Part shown: positions 1 to 64,000 of the stretch, piece by piece | How the letters are laid out: each line of letters opens with the position of its first letter | Numbering within the stretch: the stretch's first letter is position 1 | Assembly (NCBI GenBank): GCA_963924555.1 | Contig: OZ004589.1 | Span: 2,914,001-2,978,000 of the forward strand | Length of the DNA: 64,000 nt | Source: Crambe crambe | Lineage: Eukaryota > Porifera > Demospongiae > Poecilosclerida > Crambeidae | Direction of reading: 5' to 3' | Made by a program: the position numbers and the translations under genes | The notes under the pieces: model-generated | Seen by the model: the letters and a program-made list of their open reading frames with translations, nothing else | What the model was told of the DNA's origin: nothing | Databases searched by the model: none

Positions 1-282
1 TTGTACATGTACATGCATGTAATTATAGCATACATGCATGACTTCTACACCAAAATTAAATGAGCTATAATTATGAATAATAAAAATAGCTAGTATGTAT
101 GTTCTGGGATTGTAGTTAATGTACTCCAATACATAATCTGAATAAGATAACATGACTCCTTCTTCAACTTACCCCATGCTGGAATAAAATGTTACAACTG
201 CAATACAGCAATACATGCAAGTGCCTCCTAAAATTTCAATATCCACGCCCATATATACACCCAACTTAAATCCCTACTCTTC

Positions 283-316
<34 letters not shown>

Positions 317-570
317 TTCAGCAATAAGTGAGTCAAGTAACCCCTTACCCGTACCCATCACCAAACTCAAGAATCACAGCAATAATATTATTACAAAACT
401 ATTATTCCTACTTCACTCCTAAGGAGGCCTAATAGAAAAGAAGAAGAAAAAGGCTGTTATTATTGCAGTTGCAACATTATGTACATGTACACGAAAAAAA
501 TTGTGGGGAAATGTTTGGTTTTGAAAATTAATATCTACATGCAAGAACAATTCCTATACAGCTAATAATG
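1..570. other. left flank of the first repeat array, no firm gene
   Basis: AT-rich non-repeat DNA left of the first hairpin. It holds a pure C run of 33 bases (284-316) and one weak exon candidate (listed separately). No long open frame is present. It probably belongs to the intron or downstream part of the minus-strand receptor gene, because the repeat array to its right separates it from the transmembrane exon. This is inference from position only. Confidence 0.5.
173..227 (-). CDS. possible small exon of the receptor tail
   Basis: On the minus strand a 55-base stretch is bordered by an acceptor-like sequence (T-rich, ending TTTTAG at 228) and a strong donor (GTAAGT from 172 down). Its first base would complete the phase-2 codon left by the transmembrane exon at 10175, and the rest gives 18 codons without a stop. 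No domain is recognisable. Only the splice borders and the matching phase support it, so it may be chance. Confidence 0.25.
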
Positions 571-1081
571 ACAAGTGAATGCAAAAAATTTCTTCGAAAT
601 AAAAATGTGAAGTAGGGATGCTATTAGCTACAAGTGAATGCAAAAAATTTCTTCGAAATAAAAATGTGAAGTAGGGATGCTATTATAACTGCAGCTTCAT
701 TATGAAAATCAAGTACTGCAGCATCGAAGCAGTATGGCCCAAAAAAATCTAGCTGGAATATGTATTATAACTGCATGCAAGAGAGTGAACTTAGTGAAGT
801 GACCCTTACCCATCATCAAGTACGAGATACTATTCCTACTTCACTCCCTTGGCCCTTGATCATGGGAGTGAAGTAGGAATAGTATCTTGTACTTGATGAT
901 GGGTAAGGGTCACTTCACTAAGTTCACTCTCTTGCATGCAGTTATAATACATATTCCAGCTAGATTTTTTTGGGCCATACTGCTTCGATGCTGCAGTACT
1001 TGATTTTCATAATGAAGCTGCAGTTATAATAGCATCCCTACTTCACATTTTTATTTCGAAGAAATTTTTTGCATTCACTTG
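571..1081 (-). repeat. 3' hairpin A (foldback), with an extra partial arm
   Basis: A long inverted repeat with ends CAAGTGAATGC / GCATTCACTTG (631-1081) and arms of roughly 210 bases around a short loop near 845-865. A second partial arm (571-630) repeats the terminal 60 bases just outside it. The arms contain GTAGGGATGC and the mirrored GCATCCCTAC. In the minus-strand orientation of this array it forms the 3' end of the unit. Confidence 0.85.
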
Positions 1082-2039
1082 TTTGCATTCTTTTTCTTTG
1101 TGATTATGAAAATTGATAGACACTAAAGGCTTCCTTGATTGAATTAATGATCAGTATTTCATTCTGTTCAGGGAGGAGAGTCTGAAGGATGATCATCTGC
1201 AGTGTAATGGAGTACTGAAAGGAGTGAACATTTTAAAAAGTGAACAGCATTAGCTAATTGTTACATATGTGATCACTGAAATAATTATTGAGATGGTACG
1301 TATGTCTTGCTTGAGGGAGGAGTATGGGGAGTTTATGCATTTGGTGTAGTGATCATAATAGTGGATGCCATCAAATGGCCACATCCTGTGCAGGTGTTAT
1401 ATGAGGAGAACTGCTATTAATTGCCCCACCCCTTTTATGAGGTAATATCGCGAAGATTTTTTTCATACGAGGCTGCAGCACATTATAGATAGCCCAGCTA
1501 GATTTTAGGCTATCCCTACTTAACCTTTTTATTTTTTACACTCACTTGTTTCTATCCTTTTTCTTAGTGCTTGAAGTTGAATGAGGGAGGCTACAGTACT
1601 ATACAAAGCCAGCTCTACATAAACCTCTTTTGTAGGTACATACAGTGTGTCTGGTTGAAGAATTTGTTTAGCTATTTAAGTTTTGTTGATATAAAACTTT
1701 ACAGCAACAGCAATGTAAATGACATGTACACGGCATGGTGAAGTGAGCTGACTACACTACAGCCAAGTACTGGCTATAATGCTACTATAGGATGAGCATC
1801 TGTACTGTAATTCAGCAAGGAGTGACTGGAACATCATCAGATAATGAATGAAGACCTTGGCTATAGCTAAACTTAAGCTTACGTGGCTCCGCCCATAAGC
1901 CCCGCCCCCTTCAAAATGGCGTAGCAGCTGTGTTCCGAGTGCTATTGAATAGTGAAGTAGAGCCTTAGTCAAAACTAATAGCAAAAGATCAGCCTCTAGG
2001 TGCCGCTCTAACAGATGGCCAAAGCAGAATTTTGATGAC
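1082..2039 (-). repeat. core module M1, minus orientation
   Basis: About 1 kb shared, in reverse orientation, with 20576-21570, 41518-42526, 53206-54225 and 58866-59887. It contains no long open frame; its small frames recur in every copy and are not genes. The 5' part of this core continues past the inserted TIR element, at 5821-5845. Confidence 0.8.
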
Positions 2040-2603
2040 TAGAGCAAAACCTCAATAATTGACCACCACCAATCGCCGGACACTGCTGTGCAGAGACAAA
2101 ACAACAGCGGAGGCTAACCTTGCCTTCTTTGGGTAGGCCTGTGCTATGCAAAGTGGCACACCGAGAGTTGGGCAGCTGGAGTCTACTGGCTGTCTGCAGC
2201 AGCAAAAACAACGACCGTCCGAAGATACTATCAAATCAGATGATCCACTCTAACTTCGACTCTTGCCTCCAAAAGCAGCACACTCTGCCGCTGCAATCTA
2301 CTAACTAGCTAGGCGATATCTACCACTACTAGTCTACTTCCAAATAAAATTCCAGCAGCAGCAAGTAAAGCTGGCTGCAGAAACGTTGAGGTTAATTATG
2401 CTGACTCAGGGTTTCAATATTCGACATGTGCATGCGCAGTATAGTGTTTTGCAGATCTGGAGTACAACCTATCTCTAAAGCCATAGAGATGAATTTCAGC
2501 TGTAAATATCATCAGTAATTTTTTTTTTTTTTTTTGGGGGGGGGGGGGGGTACCAACAAACAATCAGAGTCACATACTCTTTACACAAAAACCACAGTAT
2601 CAA

Positions 2604-2852
2604 TTATGAAAAACAAGTTACATACTCTTCACAAAAGCAACATACAAAATGCTCAGTAATCTCAGTCTTATTCACACAGTACATGTGGAACCACCGACCA
2701 CACTTGCATCCAATCCATTTAGGAGTCAAATCCTCAGACTCAGAAATCACACATTTTCGGGCATCACAATCTCTGTCTTCCTCCATAGAACTGCTACCTA
2801 CAACACACAATTGCATCTTTATTGGACATTGGGACCTCCAAATAGCAGACAC
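2604..2852 (-). CDS. PHD-type zinc finger fragment of the transposon
   Basis: An 82-residue open frame with a Cys/His pattern typical of a PHD finger: C-x4-C near residue 30, CKCGRWFHMYC in the middle, and a closing CCFC pair. PHD fingers bind histone tails and occur at the C-terminus of several transposon proteins, including the Ginger element in this window. It lies downstream of the helix-turn-helix remnants on the same strand, so it is probably the last exon of the same gene. The ATG at 2852 may be internal; an upstream splice acceptor is likely but not certain. The call rests on the zinc-ligand spacing. Confidence 0.6.
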   Translation of the reverse strand: MSAIWRSQCPIKMQLCVVGSSSMEEDRDCDARKCVISESEDLTPKWIGCKCGRWFHMYCVNKTEITEHFVCCFCEEYVTCFS

Positions 2853-2977
2853 AGTTGGAAGTTACACCTATTGTCCTGTGTTGAGAGGTTGGGAATTTAC
2901 AGTCTACCCTATTATATTATTATGGTCAAAGTACAACTTAACTTTCACTCTATTTCACTTACATTCTACTGGGCACT

Positions 2978-3390
2978 CATCCATGGAGTCTGCACACCCA
3001 GACCAATGCCCTCGTGCTGGACGACCACAGGAAACTACTCGCTTGGAGACACGCCTTCCTCCATCCCTGTCAGATCTATCATCCATGGAGTTTGCACGCC
3101 CTCGTACTGGACGACCAAGGGAAGCAGCTCGCTTGGAGACATGCCTTCCTCCATCCTTGTCAGATCTATCATCCATGGAGTTTGCACGCCCTCGTACTGG
3201 ACGACCACAAGAAGCAGCTCGCTTGGAGACATGCCTTCCTCCATCCTTGTCAGATCCATCATCCATGGAGTTTGCATGCCCTCATAGTGGATGACCACGG
3301 GAAGAAGCTCGCTTGGAGACACGCCTTCCTCCATCATTGTTAGATCCATCATCCACAGAGTTTGCACACTTTCGTACTGGATGACCATGG
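2978..3390. repeat. 90-base minisatellite, about 4.5 units
   Basis: The unit starts CATCCATGGAGT at about 2978, 3080, 3170 and 3260, with a degenerate one at 3350. The period is 90 bases apart from the first, longer unit (102). Because 90 is divisible by three, both strands stay open across it and give misleading overlapping frames. On the minus strand it could encode 30-residue repeats between the helix-turn-helix part and the PHD finger of the transposon gene, but no frame is continuous with both. Confidence 0.85.
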
Positions 3391-3958
3391 GAAGATATGC
3401 AGATGAAATTTAGATAGAGTACTTTCTAACAAATCATAATATTTATCAAGAACTTCCTTATTCGTAGCCAGATACCTTGCTCGGGATAATGAAGAAGGTG
3501 TTCGTAATACAACTTGAGGATGACGATGAAGAATGAAGTCCACCAGCCATTGCTAACCCTTTTGTCTCTGCCTCGATAGAGCAGGTATCGCTCCACTAAA
3601 CTGATTACATCCTTACGACATATCCTATAGAAGCACAATGGAAGATGAATCCCTCCAGTTCTGATTCTTCATCGTCAGTGAGGAGCTTGGGAGGCCCACT
3701 GACACTTCCAGGCAATATCCGGCCACTGATGCGATCTCCAAGAGTAGTTCTGGGGATATTAAATTTTTCTGCAGCTAATCTAATGCTGAGACCACCTTCA
3801 ATTACAGCTTTCATAGCCTGGCTCATGCTCTGAGATTCGTAGTTCTTGTATGTTGCAGCATGATGAAGTGGAAGAGGGTGTTCGATAGAAGAATTAAACA
3901 CAAACACTCGTTGCTTGAGGGGGAGGGGGGGCTCCCTGATAGAAATAGCCATCTGCAA
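3349..3958 (-). pseudogene. degraded pogo/Tigger-like DNA-binding region
   Basis: Reading down from 3958, the first part (to 3605) carries a psq/CENP-B-like helix-turn-helix: an alanine-rich helix, then AAEKFNIPRTTLGDR, about residues 48-80. The frame continues in a second open frame (3638-3426) with a Tc5/CENP-B-type second HTH (LVERYL, GWWTSFF). It then breaks: the expected continuation HRHPQVVLRTPS is in the next frame (from 3543), which implies a one-base deletion near 3535. This is the N-terminal, DNA-binding half of a pogo-family transposase. The DDE nuclease domain is missing. Confidence 0.6.
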
Positions 3959-4108
3959 ACAGACACATTATGTTTAGAGTTGATTACATCCCCTTTCCCT
4001 ACTCCAGACTAAAAACCTTGTTAACACCTGAAGCAATAGACTCAAATCATTATTAATTTTTGACCCTAAGTAGTAGAGACACTTTGCCAGACGATGGTGT
4101 CAAGTTAT

Positions 4109-4897
4109 TAGTCTCGCGTAGCCAGACCCAATTCTTTCCTTTTTCTTGGGGGCGGGGGAAAGAAAGGGTCTGGTCAACTCCCGTAGAGCGTTTTGTTCTG
4201 AGTGCACCCAAATTCCGGTGTGCGCTAATTGACCACCACTTAGTTAGCGGTAAGGCGATAACCGCCGTGGTTACTATGAATCTCATTAAAGTCCACACAC
4301 CGTTGTTTTGCTGATCCTTCTGTTGCTCCTGATGTTCCTTCAGTACACTGACACAGGAGATAGTATTGGGATGGCTGCTTTCTTTTGGCTTTACTACTCA
4401 TTGCATCTTTATAGCAATACTATTTGTTGTTGCTTCTAGATTGTCCCTCAGATTAGCTCGCCTGCTAAGCTCTCCACTACAGACATGGCACAAAATAAGC
4501 ATCACAGTCTGCAGTTTCCATTAAGACCAACTCTAAACACAGAACATTCAGCTCAGCCTTGGATTAGTTAGTTAGTTAGCTAGCTAACTGTGATGACATC
4601 ATTCACCTGGCTCCTGTTATTCCATGCAGCCTTTTTTCCTGGACTTAGATCGATTTTGCATAAGCAACACTTTACTAAAGATGCAGCAGCAGCCATGATA
4701 AAATGCCATGTGGACTTTAATGAGATTCATAGTAACCACAGCGGTTATCGCCTTACCGCTAACTAAGTGGTGATCAATTAGCGCGCACCGGAATTTGGGT
4801 GCACTCAGAACAAAACGCTCTACGGGAGTTGACCAGACCCTTTCTTTCCCCCGCCCCCAAGAAAAAGGAAAGAATTGGGTCTGGCTACGCGAGACTA
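4109..4897. mobile_element. 789-base TIR element with 9-base target duplication
   Basis: The ends are TAGTCTCGCGTAGCCAGACC and its reverse complement, with terminal inverted repeats of about 190 bases. Both flanks carry TCAAGTTAT (4100-4108 and 4898-4906). A 9-base duplication with long TIRs is the Mutator-like (MULE) signature. No transposase is encoded, so this is a non-autonomous foldback/MITE-like copy nested in the 2042-5818 element. Its small open frames are mirror images within the two TIRs. Confidence 0.85.
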
Positions 4898-4935
4898 TCA
4901 AGTTATAGGGTCCACCCTAAGGAGTAACCTTAAAA

Positions 4936-4960
4936 CACACACACACACACACACACACTA
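4936..4960. repeat. AC dinucleotide microsatellite
   Basis: A short pure (AC)n tract inside the right half of the TIR transposon. Confidence 0.9.
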
Positions 4961-5411
4961 AGCTGACTGGTTTTTTTAGAGCTTGTTAGTACCTTCATTT
5001 ATACTAGCAAATACCTTGCTACTTGAAAGAGACAACCCCCCAAGTCTGAGCACACCCTAGCTACCCAAGCCTACACAATAGGATATCAGAGCCTGGCATC
5101 TAGCAGGTGGGCAAAAATTAGAAATACAGTAATTTTGGGCTCTTTTAACACAACTCTGGAATTTTATTACCCCTGCTACATAATAACTGGCTTTAGATAG
5201 GTAGCTAGCTACTCATGCTGCTATAACTACATGCAGTTGGTTATTCATGATTTAAACCACCACAAAACAAAAAGCATACCCCAATAACTACTCTTTAAAG
5301 CAACACTTACCTCACGTACAGAAGCTGCAACCCAGCAAACCGAAGCAGAAGGTTCTAGCCCAACACCACAGGCTCCAGGTTGTCGTTAATTGCTGAGATA
5401 AACGTGGTTGG
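4961..5411. other. unannotated interior of the TIR transposon
   Basis: AT-rich sequence between the nested MULE-like element and the right terminal repeat. I see no open frame, domain or repeat of note. Confidence 0.5.
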
Positions 5412-5837
5412 TACACTACACTGAGCATGCGCATGTCGAATATTGAAACCCTGAGTCAGCATAATTAACCTCAACGTTTCTGCAGCCAGCTTTACTTGCT
5501 GCTGCTGGAATTTTATTTGGAAGTAGACTAGTAGTGGTAGATGTCGCCTAGCTAGTTAGTAGATTGCAGCAGCAGAGTGTGCTACTTTTGGAGGCAAGAA
5601 TCGAAGTTAGAGTGGATCATCTGATTTGGTAGTATCTTCGGACGGTCGTTGTTTTTGCTGCTGCAGACAGCCAGTAGACTCCAGCTGCCCAACTCTCGGT
5701 GTGCCACTTTGCATAGCACAGGCCTACCCAAAGAAGGCAAGGTTAGCCTCCGCTGTTGTTTTGTCTCTGCACAGCAGTGTCCGGCGATTGGTGGTGGTCA
5801 ATTATTGAGGTTTTGCTCTATAGCCAGTAAGTCGGTA

Positions 5838-6112
5838 CGTCGATCTTATTATTATTATTATTATCCTTATTATTATTATTATAAAGAAAAAGAACGAAAA
5901 GTCAATTTTAGAACTCGTTTTTTTCTTATGTTGGCGAATGAATTTTTGGCTTTTGAACATTCTCCTCTCTTCTTTGTAGATATAATAATTCACTGTAGCC
6001 TTCTGAGAACCTGTAGAGTAAGGGTAGAAGAGAAAGAAGAGTTTTTAGTTTATACTGTCCTATGGACTTTGACCTGCCATCCCTACTTAGAGAGTGCTAC
6101 CGCACTCTCTGA
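5838..6112 (-). repeat. module C with TAA tail, minus orientation
   Basis: Reverse copy of the 230-base C module. It ends at 6112 with the stem-loop head (AGAGAGTGC-GGTA-GCACTCTCT) followed by GTAGGGATGGC. Its tail TTCTTTTTCTTTA borders a (TAA)n/(TTA)n tract at 5846-5882. Confidence 0.85.
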
Positions 6113-6612
6113 TAACTGCAGCTTCATTATGAAAACCAAGTACTGCAGCATCGAAGCAGTATGGCCCAAAAATCTAGCTGGAATATGTATTATAACTGCA
6201 TGCAAGAGAGTGAATTTAGTGAAGTGACCCTTACCCATCATCAAGTACAAGATACTATTCCTACTTCACTCCCATGATCAAGGGCCAAAGGAGTGAAGTA
6301 GGAATAGTATCTCATACTTGATGAGAATCGCATCTAGAATACACTGATGAATCTTTATTGAATCAACCTTAGAAGGAAATTAATTTATATTCTTTCGCTG
6401 TATTAAATAAAAATATTCTTTGCATAAAGGGTCACTTCACTAAATTCACTCTCTTGCATGCAGTTATAGCTAATACATATTCCAGCTAGATTTTTGGGCC
6501 ATACTGCTTCGATGCTGCAGTAGCTACTTGGTTTTCATAATGAAGCTGCAGTTATAATAGCATCCCTACTTCACATTTTTATTTCGAAGAAATTTTTTGC
6601 ATTCACTTGTTT
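6113..6612 (-). repeat. hairpin A with an extra 105-base insertion in one arm
   Basis: One arm is 6113-6324. The other resumes at 6429 after about 105 unrelated AT-rich bases (6325-6428) and ends at GCATTCACTTG. The outermost part of the left arm is missing, replaced by the C module head. The central loop reads in the opposite sense to the copy at 631-1081. Confidence 0.8.
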
Positions 6613-7468
6613 GCATTCTTTTTCTTTGTGATTATGAAAATTGATAGACACTAAAGGCTTCCTTGATTGAACTAAATTTATTTAATGATCAGTATTTCAT
6701 TCTGTTCAGGGAGGAGAGTCTGAAGGATGATCATCTGCAGTGTAATGGAGTACTGAAAGGAGTGAACATTTTAAAAAGTGAACAGCATTAGCTAATTGTT
6801 ACATATGTGATCACTGAAATAATTATTGAGATGGTACGTATGTCTTGCTTGAGGGAGGAGTATGGGGAGTTTATGCATTTGGTGTAGTGATCATAATAGT
6901 GGATGCCATCAAATGGCCACATCCTGTGCAGGTGTTATATGAGGAGAACTGCTATTAATTGCCCCACCCCTTTTATGAGGTAATATCGCGAAGATTTTTT
7001 TCATACGAGGCTGCAGCACATTATAGATAGCCCAGCTAGATTTTAGGCTATCCCTACTTAACCTTTTTATTTTTTACACTCACTTGTTTCTATCCTTTTT
7101 CTTAGTGCTTGAAGTTGAATGAGGGAGGCTACAGTACTATACAAAGCCAGCTCTACATAAACCTCTTTTGTAGGTACATACAGTGTCTCTGGTTGAAGAA
7201 TTTGTTTAGCTATTTAAGTTTTGTTGATATAAAACTTTACAGCAACAGCAATGTAAATGACATGTACACGGCATGGTGAAGTGAGCTGACTACACTACAG
7301 CAAAGTACTGGCTATAATGCTACTACCGTAATTTGGGAAATTTTCGACTCTAAAATTTTTCGTATGTTTTATTTTCGTGTTGAAAATTTTTCGTTGTTGT
7401 TGACTCCACCCACGAAAATTATATCACGTGCTATAGCACGCTTATACACTTAACTTACGCTCGAAGCC

Positions 7469-7846
7469 ATGGCACTAGAGACTTGTGAAAGACCCTTGTG
7501 CATTAGAGGCTACCACATCTACAAAGAGATCTGGACAGCAGCCATAGGAGAAGTCCTTCCCTGTGAAAGAGAACCCACAAACCCTGAGGATAGGTATGCT
7601 GTGGCTGTCAAGAAGGATGATATAATAGTTGGCCATCTACCAAGGAAAGTATCTCGCATATGCACACTTTTCTTAAGGAGAGGAGGCTCTATTACCTGCA
7701 CAGTTGCTGGAAGCCGGAGATACTCTCAAGATTTACCCCAGGGAGGCTTGGAGATTCCATGTGATGTTAAATTTGAAGGCAAGTCCAGGGAAATTCAAAA
7801 AGTCAAACATTTATTTAAGAAGACTAATAAAGTAAAATCATTGTAA
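7469..7846 (+). CDS. HIRAN-like domain protein carried by the pogo element
   Basis: A 125-residue single-exon frame. Residues about 12-65 resemble the HIRAN domain: an initial GYHIYK strand, then GEVLPCEREPTNPEDRYAV, where the REP.N..D..A.AV pattern is the family hallmark, then VGHLPRKVSR. A basic tail ends the protein. HIRAN domains (HLTF/Rad5 family) bind 3' single-stranded DNA ends; that is family knowledge and not shown here. The gene converges on the transposase, with 53 bases between them. The ATG at 7469 is the first in frame, about 120 bases inside the TIR. Identification is by motif only; I cannot confirm it by search. Confidence 0.65.
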   Translation: MALETCERPLCIRGYHIYKEIWTAAIGEVLPCEREPTNPEDRYAVAVKKDDIIVGHLPRKVSRICTLFLRRGGSITCTVAGSRRYSQDLPQGGLEIPCDVKFEGKSREIQKVKHLFKKTNKVKSL

Positions 7847-7899
7847 ATCATGAATTAGCTAAGTAAATTACAACGTATCAAACAACATGGGAAATAATA

Positions 7900-9442
7900 T
7901 TAAGCAGCAATAGGCTCAGTCTTCATCATTAGAACTTGCTGTGACTTCTTCAGGATCACTGTCACTGGCTGAGTCTGAAAACTTGATAGAGAATGAAATT
8001 CTGCATCTTCTGGCTCTTGTTCATCCAGAGCATGGCTGATTCCAGAACAAATGAATCCACTGGTAATAAATTGAGGGTTGTCGCTGATGTAGTGAAACAT
8101 TTCAACAAGCCATTCTGCTCCAAGCTCCTTCAAAAGTGGTAATCCAAGATTGATTGGTTCAAGATCACCTTCATCATCAAGTTGTTCTATAACCTTATCA
8201 GCATACCAGTTTTCAAATTTCTTCTTGATAAATTCCTTACCTGGCTTATTTACAGTAAGGTCCATAGGCTGTAGGAGGTCGGTGGTGTTTGGGGGAAGAA
8301 GACACACATGGATATTATTGGAATCTAAAAGCTGGTTAACAGAATCAGTGACCTGTCCTTTGAAGTTGTCCATTATAACAATTGCTGCCTTCTCATCCTC
8401 ATCCTCCTCCTCCCTCAGTTCTTGTCGTTTCGTCTTGATATAATTATGGTATAATAATCTCTTCGATGTACTCCAGCATCGTTGTTTCCGTGGACCAGTG
8501 TTTTGGAGAGTGAGTAATGTTCCAGTCTGATGGAAACTTGTATCGAGGGTGACAGCGAGCTGTTTTGCCTTTATAAATCAATTGTACTGGAAGAAAATCA
8601 CCAACTAAGCTTCCACAAAAGACACCTGTTATTTGTCTTTTATCATTTGTGCCAATCATCTCCACTCTTCTTGCTCCCTGCTGATCCATTGTCCATGGAG
8701 AACAGGGCACAATCCGGATACCTGTCTGATCCCAGTTAAGTATCAGTTCAGGTGGGACTTCTTCCATAGTAGCAACAGTAACGACCTCATCAAGGAATGA
8801 TTTTTTCACCCGATCAAAATCATCCACGGTGTATTTGCTCTTCGCCGTTGTTGCCTTCCTTCGTACAAACTTCATGCGATTCAAAAGAGCATAAGCCCAG
8901 TGCCTACTAAGATGCACAGGCCCACCAAACTCATCCAGGCTCATCCTATTATACTTCAGCAGTAGCCCTCTAGCTGCTGCTATGGCTATACCAGCTGACA
9001 CTGTCCCTCCTGCTTCCCGTACTTTTCTTAGGTAAAGCTGTACCTTCTCATCCAGAGCATCTCCCAGTAGAAGTGGTCTGCCACGCTTCTTCTCAGGAAG
9101 AGCTTCTATGTCTTCTAAATCTTCAACTCTTTTCCTTTTAGCTTCAATCAGGTAGCTATCTCGAATTGATCGAGCCGTACTTTCACTCACTTTCTTCTTT
9201 AACTTCCTTGAGAAGTGCCTCGCTGTTGCTGCTACTCCATGATAGCTGGCATACTTTCCTATTTCAGCTCGAAGCTCCGCGCTAAACTTATTGTATTTTC
9301 CACGTTTCTTCTCCTTGGGTTTAAGTACCTCCTGCACTTCTTTGTTGGCTTGAGCGATTGCTATACTCGACATGGATGATGACAGTGAACCTCTAGGATT
9401 TGGAAGTCCATCCTTAGGACGTAAATAGCGCCTCAGAGACAT
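7900..9442 (-). pseudogene. pogo/Tigger-like DDD transposase, one frameshift
   Basis: The first frame (9442-8444, 332 residues) holds an N-terminal basic helix-turn-helix region (about 50-110), a linker and the first catalytic Asp in NWDQTG (about residue 230). It stops just after EEIIIP at 8444. The continuation is in another frame and reads through an acidic stretch into IVIMDNFKGQ (second Asp, start of the 8373-7900 frame, 157 residues) and LLQPMDLTVNKP (third Asp). All three acids of the D-D-D triad are therefore present, but a single-base shift near 8440 separates the first from the other two. The break does not have intron borders. The C-terminus has a short acidic tail. It would cut and paste the surrounding TIR element at TA sites. 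Confidence 0.85.
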
Positions 9443-9925
9443 TCAAACCAGGAGGAGAGAGCTGCTTCAGATATCGTGGTATAGCGTATAGTTCAATTTA
9501 TCTAATAATTCGTCGTTTAATAATTTTCATTGGGAAATATTTTCATTGTAGATTTATTTTCAAGGGAAAAAAATTCGTTGATACAAGTGCCCCACGAAAA
9601 AATTTTAACAGCGAAAATTTCCCAAATTACGGTATAGGATGAGCATCTGTACTGTAATTCAGCAAGGAGTGACTGGAACATCATCAGATAATAAATGAAG
9701 ACCTTGGCTATAGCTAAACTTAAGCTTACGTGGCTCCGCCCATAAGCCCCACCCCCTTCAAAATGGCGTAGAAAGATTAGCAGTGTTCCGAGTGCTATCG
9801 AATAGTGAAGTAGAGCCTTAGTCAAAACTAATAGCAAAAGATCAGCCTCTAGGTGCCGCTCTAACAGATGGCCAAAGCAGAATTTTGATGACTATAGCCA
9901 GTAAGTCGGTACGTCGATCTTATAC

Positions 9926-10173
9926 ATTATTATTATTATAAAAGAAAAAGAACGAAAGGTCAATTTTAGAACTCGTTTTTTTTCTTATGTTAGCGAATGA
10001 ATTTTTGGCTTTTGAACATTCTCCTCTCTTCTTTGTAGATATAATAATTCACTGTAGCCTTCTGAGAACCTGTAGAGTAAGGGTAGAAGAGAAAGAAGAG
10101 TTTTTAGTTTATACTGTCCTATGGACTTTGACCTGCCATCCCTACTTAGAGAGTGCTACCGCACTCTCTGATA
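9926..10173 (-). repeat. TAA tract plus module C, minus orientation
   Basis: A copy of the C module whose stem-loop head points toward the transmembrane exon at 10175. It marks the right end of the left, minus-oriented array. It shows the standard order TTCTTTTTCTTTA-tail, body, GTAGGGATGGC, stem-loop, with a short (TTA)n at 9928-9942. Confidence 0.85.
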
Positions 10174-10174
10174 C

Positions 10175-10244
10175 CTCCTATTCTTCTGCACTTTCAATAC
10201 CAAGAGTATGATTATCACAACAAAAACAATCACCATCACCAATG
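10175..10244 (-). CDS. receptor transmembrane exon, 3' part
   Basis: The second half of a hydrophobic exon split by the element 10249-12332. On the minus strand it continues ...LVMVIVFVVIIILLVLKVQKNR, a run of over 20 hydrophobic residues followed by basic residues, as expected for a single-pass type I receptor. A donor-like GGAG|GTATCA closes it at 10174, but those bases are the start of the neighbouring C module, so the original donor may be lost. I infer it belongs to the Ig/FN3 receptor encoded at 54731-63511 on the same strand; the sequence does not prove the link. Confidence 0.6.
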
Positions 10245-10248
10245 CCGG

Positions 10249-11393
10249 TGTCATAGTGTATTTAGTCCCCCCTATGAAATGTCCCCCGGACAAAAATCAC
10301 CGGTGGATAATGTCCCCCCGGACAATATTCACTAGTGAATAATGTCCCCCCGGACAATTTTCACCGGTGAATAATGTCCCCCCTCAGTGAATAATGTCCC
10401 CCCAGGACATTTTTCAACTCAGTATAATATTCTGTCTCCCCTCAAAAATAATTAGTTCCTGGATCTCATAGTTCAGCTATTTTTTCTAAGGCATGTAGCT
10501 AAGTAGGGTTGGGTCCCTTCCTGCTATAATGCACTGCTGTATTTTGGGCAGAGCCACTTCACACTATTGATGTTTTTGGTAGTTTGACGCATTTATTATG
10601 AAACCATTCATCACACTTATCACATTGTAGCCACCATATCCTCCTTCTGGCTGTCTGCAGAGATAGTAAAGTGAAATCTTCTGCTGGTAATCTGACTGTT
10701 AACGTTTTTTAAAATATGCAGGGAAATCGAGTGAGATATTTTGCAATTTAGTTGGTGAAGAGGTCAGCTGGATCGAATCAGAATCCAGTGCAAAGAGATG
10801 CAATGGAAAATAAACCACAATCACTACCTTCTTTCTGAAATTGAACATTAGGAAAGTTCAGAGTGAGCTCCCGAGCATCAGAGCACAAATTTATTCCAAC
10901 CAATGTTCGAAAATTAATAGTGATCCAATGATTTTCGGATACATTCAAAATCTGTATGAATTCCCCCCTTTCAATATTAAAATTTAGTACTTCACCAAGA
11001 GATGTCTCCTGAAATTCACCACTAGAATTTGGGCACAGTTAATGCATCTGTTAGCCATTCTCCAGCCAATAATATGCTCAAACGATCAGATGCATATAAA
11101 CTAAACTCTTTTATCCAGTGTCGTTGTGTTCCTTGGCACTTCTGTTCTTCTTCTTATGTTAGGTCAATGTAATGAATATTATGAGAATGCATGTAAAGAT
11201 ATATTTTATACCCCAAGATGATTATATAGCTACCTTGTTTCCCCTGTAGCTTTTGCATGCCGCCTGCCTCCTAGCATGTCAGAGACATTTTCAATGATTT
11301 GAGTTCATCTAGAGAGGGGGGAAAATAATGCATAGTAGTTATAGTTACTGGTTTTGGCTTCATTGTGAGTCTTCGAACATGTTTTACTATCAG

Positions 11394-11424
<31 letters not shown>

Positions 11425-12332
11425 CCGAATTTGCATAGCTAGCTGGCTACCAACTTATGTGTTAACAATAACATTCAAGTTTCTTCTTCACTTCCATATA
11501 TATTTTTTTCCGGACCAAATGTGGACTCTATAAATTCAGAAGATTATAATTTATTATATATACTTACTAGTAGCTATAACTAGTTATGCAATATTAAAAC
11601 TAACCTAACCCTTCAGTGCTATCCTGCAAATCATGATTCTGAATCCTTGGGCTGCTGTAGCTACATAATAGTTCTGAAAAATCTTGCACACAAACTACAT
11701 GTAGCTACCAATATGGAACACTTGCACACTATAGCTACAGCAAAAATAGCTAGCTTGTTATTAGCTATGACTACAATTAGCTAGTCCATCATGCTCAAGT
11801 TAAGCTATGGAGGTCAGCTCTAAGGCTGCATTGCCATTTGCTAGCTATAATAAAATGAACCTTCAACAGATTGGCCATGGCAAGGTCTGAGTATCCTCTC
11901 CTTTCCTTAACACTTCTTAATGAAACAGAAGACCTCTTTTAATCTTCAAACATTGCTAATAGCTAGTACAATAATATAATTATAGCTAGCTATAATAGCT
12001 AGCTATAGTTAGCAACTAGCATCTATAGCTAGCTATACATACTTCAAAGTGTGCATTGGCTTTCCTTCTCAGTATTCTCTTCTGATTTTTAGAAAATCCT
12101 TCAGGATATCTTCCAGAAAAAAAATAACTCGTAGACCTGATCATAGTCCGAATAGTGTTGCACGCGTGCACATGCATGACTATCGTCGTCATCGGTCTTC
12201 CGTGAGACAGGGGGACATTATTCACCGAAGGGGACATTATTCACTGGTGAAAATTGTCCGGGGGGACATTATTCGCTAGTGAATATTGTCCGGGGGGACA
12301 CTATTAAGGGGGGGACAAAATTCACTGCGACA
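10249..12332 (-). mobile_element. Ginger1-type deletion derivative inserted at CCGG
   Basis: A 2,084-base element with CCGG on both sides (10245-10248 and 12333-12336) and inverted ends TGTCATAGTG... / ...CACTGCGACA. The ends are rich in alternating GTCCCCCC and GGGGGGAC blocks, as in the 14455-20571 element. On the minus strand it keeps a first-exon fragment YPEGFSKNQKRILRRKA (about 12110-12050) matching the Ginger integrase start, and near 10580-10625 a PHD-like CDKCDEWFHNKC. The integrase core and ULP1 are deleted. It splits the transmembrane exon of the receptor. Confidence 0.85.
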
Positions 12333-12380
12333 CCGGTATTACCACTATGATCACAGCAATCACAGCACTGCTAACTCCAT
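12333..12380 (-). CDS. receptor transmembrane exon, 5' part
   Basis: On the minus strand an acceptor-like GATAG precedes an exon reading GVSSAVIAVIIVVIP, which joins through one CCGG to the part at 10244-10175. The exon starts in phase 1, like almost all exons of the receptor gene. The joined exon gives about 38 residues, mostly a hydrophobic helix. The acceptor overlaps the TATCAG end of the adjacent C module, so splicing here is uncertain. Confidence 0.6.
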
Positions 12381-12381
12381 C

Positions 12382-12843
12382 TATCAGAGAGTGCGGTAGC
12401 ACTCTCTAAGTAGGGATGGCAGGTCAAAGTCCATAGGACAGTATAAACTAAAAACTCTTCTTTCTCTTCTACTCTCACTCTACAGGTTCTCAGAAGGCTA
12501 CAGTGAATTATTATATCTACAAAGAAGAGAGGAGAATGTTCAAAAGCCGAAAATTCATTCCCCAACATAAGAAAAAAACGAGTTCTAAAATTGACTTTTC
12601 GTTCTTTTTCTTTATCAGAGAGTGCGCTAGCACTCTCTAAGTAGGGATGGCGGGTCAAAGGTCATAAGACTGTATAAACTAAAAACTCTTCTTTCTCTTC
12701 TACCCTTACTCTACAGGTTCTCAGAAGGCTACAGTGAATTATTACATCTACAAAGAAGAGAGGAGAATGTTCAAAGACCAAAAATTCATTCGCTAACATG
12801 AGAAAAAAACGATGTCTAAAATTGACTTTTGTTCTTTTTCTTT
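12382..12843 (+). repeat. two tandem C modules
   Basis: The first copy (12384-12614) ends at TTCTTTTTCTTTA and runs straight into the second (12615-12843). The second has the variant head GCGCTAGC and GTAGGGATGGCGGG, with more substitutions. They open the large plus-oriented array. Each starts with the 9-base stem and GGTA or GCTA loop. Confidence 0.85.
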
Positions 12844-12845
12844 AT

Positions 12846-13325
12846 AATCAGAGAGTGCGGTAGCACTCTCTATGTAGGGATGACTCGGACGGCCGCGCGC
12901 GCCGCCTATAGACTAATACAAAAGTGAAATTCCAGTTCCCCCACTTAGACCTAACAAAAGCTACTGTGAATGATTATCCAGCCTACTAGAGCCTACTACA
13001 ATGTGCAGACCAAGTTTCAGGACCAGGGAGCTTACCGTTTCAGAAATACGGCAAGCAGGTAAATCGCTATATTCTTCTTCTTCTCTATCAGAGAGTGCGG
13101 TAGCACTCTCTATGTAGGGATGACTCGGACGGCCGCGCGCGCCGCCTATAGACTAATACTAAAGTGAAATTCTAGTTCTCCCACTTAGACCTAACAAAAG
13201 CTACTGTGAATGATTATCCAGCCTACTAGAGCCTACTACAATGTGCAGACCAAGTTTCAAGACCAGGGAGCTTACCGTTTCAGAAATACGGCAAGCAGGT
13301 AAATCGCTATATTCTTCTTCTTCTC

Positions 13326-13368
<43 letters not shown>
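12846..13368 (+). repeat. two tandem E modules and TTA microsatellite
   Basis: Module E has the same stem-loop head as C followed by TGTAGGGATGAC, then a different body (GC-rich GGACGGCCGCGCGC stretch, then AT-rich). Copy 1 is 12846-13084. Copy 2 is 13088-13327 and ends in CTTCTTCTTCTCTA with a (TTA)n tract of about 41 bases. A third copy lies at 52081-52372. The long Leu/Asn open frames here are the microsatellite. Confidence 0.85.
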
Positions 13369-13369
<1 letters not shown>

Positions 13370-13870
13370 TTAGACAACCATATCTCTCGAACCACTCAAG
13401 CTACAGCCATGATTTCTGGACAAATCCACTTCAAATTCTACCAACTACGATCTTTTCTACTCGTTGATCCTCGAAAGAGTCGATGAAAAAGGAGACACTA
13501 TGGAGCACAGCACTCGACTAATTCAATTAGGAAGCCATCTTTTCTATAATACGCATGCGCATGTATTTGAATATCCAATTATTCGAAACCATAATATTAC
13601 TCAGCTGTCTCTAGCTAGCTAGCTAGCTAGCTCTAGCTGCACTGATGATAGACTACTGTATCGATTCGGGGATTTAGATTCACCACGGTAGACTCTATTT
13701 CAGCATCTTCGACCTCCAAGTATGGCTCAACAACACAACACCTTGACTCGATAAATGATTGGGCTGGTATGCTATTGGAGAACTTCTTTCATCTGTCCCT
13801 GCATACACATAGAAGAATGAACTCTATAATCATAGCTAAAACCATAAAAGAGAGGAAAAAAGACCAGGAA
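13369..13870 (+). repeat. body following module E, no gene seen
   Basis: Repeated almost identically at 52373-52856, so it is part of the mobile unit. It contains a (GCTA)n run near 13610-13634. No convincing coding potential. Confidence 0.6.
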
Positions 13871-14177
13871 CAAGTAAGGGAAAAAGCATTTCGTGAAATG
13901 AAAAAAAGATGTAGGGATGACCACTGCTCAAAAAAAGTAAGGAAACAAGAAGGATGGAAATGGGATCAATCTTTGTTCTGTATATCCAGCCAACAATCCC
14001 TACATATACGTCAGGTAACTTCAGATTATAGTGTAGTAATGTGTGTATATGTAGGGATTGTTGGCTGGATATACAGAACAAAGATTGATCCCATTTCCAT
14101 CCTTCTTGTTTCCTTACTTTTTTTGAGCAGTGGTCATCCCTACATCTTTTTTTCATTTCACGAAATGCTTTTTCCCT
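13871..14177 (+). repeat. 3' hairpin D (foldback)
   Basis: An inverted repeat of about 130-base arms with a short AT-rich centre near 14010-14045. It begins CAAGTAAGGGAAAAAGC and ends in the mirror sequence. The outer 50 bases resemble those of hairpins A and B and end in the same TGTAGGGATG. The inner stem is unrelated. A second copy is at 52857-53169. Confidence 0.85.
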
Positions 14178-14454
14178 TATCAGAGAGTGCGGTAGCACTC
14201 TCTAAGTAGGGATGGCAGGTCAAAGTCCATAGGACAGTATAAACTAAAAACTCTTCTTTCTCTTCTACCCTTACTCTACAGGTTCTCAGAAGGCTACAGT
14301 GAATTATTATATCTACAAAGAAGAGAGGAGAATGTTCAAAAGCCAAAAATTCATTCGCCAACATAAGAAAAAAACGAGTTCTAAAATTGACTTTTCGTTC
14401 TTTTTCTTTATAATAATCAGGATAATAATAATAATAATAAGATCGACGTACCGG
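14178..14454 (+). repeat. module C, TAA tract and start of M1
   Basis: C module followed by (TAA)n-GGATAA and the first bases of M1 (GATCGACGTACCGG). M1 is broken at CCGG by the Ginger element and resumes at 20576. Confidence 0.85.
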
Positions 14455-14686
14455 TGTCGGAGTGTAGAATGTCCCCCCGTGCAGAATGTCCCCCCGGACA
14501 GTCTACACTAGTGCGGAGAGCCTCCGGGGGACACTCTACACTAGTGTAGAATGTCCTTTCTAGTGTGAAGTGTCCCACCTCGCCAAGACAAAGGGAAGAT
14601 CAGAATGGTGTAGAAACCATAGCTAGCTATATAGCCACTAGCTTTATTAATAGCTGGATGCAGAAAACTTGATATCAGTGTCTAAG

Positions 14687-16949
14687 ATGACTACTATTCT
14701 GAATGATTATGAAGCTATATATAATTTTCTTTTCAACCATGTGTATCCTGAGGGCTTCAGCAAAGTTCAGAAGAGAGCTCTGAGAAGAAAGGCCAGTGAT
14801 AATTATAAAGTGGATAGGGGACAGTTGTTCTATAAAAAGAGTGGGACCCAGAATTGGAAGCAAGTCCCTCGAATAAACAGGGAAAGGAGGAGGATATTAG
14901 AAACCTGCCATGGACTTCCTGAAGGTAAAACTCCATGGCTAACTAGCCATAGCATTGTAATAATTATGGACAAAAATCTTTGTTAATAGACTAGCTACAA
15001 CCAAAATTAATAGTTGCATGAATACATGCAGCTGCAAGCTAAAAACATTTTTTGGTTGTTTTATGTAGGTGGCCATCTTGGTCGGGATAAAACTTATTAC
15101 AAAATTTCTGAGCACTTTTTTTGGAAGAGTCTGTGGGCTGATGTTGATGAAAACGTCAAAACTTGTCCAGTATGTCAGACAACAAATGATGCAAAATTTG
15201 TAAAACAAGGTGCAGCACTTCACCCTATCCCGGTCAAGCCAAAAGTATGGAGACAGGTATGAAAATATTTAGCACAGCTATAGCTACAGTTGTATACACA
15301 TGATCAATTGGGTAGCAAAACTCTCTGTGCAGCTACCTTATAAGCTTGTGTTTTGAGACGAATCTTGCACTCTTTTTCATATAGCTATATATTATAGCTA
15401 GCTAGCTACAGCATTCCCAAAGCTTGAGTAGTTTTTTTTTTTAGTTTTGATATATTTATCAATTTTGGTGGACTTGTCCAAAAATTTTAGGTGGGTATTG
15501 ACTTGATTGGACCCCTTCCTGAAACAAAAGCCGGGAATAAGTACATCATTACTCTAGTGGACTTTTTTTCCAGATGGCCAGAGGCAGCAGCTCTACCAGA
15601 TAAGAAGGCTGATGGTGTAGCTCTATTCCTATATCAGATGGTTTGCAGGTACATATTGCTATAATGGGCTAATAGTGCTAATTATAATTACCAACATTAG
15701 ATATGGCTGTACAAAGATATTGATATCAGACCAGGGCAGAGAGTTTGTAAATGAAGTGAACAAGACTCTCTGCAGAAAATTCAAAACAGATCACCGTATC
15801 TCTACTGCTTATCATCCGCAAACGAATGGTTTGGTTGAAAGATACAACCAAACACTCCAGCGATCTCTTGTGAAGCTAGTCAACAAGGAACAGAACGACT
15901 GGGACAAGTTTATAGATGGTGTGTTGTTTGCTTATAGGACTTCAAAACAGAAATCTACTGATGTGACCCCCTTTGAGCTGATGTATTGCAGGTATGTCCT
16001 TATCTGGGCATTACTATAGAATAACTATCTGGGTAAAAAATGAATCATCAAATTAATATATGACTTGGTTTGGGGGGGGGGGGCATGGCCCCTCCGGCCT
16101 TCCTATTCCTACTTGTGTTTTATTGTGTTACCTTCATGCATATAAAAAAATAGGAAACCAATTCTTCCAATTGAAAGGGAACTCACTCAGAGCGATGACA
16201 CTGATACAAGCAATGATGAAGCTAAGCAAAATATTAGTAAATACTGTGATGACATGCTGAAACTGAGGAAAGATCTGTTTTCTAAAGCAAACAAAAAAAT
16301 AAAGGATGCTCAGGGACGCTACAAAAGAGATTATGATAAAAAAATACCACCATGCGAAGGTGTGTAATAAAAAATAATAACAGTGACATCATGATATGTT
16401 TTTCCTGCAGAAACTTGATATAGGTGCATTGGTACTTCTGCGTAATTGTGTACGTGATGGGCGAAAGGGTGACAAGCTCACCAAGCGTTGGCTGGGCCCC
16501 TACAGAATTAATGAACATATGGGGAAAGGAGTATATCGACTAGAAAATGCTTCCAGTGGTAAAATTCTAAAGAAGGCATTTAATTCATGCAGGTAAGGTA
16601 TCATGTTATAAGGATGCATTTCAATATAACTGTAAAAGACACATGCAGCCCTTAATTTTGTTTTTGTATTTGTTGTAGATTGAAGTTATATTACCCACGT
16701 CCTTTATTGAAGCCAATACTACAAAATAATAGCGACATTTTTCAACTTCATTCATCCGACTCTTCAAATGAGAATACACTGGTGACAACACCACAGATAC
16801 CAGCTAATTCTTTCTCTGATGACTCCATTCCTCCACTTCCACCTCCACTATCTCCCCTAAATCCTCCCTCATGTGTTACCAAGAAGCGGTTAATATTACA
16901 TGACTCATTCTATGATGATACCAATGGTGACCTAATATATACGTATATA
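14687..16949 (+). CDS. Ginger integrase, exons 1-7
   Basis: Inferred exons are 14687-14924, 15069-15256, 15491-15648, 15701-15991, 16154-16359, 16411-16592 and 16679 onward. Exons 1-2 hold the HHCC zinc-binding domain (H in ETCHGLPEG, H in GGHLGRDKT, CPVC). Exon 3 holds the first catalytic Asp (GIDLIGPLP). Exon 4 holds the second Asp (ISDQGREF) and the Glu (GLVERYNQT). Exon 6 has a chromodomain-free GPY/F-like module (KRWLGPYRI). Phases agree at the first four junctions; the exon 5/6 join does not match cleanly and may hide a one-base lesion. The ATG at 14687 follows a short TIR-proximal leader. The protein would insert the element DNA; the DDE triad is intact. Confidence 0.85.
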
Positions 16950-17000
16950 TAGCTAATAATTATCATAGCTAATTTATAACTTTTAATAAAGCTCCAGGAA

Positions 17001-18410
17001 GCAATACCATGCCTATTCCAGAAGCTACTCCTCAACATTCACCTCCAATGCCCCTCTTTAAAGCTGTTGAAAATAAATCAAGGAGCTGTGATGACAGGAA
17101 TATTAATGGTTAGTTTACATGCATGATTTCATTCCAAATTTAACATGGCAAATTTGCACAGATCTTAGTTCACAAGTTTGGGATAATAAAGAAGTAAGCA
17201 GACCAACAGGATTCCTAACAAGTAGTCCTAAACGCACAGAAAGATTTCCTCAAGATTTTGTTCCTATTTCTGACAAAGAACCTTCAGCTATCATGGAAAC
17301 AAATGAGTGTCAGAAACAAGGTAAATAAGATAAAGCCATACATTCATGCGTGTATCCCATGCATTCATGCATGTATCCCATGCATATTTTGATTTCATAG
17401 CTATGGTGATCAACAAGCAACAAGCTGTATCCCCTGCGCTTCAACAACTTAATAAAGATGAATTGCTATCTTTAGTTTCAGAGCAATTGGACAGAATGAA
17501 TAATTTGAAGGTTGGCACTAGTATTTTTAGTAATCAGATAGCTAATTTAGTTATATGTTTTTATAGCCTTCTGAGAAGGAGTACAATAACTATTCATGTA
17601 AAAGACGCAGTGAGTTGTTATTACCTAGCTATAGCTATTGCAATGCTGGAAATTAGCTATATTTATTATTATTTTGTAGATGAACTTAAACATTTGAGCA
17701 ATTCTATAACCTGCCTCACAAGCCACCAGTATCATGTTGTCACTGAATATATTGTGTCCAAAGTTTGTGCCAAGAATATAAAGGTATTTGCAACCGTTAC
17801 GGCATGTATATAGTTTCTAGTCCACTGATTATCATTATTTCTTAGCATTTCTCATTTGCCATGGATGTTATATATCCCAAAATATTGCAAAACATCGTTA
17901 TAAATGTACAAGTGATGAGGTATGGTATAATCTATCATAGACATAATAGCTAGCTAATAATTAATTAATTTTAATAGGCATTGCATTTGATGCACATGCA
18001 CAAGAGAAAAGAAGAGCCTGAACTTCACATACAATCAGGTATTAATAGCTAATAACTGTGTGAACTACATAATAATATTATTATTGTTATAGGCATATTA
18101 CATTCTAGTGTCTATGAGTATGTAAAAAAGAAAAGAAAGCTACACACAGGTATCTGTACAAAGGCTTAGCCATTGATTTAGTTAGCTATTCAATGAATGA
18201 TATGTACACAGCATGAACACACCCAGCCCCTTGGTCATTCACTATAACTGCTATCTGAAATTTGAAGAATCTAGAAAGTTATAGCAGTTATAGTAAATGA
18301 TTAAGGGGCAAGGTGAATGCAAATGGACTTTAGCTACACTTCATGCAAGCTATGCTATTTTTTGCTTCATTATAGATTTAGCCGAGGAAGAAGTATCATC
18401 TACATAGAAT
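17001..18410 (+). CDS. Ginger gene, linker exons
   Basis: A run of small inferred exons between integrase and protease, each with AG/GT borders: about 17001-17106, 17161-17320, 17401-17510, 17568-17609, 17681-17783, 17847-17920, 17979-18038 and further short ones. They encode Ser/Pro-rich sequence, then helical charged stretches (LNKDELLSLVSEQLDRMNNLK; DELKHLSNSITCL). I do not recognise a domain. Exon edges are approximate and not all phases were verified. Confidence 0.55.
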
Positions 18411-18501
18411 GAAGAGAAAAATAAAGTCCACTATTGTCAGCAGAAAGGTAGCTTATGTTATCACTCTAGAGTTGGTGATAATATTTTTATATTAATATTT
18501 T

Positions 18502-19330
18502 TTGGACAATACAGAAATTATCGATTTGACAAAAGGATGTGAAAATTACAGGCCTATCCAGTATTGGATAAAACATCTGAACCTATACCCTGAAGATAAG
18601 AGTACCTTATTGGAAGGGAAGTGGCTAACTGATTCCATTGTCACTGCTGCACAATGCTTATTAAAGGAGAAATATAAGCATGTTGGAGGTTTAGAGCCTA
18701 TTATGACACGTACATTCGATATTCAGAGGGGTAACTTTATTCAGATTCTGAACATATATGGTTCTCACTGGATCACTGTAGCAAATGGCTGTTCTTCTTG
18801 TTCAGTTAATGTTTATGACAGTCTGCCAAATTGTGCACTCTACAGTCATACGAAGAAGCAACTTGCTTCCATCCTCTGCAGCAAAGACAAAAAAATCTGT
18901 TAATTTCATTGATGTCCAAACCCAGAGCGGTGGTAATGACTGTGGTCTGTTTTCTATAGCATTTGCAGCTTCACTTTGTGCAGGTGAGCCTGAGTTTCTT
19001 GCCAGTATTTTATTGATCTTTTACTTGGCATGTGTAGGTGAGAATCCATCTGAGCTGCACTACATTCAACATGACTTCCGCAACCATTTATTCAAGTGCC
19101 TAGAAGCTAATCTGGTTACTCCATTTCCCCGAAGAAATCGGAAAAGAAAGGGTGGGAATCGTGGCCAAACCAGTTTTGGAATTTTTTGTACTTGTAGGCT
19201 GCCTGCATATGGTAAAATGATATCGTGTAGTTCTTGCCACGAGTGGTTTCACCGAAAATGTGTTGTAGCACCAACTGAAGTATGGAGAAGGAAGGAAGTA
19301 GATTGGTACTGTAATTCATGTATAAAATAG
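18502..19330 (+). CDS. Ginger ULP1-like cysteine protease and PHD finger
   Basis: The first part (18502-18903) shows WLTDSIV and SHWITVAN (catalytic His), then VYDSL (Asp). After an A7 run near 18888 the frame must shift by one to continue with VNFIDVQTQSGGNDCGLF, which supplies the oxyanion Gln and catalytic Cys of peptidase family C48 (SUMO/ULP1). A possible 55-base intron lies at 18982-19037. The final exon codes a PHD finger (CTCRLPAYGKMISCSSCHEWFHRKC...WYCNSC) and stops at 19330. Domain order protease-PHD fits Ginger1. The frame break in a homopolymer could be real decay or a sequence error. Confidence 0.8.
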
Positions 19331-19764
19331 CTAAAGCTATTCCAATCTATGTACACATTATCACTACTAAAATATTTGCTGTAGCCAAGTTTCATAACAG
19401 TGGCAGAGACCTACTGTATTGATATTTTTTAAATGAACAACAATTTTTTTCCAAGTCAAACAGCAGCTATAGCTAGCTAGTTATAACATGCATGAAACAT
19501 GGTCATGCAGACTTCTTATTAGCTAGCTGAACCTTAGAGGACACTCAGATTGCATGACTAAAATTCAGGATATATTTAGGCATTCTAGCTACTGTAAGAC
19601 TGTTCATAGTGGTAACAGGGAATCATTGCATCTCTGAAACAAGTTCTATTGTCAGAGGAGCCATAGCCCCTAGCTCTACCGATGCCTCTTTGCATCCTTT
19701 TATTTCTACTTTTTTAAAAAGGGGGGAAAGCTTTACACTAAGAGGGGAGCTAGTTCAAGAATGA

Positions 19765-20360
19765 AGAGTGTAAAAATCAAGTCCAGCCATAAGGTAGCTC
19801 ATAAGTTATCACACTAGCTGATAAGTATGATAGATTTAACAAAAGGATCATAAAAATTCAGTGTTGGATAGCTATTCCATGAAGATAACAGTAGCTACTG
19901 ATTCCATTGTCACTGCTGCACAATGGAGGTTCCGAGCCTATGTATTATGACATACAGTCATATGAAGAAGTACCTTGCTTCCATTCTCTAAAGCAATAAC
20001 AAAAATATCAGTTAGTTCATTTTGTACACTCGTAGCTCACTATAGTATCACCACCTATAAATCGTTCTTCAATTTCATAACAGTGGCAAAGATTATTGAT
20101 TCACTTTATGAACAACACTGACAAGTAAAATTCGGTTGTTTTTCTTGTTTTATTGCTGTTTGTTTTTTTGCTTTTGGGGGGCGTTGTTTTATTTTGCAAG
20201 CCAAAACAGCAGCTATAGCTACGTATATGAAACATGGTTCAGGCTTCTTAGTAAAAAACTGAATTCAGGAGACATTAGATGTTCTAGCTACATGCAGTGT
20301 TCATACACTCAGTGGTAGCTATAACAGATTTTCAAATTCATAATAAAAATAAGATTTGGT
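19765..20360 (+). repeat. degenerate internal duplication of the Ginger 3' end
   Basis: Decayed copy of the ULP1 exon start (compare GATTCCATTGTCACTGCTGC at 18628 and 19896) and of the 3' untranslated region (TTCATAACAGTGGCA at 19390 and 20075; CAGCAGCTATAGCTA at 19461 and 20207). Large deletions separate the matching blocks. The element therefore holds two 3' ends in tandem, the second non-coding. Confidence 0.7.
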
Positions 20361-20575
20361 TCAACTATTGAAGAGCCCTAGGGGGACACTCTGCCCTAGT
20401 GTAGAATGTCCTAGGGGGGGACAGTCTACACTAAGGGGGGACACTCTGCCCTAATGTAGAATGTCCTAGGGGGGACATTCTACACTAGGGTAGAGTGTCC
20501 GGGGGACAGTCTACACTAGGGTAGAGTGTCCGGGGGGACAATTTTTAGAGGGGACGATCTACACTATGACACCGG

Positions 20576-21570
20576 CTTACTGGCTATAGTCATCAAAATT
20601 CTGCTTTGGCCATCTGTTAGAGCGGCACCTAGAGGCTGATCTTTTGCTATTAGTTTTGACTAAGGCTCTACTTCACTATTCGATAGCACTCGGAACACAG
20701 CTGCTAATCTTTCTACGCCATTTTGAAGGGGGCGGGGCTTATGGGCGGAGCCACGTAAGCTTAAGTTTAGCTATAGCCAAGGTCTTCATTCATTATCTGA
20801 TGATGTTCCAGTCACTCCTTGCTGAATTACAGTACAAATGCTCATCCTATAGTAGCATTATAGCCAGTACTTGGCTGTAGTGTAGTCAGCTCACTTCACC
20901 ATGCCGTGTACATGTCATTTACATTGCTGTTGCTGTAAAGTTTTATATCAACAAAACTTAAATAGCTAAACAAATTCTTCAACCAGAGACACTGTATGTA
21001 CCTACAAAAGAGGTTTATGTAGAGCTGGCTTTGTATAGTACTGTACTGTAGCCTCCCTCATTCAACTTCAAGCACTAAGAAAAAGGATAGAAACAAGTGA
21101 GCGTAAAAAATTAAAAGGTTAAGTAGGGATAGCCTAAAATCTAGCTGGGCTATCTATAATGTGCTGCAGCCTCGTATGAAAAAAATCTTCGCGATATTAC
21201 CTCATAAAAGGGGTGGGGCAATTAATAGCAGTTCTCCTCATATAACACCTGCACAGGATGTGGCCATTTGATGGCATCCACTATTATGATCACTACACCA
21301 AATGCATAAACTCCCCATACTCCTCCCTCAAGTAAGACATACGTACCATCTCAATAATTATTTCAGTGATCACATATGTAACAATTAGCTAATGCTGTTC
21401 ACTTTTTAAAATGTTCACTCCTTTCAGTACTCCATTACACTGCAGATGATCATCCTTCAAACTCTCCTCCCTGAACAGAATGAAATACTGATAATTAAAT
21501 AAATTTAGTTCAATCAAGGAAGCCTTTAGTGTCTATCAATTTTCATAATCACAAAGAAAAAGAATGCAAA
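20576..21570 (+). repeat. core module M1
   Basis: Reference copy of M1 without insertions, starting CTTACTGGCTATAGTC and ending at CACAAAGAAAAAGAATGCAAA. It contains a GC-box-like GGGGCGGGGCTTATGGGCGG (about 20728) conserved in all copies, which could be promoter-like. Its recurrent 78-residue frame is not supported as a gene. Confidence 0.8.
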
Positions 21571-22013
21571 CAAGTGAATGCAAAAAATTTCTTCGAAATA
21601 AAAATGTGAAGTAGGGATGTTATTATAACTGCAGCTTCATTATGAAAACCAAGTACTGCAGCATCGAAGCAGTATGGCCCAAAAATCTAGCTGGAATATG
21701 TATTATAACTGCATGCAAGAGAGTGAACTTAGTGAAGTGACCCTTACCCATCATCAAGTACAAGATACTATTCCTACTTCACTCCCATGATCAAGGGCCA
21801 AGGGAGTGAAGTAGGAATAGTATCTCGTACTTGATGATGGGTAAGGGTCACTTCACTAAGTTCACTCTCTTGCATGCAGTTATAATACATATTCCAGCTA
21901 GATTTTTGGGCCATACTGCTTCGATGCTGCAGTACTTGGTTTTCATAATGAAGCTGCAGTTATAATAACATCCCTACTTCACATTTTTATTTCGAAGAAA
22001 TTTTTTGCATTCA
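21571..22013 (+). repeat. 3' hairpin A
   Basis: Near-perfect inverted repeat, arms of about 210 bases, loop CATGATCAAGGGCCAA near 21787. The right arm ends GCATTCA without the last CTTG, directly at (TAA)n and the next C module. Confidence 0.9.
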
Positions 22014-22021
22014 TAATAATA

Positions 22022-23485
22022 ATCAGAGAGTGCGGTAGCACTCTCTAAGTAGGGATGGCAGGTCAAAGTCCATAGGACAGTATAAACTAAAAACTCTTCT
22101 TTCTCTTCTACCCTTACTCTACAGGTTCTCAGAAGGCTACAGTGAATTATTATATCTACAAAGAAGAGAGGAGAATGTTCAAAAGCCAAAAATTCATTCG
22201 CCAACATAAGAAAAAAACGAGTTCTAAAATTGACTTTTCGTTCTTTTTCTTTAATAATAATAATAATAATGTATAAGATCGACGTACCGACTTACTGGCT
22301 ATAGTCATCAAAATTCTGCTTTGGCCATCTGTTAGAGCGGCACCTAGAGGCTGATCTTTTGCTATTAGTTTTGACTAAGGCTCTACTTCACTATTCGATA
22401 GCACTCGGAACACAGCTGCTAATCTTTCTACGCCATTTTGAAGGGGGCGGGGCTTATGGGCGGAGCCACGTAAGCTTAAGTTTAGCTATAGCCAAGGTCT
22501 TCATTCATTATCTGATGATGTTCCAGTCACTCCTTGCTGAATTACAGTACAGATGCTCATCCTATAGTAGCATTATAGCCAGTACTTGGCTGTAGTGTAG
22601 TCAGCTCACTTCACCATGCCGTGTACATGTCATTTACATTGCTGTTGCTGTAAAGTTTTATATCAACAAAACTTAAATAGCTAAACAAATTCTTCAACCA
22701 GAGACACCTACAAAAGAGGTTTATGTAGAGCTGGCTTTGTATAGTACTGTACTGTAGCCTCCCTCATTCAACTTCAAGCACTAAGAAAAAGGATAGAAAC
22801 AAGTGAGCGTAAAAAATAAAAAGGTTAAGTAGGGATAGCCTAAAATCTAGCTGGGCTATCTATAATGTGCTGCAGCCTCGTATGAAAAAAATCTTCACGA
22901 TATTACCTCATAAAAGGGGTGGGGCAATTAATAGCAGTTCTCCTCATATAACACCTGCACAGGATGTGGCCATTTGATGGCATCCACTATTATGATCACT
23001 ACACCAAATGCATAAACTCCCCATACTCCTCCCTCAAGCAAGACATAGCTACGTACCATCTCAATAATTATTTCAGTGATCACATATGTAACAATTAGCT
23101 AATGCTGTTCACTTTTTAAAATGTTCACTCCTTTCAGTACTCCATTACACTGCAGATGATCATCCTTCAAACTCTCCTCCCTGAACAGAATGAAATACTG
23201 ATCATTAAATAAATTTAGTTCAATCAAGGAAGCCTTTAGTGTCTATCAATTTTCATAATCACAAAGAAAAAGAATGCAAACAAGTGAATGCAAAAAATTT
23301 CTTCGAAATAAAAATGTGAAGTAGGGATGCTATTATAACTGCAGCTTCATTATGAAAACCAAGTACTGCAGCATCGAAGCAGTATGGCCCAAAAATATAG
23401 CTGGAATATGTATTATAACTGCATGCAAGAGAGTGAACTTAGTGAAGTGACCCTTACCCATCATCAAGATACTATTCCTACTTCT
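22022..23485 (+). repeat. second tandem unit: C, M1 and half of hairpin A
   Basis: C (22022-22250), TAA tract, M1 (22267-23280), then only the left arm of hairpin A (23281-23480). The arm breaks off at TACTTC, where the next M1-like sequence starts inside its own body (TGATCTTTTGC). The junction therefore lost the right arm of A and the beginning of the following unit. Confidence 0.85.
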
Positions 23486-24030
23486 GATCTTTTGCTATTA
23501 GTTTGGACTAAGGCTCTACTTCACAAATCAGTGTATCTATAGCACTCGGAACATTAGCTAACCTTTCTAAGCGACCGCACGTGCGCATTACTTAGCAACT
23601 ATAGTACGTACGTATGCAGCTGCTTTCTGCTGTCAAAGAATTCCGGTTCCGTGTTAAAAGTCCTATCGGATCAAGACATTGCTAGCTGTTCGTTCCAATA
23701 CTTATCTACCTGCTGCTTGATACTTTCAGTTTTAGAACTGTGGCATTAGTTTGGAACAACTCAGGCACACATTCAGTAACCTGCAGCTGTTTGTAAGGTA
23801 AGATATGTTAATAATATTATCATAACCATGTTCGCTGATTCATCAGTACTCAGTTCTTGCTCTGACTTCAGTTTCTTCTGACTTCAGGTGTCCACTATCA
23901 TTTTGGAACTACACACGCAGCTGCTTTCTGCTGTAAATTATTTTGGAACCACACCTTCACTGATTTCCTTCTCTGAAGTCCCTCCCCTCTCTCTCTCTCT
24001 CTCAAATTTGGTATCTTCAGTGAGTTAAGC
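23486..24030 (+). promoter_or_regulatory. 5' region of the Rep-helicase gene
   Basis: Leader between the M1-like left end and the first ATG. Recurs at 43085-43720 with an additional 100-base segment. It ends in a (CT)n tract (23986-24003). A likely 5' untranslated intron is suggested by GGTAAGATATG at 23797 and a TTCTGACTTCAG at 23876. I see no TATA box that I would defend. Confidence 0.4.
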
Positions 24031-25376
24031 ATGCCCTCAAAACAGCAAAAGAGGAAGGGTAATAGGAGAGAAGCTAATAGAAGATATTACCAAAAAAATA
24101 AACTATCTCTAAACACAAAATCACAAATATATAGAACAGAATACAATACAACTCACAGACAAGAACTGAAAGCTAAATCGCAACGATACAATAGAGCTCA
24201 TAGACAGGAACTGAAAGTACAATCACAAGAATACAATAGAGCTCACAGACAAGAATTGAAAGTACAATCACAAGAATACAATAGAGCTCACAGACAAGAA
24301 TTAAAAATACAATCACAAGAATACAATAGAGCTCATAGACAAGAATTGAAAGTACGATCACAAGAATACAATAGAGCCCATAGACAAGAATTGAAAGTAC
24401 AATCACAACAATACAATAAGGCTCACACACAAGAATTAAAAGCTAAAGCAAATAAATATAATAGAGCTCACAAAAAAAAGTTATGTGCTTATTATAAGCA
24501 ATACTATAAAATGAACAGCACACATATCAAAACAGCTCAAAGACATTACTACTCTGTTCATAAAGATAAGAAAATTGCTGCTGTTAGGAAATATCAGCTA
24601 AGAAATGCCAGGAAGATTTTGAAGTGGGCAAGAAAGTATTATGCTGAGCATCGTGCATCCATTGGTGCTGAGCATCGTGCATGCATTGGTGCTGACAGGA
24701 GGCGACGGTATGAACTTACTGAGCCTAAGCCTCTTACCAAACAAAACTATATCACAGAAATTACGAAAAAATTAACAAATAACAGTCCTTTCTCTAGACA
24801 AATGCTGCAGTCATTCAAAGATCAGCATGAAAAAATAGCTCTTAAAATGACTGCAGCAACCTCTAGGCGAGCTGCATCATCTATAGCAGCTACAAGGCTG
24901 GTGAACAAGGTGCTGCAGATACGAAGGCATCTAGCTGGCTCCTTGTTAAAAATGGTAAGAGCAATTAATAAAATAAGTATATCTACTGAGGATGATTTGG
25001 GTGAGGGTTCACATTGTGTTCATGGTGAACCTTATTACTACGATACTTCCTATATCCATGGTGATATACCAAGTGTCATCTGCGTGGAAGTAAACATTCA
25101 GTCCTCTAAACAATTGCTGCACTCCTTTAAAGATCAGCATGAAAAAACAGCTCTTAAAATGACTGCAGCAACCTCTACATCCTCTATACCAGCTACAAGG
25201 TTGGTGAACAAGGTGCTGCAGATACGAAGGGATCTAGCTGGCACCTTGTTAAAGGTTGTAAGGACAAACAATAAAAAGCAAAGTGATTTAGGTGAGGATT
25301 CACACTGTGAACCATATCATTACTATGAAAGTTCCCGTGTTCATAATAGACAAATGATGAGCATGGAAAGTATAGA
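24031..25376 (+). CDS. N-terminal part of the Helitron Rep-helicase, frame broken
   Basis: Start ATG at 24031. Residues about 49-145 are seven or eight copies of a 15-residue repeat (core EYNRAHRQELK), very basic and coiled-coil-like. Then come two copies of a FKDQHEK...ALKMTAAT...ATRLVNKVLQIRR segment (about 265-310 and 365-415). The true frame ends near 25352: compared with 44434-44446, copy 1 lacks 10 bases there, and the reading frame must move to the 25377 frame to continue. The 526-residue open frame therefore runs on out of phase to 25611, and its last 85 or so residues are not real protein. No catalytic motif lies here; the repeats may bind DNA or other proteins. Confidence 0.75.
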
Positions 25377-28300
25377 TTGCTGGATGGTGACAAAAACACT
25401 GTGGAGCATGTGGTTCCACGATCATGGAAATGCAATGACATGTGTAAGCCTATATCACTCTCTGATTTATCATGCATTATTGAATTCAAACATACATTCA
25501 ATGAGTCCATGCAGAAAATACGTAAAGCTTTGGATGTGTGTGATGAATGTCCGAATAGCAAGTATGCTAAGGTATTCATTGTCCCTTCAAATGAGCCTGA
25601 TAGTAACGTAGTACACTATAACTCTGTGGAATTAAAGGGACATAGTTTGATCTGTCACATTGGCAGTGATTGCAAAAGTAAGCTGAGAATCCTAAGAGCG
25701 GCATCGACTCACTATTCTGTGTTGAGATCGTTCTTAAGATGTGTGTACTCAGCATTAAATAGCCATAAAAATATTGCTTCCCTTGATGAAGCTCTACACT
25801 GTGGAGACTTTAATACTTTAATGAGGGATTTCAAAATAACCTTTGATGATCTATTCAGTAATGAAGTCAATCAGTCTCATGAGCTTGAAGGTAGTTTCGT
25901 AAAATGTGTGCTTAGAAGACCAGATTTAGAAAAGCACCTTCAAATAGAGCATGCCAATGTGATGGCAAAATATAAAAAAAATTTAGAAGATTATCCTCAG
26001 AATCCTTGCTGTAGCTGTAATATGCTCTTTTGTCTCAAGCAAGGCTCAAAAATTACTTTAAGCAAAGAACTAGGCAATGTGTGGCCTGATTTAAAAGATT
26101 TCATCCTTAAGGATGACCCTAATGCTTCAAAAAAGACTCTGTTCATATGCACATATTGCAGGTCTTATTTGAGGTCCAATAAAATGCCACCAAGATGTGT
26201 GCTCAATGGTTTACAAACCTCTCCAATACCTAGAGAGCTGAGCGTGTTGGATGAGTTGAGCAAACAGCTCATTCAACGAGCGAAAGCTTTTCAAACTATA
26301 GTCAGGTTGGGCACTTATACGAATAAGGTGCCATCTTACAATTCGCTTAAAGCCTGTAAGGGTAACATGTTCTTCTTACCCCTACCCCTGGACAAGACTC
26401 TAGACACTCTTGATGGGGTTGAAGGATCTCTAGCTAACCCTGAACTTTACATAATTGTGAACAGTAAGCCCACCAAAGGCAATGTAGTGTGGCGAAGCTT
26501 AGTAGATGTAAATCAGGTAAAGGCTGCTATCAAGAAGCTAAAAGAGTGCAACTGGCTGTACAAAGATGTCAGCGATGAATCTGTAGACTCTGCTGCCAAG
26601 GAGGTTATTGAAGTGGTAAGTAATATCTCTAGTACAGTGCTGGAAAAAGCCTCAAATAGTGATATTGCTGGGTTCCAGTGCTACACGCTGAGAGATATGA
26701 ATGACAAACTCTCCACCAAAGATGACTTACAACAATATAAAATGCTAAGCGTGCAAGAGGAACCTTTGAGTAGCTCTCAAAGGCACCTCGATACCATGTG
26801 CTTCCCAATCCTCTTTCCGGATGGAAACTTTGGTAAATACCACCCTAGAAAGGTGCCAGTATCCCACAGCGAGTACGATAAGTCCCGTCTGTGGAATAAA
26901 GACTCTCGCTTTAGAAAAGACCCTCAGTATGTCTTTTACCTCCTAAAGGAGAAGGAGTCAAGGGAGTTAAAAGCTGGTGTGTATAATTTGCTTAAGACAT
27001 CAAAATCCACTCCCACAACAGTCACTAACATTCTCCAGAAGGTCACAGCCAGTGACCAGAAACTTGAAGCTAACCTGTCCACTATGTTTCAGTCCATTCG
27101 TGGCACGAAACAATATTGGTACAGGAGGAGGGGTGAATTAATGTGCATGTTGCGGGAACTGGGGCCTCAAAGCCTATTCCTAACCTTCAGCTGTGCAGAA
27201 TATGAGTCACCTGACATAGCTGAGTATCTTAGATTAGTCAACAATGTTCCAGACAAATACAGTATTAATAAACTCTGCACAGAGGACCCTATTTCGGTAT
27301 CCAGGCAGTTTTCTCATAAATTTCACGCTTTCTTTAACACTTTCATTGTAAAGGGTGAAGTCCTGGGTCCAGTAGAGCACTTTTACTGGAAAAAGGAATA
27401 CCAGGCACGTGGAGCACCACACTATCATGCGGTCCTATGGATAAAGGGTGCACCAATTATAGGACAAGATGATCCAGATGTGGTGCTGTCCTGGATTCAG
27501 GAAAGAATCACTTGCCACATTCCTGATAAGGAAAACAATCCCGGACTGCACCACATGGTTACAAGGTACCAGTTGCACAAGTGCAGCAATTATTGTCGAA
27601 AGAAACGCAAGCGTGGGTCACTGTTTCTAACGAGCTGTAAATTTGGATTTCCACGTCCAGAGAGAGAAACAGCCGTTATAAACAATGTCGATTCGAGCTG
27701 TAAAAATTACCAGAAAATATACGAAATACCACGAGCACCTAGCGAAGTAAGAGTTAATGATTACAATCCCTTGCTTCTTCTGAACTGGGGGGCAAACATG
27801 GATATACAATTTGTCGGTGACAGGGACATGGTTTTATCCACTTACGTCAGTGGATACGTTACCAAATATGAGCATGGTCACCTGCAAGAGCAGTATGAGG
27901 GCATCACAGATGACAAGAGCCTGTGCAGCAAACTATTCAGCATTGGCCACATGTTCTTAAAGTCTCGTGAATGCGGGATGCATGAAGCAGCTGACCACTT
28001 GAGTGGAGACCACCTCTATGAGAAGTCTGTTACCATTCAATGGGTCGATGTTCGCATGCCTCACAAAAGGCAGCGTAGGGTAAAAACGCATGCCCAGCTG
28101 TTAAAAATGGAATCGGATGATCCAGAGAGTGAAAACATATTTACTCATAATTTCCTATCCACATACTACCCCCAAAGACCTGACGACTTGGAGGACATCT
28201 GCCTTCATGACTTTGTTGCCAATTACAGCTGGCATGAAACAGACCATAAGGGGGACAGAATATACAGGAAACTCAGCAAACCTCGATTGGTCAACCACAA

Positions 28301-31300
28301 AATGTTCGATCCTGCAAAACCGGAAAACAGAGAAGATTACTATTACTCTCTGATTCTTCTCTTTGTACCCTTCAGAGATGAGGGTGCTCTTCTAAGAGAA
28401 AATGAAACTGCTGAAGAAGCTTTCAATCGTCTCCTGCCCCACAGTGATGATTGTTCCAATTATCACAGAAAGTTACAGACAATGCTCAATGCTGAGGCTA
28501 AGGTGAGGAAAATAAATGAAGCAAGAAAGGCAGAAATCACTAAGAACAAAGAAAACAAAGAGCAAGATAACATGCACATCCTCGGAGAGGCTAAGCATGC
28601 AATGAAGGATATACAGGACATGAATCAGAAAATGCCCGACAGCCTCACTCTACAACAACGGGAGGAAATGTTCAACGCCGACCAGAAAAGGGTCTACGAC
28701 AACATCCGTAATACTTTGATTCACCAGAAACAACATGAAGAGGGCCAGTCTCTCTCTGACTACAAGCCCTTTACAATGTTTGTCAGTGGTGTTGGCGGTA
28801 CTGGTAAGTCTTTTCTAATAGAGGCTGTAAAGGCATTAGTTGACAGCTTATGGACGTCAGAGGGTTTGAAGTGTGCTATCACTGCACCCACTGGCTTGGC
28901 GGCATTCAATGTTGGAGGTGTGACCATACACAGGCTGTTCCAGTTGCCTATCGAACATGAGGGCAAGGAAGCTGGCTATTGGTCACTGTCAAAGGATGCT
29001 CAGAAAGTGATGAAAACGACACTTCGTTCCCTCAAGTTGCTTGTGATTGATGAAGTGTCCATGGTGTCAAGTCTAAACTTGACCTATGTGCACATGAGAA
29101 TGCAAGAAATATTTGGGGAAGATCACTGGTTTGGAGGAAAGAATGTCCTCTTTGTTGGGGACTTACTCCAATTACAACCAGTCAATGGCAACCCTGTGTT
29201 TGAAAAAATGAGTAGGGCTGCCATTGTGCACAAGTTGGGATGCATTGGATCGATAAACATCTGGAAGGACTGTGTCCATTATGACGAACTCACAATTAAT
29301 GAAAGACAGAAAAAAGATGGTCGGTTCTGTGATATTTTAGGTAAAGTGAGATGTGGTACTCTCACAGAAGAGATTCTTACAGTTCTCAAACAGCACGTTA
29401 TTCATGTTCCAGTAGTTCAAAAGCTGGTAAAACTGAGTGAGCTGGGGGAAAATCCTGTGTGCCTCTTCCCGACGAGAAAACAATGCGATCTACTCAATGA
29501 GGAAATGCTCGGAAAGTTACAGTCTCAGGTGCATGTCATACCATGCATTGATGACGTAGACGAGACGCGGAGCACTGCTAAATGGCACCAAAAGGCAGCC
29601 AAACAACTTGAAAAAATGAATAACGACTGCAACAACACTGCAGGGTTGGAAGCAGTCCTGAAGTTGGCCTTGGGTGCCCGCGTAATGCTCAGGCGCAATA
29701 TAGATGTAAAAGCAGGCTTAGTGAATGGTGCCATAGGCACCATACTTGGCGTATTTCCAGAAAGAGTTTCTATCAAATTTGACCATTTAGACAGCGCCTG
29801 TGACATTGAAAAAGTGAAGGGAAAGTTCATGGTACTTAAGAATTATTATGTGTCCCGTACCCAATTTCCTTTAATCTTAGCCTATGGGGTTACCATACAT
29901 AAATGCCAGGGCCTGTCGTTAAACTGTGCTATCGTAGATCTGTCAGAAAAGGTATTTGCAGATGGGATGGCCTATGTAGCACTCTCAAGAGTGCGGTCTC
30001 TAAATGGACTGTACCTCACTACATTTGATGCACAATCAATTAGGGTAAGCAAAAATAGTGTTGCAGAAGTGAACAGGTTAAGGCAATTGTTTAGAAAAGA
30101 TCTCCCTCTTTATCAAACTCCAACTGCATGTGCCTCCAGAAAAAGAAAGCTCACCGGCACGTGTGATGTAGAGCCACAATCAAAAAAGAGATGTGGTCCC
30201 ACAACAAAAAAGCATGAGCCTGAGCCTAAGTCAAAATCAGTAAGGACTGAGCCTCGCCAGAAGAAAGTATGGCCGTTCATATTCCACTCTGTGGATGAAC
30301 AGTGGCAGCGCACTGCTTGCCACTCACTGAATGCAATCTTTAAGCAAAAAAATCCTACATTTCTGGGAAGTGGGGAAAGACCGCTGACACGTCCAGACAT
30401 GAGAAGGGTGAAAAGAGTTAAGGGCGATGGAAATTGCATGTTCCGAGCCCTCTCTCTAGTGGTGACTGGGAGTGAAGACCAGCATCACGCCATTCGTACT
30501 AGAATAGTGCAGCACATGAGAAGTATTGCCCACCTCATGCTGGGACACATCAAAAGTCATACTGGTTTTAATACTTGCCAGAATATTGATGAGTACTTGC
30601 AGAAAAGCAAAATGGCTGAATGTAACACTTGGGGATCAGACATTGAATTACTGTGTTTTGCACACTTATGTAAAGTATGTGTGTTCTCTTATTCTACAGA
30701 ATCAAGCAACTGGGACAGATATGGTCCCAATAATGTTGACAGAACAATAACTGTAGATGTGACTGCAAAGTCCATATACCTGTTTCATCCTTCTGGCCAT
30801 TATGATGTAGTGGGATGCACTCTAAAGCCTCCTAACTCTACACCAGACTGGTTGGAACAATCCAGAAACACTGAGGTATGGAATGATCTAAGGTTTCACT
30901 CTGTTGACTCAGAGTGGCAGTTGGAAGCTTGTAATTTACTAGGCTTGCCATTACATGGTCCAAATGGTGTGAACCCAGGTGGCCCCAATTTAGCCCTAAC
31001 AAGTCCTGCTTGTTATAAATCAATCCAAGGAGATGGTAATTGTCTCTTTAGATCCCTTTCATACCTAATAACAGGCTCATGTTCTCACTACAGACAAGTC
31101 CGTGAAAAAATTATAGACCACATGCGAAATGTGCTTGACCCGGTTTATGTTAGTGATTATTTAAGGAGCACTAACATGGACCAAGATGGGATTTGGGGAA
31201 CTGATAATGAAATTAGAACTCTTGCACATTTACTGAGAACCTCAGTATATACTTATGTGCCTGATTCATATAACTGGGTCAGAATAACTCCTGAGGAAAT

Positions 31301-31424
31301 GGACCAGGACTTCATCATTCCAATAACCCAAAAGGCAATGTATTTAGAGAATCATAGGAACCATTTCAATGTCGTTATGACTGTCAAACCTATCCGTAAT
31401 ACTGACCCAATCCAAATTGTTTAA
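25377..31424 (+). CDS. Helitron Rep-helicase with two OTU domains
   Basis: 2,015 residues without a stop or intron. In order: a Cys-rich region with a DUF6570-like segment (about 205-345, PCCSC, CTYC, PIPRELSVLDEL); the HUH nuclease (Helitron_like_N) with HYH at 682-684 and catalytic tyrosines Y823 and Y827; a PIF1-like SF1B helicase with Walker A GVGGTGKS (1138-1145), Walker B IDE (1224-1226), and ALSRV near 1540; then two OTU cysteine-protease domains with DGNC at 1684-1687 and 1886-1889 and His at 1808 and 1996. It would nick, unwind and roll the element by a rolling-circle-like route. OTU fusion is known from Helentron-type elements. The first ATG of this frame is internal to the real gene, because the N-terminus lies in the 24031 frame. 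Apart from that break it looks functional. Confidence 0.95.
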   Translation: MLDGDKNTVEHVVPRSWKCNDMCKPISLSDLSCIIEFKHTFNESMQKIRKALDVCDECPNSKYAKVFIVPSNEPDSNVVHYNSVELKGHSLICHIGSDCKSKLRILRAASTHYSVLRSFLRCVYSALNSHKNIASLDEALHCGDFNTLMRDFKITFDDLFSNEVNQSHELEGSFVKCVLRRPDLEKHLQIEHANVMAKYKKNLEDYPQNPCCSCNMLFCLKQGSKITLSKELGNVWPDLKDFILKDDPNASKKTLFICTYCRSYLRSNKMPPRCVLNGLQTSPIPRELSVLDELSKQLIQRAKAFQTIVRLGTYTNKVPSYNSLKACKGNMFFLPLPLDKTLDTLDGVEGSLANPELYIIVNSKPTKGNVVWRSLVDVNQVKAAIKKLKECNWLYKDVSDESVDSAAKEVIEVVSNISSTVLEKASNSDIAGFQCYTLRDMNDKLSTKDDLQQYKMLSVQEEPLSSSQRHLDTMCFPILFPDGNFGKYHPRKVPVSHSEYDKSRLWNKDSRFRKDPQYVFYLLKEKESRELKAGVYNLLKTSKSTPTTVTNILQKVTASDQKLEANLSTMFQSIRGTKQYWYRRRGELMCMLRELGPQSLFLTFSCAEYESPDIAEYLRLVNNVPDKYSINKLCTEDPISVSRQFSHKFHAFFNTFIVKGEVLGPVEHFYWKKEYQARGAPHYHAVLWIKGAPIIGQDDPDVVLSWIQERITCHIPDKENNPGLHHMVTRYQLHKCSNYCRKKRKRGSLFLTSCKFGFPRPERETAVINNVDSSCKNYQKIYEIPRAPSEVRVNDYNPLLLLNWGANMDIQFVGDRDMVLSTYVSGYVTKYEHGHLQEQYEGITDDKSLCSKLFSIGHMFLKSRECGMHEAADHLSGDHLYEKSVTIQWVDVRMPHKRQRRVKTHAQLLKMESDDPESENIFTHNFLSTYYPQRPDDLEDICLHDFVANYSWHETDHKGDRIYRKLSKPRLVNHKMFDPAKPENREDYYYSLILLFVPFRDEGALLRENETAEEAFNRLLPHSDDCSNYHRKLQTMLNAEAKVRKINEARKAEITKNKENKEQDNMHILGEAKHAMKDIQDMNQKMPDSLTLQQREEMFNADQKRVYDNIRNTLIHQKQHEEGQSLSDYKPFTMFVSGVGGTGKSFLIEAVKALVDSLWTSEGLKCAITAPTGLAAFNVGGVTIHRLFQLPIEHEGKEAGYWSLSKDAQKVMKTTLRSLKLLVIDEVSMVSSLNLTYVHMRMQEIFGEDHWFGGKNVLFVGDLLQLQPVNGNPVFEKMSRAAIVHKLGCIGSINIWKDCVHYDELTINERQKKDGRFCDILGKVRCGTLTEEILTVLKQHVIHVPVVQKLVKLSELGENPVCLFPTRKQCDLLNEEMLGKLQSQVHVIPCIDDVDETRSTAKWHQKAAKQLEKMNNDCNNTAGLEAVLKLALGARVMLRRNIDVKAGLVNGAIGTILGVFPERVSIKFDHLDSACDIEKVKGKFMVLKNYYVSRTQFPLILAYGVTIHKCQGLSLNCAIVDLSEKVFADGMAYVALSRVRSLNGLYLTTFDAQSIRVSKNSVAEVNRLRQLFRKDLPLYQTPTACASRKRKLTGTCDVEPQSKKRCGPTTKKHEPEPKSKSVRTEPRQKKVWPFIFHSVDEQWQRTACHSLNAIFKQKNPTFLGSGERPLTRPDMRRVKRVKGDGNCMFRALSLVVTGSEDQHHAIRTRIVQHMRSIAHLMLGHIKSHTGFNTCQNIDEYLQKSKMAECNTWGSDIELLCFAHLCKVCVFSYSTESSNWDRYGPNNVDRTITVDVTAKSIYLFHPSGHYDVVGCTLKPPNSTPDWLEQSRNTEVWNDLRFHSVDSEWQLEACNLLGLPLHGPNGVNPGGPNLALTSPACYKSIQGDGNCLFRSLSYLITGSCSHYRQVREKIIDHMRNVLDPVYVSDYLRSTNMDQDGIWGTDNEIRTLAHLLRTSVYTYVPDSYNWVRITPEEMDQDFIIPITQKAMYLENHRNHFNVVMTVKPIRNTDPIQIV

Positions 31425-31983
31425 CACATATTTCTCTCCAAAGTGCAGCAGTGAATGATGACTTCTACAAGAGAAAATAGCATTCTTGTATCCTAAAAAG
31501 AACAATGATATTATCAGTGGCAGGTACACCTAAAATTGTCACATTATAATTATTATGCTGGGTGTTGCACACCTCAGCTAGTGACTTCCACATGTCTTTA
31601 ACATGTGATGTCAGGTATCATGTACCTGATTATGACATACATGCCAGGTGCTATGTACCTGAGCTCATGTGACTAATTACATAATTTGCCACTGCTATCA
31701 AAATTTAGCTATTAAATGTTAATCATCAAGCAACAGAGTGAAACAAAACCATCCAAGATTGAAATCTGGATCATTTTGTCCATGGTTCCCTATGTCAGGG
31801 TATACCATGCTGACGAGCTCTAACAAGAGCGAAACAAAACGATCTCAGATTAAACCATACTTTAACTCAAGGTTATTTTGTTCCCTCAACGTCATTGAAA
31901 ATAGGTATGGTGAAGAGGGAGGCTTATTGCATTGAGTGCCAAAAAAAAAATTGATATTTTCCAAATACTGCACACTAATAGTG
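31425..31983 (+). other. 3' flank of the Rep-helicase gene
   Basis: AT-rich, with repeated TGTACCTGA/CAGGTA pieces (31525-31660). No open frame of interest. This stretch and most of the helicase are deleted in copy 2, whose junction falls at 45500, about 23 bases before the ribozyme motif. Confidence 0.6.
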
Positions 31984-32060
31984 GGGCCAGCTGATGAGTC
32001 CTCCCACTTAAAATCATAATGGACGAAAAGTTTCACATTTTGTGTATAACTTCCTGGCTC
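31984..32060 (+). ncRNA. hammerhead ribozyme motif, type I (copy 1)
   Basis: All core bases are present: CTGATGA at 31991-31997, GAAA at 32025-32028, and the cleavage triplet ending at C32053. Stem I: GGGCCAG (31984-31990) pairs with CTGGCTC (32054-32060), 7 pairs with one G-U. Stem II: GTCC (31998-32001) with GGAC (32021-32024), closed by an 19-base loop. Stem III: AAGTT (32028-32032 including A15.1) with AACTT (32048-32052), extended by CACA/TGTG (34-37 with 41-44) and a TTT loop. Predicted cleavage is after C32053. Such ribozymes are known in Penelope-like elements, retrozymes and satellite repeats. Here it lies 560 bases after the stop codon of a Helitron gene. Confidence 0.9.
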
Positions 32061-34679
32061 TGTTTAATTTCATATACACAATCCTACTAATTAAAAGAGA
32101 CATTCACATCATATATACCACTTTCATGCCCTTCACAACTCAATATTGCTTCCTAATAACTTGATATTTTATAAATAAGACACCCCTTATCAATCAGACG
32201 TATCCCCCCTTCATAGTACCACATCCTCCCTATTATTTCACATACACCTCTATTTCACGCAATGCAATCACACAGTAACAATGCAATTAGAAATAGCTAT
32301 TCAAAAAAGAATACACTTTCACTGCTACACTATACCACAACTGAACATATCCATGCAAGCAAAATTATACTACACTATACCAAGCATATATAAATCTTCT
32401 TTTAAAATTAAACCACAGTGTCTAGCTAACTACAATTATGCCCTTGAAAAATAAACATTAAAACCATTCCTTATTATGCTTCCAAGTCACCAATGAAATC
32501 ACTGTACACTCAAGAAACCTGTTCTCTTCCTGTGTGTTGCAAATACCTCCTGTATGGAAGGATGGACTTGGCAGAAAACCTGTACCAGTACACACCATAA
32601 TAGCTACTGCACACGACCTCAGACAAATCTTATGACTCCATGTACCAGACACTGTACCCACCCTGATCATACATGATTACCTAAAAAAAATTCATAGCTA
32701 CATCTATAATCATGAAATGATACATCACTATCACAATCTATAATCATGAAATGATACATCACCATCACACACACCAAAAAAAAAAAAAAAAAAAACTCAT
32801 ATCACATTGAAATTTTAACACACCAAAGTTCACATCACACCACTCTTTCCAACCTCCCCTTAACTATAGCAACCACACCATTCATTCAAATTAGCTAAGT
32901 AGTACATCCTCATACACCTCTATTCACTACTCTTTCTTAATCAGCTGACATAAATACTACATTATGCTTCCATATCACCAATCAAATCACTACCAAACCA
33001 ATTACAACTCCCAATCTATGCAAACATTACAAAAAAACCTTCTAATACCACACCATGTACACCTTTGTTTCTAATCAGAACAATGATTCATTCCCCCCCC
33101 CCCCCCCCCCCCCCCCTTGGTATTCCCCTTCCCCTTCATAGTACTACATCCTCCAAATACATATCCATTCACTACTCATTCTTCATCAGCTGACGTAAAT
33201 GCAACATTGCCCATACAATTATGCTTCCATCAAATCACTACCAACCAATTATACTTCCCAATGTATGCAAACATTAAAGTGCCTTCTATACCACACCATG
33301 TACACCTTTGTTTCTAATCATAACAATGCACCTTGTAACATTTCCCCTTAAGAACACCCACATATCACCTACTCACTATTAGCTACTTCAATACCACATA
33401 CTCCCTATTAACAACAAACACCTCTATTCACTCCTTATGCACAGGACCTGAGACATTTCATGACTCCATGTACCACACACTGTACCCACCCTGAAAAATT
33501 AATAGCTACATCTATAATCATGAAATGATACATCACCATCAATCACACACACCAAAAAAAAAACAAACAAAAAAAAAAAAAACTCATATCACATTGAAAC
33601 TTGAAGTTCATATTCACACCATACCACTTCCCCTTAACTACCATTAGCTACCTGTCAAATTTTATGCTTTAATGACATCAATCAAATGAATGCTGGTTTG
33701 ATGTTACTAATACCATTACAAATGAAAGAAGTCCATATCACCAATAAAATCACTACCAAACAAATTACACAATACCCCCTATCCATGTATGCACACATTA
33801 ATTAAAAGTGCCTTCTAATACCACACCATATACACCTTTGTTTATAATCATAAATGCACCTTGTAATATTTTCCCTTAAGATCAGGCACACCATTTTAAT
33901 CATCTACCAACCATTATTTCAAAAACTCAGTTTCCAGGTTGCACTATAACATTCCATACACATTTATTAATAAAACCTAATAACAATGGATCACAATCCA
34001 ATTAGTACAATTGTATGTACGTACATACAGTAATCGAGTGTTCTGCCAATGCAATCATAGATCACACAGTCCATTCCAAGTTGAGAATACAGCAATAAAC
34101 TCTTACAGCTGGGGTAATCATTCGTTCCACTATAACCCCGTACTGAAAAAAATGGACAAAATAACTCCCCTTGTCAATCAGAAGTATCCCTTCATAGTAC
34201 TACATCCTCCAAATAGAAATAAATACAACATTGCAAACAATTATGCTTCCATATCTCACTACCAAACCAATTACAGCTCCCAATGTATAGAAATATTAAA
34301 GTGCCTTCTAATACCACACCGTGTACATCTTTGTTTCTAATCATAACAATGAACCTTGAACCCCTTAAGAACAGCCACACTTCACAAAAATGCATTTGTT
34401 GCCCACAGTAGCAATGCAATCCTATTCCAAATTGAAGGCAAAATCACAATTTCAATATAACTTCATTTCATTTCAAAAGGTGAATAAATAACTGATTACA
34501 TAATAATCCTAACTAAACCACACACATCACCACAACAATTCACTCTGTGTACAAATTTATAACACATGCATCTGTAATTACTTCTGTGGTTTTCTGTCAC
34601 TCTCTATAACTCAGCCCATCACAGCACTGATATAAAAAGCTGAGAGATTTCCTGATGTATCATACTGCTGAATATTGAT
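32061..34679 (+). other. AT/C-rich cargo region of copy 1, no gene seen
   Basis: Poor in G on this strand, with A runs (32776-32795, 33555-33580), a C run of about 30 (33087-33116) and internal diverged duplications. Phrases such as CCTTCTA.TACCACACCATGTACACCTTTGTTTCTAA recur at about 33030, 33275, 33810 and 34300, so a unit of 250-500 bases has been multiplied. Short open frames follow from the skewed composition and are not supported. Confidence 0.6.
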
Positions 34680-37157
34680 GTAAGTTATGTATCATCAGCA
34701 TACAGCCATAATAATGAGCATCTTACTAAACTCATGCAGGTATGCTGCAAAGATTTACGGGGTAAGTCATGTGTAGGTACAAGTACGTCAAAAATTCATT
34801 ACTCTCATCGCTTCAATTGTTAAACCTCTGACTATACATACAACTCTTCAGTGAAAGTAAGTTCTTCTGTATTATCATTAGTACTACATATTAATGCACT
34901 TCTTCATCTCTCCTTCACCATGATCAAATTATTCAGTAGTATTGAAAGTAAGTCCTGTCAATATTACCACCAATCTTTCATCAAATGTGCTATCTACACT
35001 TAAACAATAGCCTTCTTCCCCCCAAAAAAGAAACAGTAAGTTATTTTCATAATAATTATAACTACATCTCATCAAAATGTAAGTTGCCACAATCATCATT
35101 AAAAAATTGTACATTTTGCACACACTTCATCAATTATTCTAACCCTCACATCATTCAGAACTGTAAGTTGTCATATTGCTTATTAATAATGCACTTCTTC
35201 ATATCTCTCCTCCAAAAAAAAAACAATTTGTGTAGCTACGCCAATCAAACAGTAAGTGTACATGCATGATTTCAACAGAGAGTGTAATTGCTCATTCCCA
35301 CATTGCACACTTGACTAGTCTACAAGTGGCTCCACTCAAAGTAAGTTCTCTCTGTATTAGTAGCAATTGTTCATCATGAAAAACATGTGCCATCTACATT
35401 TCAACAATACCATAGCTTTCTTGGAACGGTAAGTCATTAATATGACAATGATGTACTATACACAACTATTATCATTCTATAACACATTCACGTACACTTC
35501 ATCAATTGCAACCCTTATCACATACGTACGTACACAGAAATGTAAGTTGACATACGTATTATCATATCATGCAAGTATGTATTTAACTCTTCTATACCCA
35601 CCATGTCCACTCAGACAATGTCTGGTAAGTTCGTATCTTCAATCTTCTTACTATAATCAGTAATATTTATTCCACTCTCTTAGATACAGATTCCGGTAAG
35701 CAATATCATAATTATAACCAATTATTCATTATCACTCACATCAACCAAATCCTAATAATAATATACTTATTACATACTATGTACCTACCACCTGCATATT
35801 ACATCATCCAGTTACCCACTCTCCCATTCCCCTTCCCATCTCTCCCGCAGGCTCTGATAGTAAGCTAATACTTGTACATGCTATGCACCTACTATACCAC
35901 CTGCATATCACATCATCCAGTTACGAACCCTCCCACTCCCCCTCCCACCTCTCCCACAGGCTCTGATGGTAAGCTAATACATATTACATCATCCAGTTAC
36001 CAACCCTCCCACTCCCCCTCCCACCTCTCCCACAGGCTCTGATAGTAAGCTAATACTTGTACATGCTATATACCTATCACCTGCATATTACATCATCCAG
36101 TTACCAACCCTCCCACTCTCCCTCCCACCTCTCCCGCAGGCTCTGATAGTAAGCTAATACTTGTACATGTTATATACCTATCACCTGCATATTACATCAT
36201 CCAGTTACCAACCCTCCCACTCCCCCTCCCACCTCTCCCGCAGGCTCTGATAGTAAGCTAATACTTGTACATGCTATGTACCTATACCACCTGCATATTA
36301 CATCATCCAGTTACCAACCCTCCCACTCCCCCTCCCACCTCTACCCCAACTGGTAATAGCTACTGACACACATCACAAATGTAACATTCTTTCTTATTGC
36401 AAAACTCCAGTGCCACATCCTCCAATACCCCTCCCCCCCCCAACAGGGACCGGTAATACTGCATAACATACGTACTCAAATTAATGTAACATTCTTACTC
36501 AAATTTCTGCAATCCAGTGCCATTCCCATATCCCCCTCCCCCTCCCACCTCTGGCCCAAGTACTATAACTGGTAATACTGACAAATGTAACATTCTTTCT
36601 TATTGCAAAACTCCAGTGCCACATCCTCCAATACTCCTCCCCCCAACAGGGACCGGTAATACTGTATAACATACGTAACATTCTTACTCAAATTTCTGCA
36701 ATCTAGTGCCATTGCCATATCCCCCTCCCCCTCTCACCGCTGGCACAAGTACTCCAACTGGTAATAATGACACACATCACAAATGTAACATTCTTTCTTA
36801 TGTAACATTCTTACTAAAATTTCTGCAATCCAGTGCCATTGCCATATCTGACACACAACACAAATATATATAACATTCTTGTTATTCTAATCAATACAGT
36901 GCCATTGCCATATCCCTTCCCCCCCTACCGCGGGGGTAGGAGGGGGAGGAGTAGGAGGCAGAGATTTATGCCCTTCCCTCGTGAGTATGAAATAGCTACA
37001 TATATTATTACATCACCATATGAAATTGCAGAATTGAATTATTGGCGTGGATCGTGTAAGTCAAAATAATTATTACAATCACTTATTCCACCTACACATA
37101 GCTCAGCTACTTCTCTTTTCCAGTGCACTTCCACTACCACACATGAGTGGATGCAGG
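34680..37157 (+). other. array of splice-site-like microexons
   Basis: At least a dozen GTAAGT/GTAAGC donor-like sites are spaced about 60-120 bases apart. Many follow an acceptor-like AG by only 4-25 bases: CAG|22 bases|GTAAGT at 34739, TCAG|11|GTAAGT at 34936, TCAG|4|GTAAGT at 35159, CTCAG|10|GTAAGT at 35614, CTTAG|12|GTAAGC at 35684. Then five tandem copies of CGCAG|GCTCTGATA|GTAAGC follow (35851-36251). A final good candidate is CCAG|TGCACTTCC...ATGCAG|GTAAGT near 37124-37156. The array is conserved at 48340-50780. Whether it is transcribed is unknown. Confidence 0.45.
35800..36350 (+). repeat. tandem repeat carrying a 9-base microexon-like unit
   Basis: Five units of about 75-115 bases with the order ...CATCATCCAGTTAC, CTCCC-rich pyrimidine tract, CAG, GCTCTGATA (or GCTCTGATG), GTAAGC. 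A sixth degenerate unit ends in CCCCAACTGGTAAT. Copy 2 has four such units (49500-49930). Confidence 0.85.
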
Positions 37158-37340
37158 TAAGTAAAACAGCAACAATACAAAAACTCATAAATCTTTCATC
37201 TCAATCATCTCATGAAACAGAAAAAAATCTCAAGGCAAGCCTAAACCTGGCATTTCAGTTCATTATATCAATCGCTTTATATATTTGCAGAAAAAATGGA
37301 CTCATTTAGCTACAATTATTATAATTATTACAATACACTT

Positions 37341-38230
37341 CGCGATATTATCTCATAAAAGGGGTGGGGCAATTCATAGCAGTTCTCCTCATATAACACC
37401 TGCACAGGATGTGGCCATTTCATGGCATCCACTATTATGATCACTACACCACAATTAATATGCACTGCCACTGCATAAACTCCCCATACTCCTCCCTCAA
37501 GCAAGACATACGTATGTACCATCTGAATAATTATTCAAATGATCACATACGTAACAATTAGCTAATGCTGTTCACTTTCAAAATGTTCACTCCTTTCAGT
37601 ACTCCATTACACTGCAGATGATCATCCTTCAAGATGGTCATACTCTCCTCCCTGAACAGAATGAAATACTACAAAAAATTTGATCATTAAATTAATTCAG
37701 TTCAATTAAGGAAGCATTAGCTAGCTATACCTTTAGTGTCTATCAATTTTCATAATCACAAAAAAAAAGAATGCAAACAAGTGAATGCCAAAAATTTCTT
37801 CGAAATAAAAATGTGAAGTAGGGATGCTATTATAACTGCAGCTTCATTATGAAAACCAAGTACTGCAGCATCGAAGCAGTATGGCCCAAAATCTAGCTGG
37901 AATATGTATTATATAACTGCATGCAAGAGAGTGAACTTAGTGAAGTGACCCTTACCCATCATCAAGTACGAGATACTATTCCTACTTCACTCCCTTGGCC
38001 CTTGATCATGGGAGTGAAGTAGGAATAGTATCTTGTACTTGATGATGGGTAAGGGTCACTTCACTAAGTTCACTCTCTTGCTTGCATGCAGTTATATAAT
38101 ACATATTCCAGCTAGATTTTGGGCCATACTGCTTCGATGCTGCAGTACTTGGTTTTCATAATGAAGCTGCAGTTATAATAGCATCCCTACTTCACATTTT
38201 TATTTCGAAGAAATTTTTGGCATTCACTTG
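37341..38230 (+). repeat. 3' part of M1 and hairpin A closing copy 1
   Basis: From CTTCGCGATATTA the sequence matches the second half of M1. Hairpin A (37778-38230) follows, with its interior inverted relative to the copy at 21571-22013 (loop reads TTGGCCCTTGATCATG). It ends GCATTCACTTG with (TAA)n after it. Confidence 0.85.
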
Positions 38231-38970
38231 TAATAATAATAATAATAATAATAATAATCAGATCGACGTACCGGCTTACTGGCTATAGTCATCAAAATTC
38301 TGCTTTGGCCATCTGTTAGAGCGGCACCTAGAGCCTGATCTTTTGCTATTAGTTTTGACTAAGGCTCTACTTCACTATTCGAGCACTCGGAACACTAGCT
38401 AACGCTATTTTGAAGCGCGCGTCGTTAGGGGGCGGGGCTTATGGGCGGAGCCACGTAAGCTTCTTAAGTTTAGCTAGCTAAGCTTACATTGCTGTTGCTG
38501 TAAAGTTTTATATTAAATAATAGACAAAACTTAAATAGCTAGCCTAAACAGATTCTTCAACCAGAGACTGTGTATGTACCTACAAAAGAAAAAGATACTC
38601 ATGTCAAATTACTGCATGCATACTCTCAGTTGAAGTGACAGTAAATACTGTCACTCAATTCTTTACATACACAAACTTACATTCAACTTCAAGCACTAAG
38701 AAAAAAGGATAGAAACAAGTAAGCACAAAAAATTTCTTCTAAATAAAAAGGTTAAGTAGGGATAGCTTAAAATCTAGCTGGGCTATATAATGTACTGCAG
38801 TCGTATGAAAACAATCCCTACTTTTACAACTGCCATAGCTAGCTATAGGTAGTGGATGTAAATGTAGTGATTGTTTTCATACGACTGCAGTACATTATAT
38901 AGCCCAGCTAGATTTTAAGCTATCCCTACTTAACCTTTTTATTTAGAAGAAATTTTTTGTGCTTACTTGT
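38231..38970 (+). repeat. M1 (short) with 3' hairpin B
   Basis: TAA tract, shortened M1 (38262-38715; it contains the CCGG form of the Ginger target), then hairpin B (38716-38969): arms of about 110 bases beginning CAAGTAAGCACAAAAAATTTC with GTAGGGATAGC, centred near 38835. The inner stem differs from A but shares AAATCTAGCTGG. Confidence 0.85.
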
Positions 38971-40097
38971 AATAATAATAATAATAATAATCAGAGAGTG
39001 CGCTAGCACTCTCTAAGTAGGGATGGCGGGTCAAAGGTCATAAGACTGTATAAACTAAAAACTCTTCTTTCTCTTCTACCCTTGCTCTACAGGTTCTCAG
39101 AAGGCTACAGTGAGATACTACTTCTACAAAGAAGAGAGGAGAGTGTTCAAAAATCAAAAATTCATTCGCTAACATAAGAAGAAAACGAGTTCTAAAATTG
39201 ACTTTTGTTCATTTTCTTTATAATAATAATAATAAGGATAATAAATATCAGATCAACGCCCCGACTTACTGGCTATAGTCATCAAAATTCTGCTTTGGCC
39301 ATCTGTTAGAGCGGCACCTAGAGGCTGATCTTTTGCTATTAGTTTTGACTAAGGCTCTACTTCACTATTCGATAGCACTCGGCACTAGCTAATCTTTCTA
39401 CGCCATTTTGAAGCGCACGTCGGTAGGGGGCGGGGCCTGTGGGCGGAGCCACGAAAACTTCAAACTGTTCGGTAGCTCTGCTAGCTAGGCTTAGGTCTTC
39501 AGTTTAATCGTTTAGCTAGCTATTTATTCTTATCTGATGATGTTCCAGTCACTCCTTACTGAATTACAGTACAGATGCTCATCCTATAGTAGTATTATAG
39601 CCAGTACTTGGCTGTAATGTAGTCACCATGCTCATTTACATTGTTATTGCTGATATTCAATAGCTAATAGACAAAACTGAATAGCTAAACAAATTCTTTA
39701 ACCAGTGACCCTACAAAAGAAAAAGATAAGGTTTATGTAGAGCTGGCTTTGTACTGTACTGTAGCTTCATCACTGCATACTCTCAGTTGAAGTGACAGTC
39801 AATGCAAGCATTAAGAAAAAGGATGGAAACAAGTGAGCACAAAAAATTTCTTCTAAATAAAAAGGTTAAGTAGGGATAGCCTAAAATCTAGCTGGGCTAT
39901 GTAATGTACTGCAGCCTAGCTCGTATGAAAACAATCCCTACTTTTACAACTGCCGTAGCTAGCTATAGGTAGTGGATGTAAATGTAGGGATTGTTTTCAT
40001 ACGAGCTAGGCTGCAGTACATTACATAGCCCAGCTAGATTTTAGGCTATCCCTACTTAACCTTTTTATTTAGAAGAAATTTTTTGTGCTCACTTGTA
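38971..40097 (+). repeat. unit with C, M1 and hairpin B
   Basis: TAA tract, C with the GCGCTAGC head (38996-39222), M1 (39252-39828) and hairpin B (39829-40096). This M1 has a diverged promoter-like GC block (GGGGGCGGGGCCTGTGGGCGG, 39425). Confidence 0.85.
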
Positions 40098-41243
40098 ATA
40101 ATAATAATAATAATAATAATCAGATCGACGTACCGGCTTACTGGCTATAGTCATCAAAATTCTGCTTTGGCCATCTGTTAGAGCGGCACCTAGAGGCTGA
40201 TCTTTTGCTATTAGTTTTGACTAAGGCTCTACTTCACTATTCGAGCACTCGGAAAACTAGCTAATCTTTCGACCCCATTTTGAAGCGCACGTTGGTAGGG
40301 GGCGGGGCTTATGGGCGGAGCCACGTAAGCTTAGCTAGGTCTTCGTTTAGCTAGCTATTATTCTTATCTGATGATGTTCCAGTCACTCCTTGCTGAATTG
40401 CAGTACAGATGCTCATCTTATAGTAGTATTATAGCCAGTAAGGTAAAGCGGGGCTATTTATTTCGAACGGCAGGTAATTCCGTATTGTTCAAATATTTCT
40501 GAAACTACTCAGGCTTCTGAGCTCAATGTTGGAGGATATAATCTACCATAAGAGTAGAATATACCTTTCAAAATAGAGCTCATAAGCTCGAGGAGTTTTG
40601 AAAATATTTGACCCTACGGAATAGCCCCACCGTTCGAAATAGCCCCGCTTTACCTTACTTGGCTGTAGTGTAGTCAGCTCACTTCACCATGCCATGCACA
40701 TGTCATTAAGCTACATTGCTGTTGCTGTAAAGTTTTATATTAAATAATAGATAAAACTTAAATAGCTAAACAAATTCTTCAACCAGAGACTGTGTATGTA
40801 CCTACAAAAGAAAAAGATAAGTTTTATGTAGAGCTGGCTCTGTATAGTACTGTACTGTAGACTCGTATCAAATTAATAATCACTGCATGCATACTCTCAG
40901 TTGAAGTGACAGTCAATACTGCCACTCAATTCTTTACATACACAACTTACATTCAACTTCAAGCACTAAGAAAAAAGGATAGAAACAAGTGAATGCCAAA
41001 AATTTCTTCTAAATAAAAAGGTTAAGTAGGGATAGCTTAAAATCTAGCTGGGCTATATAATGTACTGCAGCCTTGTATGAAAACAATCCCTACTTTTACA
41101 ACTGCCATAGCTAGCTATAGGTAGTGGATGTAAATGTAGGGATTGTTTTCATACAAGGCTGCAGTACATTATATAGCCCAGCTAGATTTTAAGCTATCCC
41201 TACTTAACCTTTTTATTTAGAAGAAATTTTTGGCATTCACTTG
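40098..41243 (+). repeat. unit with M1 and hairpin B, split by a MITE
   Basis: M1 (40128-40987) without a C head, interrupted at 40441-40655, then hairpin B (40988-41243), whose ends are GTGAATGCCAAAAATTTC, i.e. the A-type terminus on a B-type stem. Confidence 0.85.
40441..40655. mobile_element. 215-base MITE with TA duplication
   Basis: Ends AGGTAAAGCGGGGCTATTT and its reverse complement, differing by a 4-base indel. TA is duplicated on both sides (40439-40440 and 40656-40657), and the empty site CCAGTACTTGG is seen in the other M1 copies (e.g. 20870). It has no coding capacity. The Tc1/mariner-type target is the only clue to its family. Confidence 0.88.
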
Positions 41244-42975
41244 TATCAGAGAGTGCGGTAGCACTCTCTAAGTAGGGATGGCAGGTCAAAGTCCATAGGA
41301 CAGTATAAACTAAAAACTCTTCTTTCTCTTCTACCCTTACTCTACAGGTTCTCAGAAGGCTACAGTGAATTATTATATCTACAAAGAAGAGAGGAGAATG
41401 TTCAAAAGCCAAAAATTCATTCGCCAAGATAAGAAAAAAACGAGTTCTAAAATTGACTTTTCGTTCTTTTTCTTTATAATAATAATAATAATAATAATAA
41501 GGATAATAATAATAATAAGATCGACGTACCGACTTACTGGCTATAGTCATCAAAATTCTGCTTTGGCCATCTGTTAGAGCGGCACCTAGAGGCTGATCTT
41601 TTGCTATTAGTTTTGACTAAGGCTCTACTTCACTATTCGATAGCACTCGGAACACAGCTGCTAATCTTTCTACGCCATTTTGAAGGGGGCGGGGCTTATG
41701 GGCGGAGCCACGTAAGCTTAAGTTTAGCTATAGCCAAGGTCTTCATTCATTATCTGATGATGTTCCAGTCACTCCTTGCTGAATTACAGTACAGATGCTC
41801 ATCCTATAGTAGCATTATAGCCAGTACTTGGCTGTAGTGTAGTCAGCTCACTTCACCATGCCGTGTACATGTCATTTACATTGCTGTTGCTGTAAAGTTT
41901 TATATCAACAAAACTTAAATAGCTAAACAAATTCTTCAACCAGAGACACTGTATGTACCTACAAAAGAGGTTTATGTAGAGCTGGCTTCGTATAGTACTG
42001 TACTGTAGCCTCCCTCATTCAACTTCAAGCACTAAGAAAAAGGATAGAAACAAGTGAGCGTAAAAAATTTCTTCAAATAAAAAGGTTAAGTAGGGATAGC
42101 CTAAAATCTAGCTGGGCTATCTATAATGTGCTGCAGCCTCGTATGAAAAAAATCTTCGCGATATTACCTCATAAAAGGGGTGGGGCAATTAATAGCAGTT
42201 CTCCTCATATAACACCTGCACAGGATGTGGCCATTTGATGGCATCCACTATTATGATCACTACACCAAATGCATAAACTCCCCATACTCCTCCCTCAAGC
42301 AAGACATACGTACCATCTCAATAATTATTTCAGTGATCACATATGTAACAATTAGCTAATGCTGTTCACTTTTTAAAATGTTCACTCCTTTCTGTACTCC
42401 ATTACACTGCAGATGATCATCCTTCAAACTCTCCTCCCTGAACAGAATGAAATACTGATCATTAGTTCAATCAAGGAAGCCTTTAGTGTCTATCAATTTT
42501 CATAATCACAAAGAAAAAGAATGCAAACAAGTGAATGCAAAAAATTTCTTCGAAATAAAAATGTGAAGTAGGGATGCTATTATAACTGCAGCTTCATTAT
42601 GAAAACCAAGTACTGCAGCATCGAAGCAGTATGGCCCAAAAATCTAGCTGGAATATGTATTATAACTGCATGCAAGAGAGTGAACTTAGTGAAGTGACCC
42701 TTACCCATCATCAAGTACAAGATACTATTCCTACTTCACTCCCATGATCAAGGGCCAAGGGAGTGAAGTAGGAATAGTATCTCGTACTTGATGATGGGTA
42801 AGGGTCACTTCACTAAGTTCACTCTCTTGCATGCAGTTATAATACATATTCCAGCTAGATTTTTGGGCCATACTGCTTCGATGCTGCAGTACTTGGTTTT
42901 CATAATGAAGCTGCAGTTATAATAGCATCCCTACTTCACATTTTTATTTCGAAGAAATTTTTGGCATTCACTTGT
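41244..42975 (+). repeat. complete short unit: C, TAA, M1, hairpin A
   Basis: A clean example of the whole short unit: C (41246-41475), (TAA)n-GGATAA-(TAA)n, M1 (41518-42526), hairpin A (42527-42975). About 1.73 kb from stem-loop head to hairpin end. Confidence 0.88.
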
Positions 42976-43724
42976 AATAATAATAATAATGTATAAGATC
43001 GACCTACTGACTCGCTGGCTGTAGTCATCCAAATTCTGCTTTGACCATCTGTTAGAGCGGCACCTACAGGCTGATCTTTTGCTATTAGTTTGGACTAAGG
43101 CTCTACTTCACAAATCAGTGTATCTATAGCACTCGGAAGCCTTTCTAAGCGACCGCACGTGCGCATTACTTAGCAACTACGTACGTATGCAGCTGCTTTC
43201 TGCTGTCAAAGAATTCCGGTTCCGTGTTAAAAGTCCTATCCGGTCAAGACATTGCTAGCTGTTCGTTCCAATACTTATCTACCTGCTGCTTGATACTTTC
43301 AGTTTTAGAACTGTGGCATTAGTTTGGAACAACTCAGGCACACATTCAGTAACCTGCAGCTGTTTGTATGGTAAGATATGTTAATAATATTATCATAACC
43401 ATGTTCGCTGATTCATCAGTACTCAGTTCTTGCTCTGACTTCAGTTTCTTCTGACTTCAGGTGTCCACTATCATTTTGGAACTACACACGCAGCTGGTTT
43501 CTGCTGTAAATTATTTTGGAAAAGAATTCCTTGTTAAAAGTCCTCTCGGGTCAGAGATACAATAAGGTATTTTAGTGTCATAACCATGTTCACTGATTGA
43601 TCAGTGGTTCTTTCTCTGACTTCAGTCTCTTCTGACTACTATAAGTTTGAAACCACACCTTCACTGATTTCCTTCTCTGAAGTCCCCCCTCCCTCCCCTA
43701 TCTTCAGTGAGTTAAGCATATGCT

Positions 43725-45507
43725 GAGCATCGTGCATCCATTGGTGCTGAGCATCGTGCATGCATTGGTGCTGACAGGAGGCGACGGTATGAACTTACTG
43801 AGCCTAAGCCTCTTACTAAACAAAACTATATCAGAGAAATTACGAAAAAATTAACAAATAACAGTCCTTTCTCTAGACAAATGCTGCAGTCATTCAAAGA
43901 TCAGCATGAAAAAATAGCTCTTAAAATGACTGCAGCAACCTCTAGGCGAGCTGCATCATCTATAGCAGCTACAAGGTTGGTGAACAAGGTGCTGCAGATC
44001 CGAAGGCATCTAGCTGGCTCCTTGTTAAAAATGGTAAGAGCAATTAATAAAATAAGTATATCTAGTGAGGATGATTTGGGTGAGGGTTCACATTGTGTTC
44101 ATGGTGAACCTTATTACTACGATACTTCCTATATCCATGGTGATATACCAAGTGTCATCTGCGTGGAAGTAAACAGTCAGTCCTCTAAACAATTGCTGCA
44201 CTCCTTTAAAGATCAGCATGAAAAAACAGCTCTTAAAATGACTGCAGCAACCTCTACATCCTCTATACCAGCTACAAGGTTGGTGAACAAGGTGCTGCAG
44301 ATACGAAGGGATCTAGCTGGCACCTTGTTAAAGGTTGTAAGGACAAACAATAAAAAGCAAAGTGATTTAGGTGAGGATTCACACTGTGAACCATATTATT
44401 ACTATGAAAGTTCCCGTGTTCATAATAGACAAAGTATTTGTATTGATGAGCATGGAAAGTATAGATTGCTGGATGGTGACAAAAACACTGTGGAGCATGT
44501 GGTTCCACGATCATGGAAATGCAATGACATGTGTAAGCCTATATCACTCTCTGATTTATCATGCATTATTGAATTCAAACATACATTCAATGAGTCCATG
44601 CAGAAAATACGTAAAGCTTTGGATGTGTGTGATGAATGTCCGAATAGCAAGTATGCTAAGGTATTCATTGTCCCTTCAAATGAGCCTGATAGTAACGTAG
44701 TACACTATAACTCTGTGGAATTAAAGGGACATAGTTTGATCTGTCACATTGGCAGTGATTGCAAAAGTAAGCTGAGAATCCTAAGAGCGGCATCGACTCA
44801 CTATTCTGTGTTGAGACCGTTCTTAAGATGTGTGTACTCAGCATTAAATAGCCATAAAAATATTGCTTCGATCCCTTGATGAAGCTCTACACCGTGGAGA
44901 CTTTAATACTTTAATGAGGGATTTCGAAATCACCTTTGATGATCTATTCAGTAATGAAGTCAATCAGTCTCATGAGCTTGAAGGTAGTTTCGTAAAATGT
45001 GTGCTTAGAAGACCAGATTTAGAAAGGCACCTTCAAATAGAGCATGCCAATGTGATGGCAAAATATAAAAAAAATTTAGAAGATTATCCTCAGAATCCTT
45101 GCTGTAGCTGTAATATGCTCTTTTGTCTCAAGCAAGGCTCAAAAATTACTTTAAGCAAAGAACTCGGCAATGTGTGGCCTGATTTAAAAGATTTCATCCT
45201 TAAGGATGACCCTAATGCTTCAAAAAAGACTCTGTTCATATGCACATATTGCAGGTCTTATTTGAGGTCCAATAAAATGCCACCAAGATGTGTGCTCAAT
45301 GGTTTACAAACCTCTCCAATACCTAGAGAGCTGAGCGTGTTGGATGAGTTGAGCAAACAGCTCATTCAACAAGCGAAAGCTTTTCAAACTATAGTCAGGT
45401 TGGGCACTTATACGAATAAGGTGCCATCTTACAATTCGCTTAAAGCCTGTAAGGGTAACATGTTCTTCTTACCCCTACCCCTGGACAAGACTCTAGACAC
45501 CAAATAA
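43725..45507 (+). pseudogene. Rep-helicase fragment with frameshift and truncation
   Basis: Joins copy 1 positions 24030 and 24642, so the start codon and basic repeats are lost. The frame is open from before 43881 to 44879 and keeps the 10 bases that copy 1 lacks (44434-44446). It then breaks at 44867-44870, where GATC is inserted relative to 25778. The second frame (44863-45507) runs through the Cys-rich region and ends at the deletion junction after LDKTLDT. HUH, helicase and OTU domains are absent. Confidence 0.88.
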
Positions 45508-45522
45508 TGCACACTAATAGTG

Positions 45523-45599
45523 GGGCCAGCTGATGAGTCCTCCCACTTAAAATCATAATGGACGAAAAGTTTCACATTTTGTGTATAACTTCCTGGCTC
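45523..45599 (+). ncRNA. hammerhead ribozyme motif, type I (copy 2)
   Basis: Identical to 31984-32060 over the whole motif: CTGATGA from 45530, stem I halves at 45523-45529 and 45593-45599, predicted cleavage after C45592. The helicase deletion stops a few bases upstream and leaves it intact. Confidence 0.9.
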
Positions 45600-48339
45600 T
45601 GTTTAATTTCATATACACAATCCTACTAATTAAAAGAGACATTCACATCATATATACCACTTTCATGCCCTTCACAACTCAATATTGCTTCCTAATAACT
45701 TGATATTTTATAAATAAGACACCCCTTATCAATCAGACGTATCCCCCCTTCATAGTACCACATCCTCCCTATTATTTCACATACACCTCTATTTCACGCA
45801 ATGCAATCACACAGTAACAATGCAATTAGAAATAGCTACTCAAAAAAGAATACACTTTCACTGCTACACTATACCACAACTGAACATATCCATGCAAGCA
45901 AAATTATACTACACTATACCAAGCATATATAAATCTTCTTTTAAAATTAAACCACACCATCTAGCTAACTACAATTATGCCCTTGAAAAATAAACATTAA
46001 AACCATTCCTTATTATGCTTCCAAGTCACCAATGAAATCACTGTACACTCAAGAAACCTGTTCTCTTCCTGTGTGTTGCAAATACCTCCTGTATGGAAGG
46101 ATGGACTTGGCAGAAAACCTGTACCAGTACACACCATAATAGCTACTGCACACGACCTCAGACAAATCTTATGACTCCATGTACCAGACACTGTACCCAC
46201 CCTGATCATACATGATTACCTAAAAAAAATTCAGAGCTACATCTATAATCATGAAATGATACATCACTATCACAATCTATAATCATGAAATGATACATCA
46301 CCATCACACACACCAAAAAAACAACAAAAAAAAAACTCATATCACATTGAAATTTTAACACACCAAAGTTCACATCACACCACTCTTTCCAACCTCCACT
46401 TAACTATAGCAACCACACCATTCATTCAAATTAGCTAAGTAGTACATCCTCATACACCTCTATTCACTACTCTTTCTTAGTCAGCTGACATAAATACTAC
46501 ATTATGCTTCCATATCACCAATCAAATCACTACCAAACCAATTACAACTCCCAATCTATGCAAACATTACAAAAAAAACCTTCTAATACCACACCATGTA
46601 CACCTTTGTTTCTAATCAGAATAATGACCCCCCCCCCCCCCTTGGTATTCCCCTTCCCCTTCATAGTACTACATCCTCCAAATACACATCCATTCACTAC
46701 TCATTCTTCATCAGCTGACATAAATGCACATTGTCCATACAATTATGCTTCCATCAAATCACTACCAACTAATTATACTTCCCAATGTATGCAAACATTA
46801 AAGTGCCTTCTATACCACACCATGTACACCTTTGTTTCTAATCATAACAATGCACCTTGTAACATTTCCCCTTAAGAACACCCACATATTACCTACTCAC
46901 TATTAGCTACTTCAATACCACATACTCCCTATCAACAACAAACACCTCTATTCACTCCTTATGCACAGGACCCGAGACATGGAGAGTTTGAAGGATGATC
47001 ATCTGCAGTGTAATGGAGTACTGAAAGGAGTGAACATTACAGCATTAGCTAATTGTTACTTGTAATCATAACAATGCACCTTGTAACATTTCCCCTTAAG
47101 AACACCCACATATTACCTACTCACTATTAGCTACTTCAATACCACATACTCCCTATCAACAACAAACACCTCTATTCACTCCTTATGCACAGGACCCGAG
47201 ATATTTCATGACTCCATGTACCACACACTGTACCCACCCTGAAAAATTAATAGCTACATCTATAATCATGAAATGATACATCACCATCAATCACACCACT
47301 TCCCCTTAACTACCATTAGCTACCTGTCAAATTTTATGCTTCCATGACATCAATCAAACCAATGCTGGTTTGATGTTACTAATACCATTACAAATGAAAG
47401 AAGTCCATATAACCAATAAAATCACTACCAAACAAATTACACAATACCCCCTCCCCATGTATGCACACATTAATTAAAAGTGCCTTCTAATACCACACCA
47501 TATACACCTTTGTTTATAATCATAAATGCACCTTGTAACATTTTCCCTTAAGATCAGGCACACCATTTTAATCATCTACCAACCATTATTTCAAAAACTC
47601 AGTTTCCAGGTTGCACTATAACATTCCATACACATTTATTAATAAAACCTAATAACAATGGATCACAATCAAATTAGTACAATTGTATGTACGTACATAC
47701 AGTAATTGAGTGTTCTGCCAATGCAATCATAGATCACACAGTCCATTCCAAGTTGAGAATACAGCAATAAACTCTTACAGCTGGGGTAATCATTCGTTCC
47801 ACTATAACCCCGAACTGAAAAAAATGGACAAAATAACTCCCCTTATCAATCAGAAGTATCCCTTCATAGTACTACATCCTCCAAATAGAAATAAATACAA
47901 CATTGCAAACAATTATGCTTCCATATCTCACTACCAAACCAATTACAGCTCCCAATGTATAGAAATATTAAAGTGCCTTCTAATACCACACCGTGTACAT
48001 CTTTGTTTCTAATCATAACAATGAACCTTGAACCCCTTAAGAACAGCCACACTTCACAAAAATGCATTTGTTGCACACAGTAGCAATGCAATCCTATTCC
48101 AAATTGAAGGCAAAATCACAATTTCAATATAACTTCATTTCATTTCAAAAGGTGAATAAATAACTGATTACATAATAATCCTAACTAAACCACACATCAC
48201 CACAACAATTCACTCTGTGTACAAATTTATAACACATGCATCTGTAATTACTTCTGTGGTTTTCTGTCACTCTCTATAACTCAGCCCATCACAGCACTGA
48301 TATAAAAAGCTGAGAGATTTCCTGATGTATCATACTGCT
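45600..48339 (+). other. AT/C-rich cargo region of copy 2
   Basis: Matches 32061-34679 apart from small indels, a shorter C run (46627-46641) and one rearrangement: an 80-base piece of reversed M1 (46981-47062) sits between two copies of about 140 bases (46840-46979 and 47064-47203). No gene seen. Confidence 0.7.
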
Positions 48340-50780
48340 GAATATTGATGTAAGTTATGTATCATCAGCATACAGCCATAATAATGAGCATCTTACTAAA
48401 CTCATGCAGGTATGCTGCAAAGATTTACGGGGTAAGTCATGTGTAGGTACAAGTATGTCAAAAATTCATTACTCTCATCGCTTCAATTGTTCAAAAAACC
48501 TCTGACTATACATACAACTCTTCAGTGAAAGTAAGTTCTTCTGTATTATCATTAGTACTACATATTAATGCACTTCTTCATCTCTCCTTCACCATGATCA
48601 AATTATTCAGTAGTATTGAAAGTAAGTCCTGTCAATATTACCACCAATCTTTCATCAAATGTGCTATCTACACTTAAACAATAGCCTTCTTCCCCCCAAA
48701 AAAGAAACAGTAAGTTATTTTCATAATAATTATAACTACATCTCATCAAAATGTAAGTTGCCACAATCATCATTAAAAAATTGTACATTTTGCACACACT
48801 TCATCAATTATTCTAACCCTCACATCATTCAGAACTGTAAGTTGTCATATTGCTTATTAATAATGCACTTCTTCATATCTCTCCTCCAAAAAAAAAACAA
48901 TTTGTGTAGCTATGCCAATCAAACAGTAAGTGTACATGCATGATTTCAACAAAGAGTGTAATTGCTCATTCCCACATTGCACACTTGACTAGTCTACAAG
49001 TGGCTCCACTCAAAGTAAGTTCTCTCTGTATTAGTAGCAATTGTTCATCATGAAAAACATGTGCCATCTACATTTCAACGATACCATAGCTTTCTTGGAA
49101 CGGTAAGTCATTAATATGACAATGATGTACTATACACAACTATTATCATTCTATAACACATTCACGTACACTTCATCAATTGCAACCCTTATCACATACG
49201 TACGTACACAGAAATGTAAGTTGACATACATATTATCATATCATGCAAGTATGTATTTAACTCTTCTATACCCACCGTGTCCACTCAGACAATGTCTGGT
49301 AAGTTCGTATCTTCAATCTTCTTACTATAATCAGTAATATTTATTCCACTCTCTTAGATACAGATTCCGGTAAGCAATATCATAATTATAACAAATTATT
49401 CATTATCACTCACATCAACAAAATCCTAATAATAATATACTTATTACATACTATGTACCTACCACCTGCATATTACATCATCCAGTTACCAACTCTCCCA
49501 TTCCCCCTCCCACCTCTCCCGCAGGCTCTGATAGTAAGCTAATACTTGTACATGCTATGCACCTACTATACCACCTGCATATCACATCATCCAGTTACGA
49601 ACCCTCCCACTCCCCCTCCCACCTCTCCCACAGGCTCTGATGGTAAGCTAATACATATTACATCATCCAGTTACCAACCCTCCCACTCCCCCTCCCATCT
49701 CTCTCACAGGCTCTGATAGTAAGCTAATACTTGTACATGCTATATACCTATCACCTGCATATTACATCATCCAGTTACAAACCCTCCCACTCTCCCTCCC
49801 ACCTCTCCCGCAGGCTCTGATAGTAAGCTAATACTTGTACATGTTATATACCTATCACCTGCATATTACATCATCCAGTTACCAACCCTCCCACTCCATC
49901 ATCCAGTTATTAACCCTCCCACTCCCCCTCCCACCTCTACCCCAACTGGTAATAGCTACTGACACACATCACAAATGTAACATTCTTTCTTATTGCAAAA
50001 CTCCAGTGCCACATCCTCCAATACCCCTCCCCCCCCCCCCCCCCCCCCCCAACAGGGACCGGTAATACTGCATAACATACGTACTCAAATTAATGTAACA
50101 TTCTTACTCAAATTTCTGCAATCCAGTGCCATTCCCATATCCCCCTCCCCCTCCCACCTCTGGCCCAAGTACTATAACTGGTAATACTGACAAATGTAAC
50201 ATTCTTTCTTATTGCAAAACTCCAGTGCCACATCCTCCAATACTTCCCCCCCCCCCCCCCCCCCAACAGGGACTGGTAATACTGTATAACATACGTAACA
50301 TTCTTACTCAAATTTCTGCAATCCAGTGCCATTGCCATATCCCCCTCCCCCTCTCACCGCTGGCACAAGTACTCCAACTGGTAATAATGACACACATCAC
50401 AAATGTAACATTCTTTCTTATGCAACATTCTTACTAAAATTTCTGCAATCCAGTGCCATTGCCATATCTGACACACAACACAAATATATATAACATTCTT
50501 GTTATTTTAATCAATACAGTGCCATTGCCATATCCCTTCCCCCCCTACCGCGGGGGTAGGAGGGGGAGGAGTAGGAGGCAGAGATTTATGCCCTTCCCTC
50601 GTGAGTATGAAATAGCTACATATATTATTACATCACCATATGAAATTGCAGAATTGAATTATTGGCGTGGATCGTGTAAGTCAAAATAATTATTACAATC
50701 ACTTATTCCACCTACACATAGCTCAGCTACTTCTCTTTTCCAGTGCACTTCCACTACCACACATGAGTGGATGCAGGTAA
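48340..50780 (+). other. array of splice-site-like microexons, copy 2
   Basis: Repeats 34680-37157 with nearly all GTAAGT sites and the preceding AG positions kept. The 9-base unit is present four times. Two C runs (50027-50050, 50245-50264) have expanded relative to copy 1. Confidence 0.45.
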
Positions 50781-50955
50781 GTAAAATAGCAACAATACAA
50801 AAACTCATAAATCTTTCATCTCAATCATCTCATGAAACAGAAAAACATCTCAAGGCAAGCCTAAACCTGGCATTTCAGTTCATTATATCAATCGCTTTAT
50901 ATATTTGCAGAAAAAATGGACTAATTTACAATTATTATAATTATTACAATACACT

Positions 50956-51845
50956 TCGCGATATTACCTCATAAAAGGGGTGGGGCAATTCATAGCAGTT
51001 CTCCTCATATAACACCTGCACAGGATGTGGCCATTTCATGGCATCCATTATTATGATCACTACACCACAATTAATATGCACTGCCACTGCATAAACTCCC
51101 CATACTCCTCCCTCAAGCAAGACATACGTATGTACCATCTGAATAATTATTAAAATGATCACATACGTAACAATTAGCTAATGCTGTTCACTTTCAAAAT
51201 GTTAAATCCTTTCAGTACTCCATTACACTGCAGATGATCATCCTTCAAGATGGTCATACTCTCCTCCCTGAACAGAATGAAATACTACAAAAAATTGGAT
51301 CATTAAATTAATTCAGTTCAATTAAGGAAGCATTAGCTAGCTATAGCTACCTTTAGTGTCTATCAATTTTCATAATCACAAAAAAAAAGAATGCAAACAA
51401 GTGAATGCAAAAAATTTCTTCGAAATAAAAATGTGAAGTAGGGATGCTATTATAACTGCAGCTTCATTATGAAAACCAAGTACTGCAGCATCGAAGCAGT
51501 ATGGCCCAAAAATCTAGCTGGAATATGTATTATAACTGCATGCAAGAGAGTGAACTTAGTGAAGTGACCCTTACCCATCATCAAGTACGAGATACTATTC
51601 CTACTTCACTCCCTTGGCCCTTGATCATGGGAGTGAAGTAGGAATAGTATCTTGTACTTGATGATGGGTAAGGGTCACTTCACTAAGTTCACTCTCTTGC
51701 ATGCAGTTATAATACATATTCCAGCTAGATTTTTGGGCCATACTGCTTCGATGCTGCAGTATTTGGTTTTCATAATGAAGCTGCAGTTATAATAGCATCC
51801 CTACTTCACATTTTTATTTCGAAGGAATTTTTTGCATTCACTTGT
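50956..51845 (+). repeat. 3' part of M1 and hairpin A closing copy 2
   Basis: Matches 37341-38230. Hairpin A here (51397-51845) also has the inverted loop. Confidence 0.85.
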
Positions 51846-52318
51846 CAGAGAGTGCGCTAGCACTCTCTGAGTAGGGATGGCGGGTCAAAGGTCATAGGAC
51901 TGTATAAACTAAAAACTCTTCTTTCTCTTCTACCCTTACTCTATAGGTTCTCAGAAGGCTACAGTGAATTATTATATCTACAAAGAAGAGAGGAGAATGT
52001 TCAAAAGCCAAAAATTCATTCGCTAGCATAAGAAAAAAACGAGTTCTAAAATTGACTTTTGTTCTATTTCTTTATAATAATCAGAGAGTGCGGTAGCACT
52101 CTCTATGTAGGGATGACTCGGACGGCCGCGCGCGCCGCCTATAGACTAATACTAAAGTGAAATTCTAGTTCTCCCACTTAGACCTAACAAAAGCTACTGT
52201 GAATGATTATCCAGCCTACTAGAGCCTACTACAATGTGCAGACCAAGTTTCAGGACCAGGGAGCTTACCGTTTCAGAAATACGGCAAGCAGGTAAATCGC
52301 TATATTCTTCTTCTTCTC

Positions 52319-52368
<50 letters not shown>

Positions 52369-53169
52369 TTAGACAACCATATCCCTCGAACCACTCAAGC
52401 TACAGCCATGATTTCTGGACAAATCCACTCCAAATTCTACCAACTACGATCTTTTCTACTCGTTGATCCTCGAAAGAGTCGATGAAAAAGGAGACACTAT
52501 GGAGCACAGCACTCGACTAATTCAATTAGGAAGCCATCTTTTCTATAATACGCATGCGCATGGATTTGAATATCCTTTTATTCGAAATCATAATATTACT
52601 CAGCTGTCTCTAGCTAGCTAGCTAGCTCTAGCTGATGATAGACTACTGTATCGATTCGGGGATTTAGATTCACCACGGTAGACTCTATTTCAGCATCTTC
52701 GACCTCCAAGTATAGCTCAACAACACAACACCTTGACTCGATAAATGATTGGGCTGGTATGCTATTGGAGAACTTCTTTCATCTGTCCCTGCATACACAT
52801 AGAAGAATGAACTCTAATCATGGCTAAAACCATAAAAGAGAGGAAAAAAGACCAGGAACAAGTAAGGGAAAAAGCATTTCATGAAATGAAAAAAAGATGT
52901 AGGGATGACCACTGCTCAAAAAAGTAAGGAAACAAGAAGGATGGAAATGGGATCAATCTTTGTTCTGTATATCCAGCCAACAATCCCTACATATACGTCA
53001 AGTAACTTCAGATTATAGTGTAGTAATGTGTGTATATGTAGGGATTGTTGGCTGGATATACAGAACAAAGATTGATCCCATTTCCATCCTTCTTGTTTCC
53101 TTACTTTTTTGAGCAGTGGTCATCCCTACATCTTTTTTTCATTTCACGAAATGCTTTTTCCCTTACTTG
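51846..53169 (+). repeat. C, E and hairpin D modules
   Basis: C with the GCGCTAGC head (51846-52072), E with an expanded (TTA)n (52081-52372), the E body (52373-52856) and hairpin D (52857-53169), which ends CTTACTTG before (TAA)n. Same order as 12615-14177. Confidence 0.85.
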
Positions 53170-54672
53170 TAATAATAATAATAATAAGGATAATAATAAT
53201 CAGATCGACGTACCGACTTACTGGCTATAGTCATCAAAATTCTGCTTTGGCTATCTGTTAGAGCGGCACCTAGAGGCTGATCTTTTGCTATTAGTTTTGA
53301 CTAAGGCTCTACTTCACTATTCTATAGCACTCGGAACACTGCTAATCTTTCTACGCCATTTTGAAGGGGGCGGGGCTTATAGGCGGAGCCACGTAGGCTT
53401 AAGTAAGTTTAGCTAGCCAAGGTTTTCATTTATTATCTGATGATGTTCCAGTCACTCCTTGCTGAATTACAGTACAGATGCTCGCATCCTATAGTAGCAT
53501 AGCATTATAGCCAGTACTTGGCTGTAGTGTAGTCAGCTCACTTCACCATGCCATGCACATGTCATTTACATTGCTGTTGCTGTAAAATTTCATATCAACC
53601 AAACTTAAATAGCTAAACAAATTCTTCAACCAGAGACACTGTATGTACCTACAAAAGAAGGTTTATGTAGAGCTGGCTTTGTATAGTACTGTACTGCAGC
53701 CTCCCTCATTCAACTTCAAGCACTAAGATAGAAACAAGTGAGCGTAAAAAATTTCTAAAGGTTAAGTAGGGATAGCCTAAAATCTAACTGGGCCTCGTAT
53801 GAAAATAATCTTCGGGATATTACCTCATAAAAGGGGTGGGGCAATTAATAGCAGTTCTCCCCATATAACACCTGCACAGGATGTGGCCATTTGATGGCAT
53901 CCACTATTATGATCACTACACCAAATATGCACAGCCACTGCATAAACTCCCCTTACTCCTCCCTCAAGCAAGACATACGTACCATCTCAATAATTATTTC
54001 AGTGATCACATACATAACAATTAGCTAATGCCGTTCACTTTCTAAATGTTCACTCCTTTCAGTACTCCATTACACTGCAGATGATCATCCTTCAAACTCT
54101 CCTCCCTGAACGGAATGAAATACTATAAAATTTGATCATTAAATTAATTTAGTTCAATTAAGGAAGCATTAGCTATACCTTTAGTGTCTATCAATTTTCA
54201 TAATCACAAAGAAAAAGAATGCAAACAAGTGAATGCAAAAAATTTCTTCGAAATAAAAATGTGAAGTAGGGATGCTATTATAACTGCAGCTTCATTATGA
54301 AAACCAAGTACTGCAGCATCGAAGCAGTATGGCCCAAAAATCTAGCTGGAATATGTATTATAACTGCATGCAAGAGAGTGAACTTAGTGAAGTGACCCTT
54401 ACCCATCATCAAGTACAAGATACTATTCCTACTTCACTCCCATGATCAAGGGCCAAGGGAGTGAAGTAGGAATAGTATCTCGTACTTGATGATGGGTAAG
54501 GGTCACTTCACTAAGTTCACTCTCTTGCATGCAGTTATAATACATATTCCAGCTAGGTTTTTGGGCCATACTGCTTCGATGCTGCAGTACTTGGTTTTCA
54601 TAATGAAGCTGCAGTTATAATAGCATCCCTACTTCACATTTTTATTTCGAAGAAATTTTTTGCATTCACTTG
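53170..54672 (+). repeat. TAA tract, M1 and hairpin A at the right end of the large array
   Basis: M1 (53206-54225, somewhat diverged) and hairpin A (54226-54672). After GCATTCACTTGT the sequence changes to non-repeat receptor intron, so this is the right border of the array that starts at 12382. Confidence 0.85.
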
Positions 54673-54730
54673 TACGTATACCTATGTAATACATCAGTAT
54701 ACCATAACTACTATAATCTTTAGAACTTAC
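54673..54730 (-). other. receptor intron remnant
   Basis: Short non-repeat DNA after the donor GTAAGT of exon 12. The rest of this intron is the large repeat array. Confidence 0.6.
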
Positions 54731-55051
54731 CTGAAAACTTGAGACCCCTGGCCAATGTCACTGGACTGAAGTCACCGGATCCAGCATTAGTGCTTGCTGA
54801 TACTTGCACACCATAGTCAATGCTTGTCTCTAGGCCATTGATGGTTGCTTGATTGGAGTCACTACCACTCACATTCTTGTACATGGTGTTTGGTTCTTGT
54901 CATTTTGAACTACTTTGTTGGGGAAAGTAGGCCACAGTGTAATGTGTTATGAACCCATGGGCCTCAGAGATGCTCAGGGGAGTCCAGGACACCATCATCA
55001 TACTTGCAGAGATCCTGTTTACTTCCACCCTCATTGGAGCAGTACTTGGTG
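54731..55051 (-). CDS. receptor exon 12: fibronectin III domain with a stop codon
   Basis: Exon of 321 bases, phase 1-1, acceptor TTTTTAG and donor GTAAGT. It encodes an FN3 domain: PSTAPMRVEVNR, the core Trp in MVSWTPLS, and the later Tyr/Leu pattern NGLETSIDYGVQVSASTNAGSG. An in-frame TGA interrupts it at about 54898-54900 (after QQSSSK); CGA would restore sense. FN3 domains in such receptors mediate adhesion. The stop, if real, removes the membrane anchor. Confidence 0.75.
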
Positions 55052-55107
55052 CTAAAAATTTAATGTAGGAATGAAACAATGATTCTGTTTTTGCATTTAA
55101 GTCGTAC

Positions 55108-55188
55108 TTAGTTCCTCTGTGAAATTCACAGCACCAAGACCAGCCATGTTCACTGCTCCAATGCTCACATTATAAGGAACTCCAGGAA
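55108..55188 (-). CDS. receptor exon 11: second half of an FN3 domain
   Basis: 81 bases, phase 1-1, between TTATAG and GTACGA. Encodes PGVPYNVSIGAVNMAGLGAV, the F-G strand region with the typical Y.V.I.A.N..G pattern. It completes the domain started in exon 10. Confidence 0.75.
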
Positions 55189-55270
55189 CTATAATTAATA
55201 TCTATCTAATTAATTGATTAATTAATTAATTATTAATTAATTAACTGTACTCTGTAATTATTTTTTATAC

Positions 55271-55453
55271 CAAGGTTAGTCACTATGGAACCATTTTGAA
55301 CACTTTCATTCCTCCATGTCTTATTTCTGAGGTCAAGAATTGTGATACGATAATTTAGGATATTTCCATTAGGGGCTGAAGGTGGTAGCCAGGTGATCAC
55401 CAATGTAGAAATATTAACAGAGTTTACTTGCAAATCTCTGATAGGACCAGCAT
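55271..55453 (-). CDS. receptor exon 10: first half of an FN3 domain
   Basis: 183 bases, phase 1-1, acceptor GATAG and donor GTATAA. Encodes DAGPIRDLQVNSVNISTLVITWLPPSAPNGNI..., with the hallmark W of strand B and PP-PNG turn. Potential N-glycosylation sites (NIS, NKT, NES, NGS) fit an extracellular domain. Confidence 0.8.
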
Positions 55454-55514
55454 CTATCAATTCACACATCGTATAACTAGTTTATCAGCTAGAAGATCAT
55501 CACTGATAACTCAC

Positions 55515-55524
55515 AACTATCATT
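55515..55524 (-). CDS. receptor exon 9, last ten bases after the insertion
   Basis: The tail of exon 9 cut off by the 55525-60326 insertion. It comprises one copy of the duplicated target (AATGA on the minus strand) and TAGTT, followed by a strong donor GTGAGT. Adding 55515-55519 to 60327-60630 gives 309 bases, exactly 103 codons and phase 1-1 like the other exons, which supports both the exon and the target duplication. Confidence 0.7.
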
Positions 55525-55990
55525 GGTATCAGAGAGTGCGGTAGCACTCTCTAAGTAGGGATGGCAGGTCAAAGTCCATAGGACAGTATAAACTAAAAAC
55601 TCTTCTTTCTCTTCTACCCTTACTCTACAGGTTCTCAGAAGGCTACAGTGAATTATTATATCTACAAAGAAGAGAGGAGAATGTTCAAAAGCCAAAAATT
55701 CATTCGCCAACATAAGAAAAAAACGAGTTCTAAAATTGACTTTTCGTTCTTTTTCTTTATCAGAGAGTGCGGTAGCACTCTCTAAGTAGGGATGGCAGGT
55801 CAAAGTCCATAGGACAGTATAAACAAAAAACTCTTCTTTCTCTTCTACCCTTACTCTACAGGTTCTCAGAAGGCTACAGTGAATTATTATATCTACAAAG
55901 AAGAGAGGAGAATGTTCAAAAGCCAAAAATTCATTCGCCAACATAAGAAAAAAACGAGTTCTAAAATTGACTTTTCGTTCTTTTTCTTTA
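55525..55990 (+). repeat. two tandem C modules
   Basis: Near-identical copies at 55528-55758 and 55759-55990, joined without a spacer as at 12384-12843. The second is followed by TAA-GGATAA and M1. Confidence 0.88.
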
Positions 55991-56308
55991 TAATAATAAG
56001 GATAATAATAATAATAAGATCGACGTACCGACTTACTGGCTATAGTCATCAAAATTCTGCTTTGGCCATCTGTTAGAGCGGCACCTAGAGGCTGATCTTT
56101 TGCTATTAGTTTTGACTAAGGCTCTACTTCACTATTCGATAGCACTCGGAACACAGCTGCTAATCTTTCTACGCCATTTTGAAGGGGGCGGGGCTTATGG
56201 GCGGAGCCACGTAAGCTTAAGTTTAGCTATAGCCAAGGTCTTCATTCATTATCTGATGATGTTCCAGTCACTCCTTGCTGAATCACAGTACAGATGCTCA
56301 TCTTATGT

Positions 56309-57414
56309 AATAGTTATTAACCAAGCGCTAGGTTTGTAGTCGAATTATAAGCACGAGGCCCGAGGGCGAAGCCCGAGGGGCGAGTGCTTATAATTCACTA
56401 CAAACCGCACGCGCGCGGTTAATAACTATTTTATAGCCCGCGCGAGTGTACTACGCATGCTCAGTGCTTCTGTCTCTATAGCGATGTAGCTACTTTTTGG
56501 CTGCTTACAAGAATATGGCCATCTAGTCTGGCATAGCACCGCCCACCGACTTGAGTAGTGGTCTGGTGACATACAATACAACGAGTTGTGCCGTTTAGCA
56601 GGAAAACTGCTAAATCAATGAATATCATTAAATGACGTTTAATGATGTAAAATTACGCAAACACTTGGCGCCTTTTCCTGTAAGTGTTCGCGCGCTAAAA
56701 TTGTACCTGCCATCGCGCCATGCGTGCCAATTAAATTAAGAATAACTATGACGACTGTGATGTCACTGGCTGATTATAATACCGCTTCTACGACACTTCC
56801 TGTTAGTAACGCGCGTGCGCATTAGAATCCGCCGGCACAACTCGTTGTATTGTATGTCACCAGACCACCTACTCAAGTCGGTGGGCGGTGCTGTGCCAGA
56901 CTAATGGCCATCCCACTTCAACGTCGTGATTCATACGGTACCGAACTATCTTTCACTCTATAACCCACCCACTCGCTGTGCTTTAACTTGCTCACGTAAG
57001 GTAGGGGCACAGCGTCATAATTATGGTTGGACGCTGAATGGCAAGTAGGGCAGCTAGTGCAGAATACCAGCCACGCTGTTACAAAGCTCGCAAGTTCTGC
57101 CTTTTATGCTGGCTACTTTCTGAAAAGCTTGTTGGGTTTGAAATGTGGAATGTGGTCAATGAATATCATTATAGCGTGCGCACCGTGTTCAATGATAAAA
57201 TTCTTTTCTGAGAGTAGTTAGTATAAGGACAGAACTCTATACTGTCACATACTCACCTTTCAGTCTAGTCACAACTCCTTAAAAGTGCAATATCAACTTT
57301 GCAGAATCTATATCTAACTTTTCCCTGTAAACACCACCCCAGGCTATGATTACATGCACTGTATCACATTTATAAATCCATGTAAATCGGCCCGTTACCA
57401 TGGCAACGGGCTAT
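56309..57414. mobile_element. nested foldback/MITE cluster inside M1
   Basis: The left part (56309-56430) is a hairpin with stem TAATAGTTATTAACC and a G/C-rich loop (GCCCGAGGGCGAAGCCCGAG). The rest (56431-57414) has TTTATAGCCCG at its left and CGGGCTATAAA at its right end, suggesting one element about 985 bases long. A third element sits inside (56524-56903). CpG-rich and unlike the surrounding AT-rich units. The small frames (e.g. 57027-57221) are unsupported. Confidence 0.65.
56524..56903. mobile_element. 380-base TIR element with 9-base target duplication
   Basis: Ends TAGTCTGGCATAGCACCGCC and its reverse complement (one mismatch), inverted for about 75 bases. ATGGCCATC lies on both sides (56515-56523 and 56904-56912). 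Same TAGTCT start and 9-base duplication as 4109-4897, so probably a related MULE-like MITE. Confidence 0.85.
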
Positions 57415-58583
57415 AAAGTAGCATTATAGCCAGTACTTGGCTGTAGTGTAGTCAGCTCACTTCACCATGCCTGTACATGTCATTTACATTGCTGTTGCTG
57501 TAAAGTTTTATATCAACAAAACTTAAATAGCTAAACAAATTCTTCAACCAGAGACACTGTATGTACCTACAAAAGAGGTTTATGTAGAGCTGGCTTTGTA
57601 TAGTACTGTACTGTAGCCTCCCTCATTCAACTTCAAGCACTAAGAAAAAGGATAGAAACAAGTGAGCGTAAAAAATAAAAAGGTTAAGTAGGGATAGCCT
57701 AAAATCTAGCTGGGCTATCTATAATGTGCTGCAGCCTCGTATGAAAAAAATCTTCGCGATATTACCTCATAAAAGGGGTGGGGCAATTAATAGCAGTTCT
57801 CCTCATATAACACCTGCACAGGATGTGGCCATTTGATGGCATCCACTATTATGATCACTACACCAAATGCATAAACTCCCCATACTCCTCCCTCAAGCAA
57901 GACATACGTACCATCTCAATAATTATTTCAGTGATCACATATGTAACAATTAGCTAATGCTGTTCACTTTTTAAAATGTTCACTCCTTTCAGTACTCCAT
58001 TACACTGCAGATGATCATCCTTCAAACTCTCCTCCCTGAACAGAATGAAATACTGATCATTAAATAAATTTAGTTCAATCAAGGAAGCCTTTAGTGTCTA
58101 TCAATTTTCATAATCACAAAGAAAAAGAATGCAAACAAGTGAATGCAAAAAATTTCTTCGAAATAAAAATGTGAAGTAGGGATGCTATTATAACTGCAGC
58201 TTCATTATGAAAACCAAGTACTGCAGCATCGAAGCAGTATGGCCCAAAAATCTAGCTGGAATATGTATTATAACTGCATGCAAGAGAGTGAACTTAGTGA
58301 AGTGACCCTTACCCATCATCAATTACAAGATACTATTCCTACTTCACTCCCATGATCAAGGGCCAAGGGAGTGAAGTAGGAATAGTATCTCGTACTTGAT
58401 GATGGGTAAGGGTCACTTCACTAAGTTCACTCTCTTGCATGCAGTTATAATACATATTCCAGCTAGATTTTTGGGCCATACTGCTTCGATGCTGCAGTAC
58501 TTGGTTTTCATAATGAAGCTGCAGTTATAATAGCATCCCTACTTCACATTTTTATTTCGAAGAAATTTTTTGCATTCACTTGT

Positions 58584-60326
58584 AATAATAATAATCAGAG
58601 AGTGCGGTAGCACTCTCTAAGTAGGGATGGCAGGTCAAAGTCCATAGGACAGTATAAACTAAAAACTCTTCTTTCTCTTCTACCCTTACTCTACAGGTTC
58701 TCAGAAGGCTACAGTGAATTATTATATCTACAAAGAAGAGAGGAGAATGTTCAAAAGCCAAAAATTCATTCGCCAACATAAGAAAAAAACGAGTTCTAAA
58801 ATTGACTTTTCGTTCTTTTTCTTTATAATAATAATAATAATAATAATAAGGATAATAATAATAATAAGATCGACGTACCGACTTACTGGCTATAGTCATC
58901 AAAATTCTGCTTTGGCCATCTGTTAGAGCGGCACCTAGAGGCTGATCTTTTGCTATTAGTTTTGACTAAGGCTCTACTTCACTATTCGATAGCACTCGGA
59001 ACACAGCTGCTAATCTTTCTACGCCATTTTGAAGGGGGCGGGGCTTATGGGCGGAGCCACGTAAGCTTAAGTTTAGCTATAGCCAAGGTCTTCATTCATT
59101 ATCTGATGATGTTCCAGTCACTCCTTGCTGAATTACAGTACAGATGCTCATCCTATAGTAGCATTATAGCCAGTACTTGGCTGTAGTGTAGTCAGCTCAC
59201 TTCACCATGCCGTGTACATGTCATTTACATTGCTGTTGCTGTAAAGTTTTATATCAACAAAACTTAAATAGCTAAACAAATTCTTCAACCAGAGACACTG
59301 TATGTACCTACAAAAGAGGTTTATGTAGAGCTGGCTTCGTATAGTACTGTACTGTAGCCTCCCTCATTCAACTTCAAGCACTAAGAAAAAGGATAGAAAC
59401 AAGTGAGCGTAAAAAATTTCTTCAAATAAAAAGGTTAAGTAGGGATAGCCTAAAATCTAGCTGGGCTATCTATAATGTGCTGCAGCCTCGTATGAAAAAA
59501 ATCTTCGCGATATTACCTCATAAAAGGGGTGGGGCAATTAATAGCAGTTCTCCTCATATAACACCTGCACAGGATGTGGCCATTTGATGGCATCCACTAT
59601 TATGATCACTACACCAAATGCATAAACTCCCCATACTCCTCCCTCAAGCAAGACATACGTACCATCTCAATAATTATTTCAGTGATCACATATGTAACAA
59701 TTAGCTAATGCTGTTCACTTTTTAAAATGTTCACTCCTTTCAGTACTCCATTACACTGCAGATGATCATCCTTCAAACTCTCCTCCCTGAACAGAATGAA
59801 ATACTGATCATTAAATAAATTTAGTTCAATCAAGGAAGCCTTTAGTGTCTATCAATTTTCATAATCACAAAGAAAAAGAATGCAAACAAGTGAATGCAAA
59901 AAATTTCTTCGAAATAAAAATGTGAAGTAGGGATGCTATTATAACTGCAGCTTCATTATGAAAACCAAGTACTGCAGCATCGAAGCAGTATGGCCCAAAA
60001 ATCTAGCTGGAATATGTATTATAACTGCATGCAAGAGAGTGAACTTAGTGAAGTGACCCTTACCCATCATCAAGTACAAGATACTATTCCTACTTCACTC
60101 CCTTGGCCCTTGATCATGGGAGTGAAGTAGGAATAGTATCTTGTACTTGATGATGGGTAAGGGTCACTTCACTAAGTTCACTCTCTTGCATGCAGTTATA
60201 ATACATATTCCAGCTAGATTTTTGGGCCATACTGCTTCGATGCTGCAGTACTTGGTTTTCATAATGAAGCTGCAGTTATAATAGCATCCCTACTTCACAT
60301 TTTTATTTCGAAGAAATTTTTTGCAT
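58584..60326 (+). repeat. complete short unit: C, TAA, M1, hairpin A
   Basis: C (58595-58825), TAA-GGATAA tract, M1 (58866-59886), hairpin A (59887-60326). The hairpin has the inverted loop, and both arms carry the same ACAAGATAC variant. Confidence 0.88.
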
Positions 60327-60630
60327 TCATTAAATGAGTATTGTGAAGTATCCAAAACTTCAATCATGTTTCTGCTCTGTATTTTATAATAGTATGTTGT
60401 GGCTGGTTGTAGCGAGAGAAGTTGGGTAGAGTAGGTTTGATTATCAGCATTGGCATGAATCACTGGAGTTCTGTTTCTGAGTTGACCTGAGGCTGTTCCA
60501 TACAACATTACATAACTCTCTGGCTTTGAGGCATTGTAAGGTTGTTGAATGAATGCCCACTGGATGGTAGCCTCAAATGATGTAGTGGAAGTAACCATGA
60601 TTACATCTGGTACACGAGGAGCACCATCAC
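60327..60630 (-). CDS. receptor exon 9: FN3 domain, interrupted
   Basis: Starts after TTAATTAAG at 60630 in phase 1. Encodes an FN3 domain: GAPRVPDVIMVTSTTSFEA, W in TIQWAFIQQP, then LLSLQPATTYYYKIQSRNMIE. It runs to TSQYSFN, where the 4.8 kb composite unit is inserted; the open frame would then read a few residues of hairpin A and stop. The natural last bases and donor are at 55515-55519. Confidence 0.85.
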
Positions 60631-60685
60631 CTTAATTAAATAATTATTAGTTGCAATAATTATTGTATTGTAGCTAATAACTTAC

Positions 60686-60964
60686 TACGAACTTTAAGAA
60701 GGAACATTTCAGTAATGTTGTATGTAGTATTGTTGGATAAGACAACAGTTACTTCACATAAATACATGGTATTGTTAATGGCAGTGGTGGCTCTGCTTAT
60801 CTCTAGAACAAATTGCTGTTCCCCTGGTCCAGAAGTACTTATCACTTGTCTATTGTTGGAGACATTCAGCCATCGAATAGACTGCACAGTCAAGTTACTG
60901 GAGCAAGTGACACTAACAGATGAACCAAGTACATACACTCTTCTGTTTCCAGAGATCAGAATAT
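60686..60964 (-). CDS. receptor exon 8: Ig-like domain
   Basis: 279 bases, phase 1-1 (TTCAG ... GTAAGT). Ig-like fold signature: Cys in SVSVTCSSN, Trp in SIRWLNV, and Y-L-C in NTMYLCEVTVV, with five or more N-glycosylation motifs. Lies between another Ig exon (61026-61313) and the FN3 exon, so it is the last Ig domain before the FN3 series. Confidence 0.88.
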
Positions 60965-61025
60965 CTGAAGTATTAGATGTACACATTGCACTTAAATACT
61001 TTTAAGCTTATGATTATTTTCATAC

Positions 61026-61313
61026 CATTTATATCCAGTGACATTGGTTGGGAGCTTCCTCTGATATTGCTGACTGTGCAGGTGAAAGATCCACTGTAGT
61101 CTCTGATGTCAGAGCTGGTGATGGAGAGGAGGTTGTGGTAAGTGGCATTAGCTGTGTCCACCACTCTCTGGCTCTGTTGATGGGAGGGGCTAGAAGGAGA
61201 TATGGTCACACCATCCTTCCTAATAGTGACACTATTAGCTGGACCCCCAGTAGATATGCAGGTCAGAGTGCGAGATGAATGAGAATAGGATAACAAAGAC
61301 TCTGATGGAGTAC
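61026..61313 (-). CDS. receptor exon 7: Ig-like domain
   Basis: 288 bases, phase 1-1 (ACGTAG ... GTATGA). Cys in RTLTCISTGGP, then a hydrophobic strand without a clear core Trp (VTIRKDG), and DYSGSFTCTVSN as the second Cys motif (D-x-G-x-F-x-C). Spacing of about 55 residues between cysteines fits an I- or V-set domain. Confidence 0.88.
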
Positions 61314-61372
61314 CTACGTATATGTGTATGAGATTTATTAAGATTACAATGTAGCTATATTCCACATTTCAC

Positions 61373-61708
61373 CTTCATCCGGGCTATACAATCCAATATA
61401 AATTGACTGGTTTACATTCCTTCCATCCAACACTTCACAGTGATAGAGTCCAGTGGGTCCCATGGCACTATTCCTCCGATTCAAGAGTACTGCACTGGGT
61501 CCTCTGCTTCTGCTGAAGTCAAGCATACCTTCTTCTACTGCACTTCTATCAGGAAAGAACCATCCACCATTGGCACCTCCATCACTTCCTCTACAGCAAC
61601 CACTTCTATTGGTGAAGCAGTACAGAGCATTAATGTTGAATCCAATATCTGTTATGGTCACAATACTGTTATTGAAGTACAACTCTCCTCTAAGGTTGAA
61701 CCCAACAC
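61373..61708 (-). CDS. receptor exon 6: Ig-like domain, Cys-rich
   Basis: 336 bases, phase 1-1 (GATACAG ... GTGAAA). Opens with GVGFNLRGELYFNNS, has LYCFTNRSGCCRG with three cysteines, GGWFFPD and ends TGLYHCEVLDGRNV, the G-x-Y-x-C pattern of an Ig domain. The extra cysteines and GSDGGANGG loop are unusual, but the type is seen in lower-animal receptors; I make the Ig call from the end pattern. Confidence 0.75.
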
Positions 61709-61759
61709 CTGTATCCAAGAATAATCATTAGAAGAATTATTTGGAGCAAAAATACATAC

Positions 61760-62062
61760 CATTAGGTATTGCTGTATTGACTTCAAGGACGGAGCTGTAG
61801 GGTCCAGTATGATCACCAACAACAGCTGCCACCTCAAAGGAGTAGGTGGAATGAATTAGCAGTCTATTGATACTGAACATTGTGCTGTTAGGATCGGTGA
61901 TATTAGCAACAATTCTAAATGTTTTAGAGGAGACTCCATGACGCACTTTGTACCCTATTATGTCACCATTACGATCAGCACAGTTCACTTCATTCCACTG
62001 GATGGTAATGTCCACCACTCCCACAGTCATAGTTGTGACTGAAGTGGGACCAGCACTGGGAA
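61760..62062 (-). CDS. receptor exon 5: FN3 domain
   Basis: 303 bases, phase 1-1 (CCCCCAG ... GTATGT). FN3: PSAGPTSVTTMTVGVVDITIQWNEV, then IGYKVRHG and STYSFEVAAVVGDHTGPYSS. No frame problem. Confidence 0.88.
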
Positions 62063-62271
62063 CTGGGGGAATGTACATACAAAAGTGATTGAAGTCTATT
62101 AGTAATTTACAGTCAATTTAATTCTGAATTCAAAGTTACATTTCATGCATGCACATGCAATCCGGGAGTCAAGTTGACAGAAATAGATTACTGTTTAGGC
62201 TATAGACACAGTAGCCTGTGTAGCATTTCAACAGCAGGCCTTGTCTATGGTGACACTCACACATGCAATAC

Positions 62272-62585
62272 CTGATGTATCCGTGGTGGCTGTTGTTTTG
62301 ATTATGCTCATTCCTTGATCATTTTGGGCTCTAAGAATGATGGTGTAGTCAGTGTTCTCTAGAAGACCACTCAGAATGTGTGATCTTGAAATGTTGGAGA
62401 TGGAACCTATTGTATCTGTACCTATTTCCATACATCCTCTGACAGTGTAATTGTATGAAATCTCAAAGGAATTGATGGGTACTGTAGATACATTCCAAGT
62501 AATGATAACTGATGTGGCATTAATTGTGATCAGTGACCGATAAGTCCCTTATAGGATCAGGTCTCACAGCTGGGGAGGTGATATT
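62272..62585 (-). pseudogene. receptor exon 4: FN3 domain with frame breaks
   Basis: Acceptor TAATTAG, donor GTATTG. Contains PDPIRDLSVT in one frame and LITINATSVIITWNVS...SGLLENTDYTIILRAQNDQG in another. The switch is near 62535, where a one-base loss fits. The start phase also does not match exon 3. Length is 314, one short of a multiple of three, as expected for a single deletion. The FN3 hallmark W and Y are present. Confidence 0.7.
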
Positions 62586-62629
62586 CTAATTAAAGTACAA
62601 AGTACAGACAACATCAATAAGACACCTAC

Positions 62630-62916
62630 GAGTGACTGTAATGGTCATTGCATTGGTTGCATCGTTAGTATCAGTCAGGTATGGAGAAGATATTGTCACT
62701 GTGCATCTGTACTGGCCACCATCACTGCACCTCAGTGGATTGAAAGTGAGCTGTTGTGAAGTGGATATACCAGAACTATCTCCAATTCTGTCCCATTGGT
62801 AAGTGATATATAGAAGCAGATAGAGACTGTATTCCATTGACATTACATGTTAGCATAATAGTGCTGTCCTTCAGTTAATTGTCCACTCCCTGAGATAGTG
62901 ACTGAGAAGGTTGGTG
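62630..62916 (-). pseudogene. receptor exon 3: Ig-like domain with two frame breaks
   Basis: Acceptor TTTATAG. Pieces in three frames together look like an Ig domain: PTFSVTISGSGQLTEG, then IMLTCNVNGIQSL (first Cys), then ITYQWDRIGDSSG...CSDGGQYRCTVTISS (Trp and second Cys). Breaks lie near 62863 and 62807. Net length is one base short of 96 codons. Real decay is likely, since neighbouring exons are clean; sequence error is the alternative. Confidence 0.7.
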
Positions 62917-62973
62917 CTATAAAGGAATAATTCTGACTAAACCATTAATAATTGAGTATATGTGGTGGCTAAC

Positions 62974-63267
62974 CATGAACAGTGACCTCCACACTATTAC
63001 TTATATTTATTTTAGTAGAATTGTCCCATGTCACTTGGCAGCTGTACCTTCCAGAGTCAGATTCTTTAAGTAGTGAGAAGAATAAGATACTTGATGTCTG
63101 ATTACTCAAATTTCTATCATCCTTCAACCATATGTAGCTGGATGTTATGTTAGTGGTGTTTTCTCCATAAGAGGTTTGGCAAGTGAGTGTGTGATTCTCT
63201 CCAGCTGTCAATTTGCTACTATTTCCGATTATTGTGACCACCAATGGTGGATCCATCATCACATTAG
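62974..63267 (-). CDS. receptor exon 2: Ig-like domain
   Basis: 294 bases, phase 1-1 (TTACAG ... GTTAGC). Encodes a complete Ig-like domain: HTLTCQTSYG, YIWLKDD, then ESDSGRYSCQVTW. Several NxS/T sites. It follows the signal-peptide exon directly and would be the outermost domain. Confidence 0.9.
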
Positions 63268-63453
63268 CTGTAATTAAAATAATAATTATTAACAGCTTAA
63301 AATTAATCTGAGCATCAGATAGCTACAGTTTGCTAGTGAAGTATGTATCTGCTTGTCATTATTAGCTAACTAGAGTACCTATAAGGCCTAGAAAAGCCCA
63401 TGCAGATACACGCTGAATTGCTACATAGCTATCACTCGTTATAGTTACTTTAC

Positions 63454-63511
63454 CTGGTGCAATGTCTAATACAAAGCAGCAAAACACTGCTAGCACCACT
63501 CCAATCTTCAT
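63454..63511 (-). CDS. receptor exon 1: signal peptide
   Basis: ATG at 63511, 58 bases to the donor GTAAAG, ending in phase 1. Encodes MKIGVVLAVFCCFVLDIAP: a positive residue, a hydrophobic core and a small-residue end, i.e. a cleavable signal peptide for export to the cell surface. The exon joins exon 2 in frame through an Ala codon. The start is chosen because it is the only ATG before the hydrophobic core and gives a standard type I receptor layout. Confidence 0.88.
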
Positions 63512-64000
63512 CTCACCAACTTTTAGTTAGAAACTTTTTCTAGTCATACAGCTAATTTAGGGAAATTGCAATTGCATTGTTATTAGCTACTGATGATGAA
63601 AATAAAACTGCAGGAAAACTAAACTTGCTACATTGCTATTATTGACAATAGCTACTAAAACATTTAGCTATGTAAATCAAAATTTTATATGCAGTTATAT
63701 CATTATATTGATAGTCAATGACACATTGTATTTGTATATGTAGTTGAACATTTTTGTTTATAAAACATCATACCATTGCTATTGTCCATCTAGCTGTCTC
63801 TTTGACCTACTAATGTACGTAGCTATAGCTAAACTGAATTCCCAAACTGTTTCTGATTACAGAGACGGTGCATGTGAATGCATGGTAGTATAGAAAAAGA
63901 GGCAGTGAATCCACGGTGGCTCTATATCTCCATGATGTTTTCTATATGTACAATACGTACAATACAGCTATAGAAAAAAAACAACCATCATAAGGGGGCA
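63512..64000 (-). promoter_or_regulatory. upstream region of the receptor gene
   Basis: AT-rich, non-repeat DNA upstream of the receptor start codon. It should hold the 5' untranslated region and promoter. I see no TATA box or other motif strong enough to name. Confidence 0.35.

Follow-up and report, generated by a model that had tools for sequence, protein, structure and literature searches.

The analyzed stretch of Crambe crambe DNA (64,000 nucleotides, here called the window) contains a long open reading frame (ORF) followed on the same strand by two hammerhead ribozyme motifs, HHR-A and HHR-B, by a G-depleted tract and, further downstream, by a palindrome (Table 1). Pfam analysis of the ORF product revealed PF14214 (E = 9.5e-28) and PF05970 (E = 2.6e-26), i.e., a Rep (HUH) protein and a PIF1 helicase in a single Rep-helicase (RepHel) gene. 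The sequences HYH and YVSGYVTK in the translation are presumably the motifs known by these names. The domain set also includes OTU. The location of the ribozyme inside a Helitron-type element, as proposed in an earlier note on this DNA, was supported. An AP endonuclease was not among the 11 Pfam matches of the ORF; since this is the domain that names Helentrons, we file the element under the Helitron superfamily, RepHel-OTU type. A Pfam scan of four window ORFs brought up no reverse transcriptase, and the RepHel protein had no match in viral contigs.

Table 1. Features of the window and of the Helitron families that carry HHR-A-type ribozymes
Feature	Position	Strand	Remarks
Rep-helicase-OTU ORF	25377..31424	+	Helitron_like_N, PIF1, OTU in two stretches (Pfam)
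Remnant, 3' half of upstream HHR-A unit	31736..31780	+	GTGAAACAAAACCATCC... up to cleavage site; its stem III strand serves the permuted HHR-A
HHR-A	31763..31851	+	Type III (stem III closed last); predicted cleavage after C31780, 356 nt past stop codon
Predicted RNA between the two cuts	31781..32053	+	273 nt; deduced from cut positions
HHR-B	31980..32064	+	Type I; predicted cleavage after C32053, 629 nt past RepHel stop codon
G-depleted tract	32063..36900	+	C-rich; 9.2% G vs 20.1% in 30000-32062
Palindrome	37777..38230	.	455 bp; ends GCATTCACTTG, then T
RepHel remnant of copy 2	44863..45507	+	DUF6570 part
HHR-B of copy 2	45519..45603	+	86-base segment identical to copy 1
Family 1			Window element; stop codon to cut 356 nt
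Family 2			L063, L066, L067; helicase 59% identical over 415 residues; type I; stop to cut ~461 nt, inferred from two copies
Family 3			30 loci (L017-L046); type I; mostly ~42% identity in OTU where homology is present; stop to cut 1057 nt
Family 4			L075, L077; type I; 84-85% identity in last OTU part; stop to cut 480 nt

We took the end of the palindrome as the 3' end of the element. All 11 places with the same end sequence continue with T. The element has both OTU and a 3' palindrome. The 5' end was sought and was not located amid nested, tandem non-autonomous units. A second copy in the window (copy 2) lacks HHR-A and, by deletion, most of the Rep-helicase gene.

The palindrome is common to the Helitron 3' end and to head-to-tail non-autonomous units of ~1.7 kb. 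Units related to it lie at 20571-22023, 41245-42975, 51397-51845, and 58585-60329, and some are joined directly end to start (at 51845, CACTTG is followed by TCAGAGAG), as expected of rolling-circle concatemers. Tandem units of 231 bp, which start with TCAGAGAGTGC and contain a 9-bp hairpin, are present at 12382-12882 and 55527-55991 and also at the start of the 1.7-kb units.

Two hammerheads downstream of the RepHel gene

The earlier note had described HHR-B as a complete hammerhead motif starting 560 bases after the stop codon, with predicted cleavage after C32053. The reanalysis led to the same site and the same distance (31424 to 31984), all core letters were present when the sequence was read directly, and the minimum-energy structure of 31982-32063 was the hammerhead. 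The pairs counted for stem II (4) and stem III (5 plus an inner 4) also held, while stem I has 8 pairs instead of the 7 claimed, or 11 if outer G-U pairs are counted. The motif of copy 2, said to be identical, indeed matches letter by letter. With 40-base flanks, the hammerhead was 1.2 kcal/mol above the best fold. The folding energy as such was unexceptional (z = -1.35; 16 of 200 shuffles were equally good).

A hammerhead scan of both strands of the window yielded three real sites, the one in copy 2 duplicating another. In 400 first-order resamples of the window, scanned on both strands, there were six loose matches and none with stems of at least 6/4/5. Searching the window with Rfam at the gathering level gave no match. 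The Rfam check proposed in the earlier note detected the HHR-B region with the type I model RF00163, at a score below the threshold (16.2 bits vs a cut-off of 34; E = 0.48), and aligned the wrong stem in HHR-B of copy 2. For HHR-A, Rfam's type III model scored 22.5 bits (cut-off, 48.5; E = 0.0072) and aligned a different stem III. These thresholds are a curator's cut-off and not a structural definition, and unusual stem III lengths lie outside the models. The loop of stem II in HHR-B is 19 nt long and shows no obvious tertiary contact. Its CCCACU may pair with an upstream AGUGGG, as a tertiary contact or a misfold; both segments are invariant between complete copies.

HHR-A, which the first reading of the sequence had overlooked, is a second complete hammerhead, 170 bases upstream of HHR-B. 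Its outer stem III consists of six pairs, one A-C mismatch, and then more pairs. Copies A, B, C, D, and E of the window element elsewhere in the genome have the type III form too (in copy E, one stem II pair is broken), and its exact arrangement was found at eight genome places. C3:3416831 also holds an exact type III HHR-A of the window's family. Window repeat scans, one of them covering the largest 20 of 56 families, revealed no tandem array over 31763-32064. Between the RepHel stop codon and HHR-A, CAGGT...ACCTG hairpins are kept in the window (31521-31680) and in family 4 (L075, 500-620).

At the 3' edge of HHR-B, the G content falls from 17.9% to 9.2% (change point, 32062; support, 31990-32082). 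In copies D and E as well, HHR-B is followed by a G-poor tract; such a tract was not found in L020 or L075. One idea is that it gives rise to an unstructured RNA tail that the ribozyme would remove. Several tandem repeat arrays lie inside the tract.

Genome-wide association of HHR-A with Helitron genes

The genome (143 Mb, 119 contigs) was searched for both ribozymes. A 121-base HHR-B query matched eight places, seven of which share further window-family DNA; at L016, the ribozyme stretch alone is shared. A restriction of the copies to places outside the element family, which the earlier note had named as counterevidence, was not seen. Copy D (83% identical) retains HHR-B; its stem III is shorter, yet paired, and the basal pair of stem II is G-U. 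As far as found, HHR-B is confined to the window's family.

The association of hammerheads with Helitrons holds genome-wide through HHR-A, which is older and more general than HHR-B. An HHR-A-type core pattern matched 47 places and a family 4 version matched 5, with no match for the reversed control in either case, giving 52 cores. For 41 of them, a Helitron_like_N match is located 1540 to 5576 bases upstream on the same strand; when the cores were placed at random in 500 trials, with lengths estimated for contigs C9, C14, C15, C17, and C18, the mean number in this position was 0.14 and the largest was 2. The 41 copies are related by transposition and are therefore not 41 independent events; the independent unit is approximately the four families. 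Conversely, 41 of the 67 Helitron_like_N matches have an HHR-A core, and many of the unaccompanied ones are fragments. Where the Rep match belongs to an open frame of 1300 aa or longer, the pattern detects a core for 31 of 33 matches, and a variant core read in L077 raises this number to 32. For the remaining frame (L078, C5:9470770), 2.2 kb was examined and no hammerhead was detected; the same applies to 2.8 kb at L076 (C10:6224182), which has a shorter frame.

Eleven cores had no Rep match by the distance rule. RepHel/OTU homology was detected at four of them (L020, L024, L062, and L063), and was not detected in the stretch examined at four others (L012/L048, L026, L017, and L019); three (L067 and L071 [too short] and C20:1065753) were outside the homology comparison. 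In the contrast with reverse transcriptases, for which 150 of 801 candidates were scored and 143 of the 150 matches were used (7 on small contigs were excluded), only 1 of the 52 cores was within 9 kb of a match, and this core is beside a Helitron. The Rfam models RF00163 and RF00008 gave sub-threshold matches only over the genome, and those of RF00163 led to family 3.

Four families and a permuted ribozyme

Ribozymes of the HHR-A lineage are located behind the Rep-helicase-OTU gene in four Helitron families, with ~42 to 84% protein identity to the window gene in the stretches compared. The hammerhead core (C3-U-G-A-N-G-A ... G-A-A, A15.1-U16.1, H17), surrounded by three helices, is present in HHR-B, in HHR-A, and in nine representatives. 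The core varies among the representatives at position 7 only, the tolerant position of the hammerhead core. This invariance is partly built in, since the search patterns fixed most core letters; U16.1 and C17 were not fixed. The hammerhead coincides exactly with the best fold in family 4 and lies 2.5 to 8.4 kcal/mol above it in families 2 and 3. Stem I is extended by 14 outer pairs in family 2 and by 8 in family 3, with unrelated sequences, and two extra hairpins are found inside stem III.

In an alignment of the nine representatives, in which two family 4 rows were placed by eye, 97.8% of 135 stem cells were paired, compared to 25 to 43% in slid versions. Stem cells changed on both sides numbered 11, against 3.7 in shuffles, and none of 500 shuffles reached 11. 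Weaker covariation measures gave no clear excess (double-change pairs, 71 of 500 shuffles; pair types, 468 of 500). Between families 2 and 3 (L066 vs L069), the ribozyme segment alone can be aligned (L066, 154-241; 77%).

Within family 3, the ribozyme varies less than its surroundings. In all 30 copies, 16 of 155 ribozyme sites are variable; since insertions distort the flanks in this set, 9 copies with less than 94% identity were dropped. In the 21 near-identical copies left, 2 of 155 ribozyme sites and 101 of 1564 flank sites are variable (five-fold less in the ribozyme; p = 0.007). Since all copies had been retrieved through an Rfam match that covers a segment of the ribozyme, the test is biased, and the sites outside this match are therefore given apart: 1 of 91 is variable (p = 0.04). 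Damaging changes were found in some copies, namely, in copies D and E of family 1 and in L067 and L068.

The type I ribozyme of L075 matches the window twice (420-734 to 31513-31791, and 647-706 to 31796-31854). The first window match keeps the 3' half and the second the 5' half plus the core, and jointly they form one type III hammerhead. The alignment thus indicates that HHR-A of the window is a circular permutation of the type I form of its relative. A tandem duplication with subsequent loss of the outer halves would be a route to this arrangement.

Proposed role in the RepHel transcript

We consider it probable (roughly 60%) that the motifs are genuine hammerheads, that they are an integral and conserved part of a RepHel-OTU Helitron lineage, and that they cut the RepHel transcript after the stop codon; here, we infer transcription, cleavage, and the effect on expression from the DNA. 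On the RepHel sense strand, 0.36 to 1.06 kb past the stop codon, the ribozyme would fold in the nascent or finished transcript and cleave it, thereby splitting the coding mRNA from the downstream RNA including any poly(A) tail. The most likely outcome would be control of RepHel, either by a defined, non-polyadenylated 3' end or by lowered, nuclear-retained expression that limits the transposase. In the window's family, the two successive ribozymes could also free the 273-nt RNA. More tentatively, the ribozyme could be an ancestral working part of the transposon lineage, either defining where the RepHel RNA ends on its 3' side or releasing a small RNA for the rolling-circle cycle; one subfamily could have permuted it following a tandem duplication and gained a second, independent ribozyme, which borders the G-depleted tract of 5 kb.

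Copies 1, A, B, C, D, and E each contain two complete hammerheads that point the same way and are separated by 273 nt, a distance that resembles the repeat size of metazoan retrozymes (150 to 450 bp, according to the accessible part of PMC7229834). The paired ribozymes could therefore free a small RNA that is then ligated into a circle, and, as in a retrozyme, this RNA rather than the mRNA would be under selection. We regard such an origin of the conservation as unlikely: in the stretches examined, families 2 to 4 have a single hammerhead (none besides the known one in 2.7 kb of L075 of family 4), so a circle would need tandem copies there, copy 2 has one hammerhead only, and the sequence bracketed by the cuts is poorly conserved when copy D is compared with the remaining copies.

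Alternatively, an ancestral Helitron could have acquired the hammerhead of a retrozyme, a Penelope-type element, or a satellite in a single event, and the motif could have been passed on since then as a passenger, almost or entirely without function. This seems quite improbable, in spite of the damage in several ribozyme copies and of other full hammerheads of this genome that have no Helitron Rep match nearby (L047 and three sister places). Sequence capture is frequent in Helitrons, as noted in the accessible part of PMC6431247; however, the four families retain the ribozyme with compensatory stem changes although their flanks no longer align, the ribozyme of family 3 varies less than its flanks, the circular permutation still yields one complete hammerhead, and the only core near one of the reverse transcriptase matches is that beside a Helitron. 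Capture of a retrozyme-like repeat, an origin considered in the earlier note, may have taken place but leaves the constant position in four families unexplained.

Inactive look-alikes, whose hammerhead shape and conservation serve a DNA-level or another RNA role, would accommodate the low Rfam scores, the better alternative folds in families 2 and 3, and the 19-nt loop without an obvious tertiary contact, but are very unlikely given that a complete catalytic core occurs together with a U-H cleavage triplet and three stems in sequence contexts independent of each other, that 400 resamples contained 0 comparable sites, and that the hammerhead is the best fold in family 4.

Relation to known elements

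If the motifs cut the RepHel transcript as proposed, they resemble the discontinuous hammerhead that follows the stop codon in the 3' untranslated region of mammalian Clec2 genes and lowers expression, with the difference that Clec2 is a host gene and not a transposon. A hammerhead also adjoins the helicase gene of a replicating element in the haloviruses HF1/HF2, where HHphage is located 13 nt upstream of the gene (PMC3088659, accessible part); there, however, it lies on the 5' side, in an archaeal virus and an unrelated context.

Among mobile elements, hammerheads are known from Penelope-like elements and Terminons (Cervera & de la Pena 2014 and Arkhipova 2017, as reported in the accessible parts of PMC6431247 and PMC7229834), and, according to the same texts, Terminons may also carry a rolling-circle Rep protein. 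These are reverse-transcribing elements with the ribozyme at the 3' end or in terminal repeats, whereas the window element codes for Rep-helicase-OTU and showed no reverse transcriptase, and its ribozyme is located behind the gene and several kilobases before the 3' end. Retrozymes comprise a plant long terminal repeat (LTR) type and metazoan tandem repeats (PMC7229834, accessible part). The window's family shares with them the occurrence of type I and type III hammerheads and a predicted RNA of ~300 nt between the cuts. In contrast to retrozymes, its ribozymes lack LTRs or a short tandem array, differ from each other in sequence and type, and are part of a large autonomous DNA transposon.

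In architecture, the element resembles Helentron/Helitron2/HINE elements as described in the accessible parts of PMC4067079 and PMC7492417: a RepHel with OTU (OTU being known in animal Helentrons; PMC6431247 and PMC4067079, accessible parts), an end-adjacent microsatellite, tandem repeats, a 3' palindrome, a T flank, and non-autonomous relatives. It differs from Helentrons in that its ORF has no AP endonuclease match. The accessible text of both Helentron accounts does not mention a ribozyme (in that of PMC7492417, the word occurs 0 times), and Helitrons and hammerheads are treated apart in the accessible parts of PMC6431247, PMC4918198, and PMC12477314. The earlier note knew of no hammerhead described in a Helitron or Helentron, and our search, which was set to open-access literature and did not extend to subscription papers and preprints, likewise found no such report.

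The pairing of a hammerhead with a rolling-circle DNA transposon matters because the carriers of hammerheads known so far are mainly RNA-copied elements and small RNA circles, and explanations of genomic hammerheads have hitherto invoked retrotransposons, viroid-like RNA circles, and retrozymes. That DNA transposons conserve a hammerhead behind their replication gene suggests that elements moving as DNA make use of self-cleaving RNA as well. The ribozyme would offer a simple, testable handle on the control of RepHel by Helitrons, and the natural permutation from type I to type III would illustrate how hammerhead topologies are converted. The position rule (no more than ~1 kb past the OTU-bearing stop codon) eases the search in other genomes.

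Other hammerhead-like sequences

L047 (1450-1560; C8:1682417) contains a complete hammerhead of type III-like layout, with stems 6/4/8 and a predicted cut after UA, and has sister places at C8:1659262, 1670436, and 1684516; no Helitron Rep match was found nearby on C8. The loose pattern CTGATGAGN{6,36}CGAAA matched 92 places vs 74 for the reversed control, indicating that most of its places are due to chance. A first core pattern was swamped by the repeat CTGATGAGGGAGAACTGAGCAGAAAC, which is without hammerhead stem II. The cores of L061/L064 and L065 were rejected as hammerheads because the scan found stems I and III incomplete. The hammerhead-like core of L061 and L064, CTGATGAGCTATAATAATAGCGAAA, belongs to a repeat whose copies are ~80 to 89% alike and which is located at C1:2120399, C3:7329683, C3:9223878, and C8:1349799.
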